Assembly (NCBI GenBank): GCA_024663395.1
Contig: JANFAH010000016.1
Span: forward strand, 868,001-932,000
Length of the DNA: 64,000 bases
Reading direction: 5' to 3'
Source: Pisolithus tinctorius
Lineage: Eukaryota > Basidiomycota > Agaricomycetes > Boletales > Pisolithaceae
Position numbers and translations under genes: made by a program. The notes beneath the pieces were generated by a model. That model saw only the letters and a list, made by a program, of their open reading frames with translations, ran no database searches and was not told where the DNA came from. Shown here one piece after another: positions 1 to 64,000 of this stretch (the first letter of the stretch is position 1; the number at the start of each line of letters is the position of its first letter).

Positions 1-2
1 AG

Positions 3-1519
3 CCAAAAGGGAGATCTAGATCCCGCCGTAGGACCACTTTGAAACCCATCCCACCTAACAAGTATGACGGGTCCGACAACCCTCACGCATTTCATCGTTT
101 CGTCACAGAAGGAACAGCGTACGTCGAGGATGGGCGCGTTGAGACGAAGAAGCGTGCGTTCATACTGTCGCATTACCTGACAGGGAAAGCACATGAGTTC
201 TATGTACGAGAGGTATCCGGGGACCCTTACAGGTGGAGACTTTCCGATTTCTTCACCGAGTTATTCAACTATTGCTTCCCCATCGATTTCCGAATGCGCC
301 AGCGAGAAAAACTTCAGTCCTGTTATCAGAATTCCAAGACTGTTAAAAATTACCTTTATGAGCTGAATGAGATTTGAAATATGATCGGGGAGACAAATGA
401 ACGTACCAAAGTACATAAGTTCTGGTCGGGACTCCGCCGAGAACTACAGCGCGACCTATGGAAAGAAAAGCTGAACCCAGAAATCTCAACACTAAAAAAG
501 GTCGTAGCCTCAGCGGAGATACTCGAGATCGCGCAATCAATCACTGGGGACTATGTTCGTAAGTCGCGGAGACGGCGAAGTAAAAAGCGCACCGTTGAAA
601 GTGCAGCCGTTTCGACTGGAGAAACAGAAACCCCAAGACAAAGGCGACCGCGTACCCGTAAGGGGAGATACAAAGGGGATGGGAACACTAAGGACTCAAC
701 ACCCATGGATTCCTCTAAGACAGGAGGACGACGCGCGAAACGTCCGGATAGGCATAAGCGCGATAGCCCAAAGCTAAGTAAGGAGGAGCAAGAGCGTCAT
801 AAAGCAGAAGGCCTCTGCTTTATCTGCCACAAGTCTGGACACTTCTCGAGGAACTGCCCTGATCGCCATACCGTATCCACTTCCAGCAAGCCCCCAGGTG
901 TTACGAGCTTCGGAGTGGATATTGACTTCGGGGACATTGAATGCCAGCGTCAGTTGGCCGCGTCAGTTGATCGCGACCCGGAGATCTCTGTAAATTTCAT
1001 TCAAACTCGAGGACCTAGGGTCCAAGACGAAGAGGACCTACCTGAAGATGACCTCCCCGATCTCGAGAGTGTCTCGGATGATGACAACGAAGAAAGACTT
1101 AGTGATATTGTTACTACTGATGAAGATGGATTACCCACTGGGATGCAAATATACGCATATGACCGTAGACCGTTCCGGGGATACCAATCGTTGGGAACCC
1201 GGCTCGGACATCCCTTGGAAGAACGCGTGATGGACCGATTGGCCGGGATTTGCTACCCAGGCGACGACCCGGACTCGCTGAGCACCTTTATGGACACCCG
1301 ATTCCTCGTATACGACTTGGGCACCGGACAACATATGATCGCGGAAAGCGAAAGAGACGTATTAGGACCAGGAGACGAGATCAGAATCGACACTCACCTC
1401 CTACTCAACCCTGCGTTCCGACTTGATAGTTGGTACTGGTTTAGGAAAGGGGAGCGCGCAGGCATCCAAAGGTTGAGTTACGGAACCGCGAAAGGTCCAG
1501 AACCTGGAGATCCCATCCG
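3..1519 (+). pseudogene. gag polyprotein segment of the gypsy element
   Basis: The frame is open from the window edge and continues to about 1519, interrupted by one in-frame TGA at 375-377; both sides read in the same frame. The first ~110 residues resemble a retrotransposon gag core (aromatic and charged helices around positions 120-370). A single CCHC zinc knuckle follows at about 822-866 (C-x2-C-x4-H-x4-C), the nucleic-acid-binding signature of gag, preceded by an Arg/Lys-rich stretch (560-780). The C-terminal part is acidic (1030-1130) and then leads toward the protease. Near 1520 the coding frame changes to the next ORF. That could be a mutation or, less likely, a programmed frameshift; with other lesions present, mutation is more likely. 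Confidence 0.8.
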
Positions 1520-3925
1520 ATGGGCCGGCCCTTCGAAGATCGAATCGAGGCTAGACTCGGAGAATATAGTTTCCAGGTCCTGGAACACGGAAATGCGGAT
1601 CGATTCGTGTGTGTCAGGAAGGACGATACAACGTTCGAGGTACTCGATTACCACATGGCCCTGTGTTTTAAACTCCCAATCGACAGGGTGACCACACCCT
1701 ATTTTGATGTCGTCCGTTGGCATGCTAAGAAGCTCTTCCGTGCATGTATGGAGTTGACGAGCTGCGACCCTTTTGAAGGCGACGACGACGTGGGGATCCG
1801 GTCCCTGACCGGAGATGAGGACCGTGAAGAGGTGAATAATGAGCACCATGAACCCAGAGAGGACGTACCTTGCAGTGCGATCCACCTGAATGGTACTACC
1901 ATTCGTAATGACGACCGGACGACCCTCCAACGAAACGCTTCAATAGCTAAGGATTTCACGCGAAAGATACCAAAGCCTTTAGTGGTGGTGGTGCACATCA
2001 ATGGCCACCCAGTGCGAGCTTTGATCGACACCGGATCGCTGGCTGACTTTATGTCAGTAACGCTAGCTGAGCAATTAAAAGTGAAACGGATCCCACTTGA
2101 AAAGCCACTTACCATACAGCTGGCGGTGCAAGGATCGCGTTCGAAGGTAAACTTCGGGACGAAAGTACGCCTACAGTACCAAGGCATTGATTGCGAGCGA
2201 CATTTCGATGTGATGAACTTACAAAACTATGACCTTATCCTTGGAACCCCATTCCTATATCAGCACAAGGTAATGGTAGGGCTACATTCACCAAGGGTAG
2301 TGATCGGTAGTACGATTCCGACAGAAATGAAGGGCGAGCAGGTATCGACCCTAGAGTCGCGCGCTACTGAAGTATATCATGAGAGCATCGAAGAAGCGAG
2401 AAAATACTTACAGAGACTGGCGAAGCCGCTATGCTCCCCAGTTGGCGCTACGGCTTTGCCCCCCTTCAGAGCGATTAACCACGAGATCCCACTCCTAGAC
2501 GAGAAGAAGATTTACCCATGGCGGCCGTCTAGGTGCCCAGAAGCGTTAAGACCCTTGTGGTCTGAAAAGAAGAATGCGTACCTGAGAACGGGCCGTTGGG
2601 AACTCACAGCAGCGCGAAATACGTGCCCCATGTTGTTGATCCCGAAGGCAGGAACTCCTCCTCGTCTTCGCGTGGTAGTTGACCTGCGGGAACGAAATAA
2701 GAATACTCGAAAGCTGTCGTCCCCGATGCCTGATATGGATGGGATCCTTCGACGCGTAGCCAAGAAACCGTATCGCTCGATTATCAATGGCACGGACGCG
2801 TACGAACAGATCCGGGTCATCCCGGAGCACGTTGAACGGACGGCGGTGACTACCCCTGATGGAAACATGGTTAGCCTCGTCGTACAACAAGGTGACTGTA
2901 ATGCACCCGCTACATACCAAGCTTTGATGAACCATATATTCGGCAAGCACATTGGTACCTTCATGGACGTATATCTAGACGATATAATAATCTACTCAAA
3001 CACACTAGAGGAGCATGTACGCCATGTCAAAACTGTCCTCGAAACCCTCACGCGAGAAAAAACTGTACCTTAGCGAAAAGAAATTAAAGTTCCTCTGTGA
3101 TGAGGTGAAGATACTTGGGCGCGTTGTCACTAACGATGGGATAAAGATGGACCCGGAAAAGGTCGACCGAATACTGAACTGGAAAGTCCCTACAAACCGC
3201 ACACTGTGCAAAGGATTCATAGGGTCAGTAGGATACCTCGCTGATGATATCTACAAAGTACGTGTACCCTTGGGGGTACTCGCCGAAGCGAGTGCTGAGA
3301 CCCGTCCATTTCGATGGACATACACGGAACAGCGCACCTTCGAGACAGTAAAGCAATACATCGCCACGTGTGCACAACATTGTCGCGTGCCGTTGAATTA
3401 CAGCCCGGATCGAGAACCCATCTGGGTGATGACTGACGCTTGTGGCAACGGTATTGGGGGTGTGATCGCACAGGGGAAGGATTGGAAGACGGCGAAGGTT
3501 GCTGCATTCTATTCTGCAAAGATGTCATCAGCTCAGAGAAACTACCCTGTGCACAAACAAGAGCTCCTCGCGGGAGTCGAAACGATGCTAAGGCATCGCG
3601 ATATCCTACAGGGCGCCCACTTCACGTGGGTGACTGACCACAAAAGCTTGACGCACCTACTGGACCAAAAGGATCTGTCGGGACGGCAGGCACGTTGGTT
3701 AGAGAAGCTGGCCGAGTTCGATTTCGAAATCAAATACGTACCAGGGGTTGAAAATGTGCTACCTGACGCACTATCTAGAATGTATGAGTTCGATGCGCCT
3801 GGCACGATCAGAGCGCCGAGTGAATACTTACACCATGACCTGGATGTTGGAGGGTCAGTACAACAGGGGAAAGAGCAGCAGATTATCAGCGCACCTGTGT
3901 ATGTAGGGATCGAGGCGTTGGCGAT
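1520..3925 (+). pseudogene. pol segment: aspartic protease, reverse transcriptase, RNase H
   Basis: The first part (1520-3073) has a retropepsin active-site motif, LIDTGS, at about 2023-2040. A complete RT domain follows, with YLDD at about 2971-2982 and the upstream finger and palm motifs of gypsy RTs. A run of six A residues (3055-3062 region) shifts the frame; from about 3060 the frame of 3015-4082 takes over. That frame carries the RT thumb and an RNase H domain with its acidic residues in MTDA (about 3430), HKQELL (about 3555) and TDHKSL (about 3634). An end motif typical of the RNase H/connection boundary (LPDALSR) lies near 3762. Restoring the frame requires one indel in the A-run, so the segment is a pseudogene. 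Confidence 0.88.
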
Positions 3926-3939
3926 GACGACCAGATCCC

Positions 3940-5975
3940 ATGATCGGAGAATGGGTGAAACGAACGGACGCTACCCTGCGATCCACACCTTCAAATGCGT
4001 CAGGTATACGCAACCCACCAGTACGTCGAGTGAAATTGATTGTAAAACCGCCAAAGGCGTCGCCGGCACAAGAGGATGGTAGGGAAGGCCCCGCCTTAAC
4101 AGGGGACCCGGACCTACACATCGAAGGGAACGGTGGGAACGGGGACAGTGGAACCTCTAAGGACTCACCTGCCCGACCCATCGCAGCGAAGATAACTGCA
4201 CGACGGCGACGATCTCCCACACCCCCGGCAGAAACTGGCCGTCCCGAGACGGGCATGGAGTTTGCTAGACGGATGAAGGATCGATTCGTTCTTCTGGGAC
4301 CAGGCGAACGAATGAAGGGGGGAAAGGACAGAGAACGTCCCCCTATTACGGATACACACGATGCACGCATTGCAAACACGTTACAGGACACGTGCTCGCT
4401 GCCGAGTACGGAACAACCCGCATCACACACGAGCGACACTTTGACTAGTACAGGGATCAAGGCCCCATTGGTCGTATATCCGGGCAATGAAGGTGTGCTC
4501 ACAGCGGCACAGCATAAGTACGACAGAGACCCTTTCTTTAAGCAAATCATGGACGAGCCACAGGTGTTCAAGAATTTTGAAGTCACGACAGATGGCTATA
4601 TTCGCCTGAAACTCACAGATCGTACCGTTCTCTGTGTCCCGGACATAGAGGTGGACGGCAGACGAATTAGAGAGACTGTCATAGACCATGCTCATTCGCT
4701 ACTAGCCCATCTAGGTACTAAGAAAACAGTATCGTACATACGCGAATTCCTGTGGTGGGATTCTATGGTGAAAGATGTCACCGCATTTTGTACATCTTGT
4801 CAAACCTGCCAACGAAGCAAGCCCCCTACTCACAAACCGTTTGGACTCCTGAACCCACTGCCCGTACCTTCGAGACCTTGGGAAGCGATCGGGGTTGATT
4901 TTGTGGGACCCCTTCCCGAATCCAAGGACCGTAACGGAGAATATGACTCCATAACTGTGATCATAGACTTATTAATGTCTATGGTACACATAGTGCCGAG
5001 TAGAACCACCTACACCGCTCGCGAAGTGGTGGAGTTAATGTTCGCCGAGGTATACAAGCACCACGGTTTTACCTCGGGCGATAGTTAGCGACCGAGACGT
5101 CCTATTCACGAGCATTTTCTGGAAGCATCTTAATGACCTAATTGGGATAAGGCAAAAGATGTCCAGTGCGTACCACCCGGAGACAGACGGCGCCACTGAA
5201 CGCGCCAACCGAACTATTGCTCAAATGTTGAGATGTTGTATCGGTCCAAACCAGAAGGACTGGGTATCTCGAATACCTGCCATCGAATTTGCTATAAACA
5301 ACGCGACATCGGAGTCGACAGGATACGCACCTTTCTTTCTGAACACTGGAAGGATGCCTCGACGAATGATATGGGATGCCCCAGCAAAGGACGAGTACCC
5401 GAGTGTAAGAGTGTTTGTGAATAAAATGAAACTCACCTTATTGGACGCTCATGACGCCATCCTGAAAGCGCGCATTAAGCAAACGACAGGCGCTAATAAA
5501 AAGCGCCGCGCTTGTCTGTTCGTCAAAGGCGATCTCGTGTACATCTCTACGAAGAATATTAGCCTGTCAAAGGGAACGTCAAGGAAGCTCGTACCGAAGT
5601 TCATTGGTCCCTACCGCATCTCGGAGGACTTCAGGAATAACTCCTTCTGCGTCGAGCTACCAGATCCTCTGAAACGGAGAGGTATACACGATGTCTTTCA
5701 TTCATCGCTGCTAAGGGTGCACATACCTAACGATGACCGTAAGTTCCCCAGCCGAATGGACGACCAAATTCCTGAGTTCGGGGGAGCCAACCGCGAATGG
5801 GCTGTCGATCGGATAATTAGACACTGCGGCAGTTTTTCGGATGCGATGTTCGAAGTCCAGTGGACAGCTGGGGACCGAACGTGGTTACCATATGATGAGA
5901 TCGCACACTTAAAGGCTCTTACCGATTATTTCGAGGCCATTGGGGTTGATGGGATTGAGAAATTGAGGGACGCAG
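3940..5975 (+). pseudogene. integrase with C-terminal chromodomain-like module
   Basis: After a low-complexity linker (3940-4480) comes an integrase. The HHCC zinc-binding module lies at about 4685-4815 (H...H, then CTSCQTC). The catalytic core starts at the VDFVGPLP motif (first Asp, about 4894), has the second Asp in SDRD (about 5090) and the Glu in the ETDG-TERAN region (about 5180-5205). The frame changes at about 5085, between the first and second catalytic acids, so integrase is split. After a GPY-like stretch (about 5602), residues encoded at 5790-5950 fit a chromodomain-like fold (WAVDRII ... WLPYDEI ... YFEAIGV). Such modules can direct integration to particular chromatin. Confidence 0.85.
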
Positions 5976-6080
5976 GCAATGGGGGCTCGTCGGACGACGA
6001 CCCCCAGGTGTTCTTGGGACACTTGGCACCGCAGGTCTGCGGAGCCCATTTAAGCCGCCCATGTCCCAACTGTAAAACTC

Positions 6081-7493
6081 GACCCACATACCAGAACTCC
6101 CCTTTGGCTAGACCATCTCGACCTCGGAACCACCAAGCTAACGCCCGTCCTCGCACAAACCGTCCATCTCGTCCCACTACTCGTCGTCATCGTTCTCCCG
6201 CTCGCCTACCCAAGACCTCACGCCACTACCAGAACTGCCCTCGTCAGGCCTACCCTCACACCGACCATCATACCCCCTCGCGTGCATTCTATAATCCTAG
6301 GCGTAAAAGCCGCAGGCACGACAGTCACGGTCGAAAGGTCAGGCACAGACAAGCTAGACCTACCATTGATAGGTGTACCCCTCACCCTCGCAGAGGCAAC
6401 CATAAATCAGCCCATTGCCAGAATAGTCGACGACATCGGTCGCATACTCCCCCCCTGATCATTCGACCTTCTAGGCAGCAGACCCTAAGCCCAGACACCA
6501 TAGCTACACTGCAGCACACGCTATCTGCAGTGGTCAGTGAACTCCAGAGTCTAACTATCGACCACTTACCTGACACACGACTGCCCTATACGGCCAGCAT
6601 GTCGGACGCCGCTGAGAATAACCTAATCGAGAGGATTAACCTGGATTTCTTTGCTATCTGGGATACTACGGGCTTGGGAAACCCTGAAGGGCGAGTACTC
6701 GTCCACCGCGAACAAGTCCGTTCCTACTTCCAATATGATAAAGCTCTGCGGCGGAAGGATGGAGATCCACTTGACGTACCTGCTGGATACCTCCAGTTCT
6801 GGGATGCCTATAATAGCAACGCTACTGCAAGGTCACGGTTTGCGTACTACGAGCCGGGGGACAACGCTCGTACAGTCATCACAGGTCCGGGCCCCTACTA
6901 AGAAAGAGGTCCTGGGAGCGGATGCGGACCTGCGAAGTAAGGAAGAGAGGGAGGGGGGACAAGTACTCAACGGTGCGGAAACAGAGACACTAAATAGTAT
7001 GCTCTGGGACGCGGCGGAACGACTCAAGCGCCAACGCGAGCGCTTCCAGCGAGGCTATCAGGATCGCCGTGGCCGTTGGGAGGATGATCGCCATGCCAAG
7101 GGCCCACTGGGTGGACGTCCCAGTTCATCATCCGTGGAAGCTCGTCGCACTGGAAAGTCGAACTCGAGTAAGCGCAGGGAGGCAACTAGGGCTGGTAGCT
7201 TCCACAGGAATAATAAGACGCCTACCCGTTCGCGCTCGCCTGCCCCCGTTGCTAGCTCCTCTACTATCACCCTGGATGCGATCTCCCACTACGGCGTCTT
7301 CCCTGACCACACTGGCATGCCTGATCACGGTCCCTCTAATGTCGCTGTCGGTTCGGTAGGCGTGGACATCTCCATCGAAGGTCTTGAGGAGGAGTACGGA
7401 GAAGAGTACGATGGCGTAGCAGACGCCGAAGGCGAGGATGACACGATGGAACAAGGCGGAGACGCAGAAATTGCCGGAGGTGTTGCTGAGTAA
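6081..7493 (+). pseudogene. extra ORF downstream of integrase in the gypsy element, unknown function
   Basis: Coding-like sequence continues past the chromodomain in three frame pieces: 6081-6461 (rich in V, L, T, I), then about 6455-6900, then about 6890-7493. The first switch coincides with a run of seven C residues at 6449-6455. The middle piece contains a plausible globular stretch (MSDAAENN... to YLQFWDAYN). The last piece is Arg/Ser-rich and then strongly acidic at its C-terminus. I do not recognise a family. It is not an obvious envelope protein: no signal peptide or membrane segment is visible. It may be an accessory protein or a second gag-like product particular to this element lineage. 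Confidence 0.5.
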
Positions 7494-7538
7494 GCCCACT
7501 TCACGAAGGAAGGGTACTTTGTACCCTGGAGGGGGGAA

Positions 7539-7953
7539 TGTAAGGATTCGGTCCGACGCTGTCGACCGTATGGTTAGATGTTGTTTTCCTTGTGACAGAT
7601 CTATTGGTTTCTCATTTGTTTGTTTGATCCTACTTAACCTGTACTGATACTCTGACATATTTCGTGCCTAACCTCTACCCTATAAAATAGGCCTTGTAGC
7701 GTACTGTACGGGGACTTCTTTTCTACCTCGAAATAAGACACTATTGTCTGGAAACCCGAGTAGACGAAGAATCCTTCTTGTTGTGCCGCCGTTAAAAGTT
7801 CTGCACTTCTTATCGGCGTTACACATGGGAACTCCCCTACACGGCTCATACGAGAGTCCTGCACAGGTTTCCTGCGAAGCCTTGGTGGGAACGGCAAACG
7901 AAGTATTGTCCGTTGCAATCAGCTTGTCGGTGCGCCGGTAACTTGATATTCAC
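7539..7953 (+). repeat. 3' LTR of the gypsy element
   Basis: It begins TGTAAGGATT directly after the purine tract (TGGAGGGGGGAA). It contains a TATA box (TATAAAATAG at 7681-7690) and lacks long ORFs. The end is placed at ...TTCACA, giving short TG...CA ends, but no second LTR is available in the window to confirm it. Confidence 0.65.
7681..7690 (+). promoter_or_regulatory. TATA box inside the 3' LTR
   Basis: TATAAAATAG, the expected core promoter position for the U3/R transition of an LTR. Confidence 0.6.
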
Positions 7954-8199
7954 ATCACCTTAGTGAGTGATCGTACATATCCCCCAGGTTCAACCGGCCA
8001 TACTCCACGTATGTTCACTGACGCCTGGCTTGCAAACGCATGACCCCCGATTCCTAGAAAGAAAAAGTGAAGTCACAAGTGACAGGCGACGCGTGGTGAC
8101 AATTACAACCCTGTCGTAAATGCGGGTAGAGCGCCAATGCAAATTTGGCTTCCTGTGGTTACGAAAGTGACGCGGGCAGTGGTGCGCCTTTGTGGCTAG
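7954..8199. other. intergenic, nothing recognised
   Basis: A short stretch between the gypsy LTR and the laccase duplication. No ORF, repeat or RNA gene can be supported. Confidence 0.5.
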
Positions 8200-11100
8200 A
8201 CTCTAGTGCTGAATGCAGGGAGTGAAGCACCTCCGGGGTGCTTCGTTCATCCATCTGCGGACTTTGCTCCTTCAGAGGTTTCCATGTGCCAGGGATAGAC
8301 AGCGCTGATAGGTGCTTTCGGTATGGACATATGACGGCGGGAGACGTTCAATGTTGAGCCAGAAAGAGGTGTATTACGTCCACAGTATGTAGTCATTAAG
8401 GGAAGTTTTGTACTCCTAGGATATTTGCGAGTTCGAGGGCAGCTGGAACAAGTCGGGTAACAGTGGAAGGATAGCAAGATTACGAGACAAAAACTCGGCA
8501 TATCGTAACAGCACAAATATAATGGTGCATGTACTGCTGGCTGGTAGAGTCATGGTATGCACTTGTGCTACCTGCTAATGTCTTGTGAGGAGCACAGTTG
8601 GTACCAATACTCTGAAATATAGTTAATAATCTAACCACTACATTTGAAAGTCTTGGTGACGACCTGGAGTGGTTTTGCTTTCCTGAGCTTCAGCTGCTGA
8701 TGGCGCTTCCGCCATGACAACAGCAAATCCACTATTTGGTCATAGTTAGAGTAGAAGTGCAGACGATATTCGTCTTTTCACTTACTTGTGAAGGTGCCAA
8801 TCGATGTGACTAGAATTAAACCATGGTCAGAAAACATGAAATGACAGCATTGGATATCTCACCAGTGGAAAAACCAAGGTCCAGGGTTGTTGGTGGTGAA
8901 ACGTATTGTTACGTTGTCATTCTGTGCTTGGCTACCAAGAGATACTGTATCCCTCCGCACTGGATTCACATAGTTGTATGTGCTATTGCCCGCTATGCGG
9001 ACGACATCGAATGCATGCTGTATTCATTAAATTCTGAACAATACAACATGCAAGGGCGCAACTCACCCCATGGAGGTGCATAGGGTGCTATTCAGCACAG
9101 CTTCCAGTCAGTTTACCGAAGGCAGATCACTTGAAGTTAACTTACCGGACCACCCAGCGCTCCCCCGACGGTGAGATCTGTTGCGGGAATACTAATCTCG
9201 ATCGTTTTGTTGGATGGCAATTCGTAGACACTCCCGTTGGGAAGCAGTTGTGAAGCGTTCAGAGCACCACTAAGAATTTGAAGGAGTACGGGAAGTGAGG
9301 GTCAACAAAGGCAACACCATCGACGGTGTACACTCCCTGAGCAGCGTTGATACCCGTGATCAGATTAATATTGACATCCGCGTTACCTTGCCCAGGAGTA
9401 CCAGGTACACCACTGCCATGAAGAGGATGAAGGGCACTTTCATCAAACGGCAGAACGTACGGTCCTGGGTCCGTCGTGGGATCTTGAATGGGTGCACCAC
9501 CATACCTCAGAATGGCCGAGTTGAGTCCTCCGTCAAGGCCTGATTAGGGAAATTGGACACAGATCGAATCCAGTAGTTGTCCACGGGTTGATCGGCAGTG
9601 ACGACGACCGAGTAGCGCTGGCCAGCATACACCGCAAGTGAGTCAACGACCACTGGTTCCACTTCATTGCCGTCTGCTTCGATAATCGTCATGTTGTGGC
9701 CATCAATTGTGAAGTTAAACCACGGATCGCAAGATGCCCCGATGATCCGGAACCGATACCTCTGCCCCTGTGTGACATTAAGGACAGCGAGTGGTGAAGA
9801 CGGACCACCTGGATAACGACCAAGTCCATTAATTAGTGTAGAATCCGGCGTGAAAGGGGGGTTGTACAACAGCGGAGAAGGCTCGTGGTACCTACAAGAC
9901 GAAGTGAACTAAAAGAAATGTTTTGTAAGATACTAACGGCGAACCAGTCAGAGAGCACAATGATGGTCGATTCTATGATGCATCATTAGTTAAGCTCAGC
10001 AGAATGAGGAAGTGACCATACCATCGTCGACGTCCATACATATCAGCAAGGGGGTCGTCTGGGTCATAGATAACCAGTGGTCCCCTTAATCCATCGCAGT
10101 ATTGAGCCGATAAGTGCGAGTGATACCAGTATGTCCCGCTTGGTCCGGTACAGTGAACCTGTACAAGAAGCTTCCGTTAGGCCTGTATGGGGCACTGAGT
10201 AATCCATGCGGTTCCGTCGGCCCAATTGGACTGGTGCTGGAAGATACCGTGCCAATGCTAAAAGGCAAAAAGCGTCAATTTGTCTGATGCCATCGGAGAA
10301 CGCCCAACTGTGAACTGACGATGCTTGTTGTGATGGCCATGGAGGTATCGTTTAGTAGGTTAGTAACATTGAGCAAGAATTCGTCTCCCTTCGGTGCAGA
10401 CATTAACTCCGAACACACAAGGAATGGGAAAATAAACCACACCTTTTGCGCCTGAATTAGGGGACCGGGGAATGTCCCACCGGCAAGAACAGTCCTTTAT
10501 CGTTTCAAAAATAGCACATCCCAATATTCATAGGAGGACAACATACGATCGAGGAAAGCCATCTGGTGCAATGACCTTATTCACGACCTCGACGGTTGAA
10601 ACGGGACCTAGGACAGTTGCCCTCCTGGAGGGGGCGCGGTGGAATCGTGGACCAACAACAGTTGCAGTTACTAGGCACAAGTTAACCAAGCAGACGCGAG
10701 TAGATGTACCAGAGTGCGCATGATGACCTTGGTAGGAATACCAGGAAATACCCTAGGAGGGTTTGGGACTTTTCCGTTCCGTTGCGAACACCTTTATAAT
10801 GGTTCGGTTCAGCGATTGCCGCTTGTTGCAGCATCGTATGCTGAGGCATAAACAATTCTGTTTCGAAAAAAAAAACACCACCCCTCTTGAGGTATCCTCA
10901 ACTCCAGTGCTCGACATCACAGCAATCGTGCCATACACTATTTTTTTTCGAATACGCAGCGTTAGTCGGTGGTTACACGTGGCACGGGGAAACTCTCTCA
11001 CCGGAACGTCGGATCTCTGACAGTCGCCTTCATTGAGTCAAATCAGCCAGCGGATGAAAAACAAAACACCGGGCAGCGACGCAAACGCGTGGTACATTTC

Positions 11101-12470
11101 AAACTTACCATCTCATGACTGCGGCTGCGAAGTACAACGGACCGCGCTAGATGGGACAAGGTGCAATGTCACTGAGGTGTACAGAATATTTACCTTCAGA
11201 GCTCGTTAGTCCACCCAAATGGAAGGCACAACAGGTCGGAGCACACGCTTGCAAACGCAATCATTGTACCTAGCCCAAAGACTGGTACTGACATTGAAAC
11301 ATCGGGCCGAGTCAGAATATTGTGGCCACGGTACTACACATTCATGGTTAGTTGCATTCGATGCCATGGGCTGTTCGGAGGCTCCACTGTGCACCCATCA
11401 GAACCGTACTTACCAAGAACTAGCCACAAAAGGAAAACGCCGAAAGCCATCGCGTCTATCACTGCATCTGCTAATATTGTTACAAGTGCAGGACGCGTGT
11501 CCCTCTTGTCCAAAGTTCCAGGAGCCTCAGGAAGTTATACATGACCATGTAATTGGGAGGCAGTACGCAGACTAATTTATGCAAGCACTACTGACAGGCC
11601 CGCCACTCGGTATTACTATTGGGCGGTTACACAAAATCTCAGAGCCCAACCAAAAAGTAGGACAACCACGGTAATTAGATTCTTTTTCTACACCGGCTCC
11701 GGGCCCTGATCTACATTTTCAGGCACCTCTGCATTCGGGCGGCTAAATGTTGAACGTTGACCTCGTCAGCGCGTCAGACCTATAGTTCATGCCGATTCAG
11801 GTCTCAACCTGTCTCAGCCCGATAGTATGAATCTGTCGCAGCCCTGTATTCGAGGCATATCATCATCTGTTCGGTGCCCATGCGACTTTGGGTTCGGACA
11901 TGACGACAGTGTGTTCAGTTCGGCGGTTTGCTTTTCTTGCTGTACTGACCAACACAGCTCACCTCTGCCGTGGATTAATGGAGTTCAGAGAGCAACCATG
12001 GGATTGAGGTAACAATATTTGGATACCAAATGCAGTGGCCATGACCCATTTGTGCGGGAACAGCTCTCCTCTCCCCGATCAGCGTGTCTTGGCCGAATCC
12101 CCTCTGTATCTTCGGCGTCTATTTGGCATAGCCGTTCGACCATTCATCTGCAAAACTACCCGAGGGAGTGAGCAGGTTATACCTGCCTCCGTTTGGAAGT
12201 GACTTGTCGTAAGACTCGCTAAGACACTTGTTGGCCAATGAGAAGGCTCGCTCAAGTGCGAAAGAGCTGTTAACAGCCGCGTCGCGTAGCTGTTTCCCAG
12301 ATGTTGTTGGATCCAATTCCGTATGGTGAGTGCAAATTTAGTAATCTCGGCTCCGTTAGGGGCCTAGTGCTCAGAAAGGCTTTTAGTGCAGGCATAAGCC
12401 GGGTATCTGCCCCCCCATTAGTAAACCACAGGTTCGATTATGTATCCTGCATAAGGCTCATTCTCGTCAC
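8200..12470. repeat. tandem segmental duplication, copy 1 (laccase unit)
   Basis: Collinear with 13632-17490 at an offset of about 5.0-5.45 kb. Similarity is strong from about 8560 to 10990 (laccase exons, introns and promoter) and patchier up to about 12470. Shared landmarks include a motif at 12076-12135 and one at 17280-17345. The unit is non-coding apart from the laccase. Confidence 0.75.
8568..10721 (-). pseudogene. laccase (multicopper oxidase) pseudogene, copy 1
   Basis: Laccases oxidise phenols with four coppers and are normally secreted. The minus strand starts with a short hydrophobic leader (ATG at 10721). It carries the first copper signature [15 protein letters not shown] (about 10215-10262) and the second, [14 protein letters not shown] (about 10090-10135). 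The central cupredoxin domain follows (9507-9869), then the fourth signature HCHIDWH, split by an intron just upstream of 8800. The last exon ends in TAG at 8568. Single-base lesions disrupt it: an extra G in the CPIQ-PNG region and a lost base just before YWYH (about 10135-10170), and a deletion in FPNQ (about 9538). Splice sites look intact. It is nearly complete but could not give a full laccase as read. Confidence 0.85.
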
Positions 12471-13631
12471 ATAGCGTCTACATGCTCTGTAATACCATCG
12501 TTTTCAAACTTTTTTTTGAGACCGTTCACGTTAGTGGTGGCGTCTGCATGCCCAATTGAGTTTAACGTACTGCAGCACCGCATCGACAGGCCTTCAGCTA
12601 GACTCCTTGGTGTTGCATCTTTGTACACCGTTTACTTCGAGCTCGGGCCACCTGCTCGTGCGCGACTAGGTGCTCTCTTTCCACATGCTTGGCTGGGGCG
12701 AAGAGCAAAGTTCGTGATCTATATCATTTTAAGTTGGTCGCATGCCTGGAGGTTGCCTGATATACCTCTACTCTGAGAAGTCATATCCTGCAGGCTCAGC
12801 TGACAGGATATCAGCGCGCTTTGAGATGACATTAAGTCCTTCTCGGGGCATCTGGGGTATCGCGTTCATTCTTGTCCTGATGATTGTCGCATGTATCAGC
12901 AATCAACTGGATGGTCTGTCCACCTGGCCGACCTACCACCCACTGGGGGTTTAATAATATGGCGCTAATCCCAGATAGTCCTGTTTTCACAGCTAGTGGC
13001 TTCAACACCAGGCTCCCACGTTACCGAAGTCAGTCACGATCCTTGGTACCATGGTTGATAGGAGGGTCACGATTGGGCTAACAAAAGGCGCTACAGTAAG
13101 TCCCATTTCTGGCAAACAATGGCCCTGATAGTTTTGCATATACGAAGACTCCTTGAGGAGGAAAATGGTAGTTACCATGGACGAGGCAACCAGAAAAACT
13201 TCTTCAGTCAAGTACGGTCTGTGACACGTCTCTTCATTGTCGAGTTATGGACCTGCGACTCACAGATGGCAAAATTCATCATGGGTACTTAGTTCCAACC
13301 TCAGCTTCTGATATGGGTCCCGGAAAGCTCTATCTGGATGGTCTAGCTGTGATCGTCCGTGCAGAAGGACAAATGAAGCTCGCCACAAAGTATGGTGAGA
13401 AGCTCCAGGTACCATATAAGCAGAAGCCAAAGCGTTCCATTCGGTGTCAGTCGGATACGTCCGATACGACGACGACGGTAATTGGAGTTGTAGGCAGATA
13501 GCTAAAACATGGGACAAAGGACAGGGACAGAGAATCATGGACTTGCACAAATCACGCACATCTGTTCCGGCTCCACCGAAATCAACTCCTGACCTCATGG
13601 TATGTTGCGGTTGCGATGCTTGCTTCTTGAC
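10740..13631. other. non-coding part of duplication copy 1 and spacer
   Basis: Several short ORFs occur (for example 11219-11575 on the plus strand), but none has a recognisable domain or consistent codon pattern. From about 11000 to 12470 the sequence is weakly collinear with 16400-17490, which fits decayed upstream DNA of the laccase unit. From 12470 to 13631 I see nothing that can be named. Confidence 0.4.
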
Positions 13632-16600
13632 TCTATCTAGTACTGAATGCAGGCAATGAAAGACGGTTTCTGACGTGCCAAGTTCGGCTGTCTGTGGGCT
13701 TATTTAACTCCCTCGGAGGTTTACCAGGTGAGGAAAAACAACGCTAGTGTTGGCAGGCACCTCCGGTGATGCATGGTGTCATACAAAGTGATCCCAGACA
13801 AATCCATTCTACTCCTACAGGTCTGCTAACACGATGTACTAGTGGGTCTATGCATGTAGTTATGAAAGGTTTCGTAGTCATACGATGTCTACGCGCACGA
13901 GGACGGCGACGAGATATTGATCAATTGTAAATGGAAATTCCGAAAATCCGCTATATTGTAATAGTGTGAATAGGGTGTCAGTGGTGCATGTACTAGTACT
14001 TACTGCCAATGAGAACCATGTTATGCACTTATGCTACGATGCTTTGTGAGGAGCACAGTTTGTACCAATACTCTGAAATAAGTTAGTAATCTGATTATTG
14101 GGCTCGAAAGTCTTGATAACGAACCTGGAGTGGCATTACTTTCCTGAACTCGGCTGACAACGGCTTCAGCCATGACAACAGCGAATCCACTATTTCATGT
14201 TGGTTAGATTGGAAGGATAGACGATTTTCGTCTGCTCACTTGTGAAGGTGCCAATCAATGTGGCTAGAGTCAAACCGTGGTTAGAAATTATGGGGTGGAA
14301 AAAAAAAGAAGCTACCCACCAGTGGAAAAACCAAGGGCCAGGATTATTGGTGGTGAAACGGATAGTTACATTGTCGTTCTGCGTTTGGCTTCCAAGTGAC
14401 ACTGTATCCCTTCGCACCGGATTTATGTAGTTGTAAGTGTTCTTGCCAGCTACACGAACGACATCAAATGCATGCTGTAATCAAGTATCAGAGAAATTCT
14501 GAACATCAATACAAGGATGCAACATACCCCGTGAAGGTGTATAGGGTGCTATTCAGCACAGCTTCCAGTCAGTCCACCGAGGGCACATCCCGTTGAAGCC
14601 GACTCACCGGACCACCCAGTGCACCCCCCGGGGTGAGATCAGTTGCCGGAATGCTGATTTCGATCGTCTTGTTGGCTGGCAACTCATAGACACTCCCGTT
14701 GGGAAGCAGTTGTGAAGCGTTCAGAGCACCACTAAGAATTTGAAGGAGTACGGGAAGTGGAGGGTCAACAAAGGCAACACCATCGACGGTGTACACTCCC
14801 TGAGCAGCGTTGATACCCGTGATCAGATTAATATTGACGTCCGCGTTACCTTGCCCAGGAATACCAGGTACACCACTGCCATGAGAGGATGAAGAGTACT
14901 TTCATCAAATGGCAGAACGTACAGCCCTGGGTCCGTCGTAGGGTCCTGAATGGGTGCACCACCATACCTCAGAATGGCCGAGTTGAGTCCTCCGTCAAAG
15001 GTCTGGTTAGGGAAATTGGACACAGATCGAATCCAGTAGTTGTCCACGGGTTGATCGGCAGTGACGACGACCGAATAACGCTGGCCCGCATGCACTGCAA
15101 GTGAGTCAACGACCACTGGTTCCACTTCGTTGCCATCTGCTTCGATAATCGTCATGTGTGGCCATCGATTGTGAAGTTAAACCACGTCACAAGATGCCCC
15201 ATATCCGGAATCGATACCTCTGCCCTGTGTGACATTAAGGACAGCGAGTGGTGAAGACAGACCACCTGGATAACGACCAAGTCCATTGATCAGAGTAGAA
15301 TCCGGCGTGAAGGAGGGTTGTACAACAGCGGGGAGGGTTTGTGGTACCTATACAAGACGAAGTGAACTAAAAGAAATGTTTTGCAAGATCCTAACGACGA
15401 ACCAGTCAGAAAGTACGATGATGGTCGATTCTATGATGATCATCAATTAAGCTCAAACGAATGAGGAAATGACCCTACCATCATCAACGTCATACATATC
15501 AGCAAGGGGATCATCTGGGTCATAGATACCAGCGGTCCTCTTAATCCATCGCAGTACTGAGCCGACAAGTGCGAGTGATACCAGTACGTCCCGGCTTGGT
15601 CCGGTACAGTGAACCTATGCAAGAAGCTCCCGTTAGGCTGTATGGGGCACTGAGTAATCCATGCGGTTCCATCGGCCCAATTGGACTGGTGCTGAAAGAT
15701 GCCGTGCCAATGCTGTAAAAAATCCAGAGCGTCGGTTTGTCTGATACCATCAAAGCACATCTAGTCGTGAACTGACGATACTTGTTGTGATATCCATGGA
15801 GGTATCGTTCAGTAGGTTAGTAACATTGATCAAGAATTCGTCACCCTTGTGTGGAAGCATTAACCCCAGATGCGCTGGAAATAAGAAAAATGAACAGCAC
15901 CTTTTGCGCTTGAATTAGGGGCCCGGGAAATGTCCCACCAGCAAGAACTGCCCTTTAAGGTGTCAAAACATGGACATTCCGACGTTCACAGGGGCATGAC
16001 TTACGATCGAGAAAAGCCATCCGGTGAAATGACCCTATTCAAGATCTCGATGGTTGAGACGGGACCTAGGGCATTCTTGGATGGGGCGCGGTGTAATTGT
16101 GGCCCAATAACGGTTGCCGTTGCTAAATAAAAGTTAATCAAGCCAAACGCGAGTAGATGTACCAGAATGTACATAATGAACATGGTAAGAATAACAGTGG
16201 GGACCAAGACGGTTAGGGCACCATTGCATGACCCTCACCTTTATGAGGTCTCAGCTCAGTGGATTCCGACTGCTACCCAACGGACAACGCCGCCTCGAAA
16301 AGGACATTGCCGTATTCTCATCCAGAGTGCTCGATGTCACAACAGTGATGCCGTGCTATGCTAGCTGAATATGCAACGTCAGGGGATGGACGCTGGCTGA
16401 CACTCTCGCCGCAAACGTTAGGGCTTTGAGAATTTTTTAATCACTGTCTGGTCAGATCTGTGGATGGATGTAAAACGAGCTGCACTGAACAGGGCAATTA
16501 CGAAATCACTACTAACCTATGGCAATGCGGAGTACCTTGATGGTACAAGGTGACCGATCAAACAGAGTATTTGCCTTCCTTCAAAGCTTTGATAATTCAA

Positions 16601-17490
16601 CCTGACAAATGTTCGAACCATTCTTTTTAACACAATCATCGTGATTGGCCAAGCACCGGTGCCTTGCAGGACCAGATCGAGGATTCAGAACATTGTGGCC
16701 ACAGAACACGTCGGTTGGTTGTGGTCGACGTGATGGCACTGTGACCGTGACGTTGACCCAGGTTTAGGGGTAGGAGGCATTACGCATTAACGCGTTAACC
16801 ATCGTTTGTTCACAACATGCTATCTAACTCGAAATGGAGGATGGGATAATGACGAGATATCAGAATATTAATCATAGGAGATTGCGCCGAACGAATCAGC
16901 TCTGCTTGCGAACAACGTGACAGCAGCACCACGGTAGTCGGGTTCTCTTCCTAGGACTTTAGGCACTGCTGTGTTCCGACGGTTAAACGTTGCCTCGTCA
17001 GATTTCGACCTGATGGTATGGTCCCTCAGTGGTTTACTGTACCTGCGCCCGATTATGTCGTAAAGCACAGTGAGATTACCTGTCTTGCTCATTCGCCTCT
17101 GCATGCTTTGTCACATGGGTGTCCCCTCTATCTCGAACTCTTTTTGGACTGTTAAGGTTGGTAAGACTTAGAATGTCGTGCTGACGGTACTTGGGCTAGG
17201 TTCCTGGGCATTGCCTCCTCCTAGATGGTCCCATCTTCGCCATGAGGGTGATCACTGGTTATCGGTCTCCTCTCCCCGGTTGGTGTATCTTGACCAAATC
17301 TCTCGCCACGATTCGTATCTTTGGTGTCTACTTGGCATACCCGTTGACTTCTGTCGGATCCAATCTTATGCGATACTTGCGAAATCATTTTTCGTCTTAC
17401 TGGGGGCGTAGTGGAGACATATGGCGGATATCTTTGCTCCATTAGCTAACTGCAGGTGAGGTTACATGTCCTGTGTAAGGCTCACTGTGG
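13632..17490. repeat. tandem segmental duplication, copy 2 (laccase unit)
   Basis: Second copy of the unit described at 8200. It opens with a shared motif (TACTGAATGCAGG) and keeps the same gene order and orientation. Both copies carry their own private indels, so neither is a recent exact copy of the other. Confidence 0.75.
14010..16183 (-). pseudogene. laccase (multicopper oxidase) pseudogene, copy 2
   Basis: Same gene structure as copy 1. Exon 1 is open (about 16010-16183) and encodes a hydrophobic leader, then the first cupredoxin strand (GPVSTIEI). Introns of about 50 bp follow. Copper signatures one and two are intact in one exon (15540-15712: [15 protein letters not shown] and [14 protein letters not shown]). 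The central domain lies at 14823-15330, the third-domain strands at 14569-14796, and HCHIDWH is again split by an intron with its Cys codon spanning the junction (about 14270-14325). Lesions: one base lost after GPLV (about 15520), one in the PPFTPDS region (about 15315), one in LHPLHG (about 14885), and one extra base near the C-terminus. With the missing bases it would resemble a standard secreted laccase. Confidence 0.85.
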
Positions 17491-18107
17491 ACCTGTAGCG
17501 TTTGTTTGGCTCTGTTCCCTCCCAGTATGTACTAGCTTCCGGCGATACCCCTCACTCTTCGCAGTGACGAGCACTGATTATGCTAGGGATGGTGAAAAAA
17601 CATCGGCTCTAAGGTGTGTCATTCCATTATTTCTGCTGGTTTGGTATGTCTCATTTTCAATTTAGCTGTAACTCTGACGGCCCTCGCGGTCGATGGAGCA
17701 TGACTCCGTCCCCTGCTGTAAACAACTGTGTAGAGTTCTTGGGCTAAGACCGTAAGAGCCAGATCCAGGAGGTGATCAGGAAGAAGTTAAGATTCGTGAG
17801 CATGCACTTTCTTTGCCTCGAGTCTAGAATTCCAGTATGATAGTACTCTAGTTATGTAACTGGAGTCTTCCATCGGTGGAGAATAGTCGGACCTTTTTTC
17901 AGTTCGTGATTAGACCTTCCTAATCGAGGTGTTCACGAGGGTGTTAGCGTGAAGCGCAACGTTCGCTTCCCCTTTTCATGTATATGCCCATCTCCTTTAA
18001 AATAAAAAAACGCGCATGAATATCGTCTGTCCTCGTGTGTATTTCCTTGACTTCCATCTCTTTCCCTACTAGTTCCTCACAGACTATTGTCCACATTCAC
18101 GTCTAGA
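16400..18107. other. non-coding duplication tail and upstream region of the transporter
   Basis: No gene is supported. The part up to about 17490 is diverged duplication sequence. The last 100 bases before 18108 include a purine-rich stretch (AATAAAAAAACG at about 18001) that could be promoter of the peptide transporter. Confidence 0.4.
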
Positions 18108-20553
18108 ATGGCCGGCTTGGAACCGGACCGCGAGATTCCTGTTGCTTTGGCAGAGGTCGAACGTCATGAGAAAATTGCCCACGACTATGCTCTGCAAAAG
18201 AAGGGTACGACGTCAGATGCAACTGCCGATAAGGTTGATCCCCTTCACGAGGGATTGGAGTTTCCAACCGAGGAGAGCTCATCGCTCTTCGCAGAGTGTC
18301 AGACACAATACCGTGGACCGTTTACAGTTGGTTTTTACTCTTGTACACGTACAGGCGTCCCCTGACATACTTCGGCAGTGATCGCCGTCGTGGGACTGGC
18401 TGAGCGATTTTCTGTGAGTATTTGTTTTTTGTGATATCTGAAGTCGAACCCGCTGAGGAATTTTGCGTCATGTGTAGTACTATGGTGTGTGTTCCTTGAC
18501 TTTTCATATCAGCTCTTCAACTTTATTTCCCGTGATAGGTGCAACTGCGGTCTTCGTAAGTCTTGCTTCGTTCTTGCCGAATATTCGACAGTGCCTCACT
18601 GAGTGTGGCAGGTAAATTTCATTCAACAACCACTTCCACCCAATTCAACCACCGGCGCAGGTGGTTTGCATGGCCAATCTGGTGCTCTTGGAAGAGGTCA
18701 GCAAATGTCCACGGGTCTCACGACCTTCTATCAATTCTGGTGTGTAATGCCAGCGGGTGCTCACCTCACACCAGATATCTCACGTCTACATAGGTCGTAC
18801 GTAACGCCTATCGCAGGTGCCTACGTTGCGGACACCTATTGGGGTCGTTACAAACCGTTTGCGTGAGCGTTGCAATTGCCATGCTTGGCCAAGTTATCAT
18901 GATTATCTCGGCCGTACCTGTTATCATCGGAGGCAATGCCTCTGTCGTCTTTTTATTCTTTCTTTGATCGTCACCGGCATGGGGGCCGGCGGGTTCAAGT
19001 CCAATATCTCCCCTCTGGTGGCGGAACAGTACCGCCGGACAAAGATGTTTGTCTCGGTAACAAAGACAGGGGAACGCGTATCGTGGACCCCAGCTTGACA
19101 ACATCTAGAATTTACATGGTCAGATGTGATGCCATTCAGTCCTTGCGATTTAGAGCTCATGTGCACTAGTATTTTTATTCTTCATTAACATCGGCGCGCT
19201 CATCGGTCAGGTGGGTATGGTATACGTGGAAAAGGTTCGAGTTGTATGGTGTTGCTATCTTCGTTGATTGTTCAACCTTCCTGTCCAGTTCATCGGGTAC
19301 TGGCTGGCCTATACGCTTCCGACCATTGTTCTCTGCTCTCTCCTTTGGGCTTGTGGTATGGACATGGCAAGTATTGCACTTCACCACCAACGGGTTCAGT
19401 GCTCGTCACTGCGGCCGTGTCTGGCGATTTGCTATGTGCGGACGATGGTGTTGGAATCCTATCAAGACTTCAGAACCTCACCGCCGACGACTTCTGGGAG
19501 AGTGCTAAGCCAAGCAAGGTGGTCGGTGAGAAACCGGCGTGGATGAAGTTTGATGATAACTGGGTGGAAGAACTTCGGCGCGGGTTTAAAGCTTGTCTCG
19601 TATTCTCGTGGTTCCCGATTTATTGTGAGTTACTGCTTGTGATGCATGGTGGGTGATGATGCGGAACGGAACTTGCAGGGTTGTCGTACAACCAATTGAA
19701 CAATAATTTGACGTCGCAAGCTGCCACCATGAGCACACACGGTCTACCTAACGATGTTCTTCCTGACCTAGACCTTTGGCTCTCATCATCTTCATCCCGC
19801 TGTGCGACTTGGTCGTGAGTACCCTGTCTCCTCCCTGGTTATCTATGGTTTACGACGGCTCTGCCAGTTATACCCAGCTCTCGTCCGATGGAGGATCAAT
19901 TTCAGGCCCCTGCAAAGGATCGCTTGGGGGTTCTATACCGGTGCTGCAGCAATGGTATGGGCGGCCGTCGTCCAGCACTACGTTTACAAGGTAACCTCCC
20001 ATGTTCCTATGTGAAAACATCTGATGGATACCTAATCATCAGACAAATCCATGTGGATACCATGCCGGTACCTGTGTCGACAACAACGGGAATCCGTTGG
20101 TATCCCCCTTGGACGTGTGGATTCAGAGCGGATCGTGAGTACTTGGGTTTTCGCTTCGTCTCTCTTTTCTGACAGCAATTCATCCATGCATATCTTCAGA
20201 TATATTTTAATTGCATTTAGTGAGATCTTTGCTTCGATCACAGCATGGAGTATGCGTTCACTAAGGCACCGAGGAACATGCGGTCACTTGTCATGTCCAT
20301 GCTCCTCTTTACGAATGCTGTCGCATCTGCCATAGGCGAAGCCTTCGTTTGTGAGTACCCTGTCGTGCTTTGCTACGTGGGTGCATACTGACCACTTGCG
20401 GTAGCCCTCTCGACCGACCCGCTGCTTGTCTGGAACTACGGTTCCATCGCTGTTATATGTGGCGTTTCTGGCGTCATTTTCTGGGTCCTCGTGAGGAAGT
20501 TGAATTCTGAGGAGGATAAATTGAACAATATGGCTGAAGGACGGTTTGATTGA
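18108..20553 (+). pseudogene. POT/PTR2 family oligopeptide transporter, decayed
   Basis: This family imports di- and tripeptides with protons across the plasma membrane through 12 membrane helices. ATG is at 18108, followed by EGLEFPTEE and a first helix (GLAERFS), then the N-terminal loop (FIQQPLPP... at 18610-18715). The POT hallmarks ADTYWGRYK (about 18825-18855), GAGGFKSNISPLVAEQYRR (18985-19040) and GERV...DPSLTTSRIYM are readable. Later segments are WLAYTLPT (19296), LTADDFWE (19480), SYNQLNNNL (19684) and the last helices, ending EEDKLNN and TGA at 20551-20553. Introns with GT-AG ends are visible. Single-base losses at about 18272, 18852, 18960, 19080 and 19770 break the frame, so it is a pseudogene as read. 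Confidence 0.85.
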
Positions 20554-21829
20554 TGATCTGGACGTTTAAAGTTTAGTTTTCTAGGGTTTAAGGCGGTAAG
20601 AATAAGTGATGCCTAGTTATGCTTTGTATGTTTCCTGGAGTAACATTGTGTATCATTCATGATAGTGTTAGCGAATTGAACTTTGGTCGACCGATTGGTA
20701 CAACCAGCCGTGGGGTGACAAAAACGGTGTCCAGGTGACAGATCCAAACTATGGTTACCACGAGCCACTTCAAATTCTGCTGCAAGCACAGGGACGGTCA
20801 TTAGTTCGAAAACATCTATCATCATTGTAATCGCGGAGGGATCAGATTTGCGTCGGAGCCGCTGGCGGCTGACTCGATAGCCACTCCGAAACCCCGCACA
20901 GTGTGCGATGACTAGACTATTCCACGACGGCATGAGCGTCCGCTTTGCTGCTCCCCCACATACCCACGACAACCTGAGCAACCGTCTCGCGCCCCATCCC
21001 CGAACCTAGGTGAATGCCTATACAAATTCAGAAGACTACGCAGAAGTCAACAACTTCGGGTGTTCGATTTCAGATCAAGCGCGAGCTCAGCGTTGTTGAT
21101 ATCTGATTGGGGAAAAGATATTGAACGTCGTTTCCCAAGTAGTATTCACCGTGCAAACGCATTGAAGTACGATCAGACCACACATGCTATACATGGGCTA
21201 GGTATTACGAGCAAAGAATGGAATGCGTCTCTCGGCGCATCTGCCAGCTTGCATTTGATCATGGGTCTGAGTTGTAACAGCAGAGAGTTCTTTACCTTAA
21301 ATTCTGCGTATTAGACAACATCATCAACCTCGATATTTCTGAGACCTAGTCCTGCTACGTGGGCAACGGGGCTGAATCAATCTTCGCTTTCGATAAATGC
21401 TGACATCGAATACGATCTCTACTTACTCTGTGCGTTCTCTTTTCACCTTTGTGTGTGTTACGTCGTCTATCCACTCATATCTTGATTTCGACGACGTCTG
21501 GACTACTCCTGGCGACAAGCGTGCAAATCCGCCCCCTTTATTTTCTCCTTGTAATGCAACACCCATTTGTCAGTAGACCTAGGCGATTAAAGCACACGGC
21601 AGGAAGGCGGTGGACGGGCGATCGCGTGTTCAGGGAATAGTGGGTATAGCTTGGTACAGGACCCCACACCGATTGTATCTAGTAATCAGTAGTGCTACAC
21701 AGTAGTCTAGAGCTGAAGCTTGGAGGCTCGGGGCTGGACACCGTGTGAAGCCCAAACGACTCAAGCGCTCTGTAACTCTGAATTTTGGCTTACATATGCG
21801 CTTGCGTTATTTGAGACTCCGTGTTAGAC
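20554..21829. other. intergenic between transporter and PRP43 copy A
   Basis: The longest ORF is on the minus strand at 20613-20981, with no domain I recognise; neighbouring frames also hold short coding-like patches, so a degraded gene fragment is possible. Nothing else can be supported. Confidence 0.35.
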
Positions 21830-22407
21830 AGTTCCGACACTATGTACCAGGTGTGTACTCTATATTTAAAGCCTACGTCCATATAACTAACTGATTTTGG
21901 ACAATCTTCAGGTAACCTGTACCATAGCGATAAGGTCTGGACCTCAGTTAGGTGTCGCTTTGCACCCGGACAGGTTGTCGGATCGGCGATCTAAGGAAAA
22001 CGAGGAAAATGCCTTGCTTCTTCTGTTGATGGGGTTCGCCGTTGGGGCCGCATCAATACCGATGGGTGGGTGCCGTGATGTTGTATCTTCAAATGGATCA
22101 TGGCCAGCTTCATAGAATTTTGAAATCTGAGGTCGTGTCCTACCCTAATCGATCGCCGGATTTGCCAGCTGTAAACTTGCACTCAACTTGCACTAATGAA
22201 AATGCCATATCACCGACAAACAAGTCGATGGTGGGAACGAGTGGTCTGAGGACTGACTGGATGTTTACAATATGCGAGATGGTTGGGTAGGCGACTAAGC
22301 CTTTCATTCCCACCATCATGTCCCAAAGCAAACGGACCCATGATACGGAAAGCGGCAATCGAAGATTACTACCCTCTGTAATTGGCAACTACCAACTCCC
22401 ATGGTTC
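21830..22407 (+). repeat. upstream repeat shared by PRP43 copies A, B and C (copy A)
   Basis: About 550 bp preceding the ATG of copy A. It matches 32345-32913 and 36355-36897, with shared anchors such as GTGTGTACT and AACCTGT. It is absent upstream of the intact PRP43 at 43148, so copies A-C descend from one duplicated unit with its own 5' flank. Confidence 0.7.
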
Positions 22408-25261
<2,854 letters not shown>

Positions 25262-25480
25262 TAAAGTTGTACACTTAAAACTTGTTTTTCTCTGTCAAGA
25301 ATGTCCCTCTGTGATGCATCACATCGATATGCACATGTACTCGTAATCCCAGGAGGCATAACAGGCGATAGCCCTTCAAATTAATGTAAAAACACATGAA
25401 GTAACAAGCCCAAGGCAATAGACAAATAAGAAAATAGCAGACGATGCAAACTAGAACAGGGCCGTCGCTGCTGACTGCCA
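25262..25480 (+). repeat. 3' flank of PRP43 copy A, shared with copies B and C
   Basis: Matches 35754-35950 and 39970-40125 (for example AAAACACATGAAG near 25390 and 40075). In the other copies this flank runs into the 3' end of the zinc-finger gene; here it is cut by the Plavaka element. Confidence 0.65.
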
Positions 25481-25915
25481 CCTTGTTTACCACGCCGGAG
25501 CGCTGCACACGTCAATGCACTACAGGAAACAGCAACATGCGAGCTGTGAAGACTACTAGTAAGCTATTGTAATTGACGTGGCTGGTGGGATTTGCCGTGC
25601 GGAGTTGATTTAGAGGCATATGCGGGGATCGAGTCGACAAAGGCGCCTCATTTTCGGGTTTGAGTGACCTTCATCTGTAAAACCACTGAAATGAACGCTT
25701 AACTTGACAGCCTTACGGGTGGTTACGTGGTGTGAGATCGCGACTTGTGATTGGTGGAGATCAATGTAGTTCCTCTTGATATCTCCGAAGGGTAATAATT
25801 ACAGAGATAAGATGTAGACATCATGATTACGGGGATAAGATACAAGAATCACTCGGCTACAAGGGACAATCAAGTTGGGGCAGCGGCGGCCCTTCTATTG
25901 CAATGCTACAAACGA

Positions 25916-28854
25916 CTACTCAGCCAGAATGTGATACGTCTCTTTATCTGCAAATGTGTTTAAATAATATTGGTCGTATGCCTCCATACAAGTCTCGCTG
26001 CATGCATCCACTCCCAGAAGTACTGTGTTGTAGACAGGTACCAGTTCCACAGCATGAATAACATTGGTCAATGGGACGATGCCACTTGCACCTGCGGAAG
26101 AAGGGGGAATATGTTGGACTCTGTATAGTCCAACGCCGGGATTTTGCTCAGGCAGCCAGACAACGCGAAAATAACGGACATAAATGAGAGGGACGGGGCC
26201 AAGATAAACGGGAAGTTCCTTCTTTGTCTTCGGCGTGAATATTGCCCGCACCTGAGCAACATCTAGGAAAAGAGTCAGTAGTGTTTTCTTGGAGTTATAA
26301 TGTAGGGTATACATACCAAAGTTCACATTGTCATTCACACGCTTCAACAACACTGCATCGCAGTTTCCAAGAGGGTGAGAGTCTGAGGGAGGGAAGGCCT
26401 GAACAACCTGGCTTCTGCATATGTATCGCGTCTGGAATGACGAGTGCAGTTGAATGCGGAACTTATTCCATAGAGAAATCATGCCATGAGCGTCCCAATG
26501 CTCGGTTGGACACCCACACGAAGCAGCAGAGATGTAGTCGGATATTACCTGTGGGAGGTCCGGGAGTTTGTATGTCACCTGCATTTCAGATACCATCAGT
26601 GTTGCACGGTCGGGGAGGACTGTGACATGGAACGCAAATGCTCCACTCGACGACGAAAAGCATTTGGGGTCGTTGAAGTGATTTCGAAAAGGCCGAGGTC
26701 CTCGGAACGTAGTCTCTTTCTCCGGAAGAACACGATTGATAAAAGATAATGCCGGGTCCACACCGGTAACTTCCTCGTTTTCGACCATAATTGCAGTATC
26801 GAGCGCCAAATCCGAACTGCAGAGTAAGATGTAAAGGTCGAAGGACCGGATAGTTTCCTCGCGATTGAGGAGCTCGACGACTTGATCAACGAATGTGTTG
26901 CTCCGTCGGTTCGTCTGCTCAAAGGGTGTCTTGCAGTGGGTGATCAGGAGCCGCTCAGTCACATCTGCTGTGTATTGGATGAGAGCGCCATTCTCCTTGA
27001 TGTGGCAAGCAAAGGTGTGCATAAGTTCCAGTTTCGGGATGTTGAAGTTGTCCATGGAGCCCTTGGCTCCCCTTCGAGCCCCCACGTCGAGAATGGCGTG
27101 TTTAGTGGCGTGGAATGCCTGCAAGGCGGCAGTCATCGATGCGATAGACGAGTGGGTGTGGATAGGTTGTTGCGCCCTATAAATGAACTCCACCATGGAG
27201 CGAACAGCATAGACGAATAGAGGCGGAACGGCGCCATCTAACATGGGGACGATGGTCCTCTCGATATCACGATGGTCTCTGCCCATCATCTGCTTCACAT
27301 GTGAGACGCCAGAAGCAAAATGCCTGACGCCAACGCGCTTGTGTTGAATCTTGTATTGCGTATCGAGCAGGTGATCGCCGGCAGCTTCCTTGGACCATTT
27401 GAGAACGTGGTCAAAAAAGAACTTGTGACAAGTGTGGAGAATTTCCCCCACCAAGAAGTGTGCGGGGTCAGCGAACTTCCAGTCCCTCCAGAAAGGGTGG
27501 TGTACGCCCAGTAACTTCTCCGCTTTGGCAGCCTTCTGGAAAGAAGGGATGTTCCATGCCTGGGTATGTGTGCACAAATCGACAATCTGCTGCAGCGTGT
27601 AGGAGCCGGTTCGTGGATTTTGGGGTACACTGTCACCGAAGTCGGAGAGTACTGCGGTGGTGATAGGGGAAGCATTTTTGGCGACACAAGTGACTAGCTG
27701 TTGCTCGGGAAGATCTGCAATATATGCGACTAGAGGGGTAAAACAGTTTCAAGTAAAGCCAGTTGGGTCTGTGAGATTGATACCATCCGATGTGACTGTC
27801 TTGAGAGAGGCAAAAACGATGTCCATACACCGGTGAAAAAGGCGTGAAGTAAGAATTGTTTGGAAATCTGGGTGAACCTCGAAGACAGGAACTGGCATGA
27901 AAGCAATGCAGTGCCATGCATGAGATGATGCCTGCATCCTCACATCAGACTGGATGTTGCCAATCGTAATAAAGACCGGGTGCATTTCCAGCCCTCCAGT
28001 GTGCCTCGTCACTGGGGTTTTGTCAGAGGCGATAATGATGGGAACGATGGTTGCGCCCTGAGGAAGCTGCACCTGAAAAAAACAAAGATAAGTGACAAGG
28101 TGGTCACCAAGCATAATCTGCACGTACTTGGATGTCAAATGCACACGTTGCTGTGAAAAACTCACTATACTCCCTTTCCGGTCCTCGAAAGACCATGTGT
28201 GGGTCGTAGGTCATGAAGTTTGCGAAGATGGGATTGGAGAAAAGATCCTTGACGACCTCGAGGGCATCCTGCCATATGAGCTGAATGGGGTGTATGGATT
28301 TATAGCCTTTGAACTCTACCGTAGTCCTGCGCCATTGTGGGCCATGAGGCAAACTTGCCATCCACCCAAGCAATTGATCTGCTGATTTAAATGACGGTTT
28401 AACCCGAGTTTCGAACTAAGGATATCATTAGCAACAAAAATCAGAGTCTCAATAGCCTTACCCATTTGAGCTTGAGAAACTGATTCATCTGTGATTGAGT
28501 GAAGTTCAACGCCAGGAACTTTGCCAGTTCCCATTCACCCTCATCCGCGAAGGGATAGTACAGTTGATTTTGACGTCGTCTTTCATGTTCGCTAGCCTTC
28601 ATCCGGTCAAGGAAAGTGTCACCTCTATTGTAGATATATCCGGAGGTTGGATAATAGTGACCCATAACGTCGTTCTCCTCGAATCCACGCTGGAAGGCTG
28701 GCGGTACAGGAATGTGCTGCACTGGGATTGCATCAGTACAGGTCCCCCCTTCAGTTTTGAGGTGATTTAGTAGTGCAGCGGGTGAAGGAAATATTGCCTG
28801 ACATCCAGGACAATCGAAGGTGATGCTGTTACCATCATCGCTCATAGATGCCAT
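25916..28854 (-). pseudogene. Plavaka-like transposase (CACTA/CMC-type, DUF6830-like), one internal stop
   Basis: Likely the element's transposase. Exon 1 (28462-28854) begins with a C2H2-like finger (CPGCQAIF...H) and a conserved EWELAKF...LTQSQMNQFLKLKW-type block. Exons 2 (28128-28415) and 3 (25916-28072) follow in phase 0. Exon 3 carries the signature region GATIVPIIIASDKTPVT..., then a His-rich middle (DRDHRDIE, 27250) and the long C-terminal domain ending in TAG at 25916-25918. One in-frame TGA at 27749-27751 interrupts exon 3; both sides continue in the same frame. A GTATGT...CAG segment near 26253-26319 is probably a further in-frame intron. With a single nonsense codon over about 900 residues, this copy has only just died, unless the stop is an error. 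Confidence 0.8.
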
Positions 28855-28970
28855 GATACTACAGACGAGAGGTTAGTGTTGCTTGTTACTCTGAAATTCT
28901 CTAAGTCCTTCAATTTCCGACAGAAACTCCGCTACATGGCAACGATAACATATCTGGTGAGAGTACGATT

Positions 28971-29915
28971 ATGACCGCTATGTCTGCTGGCACTGTACCC
29001 TCAGTCCCCCAACTGTCATCGTCTCCACACTCCTCGTCTGAACCTAGTCCAAAAACTGATTTCTCACCACTGCTTGTTCATACCAACGTCCTTTTTTCAC
29101 CACTGCGCAAACGTCCAAGCCTGGGCCACTTCGATAAAGAGAGACAAGAAGAGCTGTTGAATGCACTGCCCGGAAGGAGCGCCGTATCACTGACTTCTCG
29201 CTCTTCCATGTCTTCCATGTCTCCTCACGGCTCAAGTCCCTCTCTCCGGAGGCGCATCCTAGAGGCGCAAAGCCAAATGCATACCAAGTACCACCCATAC
29301 AGAAAGCAAGCAGCCCCGCCCCCCCTCGAGCTTCGCTTTGCTGCAAGAACCATTGGTCGATCGTCTCACACTGATTTGTCACTGGAAGATGTACACAAGG
29401 TAAGTTATTGTCATATGTGCGAGGCACTACTAATGAATGAAACCAAGGGACATGACTTTCTACGTCGTGGTTTGTCACAATTGCCTGACAACGTTCTTGT
29501 CAAAGCCATACTCGCGAAGCATGCATTTCGGGATTGTATATCACAGCGGGTCTCTCAGACCTTGGCGGAGATAGAGTTTATTGAGCGGCAGAGGGATTTA
29601 TTGACTGAAGTTCACACAGCAGCTCGGGAAACTCTGGCAACTGCTGAATCGCAGTTGGCAATGTTGACGGATATTTTCGACCAACGTGACCTGCAGGATG
29701 GCAAAGATGACGTGGCGTTTTACCATGCTGTATATGCTGATGAACTCGTCGCATTCACAATCGCAGCAACTCAGACAGAACAGCTGGAATCTTTCATGGA
29801 CGAGAGGTCGCCATCCCCTGATGAGCATGTCGAGGAAAACCCTGACCATGACGATGATACTTGTGGGACGCTGTTCACGGGGTTACTGTCCTCTGACAAC
29901 GATGAGGCTGAATAA
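28971..29915 (+). CDS. hypothetical coiled-coil protein carried by the Plavaka element
   Basis: Divergent from the transposase (116 bp between starts). The ORF is intact. A 48-bp stretch at 29401-29448 (GTAAGT...CTAAT...AG) is a probable intron that keeps the frame, giving about 298 residues. The N-terminal 110 residues are Ser/Pro-rich and disordered (repeated SSMSSMSPHGSS type). Residues 150-250 are helical with heptad-like spacing (IEFIERQRDLLTEVHTAARETL), and the tail is acidic (DHDDDT). I recognise no family. Its position inside the element and its intact frame suggest a passenger or accessory protein. A spliced 3' UTR is possible (GTATGT at 29919, CATAG near 29968). Confidence 0.6.
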   Translation: MTAMSAGTVPSVPQLSSSPHSSSEPSPKTDFSPLLVHTNVLFSPLRKRPSLGHFDKERQEELLNALPGRSAVSLTSRSSMSSMSPHGSSPSLRRRILEAQSQMHTKYHPYRKQAAPPPLELRFAARTIGRSSHTDLSLEDVHKVSYCHMCEALLMNETKGHDFLRRGLSQLPDNVLVKAILAKHAFRDCISQRVSQTLAEIEFIERQRDLLTEVHTAARETLATAESQLAMLTDIFDQRDLQDGKDDVAFYHAVYADELVAFTIAATQTEQLESFMDERSPSPDEHVEENPDHDDDTCGTLFTGLLSSDNDEAE

Positions 29916-30369
29916 TGGTATGTCTTCACTTAATCTTCTGACTCGTGACTGATTCAATATATTCATAGGTTGCATAGTTACGTCCTTGTGAAGAATTTGT
30001 ACCGAGTATTGTGAGTTCGAACTGTTTCAGTCAGCATCGCAAATTTACTCATCTGACGTACTGATAGGTTGATAAGTTTACGCTTCTTTTTTGTTTTGTT
30101 ACCGCACTATCTGTATTCATCGGTGCTTTACTCGCTGAAATCCATCACCTCATTCCTGTTTGGTCATGCCTGATTAAGATGGATCGCGATGGATAAGTAG
30201 CTTGCAGTGTCTGCTGTCCGCTACTCTGCTCCTCTGAACCGCCATGTCGAGATGTAGGCCAAACAGTAACAGGGTATGTTTTATCTATCTACTGCTATGA
30301 TGATCCTAATATTTCAGAAAGGCTTTCCCTAGGCCGCCCGTGGGGTCGAACTTGAATCCCAGCGGCAAT

Positions 30370-31751
30370 GACATGTCAACCCAACTAAACCTCGAGGGCG
30401 AGCAGGCCGTGGATCCGTCATTTCTGCATCAGGGACCAGGGTACCTAATGACAAACCCCTATCCCTTCAATTACCAGACTCCGTCAATGACCGAACCCCA
30501 TCAACTGTCGTCTAGCACCTGGGCAGACAGGCTCTCTGCCCATGCACCACCTGGTGGCCCGTCTGCGGGCGGTTACCACACCTATCAAGACACTCACCCA
30601 CCCGCCTCCTTACTCAGCTCTGCCCAAAGGTACGTGCTGGCAACCGCACCAAGTCGACCGGGTGTGCAATCCACAAACAGGTATTCGAACTCACTCACCA
30701 ACGTTATCCATGTAAGTACACTGTACTCGTATTTGACTAATTTCTAATAGCTCTTAGACTCAAGGCGATCAGGAGATCAGTCGGCCTCAGTGCCAACGCT
30801 GTGTCGCAATGCCTCCGACTCCACCTCCTCCTGCGTCAGTGGGCGCAGTCGCCAACGCAACTGCGCCATCTGATGGCTACGTGGCCGATGCTGCACTTGT
30901 TCCTGTGACAGTAACCAAACAAGAGCGAGGGCAGATTGTGGACCAAGCAAAAAAAGAAGTACAGAAATACATGTTCGCTGTGGACGCTGTGCCGACGAAG
31001 AACGTGCGCGCCGAATGTGTGAAAGCAGCCATTCAAAAAGCTACACGCGCTGTCATTGGAGGAGGTACGTCATCGCCTGCAGTACGTCTCCCTGGCTGAT
31101 ATCTTCCTGACTTTACCAAGTTCATCACGAACCGCTACATATAGATAACGATGTAATTGGTGCGATGACAGCAATCTGCCGGTCATTCAAACAGTACACA
31201 TTCTGTCGTGTCCAACGTGACTACGGCCTTCGTCTTCCATTAGGGAGTGTCCATTCCGAAGTTGACCACAAGAATGTTCAAGTCCGACAGCTCCTCGCTG
31301 AGCTCACTTTCCTTAAACCCTGGCATTATCAACCAATGGTATGCGCACATTCCTATGATTCTTATGTCGTCAAATGACTCCAGTACTCTAGCAACCAACA
31401 GAGGATCCCTATACCGCAACAAATGAAGGCCTATTCGAGTGCGAGTTATTCACGGATATCATCATCGACATCCTCTTCCTGAGCCCGGGACAGCTATACA
31501 AGGCCATCAACAAGGACTCGATGGATCCCCTTTGCGCTTTGGCAGGAACTGCCATCTATGCTGCCCTCAAGGATCATCGGAATGGCGTGTACGTAGAAAG
31601 TGCCGTTCACACAGATATCTGGCGTGATGTATACTGTGATCTTATGGCTAGTATTTCTAAGCTGTGGGCGAGTGCTGTTGAGAGTGCAAGATTGTCTGAG
31701 ATGCAGAGGGCAATCATCGAGAGAGGTTACATATTGATTGATGTACAATGA
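30370..31751 (+). CDS. DUF6532-like protein carried by the Plavaka element
   Basis: Four exons at 30370-30711, 30758-31064, 31145-31338 and 31392-31751 sum to 1203 bp, a 400-residue protein with TGA at 31749-31751. Coding-like sequence extends a little upstream of the chosen ATG, so the start is tentative. The N-terminus is Pro/Ser-rich. From about residue 150 there is a helical region with the pattern of the DUF6532 family, common in Agaricomycetes and of unknown function: ...VDQAKKEVQKYMF, then FECELFTDIIIDILF, LCALAGTAIYAALKDHRNGV and WRDVYCDLM. All splice phases fit, so the gene appears intact, unlike its neighbours. The family assignment rests on pattern recall only. Confidence 0.6.
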
Positions 31752-31941
31752 TTTCGTAGCCGACATCAGTCGATAAGATCACTTCTTTACATCTAGTCTG
31801 GCTAAGCTGAAGATAATCTCCAAATAAGTTGAAACCCGCTGCCAATGTTCACGCCCTGGACTACTCCCAAACGGGAATCCGTAAGCGCTCGTATACGACG
31901 TTTTGCGGAATTTCGGTTCGCTGATGCTTGTAAACAAGGCG

Positions 31942-32135
31942 ATTACAACCACGCTCCCCTGCTATGAATGTGAGTATGATGCTTGGGCGTGCGGCTCCTG
32001 GTAGTTACGGAAGTGTGCAAGGGATAGGCGTATCGAGGATCGCCTTAACTGGATCACATGTTCATGGGAAGCGGTGAAGACAGTTCCGTCATGAGGTATT
32101 GTGCAGCTAGTCTTATCCATATCCAAAACCTAAGG
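31942..32135 (-). pseudogene. 3'-end fragment of the zinc-finger gene (copy 1)
   Basis: Resembles the last exon of the gene at 40149-41493, including its stop-codon surroundings (TGCTATGAATG at 31958). It is decayed and out of frame. It marks the boundary of the tandem unit that also contains PRP43. Confidence 0.7.
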
Positions 32136-32344
32136 GGAGACTCAAAATACCCTGGGTAAGATATAGGGGATCTTAGTATATTGCGTGCGACGCGCTCTGC
32201 CATGATCAACCTAGGAAACGAGGGTAGGTGGTTACATGAACCGTGTAGTCTTACATAATTGTAATTTCACGCACAATTTTTCGCGGATCGATACTGCGCG
32301 AGAAAACCTTTGTCCACATTATGGGGTCGGGGACCCGTGTTCCG

Positions 32345-32913
32345 GTGATAACAAGTGTGTACTCTGTATTTGAAAGCCGCCGTTTATAAAACTAACCGAT
32401 CCCGGATAATCTCCAAGTAACCTGTACCTATCGATAAGGTCTGCTGAATCGCAGTTAGACGTTACTTTGCACCTGGCGGGCAAGTCATTCGGATGGAGTT
32501 CGTACACGCTTTGAAATCCGACAGCGCAATTGTTCAGGCGCTCAAGAGTTAGAGTCGCAACATACTATGGATGGGCTCCGTGACAGATCATACCGTCAAA
32601 TGGATCATGGTAGAAATTTGAGGCCCCAGGTCGTCCCCCAATTGATCGCGGGGTTTTTTTTTAGCTGTGAACTTGCGCTAATGAAACATGTCGTATCACC
32701 GACACAACAAGTCGATTGTTGGAACGAGTGGTCTAGGGGACTGACTGGATGTTTACAATATGCAAGGTGGCTGGGGAGAATCTTACCGTCGAGCCATTGG
32801 CGACCCGTGCTTAAGTCTTCCCACCATGTCTGACAAGCAGACGGAACCATACGGAAAGCGGGAGTCGAAGATCACTACCCTTTGCGATTAGCGACCACCA
32901 ACTCGCTTGGTTT
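32345..32913 (+). repeat. upstream repeat of PRP43 copies (copy B)
   Basis: See the matching segments at 21830 and 36355. Same orientation and same distance to the ATG. Confidence 0.7.
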
Positions 32914-35753
<2,840 letters not shown>

Positions 35754-35916
35754 AGTTGTACACTTAGAACTTGTCTTTCCCTGTCAAGAATGCTCCCTCC
35801 CTGATACGTCACATCAATATGCGCATGTATTCATAGTTCCAAGAGGCATAACAGACAACGGCCCTTCAAATTAGTGTAAGAAGACAAGAAGTGAAGGCGA
35901 CGGATAAATAAAACAG

Positions 35917-36125
35917 CAGATGTTGCAAATTACAACCACACTCTCCTGCTATGAATGCGAGCATCATGCTTGGGCATGCGGCTTCTGGCGGTTACGGAAT
36001 TGTGCGAGGGCAGTCGGGGCGGATAGGGATATCGAGGAACGCCATGATTGGATCGCGTGCTCATGGGAGGCGGCGAAGACAGATCCGTCACGAGGTATCG
36101 AGCAGCGAATCTTGTCGCCTTGAGG
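35917..36125 (-). pseudogene. 3'-end fragment of the zinc-finger gene (copy 2)
   Basis: Second decayed piece of the last exon of the 40149-41493 gene, lying directly after PRP43 copy B. The arrangement is the same as after copy C, where the full zinc-finger gene follows. Confidence 0.7.
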
Positions 36126-36354
36126 CTTGAACTATATCCAAAAATTGATCAGGGGTGACTCAAACAACCTGGGCAAGATATCGGGAATCCGTGCGGCGCG
36201 CTGCGATAAACCCACAAAACGAAGGCAGGTGGTTACATGAACCGCGTAGTAGTTTTACATAATTGTAATCTCACGCACAATTTTCCCATACAAAGCAAAA
36301 GCGGAACGATTCTGTGCAAGAAAACCTTTGCCCGCTTTATGAGACCCCTTGTTT

Positions 36355-36897
36355 CGGTGATAACAGGTGTGTACTTCGTATTTCAAAGTCGACGTCCATA
36401 AAACCAATCGATCCTGGGTAACCTGTGCCTATCGATGAGGTCTACTACAGCGCAGTTAGATGTCACTTACTTCGTAGTACACGGCGAACAAGATGGAGTT
36501 CGCACGAGTTTTGAAATACGACGGCGCAATTGTTCAGGCGCTCAAGAGTTAGAGGCGTAACCTACCATGGGTGGACTCAGTGACAGATCATACCGTCAAA
36601 TGGATCATGATAGAAGTTTGAGGCCCCAGGTCGTACCCCAATTGATCGCGGGTTTGCCTAGCCGTGAACTTGCGCTAATGAAACATGCCCTATCACCGAC
36701 ATAACGAGTGGTCTGGGGGGCTGACCGGATGTTCACAATATGCAAGGTGGTTGGGGAGAATCTTACCCTTGAACCAAATATTGGCGACCCGTGCTCAAGT
36801 CTCCCCACCATGTCTGACTAGCATACGGAACCATACGGAAGGCGGGAGTCGAAGACCACTACCCTTTGCGGTTGGCAATCATCAACTCGCTTGGTTC
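36355..36897 (+). repeat. upstream repeat of PRP43 copies (copy C)
   Basis: Third copy of the shared 5' flank, with anchors GTGTGTACTTCG and AACCTGTGCC. Confidence 0.7.
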
Positions 36898-39427
36898 ATG
36901 GCTTCCTGCAGAACACGTACCAATCGCATGTCAACGCCTGTAGCACAGGGGCCGCTCTTTGGCATCATTCCTTGGAAGTGAAAGGCGATCAAGTTCGCAA
37001 AGCTCTGGTATGCGAAACGAACATGCTAGTGAGATATTCCTCGACGGATGCGCTGACGGACTATCCTTTGCAGGAACACGGGGTCAATCCATTCACCAAG
37101 GCATTCCACACACTTCAGTGCAAGAAGATACTTGAGGCAAGGAAAAAACTACCTGTATACTCGCAGATGGCCTAGTTCCTGAAGATGATTAGTGTCAAAG
37201 ATTTGGGTGCTCGCTAATTCCCTTCCGCTTGTAGTTCAGCACAAACCTGATTATTGACTGGTAGGCGAAACCGGAACTGGAAAGACAACGCAGTAAGTGG
37301 TACACCAAGACACATTTTCTGTCATGTCATTTTGAACTGCGACCTATCATTTGGTCTCTTTTTACCCGTAGAATATCACAGTTTGTCACTTATGCGGAGT
37401 TGCCCCATCCCAAGGGTAAATTCATCGCCTGTACGCAAGCACAACATGTCACTGCCATGTCCGTCGCGAAACCAGTCGCCGAAGAAATGGACGGTGAGTC
37501 GGCTAATGGCAGGGATACTTTAGACATGGCTATCTACATGGTAGCGGAATTGAGTCGAGAAGTTGGTTACTCGATATGTATGACAGAACCGGGAAAGACG
37601 TTTCTCAGGTACATGACCTATGGTGCGTTCCTTCAGGAGGCCACGAACGACCACGATCTAAAACGGTATTCCACAATCATCCTGGACGAGGCCCACAAAC
37701 GGACCCCCACTAGAGATATCCTCGTGGGTAGCTTAAAGAACCTCGCGAAGAGACGACCCGCTTGAAAATTGTCGCCATGTCCGCGACCTTGGGTACACTC
37801 AAGTTCCAAAAGTGTTTTAATCTTCATTCCGACTCGCAGGCACTACTGTTCAAAGTGCCTGGTCGCATGCATCCTGTAGAGGTGTTTTATACTCGAGAGC
37901 CAGAGCCCGACTACGACGAGGCTCCTTCGGATTGTTTGGATGATCCACCGTGCAGAGGATCCTGGAGACATTCTGCTCTGCCTGACAGACGAAGAGTGAA
38001 TCGAAGAAGCATATCGCAAGATTAAACTGGACAGACGATTTGATCACTCAGGATCAGGACTATGTTGGGCCTCTGTTCTATGTACCACTCTACTCTTCAC
38101 TTCCGTTGCAGCAGCAGCAACGTATATTCGACCCACCTCCACCGCCGAATACACCGGACGGCCCCCTTTGAGGAGAGTAGTCGTATCAACGAATGTCGCG
38201 GAGAATCAGACACACCCGGAGATCTTAAGGAGTAGTTTATCTAGCACGGTACTGGAACTGGTCAAGGCAAGAGTCAAAGTGAGCTCTCCTCTCTGGGCGG
38301 TAGTCTGCCGTTGCTGAAGATTTGAACAGGATCTCGTAAGATCCGATGATGTGGACACCCCCCTGCCGGAAATCTCATGTGTGAACTTGAAATTTAAACA
38401 ATTTGGTAGTGTTGGACGACGACGGCAATCGGACGGCGCTGGACACCTTCATGGCAGTGTTCCTGCTAGACCCTCAAATACGTTCTCGGATTGTGCTGTC
38501 GAAGATGTTGACTGTCAATCCAGAATTCAGATGTAACAACGAAAATATTAACCATCACTGCGATGTTGTCTAGTAGGGTTCTCCTCGTTTCCCATGCAAC
38601 GGGCGTCCTGACTGAACAATCTATCAGTTCCCAATATATGGCTCCGGCAGAACAGCCAGTGTAGGGAGGTCGACGCAGCCAAGGCACTTTTCACAGTCCT
38701 AGATAGTGACCATCTTACACTTCTTAACGTCTACAACAGCTATACCCGGAGTAAGCTCCATGTTCAAGTGAGACTTATCAGTTCCCCAACTCAACTCGTT
38801 CCGCGTCCTGCAGATTAATATGATGATTCATGAGCTGGAACTTGCTTCCTGTTTGCTCGGGCACTTCCAGAGGCCGAGAATGTTCGTGAGCAGCTCAAGC
38901 GGACAATGGAGCACTTTGAAATTGAGCTCATATCCATTGCAAATGAAAATGTAGCACCATCTTGCCATCGGCCCGCGCTGTGCTGTGGTTTCTTCGTGCA
39001 AGTTTCCCACAAAGAATGCGAGAAGGGCGGCTCACAAGATAACCAGGCAATGTGTTTTCATATAAATACCAGGTTGTCGACTTGTAGCTAATGGCGGCTC
39101 GTTTGTCTGTGTCAGGTCGTAGTATTACATCTGTCTTGTAGCATGGACACAACCAGAGTGGGTAATATGCGGCGAGTTCATTTTGAGGACTCGACCGTAT
39201 ATCAGGACTGTCATGGAAGTCTGCGCCGAATGGTAGTTTTGGAGTCTACTTCATCGCGTCATTACCTTTCTAACCTGCTTTATCATAGGTTACCGGAGAA
39301 TGCTCCCCTGTACTTTGACTTGGCCACCCTCCCGGAAGATGAGACGAAGAAAGCCCTCTGGCGAGCTGCGAACAAGCGCCCTGGATGTCAAAAGCCCAGC
39401 AGTGCAAGAAGGAAAACAGAGGCGATA
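36898..39427 (+). pseudogene. PRP43 pseudogene copy C, most diverged, internal deletion
   Basis: Start at 36898, terminal TAA at 39425-39427. Motif I is altered (GETGTGKTT) and DEAH is changed in context (DEAHKRT). About 213 bp are missing at about 38205: the segment that in the intact copy runs from after STNIAE to before QTHPEI, which holds helicase motifs V and VI. Substitution density is visibly higher than in copies A and B, with stops and indels throughout. It cannot encode an ATPase. Confidence 0.85.
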
Positions 39428-40148
39428 AAGACTTTGATACACTCAGAACTTGTTATTTCCCTGGCATAATCCCTCTGGGCGTCCGTGGACGCGACAGGGA
39501 CAAACAAATAATCTGATGAATATGTCACTCAGAGAAACTCGATATCAATGCAACGGACCGCGACTGTGTGATGCCTAGTGGATGTCTGTAACCAATGCAG
39601 TGCAAAATACATGTTTCTGGCCTACTCCCTCCTCTCTCATCTTCCCTATAGTCTACGTCCCTCTGCAATACCAGGCGCTCGAACATGTTTTCGCGCCAAT
39701 GAAACTCCCACGCGAATTTGCTGCGTCAGTGACGTCTGGAACCAAGTGACGCGCGCACCGACCGGCACCGTCCATGTGAATCTGTTATCACAGGAACGGT
39801 ACATGGACAACTTTGTCCCTGAGAAACTATCCTCCCAACAATAATAGGGATTGCGTGTGGATGGTGACTTTTTGGCGCGAACCGAGACAACGACAACCGA
39901 GCCGGTAAAAACACAAACAAACCATTTCCCAGACCTGGACTAGGATAACGTCAAGGAATAATCTTACTCCGAGTCCTGTCAAGGACTATCCCTCTTTGAT
40001 GCATTACACTCAAAGGCGCATTTTCCAGCTAGTCCCAGGAAAGCAGAACAGACCTTGAAATTATGTTAAAAACACATGAAGTGACAAGCAAAAGGCGACG
40101 ACAAATAAGATAACAACAGATGAAGCAAATTACAACCACGTCCCCCTA
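39428..40148. other. intergenic between PRP43 copy C and the zinc-finger gene
   Basis: Relative to the flanks of copies A and B, about 480 bp (39480-39965) look inserted here; they hold no recognisable ORF or terminal repeats. The remainder matches the shared 3' flank. Confidence 0.5.
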
Positions 40149-41493
40149 CTATGAATGCGGGTATGATACTTGGGCATGGGGCTTCTGGTGATTACGGAAG
40201 TGGTGTGAGGGTGGTGGTGGCGGGTAGGCATGTTGAGGATCGCCATGATTGGATCGCATGTTCGTTAGAGGTGAAGACGAATCCGTCATGAGGTATCGCG
40301 TGGCAGCTTCCTCGCTAGAAACGGGAAGAAGCAGAAAGGCCATTAGGGAGGGGATAAAAGTCTGTGAGGTGGCGGTACCCAAATACAGTTCTGAGCAAGT
40401 CATCCAGCATGGCTTCCTTCTTCATCTTCTCCTCCTTTGCTTGTGCTCGTGCCACCCTGGAAAATCACACTTTAGCTATGTAGTGTGTCCAAACTCTAGC
40501 CCAAACATGTACCTCAGCTCCTCCAGAAGAGCAGCATGCGTCTCCAATGCATAATGCATCTTTGCTTTCTGGATGATATATTTGACCAAACTAGGTGACC
40601 GGCCCATCACCAAACCAGTTTGTGGGTCCATGAAACGAACGAGATGGGGAGGTAATCCGTCATCACCATCGTCGTCTTCCATGCCGTCTTCGTTGTGGCC
40701 GTCTTCTTGGCCAGGTGGAGGGTGAGAGTCAAAGTAATCTGCACCAGGAATGCCAACTTCTGAGGGTGATCGAGGTTCGACCTTAAAAGTGTTAAATCCG
40801 GAGGTGTCCGCAGGCCCGGAAGTCGATAGGCCATGAGCGGGACTTGGCTGCTGGAGAATCTCCGCGTTTCCGTTTCCGGGAACCGCCACGTCCCAGAGGG
40901 AGGAGGAAGCATGTTGTGCTGAAGGCGCATGTGTTTTGCAAGTGCGTCTGAACGGGTGAAAGACTTGTCGCATTCTATTAGTGAAGGGGCTGTCAAACCG
41001 GAGTGCCAACGATGTGAGGAGGGGGGAACCCACCGGGGCGAGAACAAGTGAAGGGCTTTTCGCCGGTGTGCGACCGGATGTGGGATATAAGAGCGAAGCG
41101 CGACGTCTGCGCAAGGCCACGACGACTGCAAGTGGCCCATTCGCACGTGTAATTCGATTTGTGCACGCCGATATGTGCTAGGTAAAACCAATAGTCGTTA
41201 GCTAGGGGATGGTATGTAGACCCCCTGCAAGCGCACTCACAACTATGAATATGTTCTATGAGAGTGGGCAGGTGGGAAAATACATCACCGCAGTCCTCCC
41301 ATAGACATGTTACGGTGTCACCGGGGTCGGCGGGTGGTGCGGAAGATGGTCCTGGTGAACCACGGTCCTCCACAGGAAGCGCGGAAACGTCGCCTGCCTC
41401 GCTAGCAGAGGACGAGTCATCGAGGATAACCGAGGACTGTGAGAATGACGGCGACGGTGAGCGCGGCTCAGCTGGTGACGTTGCGTGGGCCAT
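40149..41493 (-). CDS. C2H2 zinc-finger protein, INO80-complex Iec1-like; apparent frame breaks
   Basis: Proposed nuclear chromatin-remodelling subunit or transcription factor. Five exons are visible on the minus strand: 41241-41493, 41034-41177, 40513-40974, 40379-40456 and 40149-40314. Three or four C2H2-type units are readable: CLWEDC...H, then CEWATCSRRG...HIRSH with a TGEKPF linker, then ECDKSFTRSDALAKHMRLQH. This finger arrangement matches fungal Iec1/YY1-type proteins. After the last finger the basic stretch (GRGGSRKRKRG) lies in a different frame, and the acidic downstream part in yet another. Exon lengths sum to 1103 bp, two more than a whole number of codons. So there are probably two 1-bp errors or mutations at about 40865-40900. 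The C-terminus has a conserved-looking KYIIQKAKMHYALETHAALLEE block and MLDDLLRTVFG. Confidence 0.7.
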
Positions 41494-41806
41494 CGTCGAG
41501 CTTTGAGTTTGCAGACCCGGGGCAACGACAGCCTGTTTGCCAGTTGCTTGGTCAAACTGGCCCGTTGGTTAGCGGGCCAACCAAGCAACGACCACTCGGA
41601 TCCAGCGGGTAATCTAGACAAACTGCTCAGGGAAAGACTCTAAGAATCAGCCAGGGAAACCGTCTACCCTGGCTTCCACCCAGAACTATCAGTGCAGGCC
41701 CAGTCCCTTAATGTCAGGGGTTAATCATGTAGTATTTGCGACTATTTGTTTCTCGTCGATTAAGGCGTGACGCTGGGTTTGCCAGTGTGCGACGCCGGCG
41801 ACGATC
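41494..41806. promoter_or_regulatory. bidirectional promoter of the zinc-finger gene and TAF11, with an inverted repeat
   Basis: 313 bp separate the two start codons. An imperfect palindrome with arms GTTGCTTGG (41543-41551) and CCAAGCAAC (41581-41589), extended inward by CCCG/CGGG, lies near the zinc-finger side. Its role is unknown. Confidence 0.5.
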
Positions 41807-42802
41807 ATGGCATATCCAAATACACCGTTCATCCAGATGACACCAGGGCCGTCTGCACCCTCTACGCCAATCTCCGCACCGCGAGGGCGTGGGACAGGTG
41901 CAAAACGTGGTCGTAAACCTCGTGGCGCGTTCCCAAACATTGCTTCGGATACTGGCCGAGCAACTCCCCAACAACCACAAACGAGTTCGAGTGCATTCAC
42001 ACCTCTACAATGGGCGACACCTGCTGCGACTGCATCACCGTCTGCTGCTGTACCCCAACCCACTACAACAGCGGCGACTCCTACCGCTGCAGGCGACATC
42101 TTAATAGACAGTGGCGATGAGGAAATCATCCTGGCCACGGAGAAGACTGCCACTGCTGGTACTGTTCCTGCAGGCTGGAAATCCTGCCGTCGCAATTACA
42201 AAACCTGAAGGTGGTGACGACGACGGAGAGGATGAGATTCTACCCGCTATGGCAGACGATGACTATTCTGCACAACTCTCCTGGCAGAGCGAAAGTAAGG
42301 ATAACTTGAAGTTTGTATCGCACGATCAGAATAAAACGAATTTTTGTTTGGGCTAATCCGTCGTTTGCGGCAGAGTCCTCATGGACAATTTCAGTGCTGC
42401 TCAGTATGATCGGTTCGAAGCGTACAGGAGGCACGCGTTGCCAAAGCAAGCCATTCGAAGAGTGCGCATGTTGTAGTAGCAGTCGAAAATGCACTGACGT
42501 GTGGTCTAGGTAATACAACAGACGACTGGTCAGCAAGTCTCCCAACCCGTGGCACAAATAATAGCAGGCTTTGCCAAGGTGTTTGTAGGAGAGATAGTAG
42601 AGAAGGGTACGAGACATTGTGGTGACGTTCCCGTTCCTTGGTTAATATTTCCCTCATAGGCCGGGCAGTTCAGGCACGACGAGGTGAAAGTGGGCCACTT
42701 TCCCCCGACCATCTTCGGGAGGCGTATCGGCTATACCAGGCAGAGGCAGGAAGAGTGGGTAGTGCTCGTCCTGGTAGAGGTCGGCGATTATTCCATCGAT
42801 AA
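41807..42802 (+). CDS. TAF11: TFIID subunit TAF11, with one apparent 1-bp frameshift
   Basis: TAF11 pairs with TAF13 through a histone fold inside TFIID. Exons: 41807-42310, 42374-42461, 42510-42606 and 42660-42802. The N-terminal 120 residues are Pro/Ala/Ser/Thr-rich, followed by an acidic stretch. The histone fold begins at MDNFSAAQYDRFEAYRRHALPK and continues through VSQPVAQIIAGFAKVFVGEIVEKGR to PLSPDHLREAYRLYQ, matching the family closely. Exon lengths sum to 832, one more than a whole number of codons. The surplus base lies near 42165-42180 (CTGCAGGCTGG), where the frame changes from the Ala/Thr-rich to the acidic part. Removing one base gives 276 residues. This is either a loss-of-function mutation or a sequence error; TAF11 is essential in yeast, so error is quite possible. 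Confidence 0.85.
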
Positions 42803-42918
42803 CACACGGCATGACGTGGGCGAGTAGCTGTCTGGCCTTGCGTACATAGACGATGCAGTGAGAGACTATACTACTGTAGGATCACATTCTGTATATCTTA
42901 TCCACGTGGTTGAGTGTA

Positions 42919-42989
42919 GCATTAATGGGGTAGTGGTAACCTGGGTCGTTGCCATCGACCCGCCGGGGGTTCGATTCCCCCTTAATGCA
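42919..42989 (+). tRNA. tRNA-Gly (anticodon GCC)
   Basis: 71 nt. The acceptor stem GCATTAA/TTAATGC is perfect, with discriminator A at 42989. The D-stem is GGGT/ACCT, the anticodon stem GGTCG/CGACC holds the loop TTGCCAT (anticodon GCC), and the T-arm GGGGG-TTCGATT-CCCCC is perfect. The B box GGTTCGATTCC matches the consensus. No intron. It lies 158 bp upstream of the PRP43 start codon. Confidence 0.93.
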
Positions 42990-42994
42990 GTTGA

Positions 42995-43011
42995 TTTTTT
43001 AGTCCTTTTTT
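42995..43011 (+). terminator. RNA polymerase III terminator of tRNA-Gly
   Basis: Two runs of six T residues (42995-43000 and 43006-43011) begin 6 bp after the tRNA. Confidence 0.7.
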
Positions 43012-43147
43012 GTTGGCAAGGATGGTGTAAGCAGCTGCACAGCCACTTCCATGCTCATGTGACATTCCTGGCCACCCATTTTTGTTGGACTCAGCTCCAT
43101 CACTTGGCTTTCTCCCCCTCTCTCGAACGAAAAACTATACAAGGCTC

Positions 43148-46016
<2,869 letters not shown>

Positions 46017-46621
46017 CGTCGTATACTTAGAATTCATTGTTTCTCGACCTTAGGGTAGTATGTATCGCGAAAGTTTATATTACTGTAGCGTGCTACAAAG
46101 TTCAGATATCTCCCATATGCAATTTGCATGAACAGTTTCGGATAGGTAACAGTGGTCTCCATGCAACACGACGCTCGTATGTATGACTTTCCTGGCCATC
46201 CCTTGGCGTAAGCAAGGTATTTCTTGGGAAGTAAAGCAGCCTGTGATTAGGTTGATGATGTTGGTATGATTTAGGACGTTGGAAGACCCTAGTAAATGTT
46301 TCAGTGATCAACCGATCATCTGCTTTGGCTCCGGCAGGGTACATCATAGGATGTGTCCTCTGCATACTTTCTTCGTATCTGTGCTTGTAGCTAAGTAAAC
46401 ATGGTTCAAGTTGGCACTGGGAAGTCCGGGATGGACGCTTATACGGAAGTCCTACGGATCCAAGCCTGGTGTGATACTACGTAGTACTGTGCAGTACTGC
46501 CGTTGACGAATATTATTATTCGGCACGTTGGAAATAGGTTCCATGCAACGAAGTCCGACCTAATAGGAATCACGGATGTCTGCAACTATGAGGGAATAGG
46601 GGTGTCGTCCGACATCGATCA
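46017..46621. other. intergenic between PRP43 and RPN3 (convergent 3' ends)
   Basis: Only the first ~35 bp resemble the 3' flank of the PRP43 copies. The rest holds no supported gene. Confidence 0.5.
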
Positions 46622-48346
46622 TCAGAAGCCACCCAGACCGCCGTCATCTTCATCCAAATCTCCTTCCTCTATTTCCTTGGCGAGCTCCCTCTCACGTTCT
46701 CGGGCTCCCTGCGCGGCGGCCAGTTCTTTCCTATGTGCGTCCTGGGGATAACGCATTGCCTAAAACATCCAGTTAGCGACGAGCGATTGACATGGCAGAT
46801 CGAAGATGAAGATTTACCTTCACACTCTGGTTGTGGAGATCCATGCAGTACGCAATTCTTCGCATGTACACCTCACTGACGTCAGGTCCATATCCATTCT
46901 TTCTACCTTCACACTCCATCCAACCTTTTTCATGAATAATCCGACCGTCGATAACGCCATCACGGATGGCCTTTCCAACGATGTATTCCGCATCTTCTTC
47001 GGAGTCAAGGTGGAGCTTGAGACAAATGTCACGCAAGGAGATGCGTGAATACGATAGGGAGAGGCGACGGATGCCAGTCTTAATGACGTTCTGCCGGAGA
47101 CGAACGATCAGAGTGTACGTTTTGTCTGCTTCGAACTGTGCCGCATGTTTCGTCAACGTCGCCTGAAATTCTGAGAGGGAACCCGTGCGGACCACTGATA
47201 GGTGGATTACTAAGGGGGTCAAGGACATAGCATGAGACTGCACATACCCTTGACGATGTCAAAATAGGCAGCAAGAGCTTTCTCGAGGACGGGGTGCCTA
47301 AATATGCTACGGTCGGGAATATCTCCCATCAGCAATTCGACAACCACGAAAAGCTTGTGCACGGCTTGGTAGAACCCAGGCGCTGTCTTCGCAGGTGGTG
47401 CACGGCGAATGGCTGCTTGCAAATTCGTGTGAGCAGTAGTATAGTTTAATTGCACTGCCTTTATGCGCCCCAAGAAGTAGTGGTAGCGAGCAAATTGGGG
47501 GTTACTGGCGGAGGTAGGGAATGTGGTTTTCGAAACCAGTTTATCTGCCTGATCGTACAAGTTGTAATGGAGGTAGCTTCGGAGAAGACGGTTAATGAGG
47601 GAAGCTTGCGTATCATCGTCGTGACGCAACGCGGCTGTCCGCTGAGCCGCCAAAAACAGTCTGAAATACAGACGGAATTTAATGTCAGTTGCGAGAAAAG
47701 ACAGAAACGCTTACGGTCGTGCGTCGGCGAGTTCACCACCTAGTTCGTATGATCGTTCGACAGCGAACCATATTTTCGCTGCAATTGGATCCACACTTCT
47801 ACGATTTAGAGCCTGCATTTTATCCACTGTCTCGTTGGACAGTTGGATGGATTTGGCGTAATTCTCCTTGGAAGTGTGGAAGTGGTGAATGATGAGAAGA
47901 CGGAGGTATATCTCCACTTCGGGAACGGGGTCAGAGGTAGGTTTCGAAGGCGGTGTACTTGGGGGGTAGGCAGTGGAATCGACATCCATCTCGGCCTCTG
48001 TAGCTGGGGGCAGCCAGGAAAGTAGCTTCGCCTTTACGGCCGAGTCTATAACCATAGCACATAAATATTCCGTACAAGAGATGTAAACTTATCGATATGA
48101 CGTACCTGCTGGGTAGTTCTCTTCTATTGCATCTCGCAAGACCTTATCGTTGGTGCGTTTCCTGAGCGCAGTGAGTGATCGCAATACACGGTGAGTAAAT
48201 CGCGGTTCGAGCTCGGACACGGCTCGCTCGACAAAAGCAATGTTGACCTTGATTTCGGCAGTCGGCGTGAGGGTCTTCTCCTCGTTCGTTTTCTCTTCAT
48301 TCTTCTTTTCCCCGTCCTTTGGTGGTTTCGCGTCTGTACTGGCCAT
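46622..48346 (-). CDS. RPN3: 26S proteasome regulatory subunit Rpn3 (PSMD3)
   Basis: A PCI-domain scaffold subunit of the 19S lid. Exons on the minus strand: 48106-48346, 47715-48045, 47248-47660, 46818-47194 and 46622-46759. They sum to 1500 bp, 499 residues (yeast 523, human 534). The N-terminus is Lys/Glu-rich and charged. Helical repeats follow, with the family landmarks EIYLRLLIIHHF, LINRLLRSYLHYNLYDQADKLV and FARYHYFLGRIKAVQLNYT. The PCI winged-helix region is ISLRDICLKLHLDSEEDAEYIV...IHEKGWM, and the C-terminus is acidic (EIEEGDLDEDDGG) with TGA at 46622-46624. All phases fit. It is divergent from PRE4, another proteasome gene, with 348 bp between start codons. Confidence 0.95.
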
Positions 48347-48694
48347 GGTTGCTCTGTCTGATCTGAACGCAGTCCTCGCAAGTGACGCGTCCCTTCCACT
48401 TGGGACAACCCAAATTGGGAAGGCAGGTCAATGGTCACGTGATGTTCGTTTCTGGACAGAACCCCCTATTGCGAAATACACTTTGTGGACGAGCCCGTTG
48501 TTGGAGCTTCCGGATGACATGGGAGCACACAGAAAGAGATCTATACACTTACTTTGTTGCAGAGGTCCTCCCCCTTCAACATCCCGCGGTAGTGTGGAAA
48601 TGGTCGCTGGCCGAATCAGGGTATTACATAAGCCATTGTGCTTGCGCGTCCATGGTTTGTGGTGGGACGCGTTCGCATCATCTCTCTGACAGCC
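48347..48694. promoter_or_regulatory. shared divergent promoter of RPN3 and PRE4
   Basis: It contains a perfect palindrome TCACGTGA (48436-48443, a CACGTG E-box/Cbf1-type site), a reverse CCAAT (ATTGG at 48414-48418) inside the near-palindrome CCCAAATTGGG, and no clear Rpn4-type GGTGGCAAA site. Coordinated expression of the two subunits is an inference. Confidence 0.55.
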
Positions 48695-49768
48695 ATGGAC
48701 CACTTTCCTACCAACTGGGGTCGCCCTGTAAGTGCAGAATTCCTTGCTTGTGAGGAATATTAATGGTGGACTGTCGTCATAGAGAAATGATATGTTCGAT
48801 GCCTATGGCACCTATCCCATCCATCAGAGGCCCGACAATCGTCCAAAAGACACATTTGCTGACAGTGTTCAGCGTACACAGTATGGCCACACATCTGTAT
48901 ATTCATGCGCATATACATAAACCCTCCACAGGCAGCCGATCGTTACCGGCACGAGTGTGCTTGCTATCAAATATAAGGATGGTATCATGATGGCAGCGGA
49001 CAACCTTGGTATGCCTTCTCATCGCTTCTAGACTATCCATTGTTGAACATTATTCTACAAAAAGCATCGTATGGCTCCCTCGCTCGTTTCAAGGACGTTC
49101 AACGTCTCCATCCCGTTGGGAGGTATACCGTTATCGGTGCCGGCGGTGATATGTCCGACTTCCAACACATCCAACACATCCTCGAAGAGGTGCAAATAGC
49201 GGAGAGCACTCAGCAGGATGGACACGAACTCGGGCCTGTAGAAATACACGAGTACATGTCGCAGGTCATGTACGCGCGGCGTTCGAAGTTGGACCCTTTG
49301 TGGAACTCCCTCCTCATTGGCGGGTTCAAGGATGGAAAGAGGTATGTACTTTCTCTTGAAGGAGCTGCGATGAGACTGGTTGTTCGTCCCTGATACAGGT
49401 TCTTGTCATATGTCGATTTGCTTGGGACGACATATTCAGCTTCGACGCTTGCCACTGGCTTCGGAGCCTACATTGCACAACCGCTACTCCGCAAAGCAGT
49501 AGAAGGGCACGAAGATGATCTCACAGCAGAGCAAGCACAAAATATATTGGAATATTGTATGCGTGTTCTCTTCTACCGCGATGCTCGAAGTCTGGACAAG
49601 GTACGCACATCATTGGCCCATCCTGCCTACGATATCCTGAGATAATCGTTGTAGTACCAAATTGCAACTGTCACTGCGGAAGGCGTGAACATTTCAGGCT
49701 CACTGAAACTGCAGACTTCGTGGGACTTTGCCGAGAACATCAGAGGGTATGGCGCTCAGACCCAGTAG
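48695..49768 (+). CDS. PRE4: 20S proteasome subunit beta-7 (Pre4/PSMB4)
   Basis: A non-catalytic beta-ring subunit of the 20S core. Exons: 48695-48727, 48783-48880, 48932-49008, 49065-49341, 49399-49600 and 49655-49768. They sum to 801 bp, 266 residues, the same length as yeast Pre4. The N-terminal propeptide includes NRPKDTFADSVQRTQ. The mature part begins QPIVTGTSVLAIKY, which lacks the catalytic N-terminal Thr arrangement of beta-1/2/5, as expected. Landmarks: ASYGSLARFKDVQRL, GAGGDMSDFQHI, MYARRSKLDPLWNSLLIGG, ATGFGAYIAQPLLRK, RVLFYRDARSLDK. The C-terminus ends WDFAENIRGYGAQTQ. The tiny first exon (11 codons) explains why it is not visible as one ORF. Confidence 0.95.
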
Positions 49769-49915
49769 TATGTCGAACCTTTGTATCACCGCACTGAATT
49801 CCTTGTAACCATTGACTCAACGTAAAAACAACAACTAAACGAGCGATCTTTGCCGTATACGGGACGGTCCATCGCTACGCAACAAATGTAGAAGAATATT
49901 GCCTTGCCCTATGCA

Positions 49916-51436
49916 CTAATTATCGAAATGCTCCGTGAACCTCCAATAGGGAGGTGGTGAATTGTTCACAGGTGCGTCAACTTCGTCACCGCTGTGCCCC
50001 GAGGAAGAGGACGTCTCGCTATGCTCCCGCGGCGAGGACGATTGCGTAGGGGCTGCCGGGAGTTTAGTAGCGCTACCAGAAGCTACGTTTCCTGTGTTAC
50101 CCGGGATCGTGACCGAAGGACCCGCGGTCGGCGCCTGTTCCACGATGGCTTGCTGAGACTGAACACGATCTGTGTGTTGCAATATGGCACGATGAGAGTG
50201 AACGCGGTTCGCGTGTTGCAAGATGGCGCGAACACGGGTTGTGAGCAGTCTCGTTTCATCCACCGTAAACACAGGAGGCCATGTAATGTGTTCTTGGCTG
50301 TGTTCGCTGGGGCTGCTAGAAGTTACGATTCCTGTATTATCCGGGGATGTGAAAGACGGGCCCGCGATCGTTTCCTGTTGCAGGGTGGTTCGACGAGAGC
50401 GAACACGGTTCCTGTGTTGCATGGCCGCCCGAACACGGTTGACGAGCTGTCTTCTTTCGTCAGTCGAGAATAGAGACTCCGACTCATCGCGCCGTCTGCC
50501 AGAAGCCCTTGTAGTGTTTTCCTGTTCCCGGCGGGTATCAGGACCGCGTCCTCTGGAATTCATATAGAGGTATTCATCAAGAGCACTATCTGAAGACGAT
50601 GAAGCCAGTCGGCGGCTATCACTGGCATCACCCCTGTTTCGCGAAGCATCACTCTCACTCAAGGAACGAACCCTGTGCCTGGTCCCCCGGCGCCGCGGAC
50701 GCCCACGAGAGCGGGACGACGAGCTGCCCTGAGTGGAGGGAGAGCTTCTTCCCTCCCGACTGGATTCGCTGTCTGTCTGCGAGGGGGGTTGGTAGGTGAG
50801 CTTACCGTCTTCACTTTTGGGTATAAATACGTATGCTTACCTGGTCGGAATCAGAGTTGAGAAACCGATATCTGATTCTAGGTTGCCCAGACAACGCAAT
50901 CGCAATTGGGTTACTCCGCGGAGGGTAGTTCGCTGCCGAAGGTGCGTTATTGTCGAACGGGTTGGGCTGCTCCGGCGGGGGGTTGAACGGGTTGGACTGC
51001 GCTGGCGGGGAATTGAGTGGGTTAGGTCGTTCTGGCGAAGGATTGAACGGGTTGGGCCCTTCCGGTGGGTCATTGAACGGGTTTGGCTGCTCGGACGGGG
51101 GATTGAACGGGTTGGGATGTACTGGTGGGGAATATCATCAGGAACCTGCTCGTGGACTCTGAAGTCTTCCTCGAGTGCTACTCTTCGAATGTACGATATG
51201 CGTATTGACACAGCAGCGACACGAAAATTGCAGTTACGCCAGCCGACACACAAGCCACAAAAACGAGCGCCGTTCGCATGTCGGAGAAGATCTAGCGTTA
51301 GCAGTGTCAGCCTTGTTTCGTGGATTAATCGTGAACGGCCCACAGTCTTGAGCCAGTCGGCTGGGGGATTGTTGGCAGCACTGACGCATAGCGAAAGATG
51401 GAGTAGGATGACCGACGTCCACCTGTAGCGTTTCAT
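49916..51436 (-). CDS. putative type I single-pass membrane protein with tandem NPF repeats and PPPY tail
   Basis: Minus strand, exons 51344-51436, 51195-51291, 50841-51121 and 49916-50776. The sum is 1332 bp, 443 residues, all phases consistent. Exon 1 encodes a signal peptide (VILLHLSLCVSA then ANNPP) and a very short ectodomain. Exon 2 encodes one membrane helix (TALVFVACVSAGVTAIFVSLL) flanked by tyrosines. Exon 3 encodes six 10-residue repeats, five with NPF and one with NPL (NPFNPPSEQP type). Exon 4 encodes a long Ser/Arg-rich tail with two similar blocks (ETRLLTTRVRAILQHANRVHSH and ERRQLVNRVRAAMQHRNRVRS) and ends near SPPPYWRFTEHFDN. NPF tripeptides bind EH domains of endocytic adaptors and PPxY binds WW domains of Rsp5/Nedd4 ligases; the function here is an inference. 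The exon 2-3 junction is the least certain. Confidence 0.7.
50949..51121 (-). repeat. 30-bp minisatellite encoding NPF repeats
   Basis: Six tandem units of 30 bp (core TTGAACGGGTTGG on the plus strand) lie inside exon 3 of the gene above. Each unit encodes 10 residues, so copy-number change stays in frame. Confidence 0.85.
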
Positions 51437-52167
51437 GACGCAGCGACGCAGAAGGGAGATTGACTGCTTCGTGATGGGTCGCGACAAACCTTACTTGCTC
51501 GAAAACCGTATGTAATCTGGTGAACGACGAACAGGTCAGCCACCAGGGAACACATTTGATCGTGAACGCAATTGATGAGGGTAAGAAATCTAGACGCATG
51601 GAAGGGAAAATATATGGCCCTTGATTCAACAGACCTGCTTCTTCACAGTTTGGACCGACGTGGAGTCCTTCTGTGTTCTAGGCCCGCTGACGAGTAGGCA
51701 CTACACCGGCGATGAGTTGTGAACACCCCCAAGATCCTTACGATGTACATATTCATGCACATGGCGAAAGACGATTGGCGGTTTACCAAACGTACGAGTC
51801 CCCAGAATAAACGATAGACATCACATCTCCTATCTACCAAGCCTTATCTGAAATTTGAATGGGCAGCGCGACGCGTCGATGCACGTGACCTATGATAACA
51901 ATTGGCCCGCTTTTTTTGCAAGACGACTGATGCTATGGTTCGACCTGGTCAGTCCACTACCCTAAAGAGCGTATGTCCGACCCACGTACGCAGAGATGAC
52001 TCATATATCAAGCCGCCTTCCTTCGATCTGCACTCCCAAAGTGAAGTGTAGGGCCGCGTCATTGCAGATTGAAATCCCACACTCCTGCATTGCCGTGCCA
52101 AGTGGCAGAGGATCGACGCGCATATGTTCTTCCGTCACAAAGTAGGTGGGGATAGTCGTAGCTGGCA
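51437..52167. other. spacer between the first two membrane-protein genes
   Basis: No additional gene supported. Short ORFs at 51643-51840 and 51234-51629 have no recognisable content. Confidence 0.5.
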
Positions 52168-53112
52168 TTAGGCAGTTCGCTTTATAGCCGTAGCGGATTT
52201 GGACTTGTCCGCTGGCTGCTCAGTTACGGAAGGTTCTGCATGATCACCATGTCGTAGGATGGATGGAGGAACTTGGTCGAGGTGTGTGGATTGCTTATTA
52301 ATGTTAGCTGAAGCTATGGGTCCCGTGTCATGATGGCGGATAGCACCCCTTCTCTGCTTAAGTGCCGAATGGACTCGTCTTCGGCTCACGTCGACGAAGT
52401 CATGGAGACCTGTGGTATCTTCTCCCTCGTGAGGAAGCGAGGCAGATGGCCTTGCTTCACCGTGATTTCCGGTGTGTCCGGCCATTATAGAAATTTTTCT
52501 CAAGAGTATTCGGCATCGGTAATCCAGGTACCAAGAGTGAAAGCTACCCGGAGGGAGCGAGGTGTCATCGTCGTCGCCGCTATCGCTACAGAAGCAAAAC
52601 TGCCATTGCTCGTGTTCTGGGATCGACTCAAGGCTTGTTGGTATGAACGATATCCGTGATCGGCGGGACCGTGAAGAACGGCCCATTGGGGTGTCCACAT
52701 CGGGTACTGGGATTCCGGTCGACGGTGTCCGCCTTTGGAGATCGCCGGATGCTCGAGAGGATGGCTCGGTATTCGCAGATTGGTCTGATGGACGTGTGCT
52801 GTCATTGGTTGCCGTGACTGCAGATCCTAGTTCGGGGTCATCCGAAGTCTTCTTCCGCCTGCCGGCTACTAAGGCGTACACCCCCACTGCAAGCACTCCC
52901 GCTATGGACGCTACGACACACACAGTAAAAGCGATTTGCTTTGGTGGGTCCGAGAAGGCCTGTCAGAAGTTACAGTAGAATGGTAGGTCTTCATGATGCG
53001 AAAATATATGACGACTCACACCGTTGGACTCCCGCCTGGAGATGCTGCCGGTGGCAGCAACTCCCTGAAGAAGACGAAATAAAGTGAGCCACAGCAAAAC
53101 CGAGACTGACAT
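52168..53112 (-). CDS. putative type I single-pass membrane protein, paralogue 2
   Basis: Exons 53020-53112 and 52168-52959 give 885 bp, 294 residues. Exon 1 is exactly 31 codons, as in the first gene, and encodes a signal peptide (SVLLWLTLFRLLQGVAATG). Exon 2 starts AFSDPPKQ (compare IFSDMR in the first gene), then one membrane helix (VCVVASIAGVLAVGVYALVAG) followed by a stop-transfer RRKK. The rest is a disordered Ser/Arg/His-rich cytoplasmic tail with an acidic patch (CFCSDSGDDDDTSLPP). It has no NPF repeat or PPPY. The shared first-exon length, intron phase 0 and post-intron motif support common descent with the neighbours. A small in-frame intron inside exon 2 (near 52530) cannot be excluded. 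Confidence 0.65.
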
Positions 53113-53884
53113 CGCATCGGGGAGATAGTGGTATGTCTGCGCTCTCTTGACCACCGTCGTTTAAGACATTGAAATGAAAGGGAGTTGGTGGGTACAAGTA
53201 AGCCACCTATAAGATGGCAAATCCAGGATATTTAGGGGGATTTAAGGGGGGGAAGGGTGTATTTCAGTTACTCAGCAGTTAAGGAAAGCGATTCTTGTGG
53301 AAGCCATAATTTGATGTCGACCTTGGGCAACTAAACGTCATCTCCATATCTCTGAACGAAATGAGGCAGTAGATGTCAGCTGCCCTGACCATCATCACTC
53401 TATTACAGGTTATCCCGTTGGGACGGCATCCAGGACTTGGGTTCTGAGCAAAGAGCTCAAGCGTGGAGATTGCCGCCCTTCCCCACGGGGGCCAAGATGT
53501 GGGGTTACTAAATGCACCGGATTACTTCCCGCTGCAAGGTAGCAGCCTTCGCAATGGAAACGGCAACGAGACGCTGTTTTACGCCTACCCTTGCATTTCA
53601 ACAAGTCCTACCTCATGCGTAGTAAGTATCATTTTTCTTCCGAAATAAGCTGGTACATCGGTCTGAAGAGTTTTTTCCGCAGTGTAAATAGTAGGATAAG
53701 GCACGATTGCATGCAGCGGTTGGCATAAGTATCAACTCAGGTGAGTTAAGTCGACGTCTGCCAGTGGTTGTACGTTGCCTACCGGTCGATCCGCCTGTTC
53801 GATTTTCTACGACATAGCTCATGGCAAGACTATCCGTGGTCTTCCGTGGCCCTTGTCTTGTTACAGTTTGGAAAATACAGTAAG
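53113..53884. other. spacer between membrane-protein genes 2 and 3
   Basis: Nothing recognisable. One short poly-G/purine tract (about 53226-53260) lies in the likely promoter of gene 2. Confidence 0.5.
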
Positions 53885-55020
53885 CTAAGCCTTTGATCTC
53901 GCAGTATATGGTGGGGGCCGATCATTAACAGGGACCATAGGGCTTCCGTGATGGTGACTAGGCAGGTCTACACGGTTTGTGTGTCGCTGTTGTTCCATGT
54001 CACTTGGATTTTGAGACACCGCCCCTTGACGGTGCATGACGGAACCCCCTGCGATGTACTCCTGTGGTATCTGCTTCGAAGGAGATTGTGCGCATTTAGA
54101 AGGGTAGGTAATGGTGTGAGTTAACACAACAGTCTCCATGTCACGGAGGGTTGTGCCATGCTGTTGTCCCCGATGGGACGAGTTCGAATGATGTCTACCA
54201 TGGCCTTCTTGGCATCCCTGCGACACCCAGGAAACACTCGGGCATGCGCGACGACGACTGCCCTGGCGTGCATAACGGGGACCGCCTGGAAGAAATGGTG
54301 TTTCTTCCCTCAGCCACGAAAATAGGGGCACCATGACGTACCTGAACTGGGATTTTGTTCATTCACAACAAGCGACCCATAATGTTCGCTCGCCTCAAAC
54401 TGTCCTCCTTTTGAAGAACGATGTGAAGAGGGGGAATGCGAGACCGCCCGCCAGCCGTGATCCTGTCCTTGTGGGCGACGACGGCGTCGCTCACGGGCGG
54501 GAGTTTGGCTGTGACTGGTTCTTCTTGACGATTTAGGTGACGGCGGATGTGCTGGAATCCTAGTGTTGAAAGTATTCACAGCGTCATTGATGGGAGATTT
54601 CAGGGAAGCGCGACTGGGCGGGTTACTCGTCGAAGGAGTCGGAGAAGGTACTTTGGTGGCCGTTTCAGACGTTCCCAACTCTGAAACGGAAATGTCGTTG
54701 CTTAGTAGCTGAGGGGAAGTAGCCTGTCCCTCAGTCTTGCGGAACCTCCTTTTGCGCACGCAACCCGCGATGATGTGCACCAGCCACATGAGGATGGCGA
54801 TTATTACAACAGAGGCGCACACGACAACAACAGCCAGCTTTCGTGGTTCGGTGATGATCTGCAGCGTAGTGGTCAACTGCGACCTGCAAAAGTGCATACA
54901 ACGACCTACACCCTCGATTACTGACTTGAAGCTCCTCGAGGCGTTAGAAGTGGCAATAACACACGGAGCCACACTGAGAAGAATGAGGGGCATCATCCTT
55001 GGCGACTGAGAGAACGACAT
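53885..55020 (-). CDS. putative type I single-pass membrane protein, paralogue 3, PPPY tail
   Basis: Exons 54910-55020, 54342-54858 and 53885-54285 sum to 1029 bp, 342 residues. Exon 1 (37 codons) gives a signal peptide (MMPLILLSVAPCVIATS). A phase-0 intron follows, then a membrane helix (LAVVVVCASVVIIAILMWLVHIIAG) and the stop-transfer VRKRR. The tail is Ser/Pro/Arg-rich with polybasic RERRRRR. It ends in VNDRPPPYTARSKA, the same PPPY as in the first gene of the cluster. The ectodomain is only about 20 residues. The family is unknown to me; short-ectodomain, long disordered-tail architecture resembles some fungal cell-wall sensor-like proteins, but no WSC or cysteine domain is present. Confidence 0.65.
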
Positions 55021-55527
55021 GATACCTCCCGGTCAGGAGGAACGTCACGTTCACAAAATTTGAGAGGCCTTGCAATGCCTCTGTTCCCTGTCGCGGCTAC
55101 GAACGGATTCGATACACAGGGGTTAGCAAAGTTATGGGGCCATCACAGTCCCAGCGAGATCGGGATAGCTACCCACCGGGACTGTGGCTTTGCAGGTGAT
55201 CAGCTCAGATTAGCAGCCTGCCACACTTTCCGGCGCGTGTGCCCCTATGGTGAACTTAGGGGCTGCGTCGGCTTCAGCTCATTTTCGTGGGGTAGTTGAA
55301 CACTTTAGCTTCGTAAAAATCGAATCAATCAAACTGCTCTCTCGCTAACGTCACGTTCCTCAGTCACTGCTCGTAGCCTTTCCACAAGTTTTACTTCACA
55401 TAATAAGTAAAGCCTGACGACATTGACATCCACGATGACAGCTTTAATTCCTTTTCCTTCTCAAGGCAAATATAAAAATCTCTGAGCACACCTACTTTGC
55501 TCCAATATCCAACGGACTCTAAGAAAA
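55021..55527. other. intergenic, includes a TATA-like site
   Basis: No gene supported. ATATAAAAATC near 55468-55478 sits about 50-60 bp before the small ORF that follows. Confidence 0.4.
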
Positions 55528-55898
55528 ATGGATGTCCAAACTGCCAAGAAATCATGCAAGCGCATCCTTGTCGTCTTCCTGTTCACGAGACCTCAAACAT
55601 CCTATTTTTATGCTTTACTCCGTGGGACATCCGTTCACACCGCCATCTACTTTGATGGAATTACGTCCGTCGTCGATCCTGAGCCGAGTTGAGTAGTCAC
55701 AGCACGATGACAGAGAACGGGTGTGCCTTGTTTGCCTTTTGGTTTGCTCCCGAGCATTGCTGACATTTTTTTTTCTCTTTGGTGTCGAAAGCGAAGTATG
55801 ATGTCAAAGTTAAAGGTCGCATTCCGGAAGACGTAGCAGCAGAACTCGAGAGTCGTGGTATCGAGTATCGACCAAGCGACCAGACGAATCAGGACTAA
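55528..55898 (+). CDS. possible small two-exon gene, unknown function
   Basis: ATG at 55528 follows the TATA-like site. Proposed exons 55528-55687 and 55792-55898 sum to 267 bp, 88 residues, with TAA at 55896-55898. The intron (GTTGAG... to a T-rich tract and GAAAG) has a weak 5' site. The second exon reads naturally (KYDVKVKGRIPEDVAAELESRG), with none of the low-complexity bias seen around it. I do not recognise a domain. It could be a remnant of a larger gene. Confidence 0.35.
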
Positions 55899-55959
55899 TT
55901 CGCGATTATACACACCCCTTGTTCTTACCCAACCTCGTCTCTCTCTTTGCAATCAGAGT

Positions 55960-56966
55960 GCCTGTGGAGTATGCCCTATTTACTTTTGTCCTTATGGAGT
56001 GGTAGTCACAGAAGCCTTCGAGTGAGTGCAATGTTCTAACTTCGTTAGTGGATACAAGCCATGGTTCTCTGGCTGGCAGAACACTACATAAATGCCTTCC
56101 ATTGTAGTACTGCTAGTGGTGATCTTCGAGCTTGGCTAGTAATTTTTTTCTATGACTCATTTGCATGTTAAGTCTACCAGCTCTACTGCAGAGTGACTGT
56201 ACTGAACAAAACTATTGAGCATGTCAATGACAACAAGCAGATTCAGGGACTACTTATTTTGTTTTTGTTAATTTCCAAATACAACAAAGCACATCCTTGT
56301 TAACAGTTAGTGTAGAGAGTGGACAAAGGCATAAAACAAAGATGCCTGATGGACCTAGTGAAATGAGTGTCTGATCAATGGAGCATCAGGAAATTAATTG
56401 ATGTCTATCATGCCTTTCACATGCACAGATGGTCAAAAAAGTCCAGATAGTTGCCAGGACTATTTCTAGTAGATTCTATTTCTATTTTGACTATCTGTGC
56501 TATTTTTCTGACTATTTGTACCATTTCTGTCTGACTATCCAGCCTATTTTTGACTATTTGTACTATTTGTGACTTTCCAGACTTTTTGTGAGGGTGACTT
56601 TTTGACAATCTTGATAGCAGGCTCATGTAGTTCACAAATAATGCATCACAAGATCTCATTCATTTACCACAAAGCATAGTGAGTGCTTGTGTCTCAATTC
56701 AAGCACAAGTGGGGATTGGACTTGAAGGGTGGAAAGAATGATGATTAAACATTCATACTAACTGGTGTCTGTGTGTTTGAAGGAGGGGTGGGAGAGAGTA
56801 TGTGATATATGTATGAAATATTTCTGCACTGTGCAATGTGGGCAATTACAATGAGGAGACATCCAGCCAAGTCTGTCCTGTCAACTCATCAGCAAGATAC
56901 TCATAGTGGACACAAGATCTTACAGATGCTTTGATGTAAATCAGGATTAACAGCAAAATAAAGCTC
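55960..56966. other. AT-rich, repeat-like DNA without genes
   Basis: Base composition shifts to AT-rich. 56455-56600 holds degenerate tandem repeats of a GACTATTTGTACTATT-type unit. No coding signal. Confidence 0.5.
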
Positions 56967-57421
56967 TGTCACATCCATGACTCTCAGACTCAAGCCTGGT
57001 CTGGTCCAGACCACTAACCCCTATCTCAAGTCAAGTCTGGACCTAGTCCAACCTAGAAAACTCAACTCTGGCCCTAGGTAACCCAACTCTGGTCTAGATT
57101 ACTCAAGTCCAATGTTTTACCCCTATATCCAGTCCACTCTGGGCTCTTGGTCTTGTGCTGCTCCACCCCAGTCCTCCCAGGTCCATGTCCAGGTCACCTG
57201 GACATAACTCCAGTCTGTTTTCCAATGTTTGTGCTATATTTAGTTTTAGTCCTCCTGTGTCCAACTCTGGTTATGCTGGTCACTGGACTTTGGCTATTAG
57301 TCTTGGCACAGCCTCTGTGGCTGTCCACCCCTTGTTAATCATCTTGCTAATAGCTTATTAACAAATCTGGCTCTATGCTTGTTACCCCAGACTGGCCTCA
57401 TGTATTTAACCCCTGTACATA
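56967..57421 (+). repeat. LTR-like repeat family X, copy 1 (interrupted)
   Basis: Begins TGTCACATCCATGACTCTCAG and matches 60333-60998 (direct) and 58600-59279 (inverted). It contains CATGTATTTAACC, a possible promoter, near its 3' end, where a mariner-like element is inserted at a TA. Confidence 0.65.
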
Positions 57422-58431
57422 CAGTGGTCCAAAAAACTGTCCCAATGTTTGAGCAATTTTCATTGATGGTGTCATGACCATGACACCAGCGTAAGCCCCT
57501 AACACCTACTCCACCCTCTTCTGACCTGTTCCCGCGCTCCTCCGACCCTCCTGACACATCTCCACACCTCTCTGAGGTCCCCCGTCCATGTTCTGACCAA
57601 CTCCGCTCAACTCCGCCCTAAGGTTAGTCATGTGGGCTGTCGGACTTGTGGCCCTGCATTCTAGATAGGGTTCTGCCCTCATGTCGGTTTTCTCCATTCT
57701 TCTGCTCCTTTGGTATTTACCCTCTCTTCCTCGTTGTAGTAGTTTCCTTGTCTCAGTTAAGGTCCCCGTCATCCCTACTCTCTATCCCTTGTGTCAGAAG
57801 GACTCTAACCCACTATACACTTATTGGTTTACATTCCGTACTGCACCGCCCTTGACCTACATCGTATATAAGGCCACGTAGTACTCCGATGTAATCAGTA
57901 CGAATATCGAATAAAGTCCCCACCTTCGACTCCCTCTCGGTCCCCTCTGGAGTTTCATCTCCACTTCCTCTGAGTCCACTCCGCCTCTGAAATACGAGGG
58001 CTGAGCTCACGCAAGGGGGCAGCACACTAGCTGAACCCAACACCCTCTCATCCGACCTCCGACCTCTGACCCCTGAACTCCGACTCCGACCTCAGCCTCT
58101 GAGACTTTCCTTCATACCCCTCCGCTCACTGTTCGTCGAATATCTCACCACCCAGTGGTTGGATTCGCTTCGGACTTTGACCGCTGTACTCCGCAGCCCA
58201 ACCCGCTCCAACTCCGCCCTAAGAAGGAGCCAGGGGTGTTGTCCGACTTTGACAGATGGGAGTGTAGCATGTCAATGACTAAGAACTGGTCCAAGTGGTT
58301 AGTGTGGGGGGTGAAGCCCATGGTCTGGGCTTTCTAACAAATCCTAGGTGATGATGGCCAGGTGAGAACTAGTGGGGGTATGACCCATTTGGTTTGGTGA
58401 CTCATTGGGACAGTTTTTTGAGTTTGAACTG
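57422..58431. mobile_element. Tc1/mariner-like non-autonomous element, hosting a solo LTR
   Basis: Starts CAGTGGTCC after TA (57420-57421). A perfect 17-bp inverted repeat, AAAAAACTGTCCCAATG, occurs at 57431-57447 and 58403-58419. The right-hand target dinucleotide reads TG, so it is mutated or the end is off by a base. No transposase ORF. Without the solo LTR inside, it is only about 220 bp. Confidence 0.65.
57470..58254 (+). repeat. solo LTR with 5-bp target duplication
   Basis: 785 bp with TGTCA...TGACA ends, flanked by GATGG at 57465-57469 and 58255-58259. It carries a TATA box (TATATAAGG near 57867) and AATAAAG (about 57912), the usual LTR promoter and polyadenylation elements. No internal retroelement sequence remains. 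Confidence 0.85.
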
Positions 58432-58599
58432 TGAAGTATGGGTTTACCCTTGGGTGACCAGGCTTCAAGACTAGGTGACAGGGGCTAAGTCCAATTGACT
58501 AGAGTCAAGGCCAGGAGACAGGGGCCAAGTCCAGTTGGACCAGAGTTAAGGCCAGAGGTCCAGACTTAAGACCAGGAGCATGGGAACAAGGCTGGTAGC

Positions 58600-59279
58600 A
58601 TGGGAAACCAACTGGTCTTGGAGTGTGCACAGGGGGAAGCCAGTCTGGGGTTGGAACTACCTCCCTTGGTCTCAGCTTATGTGCTGTACCCTTATGCAAG
58701 CTGGGGAGAGGTCCAGGACAGGGGCTGGGGATAGCTTAAGGCTTGGCCTTAGCTATAGAGTAGGCTCAGAGTGTAGTACAGAGTTGAGGGTAATACTTAG
58801 CTGATATTCTGACTGAGGTGCTACAAAGTATGTACATGGGTTAAATATGCAAGGCCAGTCCAGAGTGATGAATGTGAAGCCAGACTTGTGAATAAGCTAT
58901 TAGCAAGAGGATTAGCAAGGTGTGAATAGCCACAGAGGCTGTGCCAAGACTAATAGTCAAAGTCCAGGTGACCAGCATAACCAGAGTTAGATGAGAGGAC
59001 CAAGCTAAATATAGTACAAACAATGGAAAACAGACTGGAGTTATGTCCAGGTGACCTGGACATGGACCTGGGAGGACTAGGGTGGAGCAGCACAAGGCTG
59101 GGAGGCTGGAGTGGACTGGAGATAGGGGTAAAACACTGGACTTGAGTTATTTAGGCTGGAGTTTGGTTTCTTAGGGCTGGAGTTAGGTTCTAGGCCAGAC
59201 TAGGACTGGGCTTGACTGGAGATAGGGGCTAGGGGTCTGGAGTGGACTGGGCTTGAGTCCAAGAGTCATGGATATGACA
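58600..59279 (-). repeat. LTR-like repeat family X, copy 2 (inverted)
   Basis: Reverse complement of the copy at 60333-60998. Its start (TGTCATATCC) is at 59279. Confidence 0.7.
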
Positions 59280-59384
59280 TGAACCCAGTCTGCATAGTTT
59301 TGAGTTTAACAAAGTTTAAAGTGCTGTGAGGTGCTTACTAATGCTTATATAATATATCACATGCTCTATTCAAGGATTTGTCAC

Positions 59385-61000
59385 CATACAAACAATGCCA
59401 AACAATGAATTGGGGCCATCAAGGCTCCCTCTTCTACCCCAACTCATGAAACCATCCTCCTGGTCTATCTGGGCCATTTGCTCAGGGTAATCTCCATAAA
59501 TATTGGTGACCACTACAGTCATGTCATTAGGGTATACTTACAACACCATCAAACCCTTAAAAATCTGTTTCCAGTCATCCCTGTGCTGTTTCCCCCACTC
59601 ATACCTGACATGTTCTACAACTAATTGGTACTGAGAATGCTGGAAATGACATGGAGGTCAATCTGGAACATCAGGAAATGATGAACAAACAAAACACCTT
59701 TGAACCAGTACAATTTCACCACAGTGCAACTGGTTTCAATGCTGGGGTGAGGCAAAACATTCCTGTACACTTCAGGTGGCATGGAAAGCATGGCTAGACT
59801 GTGCTCTCAGCTGACTGTGGATGACTGGGAATGAGTGACTTGGTCATATAAGACCAGAGGTAATACTCAGGGATAGATGGACTGAGGGAATCTCCTTCCT
59901 AGTGGTTCAGTAGACTATCCCACCCAGTGCACCTGGACTGTAATGAAGGGTTTGAGCTCACCCTAGCCCTTAATCCAGCACCCATGAGGTAGAAACCCAC
60001 CAGATAAGAGGTGATTGGATTGTCAGTCATGTTTTCCAGTGCTAGACTAACTATCATGGCTTTTTCAGCATTCTCATTACTGACTAGTTGCAGAACATGT
60101 CAGGTATGAGTGGGGGAAACAGCACAGGGATGACTGGAAACAGATTTTTAAGGGTTTGATGGTGTTGTAAGTATACCCTAATGACATGACTGTAGTGGTC
60201 ACCAATATTTATGGAGATTACCCTGAGCAAATGGCCCAGATACATAGACTGGGAGGATGGTTTCATGAGTTGGGGTAGAAGAGGGAGCCTTGATGATCCC
60301 AATTCATTGTTTGGCATTGTTTGTATGGTGACTGTCATATCCATGACTCTCAGACTCAAAGCCCAGTCCAGTCTGGACCCCTAGCCCCTAACTCCAGTCA
60401 AGTCCAGTCCTAGTCTGGCCTAGAAAACCTAACTCCAGCCCTAAGAAAACCAACTCTGGTGTTTTACCCCTATCTCCAGTCCACTCTGGCCTCCCAGCCT
60501 TGCACTGCTCCACCCTGGTCCTCCCAGGTCCATGTCCAGGTCACCCAGACATAACTCTGGTCTGTTTTCCATTGTTTGGACTATATTTAGTCTAGCCCCC
60601 TTTGCTGATCTTTGCTTACTGTACAAAACCTGTGTCCAACTCCAGTTATGCTGGTCACCTGGACTTTGGCTATTAGTCTTGGCACAGCCACTGTGGCTAT
60701 CCACACCTTGCTAATCCTCTTGCTAATAGCTTATTAACAAGTCTGGCTCTATGTTCATTACCCCAGACTGGCCTCATGTATTTAACCTCTGTACATACTT
60801 TGTAGCACCTCAGTCAGAATATCAACTTAGTATTACCCTCAACTCCTGTACTACACTCCAAGTCTACTCTATAGCTAAGGCCAAGCCTTAAGCTATCCCC
60901 AGCCCCTGTCCCAGACCTCTCCCTGGCTTGCATAAGGGTAATAAGCTGAGACCAAGGGAGGTAGATCCAACCTCAGACCAGCTTCCCCCTGTGTGCTGTA
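59385..61000. repeat. right part of a large inverted repeat (arms about 1 kb)
   Basis: 59385-59645 is the reverse complement of 60060-60332, and 58600-59279 that of 60333-60998. Together they form two arms around a loop of about 415 bp (59646-60059). The left arm has about 100 extra bases (59280-59384). No ORF is credible. Confidence 0.7.
60333..60998 (+). repeat. LTR-like repeat family X, copy 3
   Basis: Begins TGTCATATCCATGACTCT; similarity to the inverted copy ends at CCCCCTGTG near 60996. Confidence 0.7.
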
Positions 61001-61952
61001 GGAAAAGTCCAAGTAGCTGTATAATACAAGCTAGATGGCTTAGATAACAACAATAAAAAATGAAGGGAACGAATTGCTCGTCCCAAGGGATTCTGGACTG
61101 TCGAGACTAGAAGGTGAGACCTGGTGCTTTGTAGTGGTAGCAGTTCATGACATGTGCGGCGTGGTCTGCAGAATAGTACTGGTGATGCGAGCGGTATATG
61201 TAGTTCGTGCACGGCGGAATGCGAGACGTGCGGTGTAGACAAAGTGTAAAGGAAACTTGTGGTGACCTTCCAAGTGCCAAAAGGTATCATTCTGTACCTA
61301 AGTACAGGGTTTTATAGTCCAGGCAAACCTGGAACCTAAGTAAGACAGGCTACAGTAAAGGAAAGCTGTGCGACAGCACGTACACAGAAGACAGGCCAAA
61401 ACAGAGGCCGAGGGTATACTACAAGCACTAAAGGAACAGAGACCGTGATAAGAGAAAGAGTCCGAGGAAAAACAACAACCAGAGCACAGCGGCCGCGGGT
61501 ATAGCATTGTGCGAGAGGGAGTGAGGGCGTGGGAAGGCAGCACGTGAACAACGGTGAATGCGAGAGGGGAGCGGACGTAACAGTAGTCACGGAATGGTTA
61601 ATGACAGGGGCTTATGCATCCAGGGAATGCGGATTCCTCACACCTGCGGGGGACTTAGATGCTGACCATCCCCAGTCAGCCACATGGTGCGGAGGACATA
61701 AATAGCTTGCTGCATGGTGATGGCAACGGTGTGGTGCTGAGGGTTTGAGAACACCAGATGATTCTGCATAGAGACAAAGCAAGTGTGGAGCCGAGGAATG
61801 CGAGGAGACTGTTGAATGCCGTGTATAGGCGTCCAGACCGATGACATAAGCGCCTCATGGCCACTAAGTATATAATTGTTAGTGCGCAGTGCAAACCTTC
61901 GCATCGATTTGATTCTCTCCCCCCCCCATCGACCATCTCCAACGTTCGTACC
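61001..61952. other. intergenic with one direct-repeat unit
   Basis: No gene supported. 61641-61680 (CCTGCGGGGGACTT... AGTCAGC) is repeated at 63771-63811. Confidence 0.5.
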
Positions 61953-63048
61953 ATGTCTGCAAACTGTGCCCCTCGACTGTCCCAACTCGTCCGTGCATCG
62001 ACCCCAGACCCCGCAGAGGCAGAGAAGGTTGCCTTGAGAGAGCAGATCGCAGCTGCATCGGCAGGGCTCGTCGCTGAGGCAAAATGTGTGCCTGATGATC
62101 GGGAGGACATGTGAGAAGAGAAAATGATATGGCTAAGGCGCTGGGAGGAGAAGACAGTAAGAGGCTGATTCGGTGATGTGGTTGCGTGGGTTGACGAGAC
62201 CACCGCAGGTGGTATTGATGCCCTTGGTCGAGCGAGGGAAGACGCTCGGCATTTCCATGTGGGTTGACGCAGCAGATGCTCCCACGCTGGCTGAGGCTGA
62301 TGATGTCTACGAGCGGTGGACCATGGAGGAAGCCGAAGTGCACGCTAAGGCCAAACAAGACGTCCATATGGGTGAGGAGACTGCAGTGGGGGTTGGCAAT
62401 GAGGGCACAGGGGTGAAAATGTCCCATGTGGAGGTCCCTCAACCGGCTCACAAGGTAAGTGAGTCTAAACGGTTCGCAACGCTGTGGAAACCATGTGGAT
62501 TTCCAGCATTCGTGACAGACCATTGCAGAGAGCGAGGACGAGGCAGGACTGAGGGTCACGATCCCGCCCGGGTCGGTTCTGCACAAGGTGCCATGCGCAA
62601 GGTGCTCAGTGAAGAATGTGGTGTGTTTCAGTCTGGAGGGTCAAACATGCGATGGTTGCACACGTATGAAGCAGGGATGCGAGAAGTCGACGAAGGCTGC
62701 GGGAAAGCAGGCGCAGGCCAGCGCATCAATTGGTAAGTGACAAGTGCGTGTCAACATGACCGAGACTAATCCGCTACAGCGCGATCCTCGAAGGCTCCTA
62801 AGGCCGGTCCGTCTAAGCGGGCTCACAACGACGACAATGACGACATTGTGGAAGTGGTCGAGAGCAGAACCCACGGGAAGGGCAAGACCTCTGGGCGCAG
62901 CGCAGTGAGCAACAAGACCGTGACAGATCTCTTGCAGGCTCTTGCAATGGTAAGGGCCGAGGCGGTGGCCACACATGCAGCCAACCTTCGGTTGCAGGTG
63001 TGCATCGAGCAGCTTGCAGAGGCGCTGGCAGAGCATGGGATCGAGTAG
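61953..63048 (+). CDS. hypothetical protein with a Zn2Cys6-spaced cysteine cluster
   Basis: Exon 1 starts MSANCAPRLSQLVRAS at 61953 and runs to about 62090; its 3' splice connection is uncertain. A second exon (about 62209-62454) encodes a Glu/Ala-rich helical part. The exon 62519-62732 carries C-x2-C-x6-C-x7-C-x2-C-x6-C (from CARC to GCEK, about 62590-62690), which matches the spacing of fungal Zn(II)2Cys6 clusters. The last exon (62780-63048) encodes a basic segment and a helix (KTVTDLLQALAMVRAEAVATH...LRLQV) ending in TAG. Cysteine-cluster proteins of this kind form expanded families in Agaricomycetes. The cluster is unusually far from the N-terminus for a transcription factor. Function unknown. 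Confidence 0.55.
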
Positions 63049-63811
63049 GCCATCATGTAGTATGTACATTTGTTTCTGCATCACCTGGCGTACCAGGATC
63101 GTTCCATGCCTTATGTGCAGGAAAACACATTGTTCTGGCCCATTCTTTGTGGTTGCGAAGCAGGGTACCGCAAAAGATTTCTGTCCGCTCAGCATGGAAC
63201 TGGCCCCAAATCGGCCACAGTATGGTAGAGTGCGCAGGGTACTGCCCAACTTGTCTTCTTCGTGCGACTTTCGACTTCTCTCAACAGTAAGTCCTCATGA
63301 AATGATCTTGATGGTAGGATGTGACGGATTCTTGAAGAGGAGGCAAAGGGGTTGTTTATTGGGTAGCTGGGACGGTCTTTGTGTATCAAATGTAAGGAGA
63401 CGGAAGGAGATTTGAAAGAAAAATAGATCAAGGGGTGCATGCTGACTGCGCAATCGAAGAGGAAATGCACGGGGTGGTTGCGAGGATCCACGGTATAGGG
63501 CGGCCAAGGACGGCATCAGCGAGACTAGTAAGAGAGATAGGAGAGACGTTGTTTTGGCTATATACTTATTTGGTGTTTTGTTATTTTTCTGGACAGTTTT
63601 GGACTTTTTGTAAGCGGTTTTTATGTTTTTTGAGCGAGGACTAGCTATCAGTAGAATCACTGGATGAAACCCGGGGTGGAATAGAGGTCTCCAGATGAAA
63701 CCCAGGGTAAAACAGATAAAAGGAAATGAACTATGTCTGATATCGGGTGGATCAAGTGGTATGCTGGTCACCCCTGCAGGGGACTTTGAATGCTGACTGT
63801 CCCCAGTCAGC
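63049..63811. other. intergenic with a direct repeat and a hairpin
   Basis: 63791-63798 TGCTGACT and 63805-63812 AGTCAGCA form a perfect 8-bp inverted repeat with a 6-nt loop. Also present are two copies of a TGGATGAAACCC-type motif (63661, 63693). Confidence 0.5.
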
Positions 63812-64000
63812 ATGGGAGGAGGAACGAGTGCAGTAGAAGAAGCTGTGGGGAGGCGGGCGAGGCTGCGGAAAGAGGTATGGGTATCGTGGGAGAAGAGGGT
63901 ACGGGGGAATAGCGCGATGGACAAACTGCAGATACTGGAAAAGATGGATAGTCAGCTGTCCATGGAGAAAGCCTCCACATCATCATCAGTGGGGTCGTCC
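63812..64000 (+). CDS. N-terminus of a hypothetical protein, runs off the window
   Basis: The ORF is open from ATG at 63812 to the window edge (63 codons). It is Arg/Lys/Glu-rich and probably helical (RRARLRKEVWVSWEKRV, then LQILEKMDSQLSMEKAS) with a Ser-rich stretch at the edge. The direct repeat and hairpin described at 63771-63812 reach exactly to its ATG. The earlier repeat copy (61641-61680) is followed by a short broken ORF, so a truncated second copy of this gene may lie there. Family not recognised. Confidence 0.4.
   Translation, partial: MGGGTSAVEEAVGRRARLRKEVWVSWEKRVRGNSAMDKLQILEKMDSQLSMEKASTSSSVGSS

Follow-up and report, generated by a model that had tools for sequence, protein, structure and literature searches.

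A tandem cluster of three related, unnamed membrane protein genes in Pisolithus tinctorius

The locus and its gene models

The window is the whole stretch of 64,000 nucleotides that was analysed from the ectomycorrhizal fungus Pisolithus tinctorius (contig JANFAH010000016.1), and all positions refer to it. At 49916-55020 on the minus strand, three neighbouring genes, here called A, B and C, were confirmed as real and conserved, in agreement with a preliminary description that had drawn three adjacent minus-strand genes from the sequence. Their features are as follows.

53885..55020, minus strand: gene A, 342 aa, three exons (55020-54910, 54858-54342, 54285-53885), orthologues in alignment A1
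54910..55020, minus strand: gene A exon 1, 37 codons with a phase-0 end (...KSVIEG), coding for the signal peptide and the larger part of the short ectodomain
54772..54858, minus strand: gene A exon 2 start, IITEPRK juxtamembrane motif and transmembrane helix (hydropathy peak 3.08)
53906..53917, minus strand: gene A PPPY near the C-terminus, also in P0008 and P0009
52168..53112, minus strand: gene B, 294 aa, two exons (53112-53020, 52959-52168)
52867..52959, minus strand: gene B exon 2 start, AFSDPPK juxtamembrane motif and transmembrane helix (from sequence and hydropathy)
49916..51436, minus strand: gene C, 468 aa in the C37 allele, exons 51436-51344, 51291-50841 and 50776-49916, exon 2 being two bases short in the window
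51205..51291, minus strand: gene C exon 2 start, IFSD juxtamembrane motif and transmembrane helix (from sequence, hydropathy and conservation)
51122..51194, minus strand: second intron of gene C in the preliminary description, not an intron; in the C37 allele it codes for the stop-transfer stretch and its continuation
50955..51121, minus strand: gene C NPF repeats, a tandem 30-bp (10-residue) unit with five NPF and one NPL, spacing 30, 30, 30, 30
49946..49957, minus strand: gene C PPPY, inside the C-terminal SPPPYWRFTEHF, a block common to the window species, P0016 and P0017

Exon 1 comprises 37, 31 and 31 codons in A, B and C, respectively, and ends in phase 0 in each case, while exon 2 opens with IITEP, AFSD and IFSD, which bears out the (I/A)FSD opening claimed for two of the genes. 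All three proteins have a signal-peptide-like start, an outside segment of approximately 20 residues, a single helix with the lead-in [IVA][FI][ST][DE] and a conserved Cys, a basic stop-transfer stretch and, beyond it, approximately 230–400 residues of tail. The tails are long, as had been noted, and of low complexity. The description of them as disordered does not plainly apply to gene C, whose tail includes an internal duplication that was modelled as a helix at low confidence. The AlphaFold model of the gene C orthologue P0017 has a mean pLDDT of 40.7 and is thus too poor for a fold search.

A Pfam-A search with eight of the proteins at E values up to 10 returned no family above its cut-off and sub-cut-off matches only. 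Among solved structures there was no match for gene C and one helix match for gene A (E 0.84), and none of the papers listed by a literature search dealt with this family.

With the introns initially proposed, the exon sums of 1029 bp (A), 885 bp (B) and 1332 bp (C) are all whole codons, but the sum for gene C is so for the wrong reason, because the 73-bp stretch at 51122-51194 that had been taken for a second intron is coding and the window lacks two bases. One A is missing at 51207 (AA rather than AAA) and one C at 51131 (CCCC rather than CCCCC), and both are present in the other two copies of the locus in this genome, namely contig C192, which is near-identical, and allele C37, which is 98% identical. 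Exon 2 of gene C is open through 453 bp in the C37 allele, giving a gene of 1407 bp and 468 aa, and the orthologues P0015-P0017 also include the corresponding stretch. Another acceptor for the supposed intron led to an early stop. Of the three copies, only C37 has A, B and C all open; in C192 all three are broken by other 1-bp indels.

For gene A, a donor that gives an exon 1 of 33 codons also closes the frame (1017 bp). However, SVIEG at the end of exon 1 is kept in all five rows of alignment A1 (as SVLEG in one), and the 37-codon donor was therefore preferred. The middle part of gene B, which agrees poorly with P0002 from Pisolithus marmoratus and where in-frame stretches are missing in P0005-P0007 (left out of alignment A2), is the least certain coding part, and the simplest model was kept.

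Homologues and common ancestry

We found 17 homologous proteins, the search for gene C having scored the 7987 candidates that shared most words with it. Seven of the 17 carry an organism name and all seven are from Pisolithus, the only genus among named organisms in which the family is seen so far at this search sensitivity. The orthologues of gene A in alignment A1 (P0012-P0014 left out) share 92 % (P0008), 59 % (P0009), 58 % (P0010) and 56 % (P0011) identity with it, and within the genus identities to most relatives are only 52–67 %. Such divergence, together with named homologues confined to Pisolithus at this sensitivity, would suit fast-evolving, effector-like surface proteins related to symbiosis, whose conservation within the genus would be due to their facing the host root. 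We consider this improbable, as the helix and basic stop-transfer stretch should anchor the protein in the fungal membrane with its bulk inside, and gene C is constrained between haplotypes (see below).

Nine of the 17 homologues (P0002, P0008-P0011, P0013 and P0015-P0017) span the junction of exon 1 and the membrane exon, and all nine join the two without an insert, P0002 at the same point as gene B; the arrangement predicted for related genomes is thus found at the protein level. The phase-0 intron directly before the motif was seen in the DNA of this genome for A, B and C, the relatives being available as proteins only. The [IVA][FI][ST][DE] motif is present in 12 of 12 N-terminal sequences (P0013 was used in this comparison) and the common exon 2 start beats shuffles, while the helix Cys is invariant in all nine rows of alignment A5, which holds nine of the 12 N-termini. 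An unanchored search with the N-terminus of gene C matched A and B at their exon 2 starts (E 0.03 each), and the reverse searches from A and B toward C were at noise level.

The intron before the motif, the helix with its shared Cys and the one search with the gene C N-terminus support the common ancestry of A, B and C that had been proposed earlier, with the three genes probably being old tandem duplicates of one ancestral gene. This support is strongest for A and C, then for B and C, and is weak for A and B taken alone. The preliminary view that the locus encodes a tandem group of related membrane proteins with short ectodomains and no family name is supported as well.

Protein searches of the same genome with A, B and C yielded no paralogues outside this locus and the other two copies of it; five weak matches (E 0.013–0.12) were to low-complexity parts of the tails. 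As gene A did not retrieve B or C, this is a weak search for paralogues. An exact DNA pattern, an acceptor followed by a stretch coding for [IVATM]F.DP, occurs at 40 places compared to 28 in a backwards control. Among the 30 places that were read, a helix follows in gene B and its allele (peak 2.54), and in L076 (VFRDP) a hydrophobic run (1.84) comes late, ahead of a stop; the other 27 stay below a hydropathy of 0.5. The ten left out include the C192 copy of gene B. Genes A and C do not fit this pattern, hence paralogues like them would be missed.

Constraint and tail motifs

Between the haplotypes, gene C is clearly depleted in non-synonymous change, with 15 non-synonymous and 20 synonymous differences (dN 0.0142, dS 0.0575, Fisher p 3e-5). 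Gene B, with six of each (dN 0.0091, dS 0.0268, p 0.09), exhibits a tendency only, and gene A, with no non-synonymous and one synonymous difference, is uninformative.

The PPPY reported near the C-terminus of two of the genes is followed by six residues in A and by nine in C. In gene A it is found in three of five rows (window, P0008 and P0009), with LPLY in P0011 and no counterpart in P0010, and the C-terminal 12 residues (0.56 identical) are no better kept than the tail (0.61). In gene C, [LP]PxY is found in three of four rows, the P0015 model ending upstream of the C-terminal PPPY block. Identity over the last 14 residues is 0.95 among the three rows with sequence there, of which two come from close relatives of each other. 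An additional PY motif, PPEY, lies close to the membrane in P0016 and P0017. A PPPY within the last 20 residues was reached by 0.27 % (A) and 0.39 % (C) of shuffled tails. Since 4.9 % (A) and 7.4 % (C) of shuffled tails have PPxY somewhere by chance, the motif alone is weak evidence.

The NPF repeats that had been noted in one gene were counted as five in gene C, a number reached in 0 of 20,000 shuffles. The four gene C rows have five, three, two and three NPF (at least two in every row), and as the number varies and the array arose from one minisatellite, it counts as one event. To judge from its low-complexity sequence, the tail bearing it is presumably exposed. Gene B has no [LP]PxY in the two rows tested and no NPF.

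These features leave some room for an ordinary orphan family whose function is weak or absent, in which PPPY and NPF would be chance products of proline-rich drift. Such an origin would accommodate a repeat-built NPF block, a PY motif that is inconstant in A, a motif-free B, the chance rate of 5–7 % for PPxY anywhere in the tail and the lack of significant constraint in B and of information in A. It is unlikely given that the genes are kept open in several species, that gene C is clearly constrained and that its helix and C-terminal block are well kept.

The helix is among the best-kept parts of the proteins, at 0.80 identity between orthologues in A and 0.86 in C, which would fit a contact surface. 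Surface sensors or receptors, in which the ectodomain or helix senses wall, membrane or a partner, the tail is a signalling scaffold and PPPY and NPF serve only the protein's own turnover, would likewise have a signal-peptide-like start, a single helix and a long tail of low complexity, and motifs for turnover are to be expected on cargo no less than on adaptors. Exon 1 of gene C (0.73) also equals most of the tail in conservation. However, the least conserved part of gene A (0.55) is exon 1, with the signal peptide and the bulk of the ectodomain, and an ectodomain of only about 20 residues, in which no domain was found (Pfam-A), makes a sensory function somewhat doubtful.

A possible adaptor role

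From their sequences, the proteins would be of type I topology with the tail in the cytoplasm, and PPPY and NPF make a role of A and C in sorting or signalling plausible. The best explanation, to which we assign a probability of about 0.4, is that the cluster encodes tandem-duplicated, PPPY- and NPF-bearing type I membrane adaptors (or self-regulating cargo). The helix would contact other membrane proteins, and the C-terminal PPPY of A and C would dock the WW domains of a NEDD4/Rsp5-type ligase, leading to ubiquitination of the adaptor and its partners and their movement to endosomes. In gene C, the NPF repeats may bind EH-domain coat proteins and speed uptake. Receptors for both kinds of motif are present in this genome, in the form of EH-domain loci and of two loci with both WW and HECT matches (C9:759213-760953 and C5:1535095-1536963). 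This mechanism is not applicable to gene B, which has neither motif and may act as a partner or serve a different function. Counted against the adaptor reading were the lack of motifs in B, the inconstant PPPY of A and the failure to find homology to a known adaptor in Pfam-A or among solved structures.

Nutrient exchange between Pisolithus and tree roots depends on surface transporters. There is a slim chance that a family born in or near Pisolithus, combining PPPY and a variable NPF minisatellite on one signal-peptide-bearing single-span protein, sets together with its tandem sisters, via the helix, which transporters or receptors stay on the surface of the symbiotic hypha. If the adaptor reading is true, the cluster would be a lineage-restricted counterpart of Comm, Rcr1 and Bsd2, not homologous to them, which addresses the problem that they solve in other organisms. 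That reading aside, an unnamed gene family common to several Pisolithus species has been recognized and one gene model corrected.

The build resembles that of the Comm/Rcr1 adaptors, without detectable homology. The Pfam family for Rcr1 and Rcr2 is named RCR, and no family of this name matched the A, B and C proteins (Pfam-A, eight proteins, E up to 10). Cytoplasmic PY motifs are reported to mediate the binding of Rcr1 to Rsp5, and Rcr1 and Rcr2 to regulate amino acid permease at the cell surface, though Rsp5 is stated there not to be required for the effect of Rcr1 on chitin deposition, nor the Nedd4 interaction for the control of Robo by Comm at the midline (PMC5578492). Rcr1 and Rcr2, as described there, are likewise short transmembrane proteins with a PY motif, and a single helix with a PY motif on the tail side is found here in A and C, not in B. 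The signal-peptide exon, the [IVA]FSD lead-in and the NPF repeats of gene C were noted from the Pisolithus side only. Drosophila Commissureless, vertebrate PRRG and Shisa-like proteins are described in the same source as short transmembrane PY proteins that bind to NEDD4 ligases and regulate the amount of other membrane proteins at the surface (PMC5578492). These are animal, not fungal, and no sequence relation to the Pisolithus proteins was found (Pfam-A); Shisa proteins have a Cys-rich ectodomain, whereas the ectodomains of A, B and C include no Cys cluster.

Bsd2 and Sna3 are multi-span proteins, and Yap180s and epsins are peripheral. Bsd2, Sna3 and NDFIP-type proteins are PPxY membrane proteins that recruit or bind Rsp5/NEDD4 in the accounts cited (PMC10357820; PMC2171029), and NDFIP2 is given three helices (PMC10357820), in contrast to the one helix after the signal peptide in the Pisolithus proteins. 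In yeast endocytosis, the NPF motifs of Yap180, epsin and Pal bind EH domains, and Yap180s and epsins carry ANTH or ENTH domains (PMC11451990), whereas gene C is membrane-spanning with its NPF on a minisatellite.

Gene models and copies of the locus

The cluster comprises three adjacent genes, each encoding a putative membrane protein:

49916-51436, minus strand, gene C
52168-53112, minus strand, gene B
53885-55020, minus strand, gene A

On recomputation, the introns of the preliminary description give coding sums of 1029 bp for A, 885 bp for B and 1332 bp for C, whole codons in each case, and the models of genes A and B hold. The second intron proposed for gene C (51194-51122) simply spans two frame breaks and was rejected: an A and a C missing from the window at C-AATACG and ATT-CCCCAC are present in both other copies of the locus (contigs C192 and C37), and C37 and the orthologues read through. 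The unaltered C37 allele encodes 468 aa with no second intron and includes QIRISYIRRIALEEDFRVHEQVPDDIPPP, which the earlier model dropped and for which a matching stretch was found in the gene C homologues P0015, P0016 and P0017. The two gaps are most simply explained by homopolymer sequencing error, which is favoured over a true lesion in one nucleus. Gene C relatives begin 12 residues upstream of the start of the C37 model. Intron 2 of gene A is read through in P. albus P0013, and may be optional or misannotated there. In the middle of gene B (52168-52959), P0002, the P. marmoratus model, is a poor match and P0005-P0007 are without some in-frame stretches, hence additional or optional introns are possible.

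The locus is present in three copies within the assembly (92.5 Mb, 221 contigs): one lies in the window contig (C16), another on C37 (98% identical) and a third on the short contig C192, whose listed identity is 100%. We read this as both haplotypes kept together with a redundant contig. In a three-way alignment of 8352 columns, with 60 columns dropped per end, the window contig differed from the other two at 5 columns with an indel and 4 with a substitution, and C192 at 23 and 5, respectively, making C192 the noisier copy; all three differ at 2 columns. Genes A, B and C are all broken in C192 by 1-bp indels of its own.

When C16 and C37 were compared by a count that scores every change singly, constraint was clear only for gene C, where 15 changes are non-synonymous and 20 synonymous (dN 0.0142, dS 0.0575, Fisher p 3e-5). 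Gene B has six of each (dN 0.0091, dS 0.0268, p 0.09) and gene A none and one, respectively. Divergence between these copies in 500-bp bins (48400-56590) is 0.6-6.6% below 52400, 0.8% at 52400-52899 and 0-0.2% above 52900, with one bin at 1.7%. The shift falls within gene B and could reflect gene conversion or a homozygous tract.

Relatives and common ancestry

Seventeen homologous proteins (7 + 7 + 3) were found, and the seven bearing organism names are all from Pisolithus (P. orientalis, P. marmoratus, P. croceorrhizus and P. albus), with gene A sharing 92% identity with its P. orientalis counterpart, which places the source of the window close to that species. The arrangement of exon 1 and membrane exon seen in the window recurs in these relatives: the junction is covered in nine of the 17 (P0002, P0008, P0009, P0010, P0011, P0013, P0015, P0016 and P0017), and all nine join where the window model does, though for gene B this is P0002 alone. 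The other eight begin within the helix or directly behind it. NCBI holds seven of these nine, and these entries probably derive from the annotation of nine Pisolithus genomes with the JGI pipeline and matching transcriptomes, which is described in PMC10066745. For each of the P. marmoratus proteins P0002, P0009 and P0015 (B, A and C) the longest contig is given as 214,526 bp, and for P. albus P0013 (A) and P0017 (C) as 1,119,640 bp; these equal values suggest that A, B and C are clustered on one contig in P. marmoratus, and A and C in P. albus.

In all three proteins an N-terminal hydrophobic segment ends in the small-X-small pattern of the signal-peptide rule (VIA before T, VAA before T and VSA before A in A, B and C, respectively), and exceeds the hydropathy cut-off of 1.6 (19 residues) in gene A only. 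Behind the putative signal peptide lie approximately 20 residues, predicted to be outside, and a single helix of strong hydropathy, peaking at 3.08 in A, 2.54 in B and 2.51 in C. Basic residues mark the inner side of a membrane (positive-inside rule), and those behind the helix would thus place the tail inside. Between orthologues the helix is well preserved, with identity of 0.80 (A) and 0.86 (C), compared with 0.55 and 0.73 in exon 1, 0.61 in the A tail and 0.63-0.74 across parts of the C tail.

Right behind the phase-0 intron, exon 2 opens with a lead-in motif, I(I/F)(S/T)EPRK in A, (A/V)FSDPPK in B and (I/V)FSD(M/L/P)R in C; that of gene A, at 0.86 identity between orthologues, is above the A helix. 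The helix follows directly in all three, and one Cys is invariant in all nine rows of an N-terminal alignment. When 30 residues anchored at the exon start were shuffled separately inside the lead-in and inside the helix, shuffles as good as the real pair numbered 0 (A-C), 3 (B-C) and 42 (A-B) of 20,000. Much of this similarity stems from the seven-residue lead-in, which alone was equalled by 1-2 of 5,000 shuffles for every pair, the helix alone being equalled by 37 (A-C), 157 (B-C) and 645 (A-B) of 5,000. Profile comparison gave probabilities of 93.5 (A-C, E 2e-7), 76.7 (B-C, 2e-5) and 10 (A-B, 0.003). Since anchoring biases toward a match, we added an unanchored search of three N-termini against the 64-kb window translated in six frames. 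After gene C itself, that of P0016 (gene C) matched the beginning of exon 2 in A (54858) and in B (52968), each at E 0.030, the next match being at 0.94. The reverse searches were less clear: for P0011 (gene A) the second match was gene C exon 1 (E 0.28), with B only at 4.7, and for P0002 (gene B) it was an unrelated place (0.11), with A only at 2.3. Taken alone, the A-B match is weak, and the link between them goes via C. The gene models, family membership and conservation are supported.

Tail motifs and possible function

PPPY, a candidate WW-domain ligand, lies within the final 20 residues of A and C, a placement reached by 0.27% and 0.39% of shuffled tails, respectively; PPxY somewhere in such tails is not rare (4.9% and 7.4%). 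The gene C block SPPPYWRFTEHF is kept in all three rows that extend to the C-terminal end, and in gene A three rows have PPPY, one has LPLY and one lacks the motif. The gene C tail also carries a tandem repeat of NPF, a candidate EH-domain ligand, with 30-bp spacing (5, 3, 2 and 3 NPF in the four rows), and a duplicated module (50010-50480) whose two copies of ~60-75 residues match within each of the four orthologues (E 7e-14 to 6e-26) and are modelled, at low confidence, as helix. Two loci that each match both WW and HECT, and EH-domain loci, occur in the genome, as expected of any fungus.

On the best reading, the family product would be a membrane adaptor or a self-sorting cargo, which gene B fits solely as a sister with a different job. 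Topology, WW and EH binding, ubiquitination and clients are predictions. Comm and Rcr1/Rcr2 are short transmembrane PY-motif proteins that can regulate the abundance of other membrane proteins at the surface, some Rcr1 and Comm effects being independent of the ligase (PMC5578492), and provide a precedent for regulators of the kind proposed for A and C.

No Pfam family scored above its cut-off for the eight proteins tested, no related solved structure was found for A or C, the two queried, and nothing on the family appeared among the papers listed by literature searches. The protein search depends on shared 5-residue words, and restriction to Pisolithus is valid at that sensitivity, among named organisms. 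Orphan membrane families are frequent in fungal genomes; relatives of this one occur in several species, and its motif set is suggestive, as judged from sequence.

Surroundings of the cluster

The remainder of the window includes:

1445-6898 and 25919-27748, ORFs of retrotransposon type (protease, reverse transcriptase, Tf2-1-like SH3) and an ORF for a transposase of the Plavaka type
23060-23851, 34122-34619 and 43654-44835, plus strand, helicase-related ORFs ~10 kb apart with Helicase_C matches, two with weak DEAD
46776-49390, adjoining the cluster, minus-strand ORFs resembling PSMD3/RPN3 and a plus-strand ORF for a proteasome subunit
56967-59279, upstream of gene A, large imperfect inverted repeat, its arms 188, 140 and 92 nt long with 80-87% complementarity

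The three helicase-related ORFs are possibly repeated copies, and the inverted repeat is perhaps a transposon remnant.
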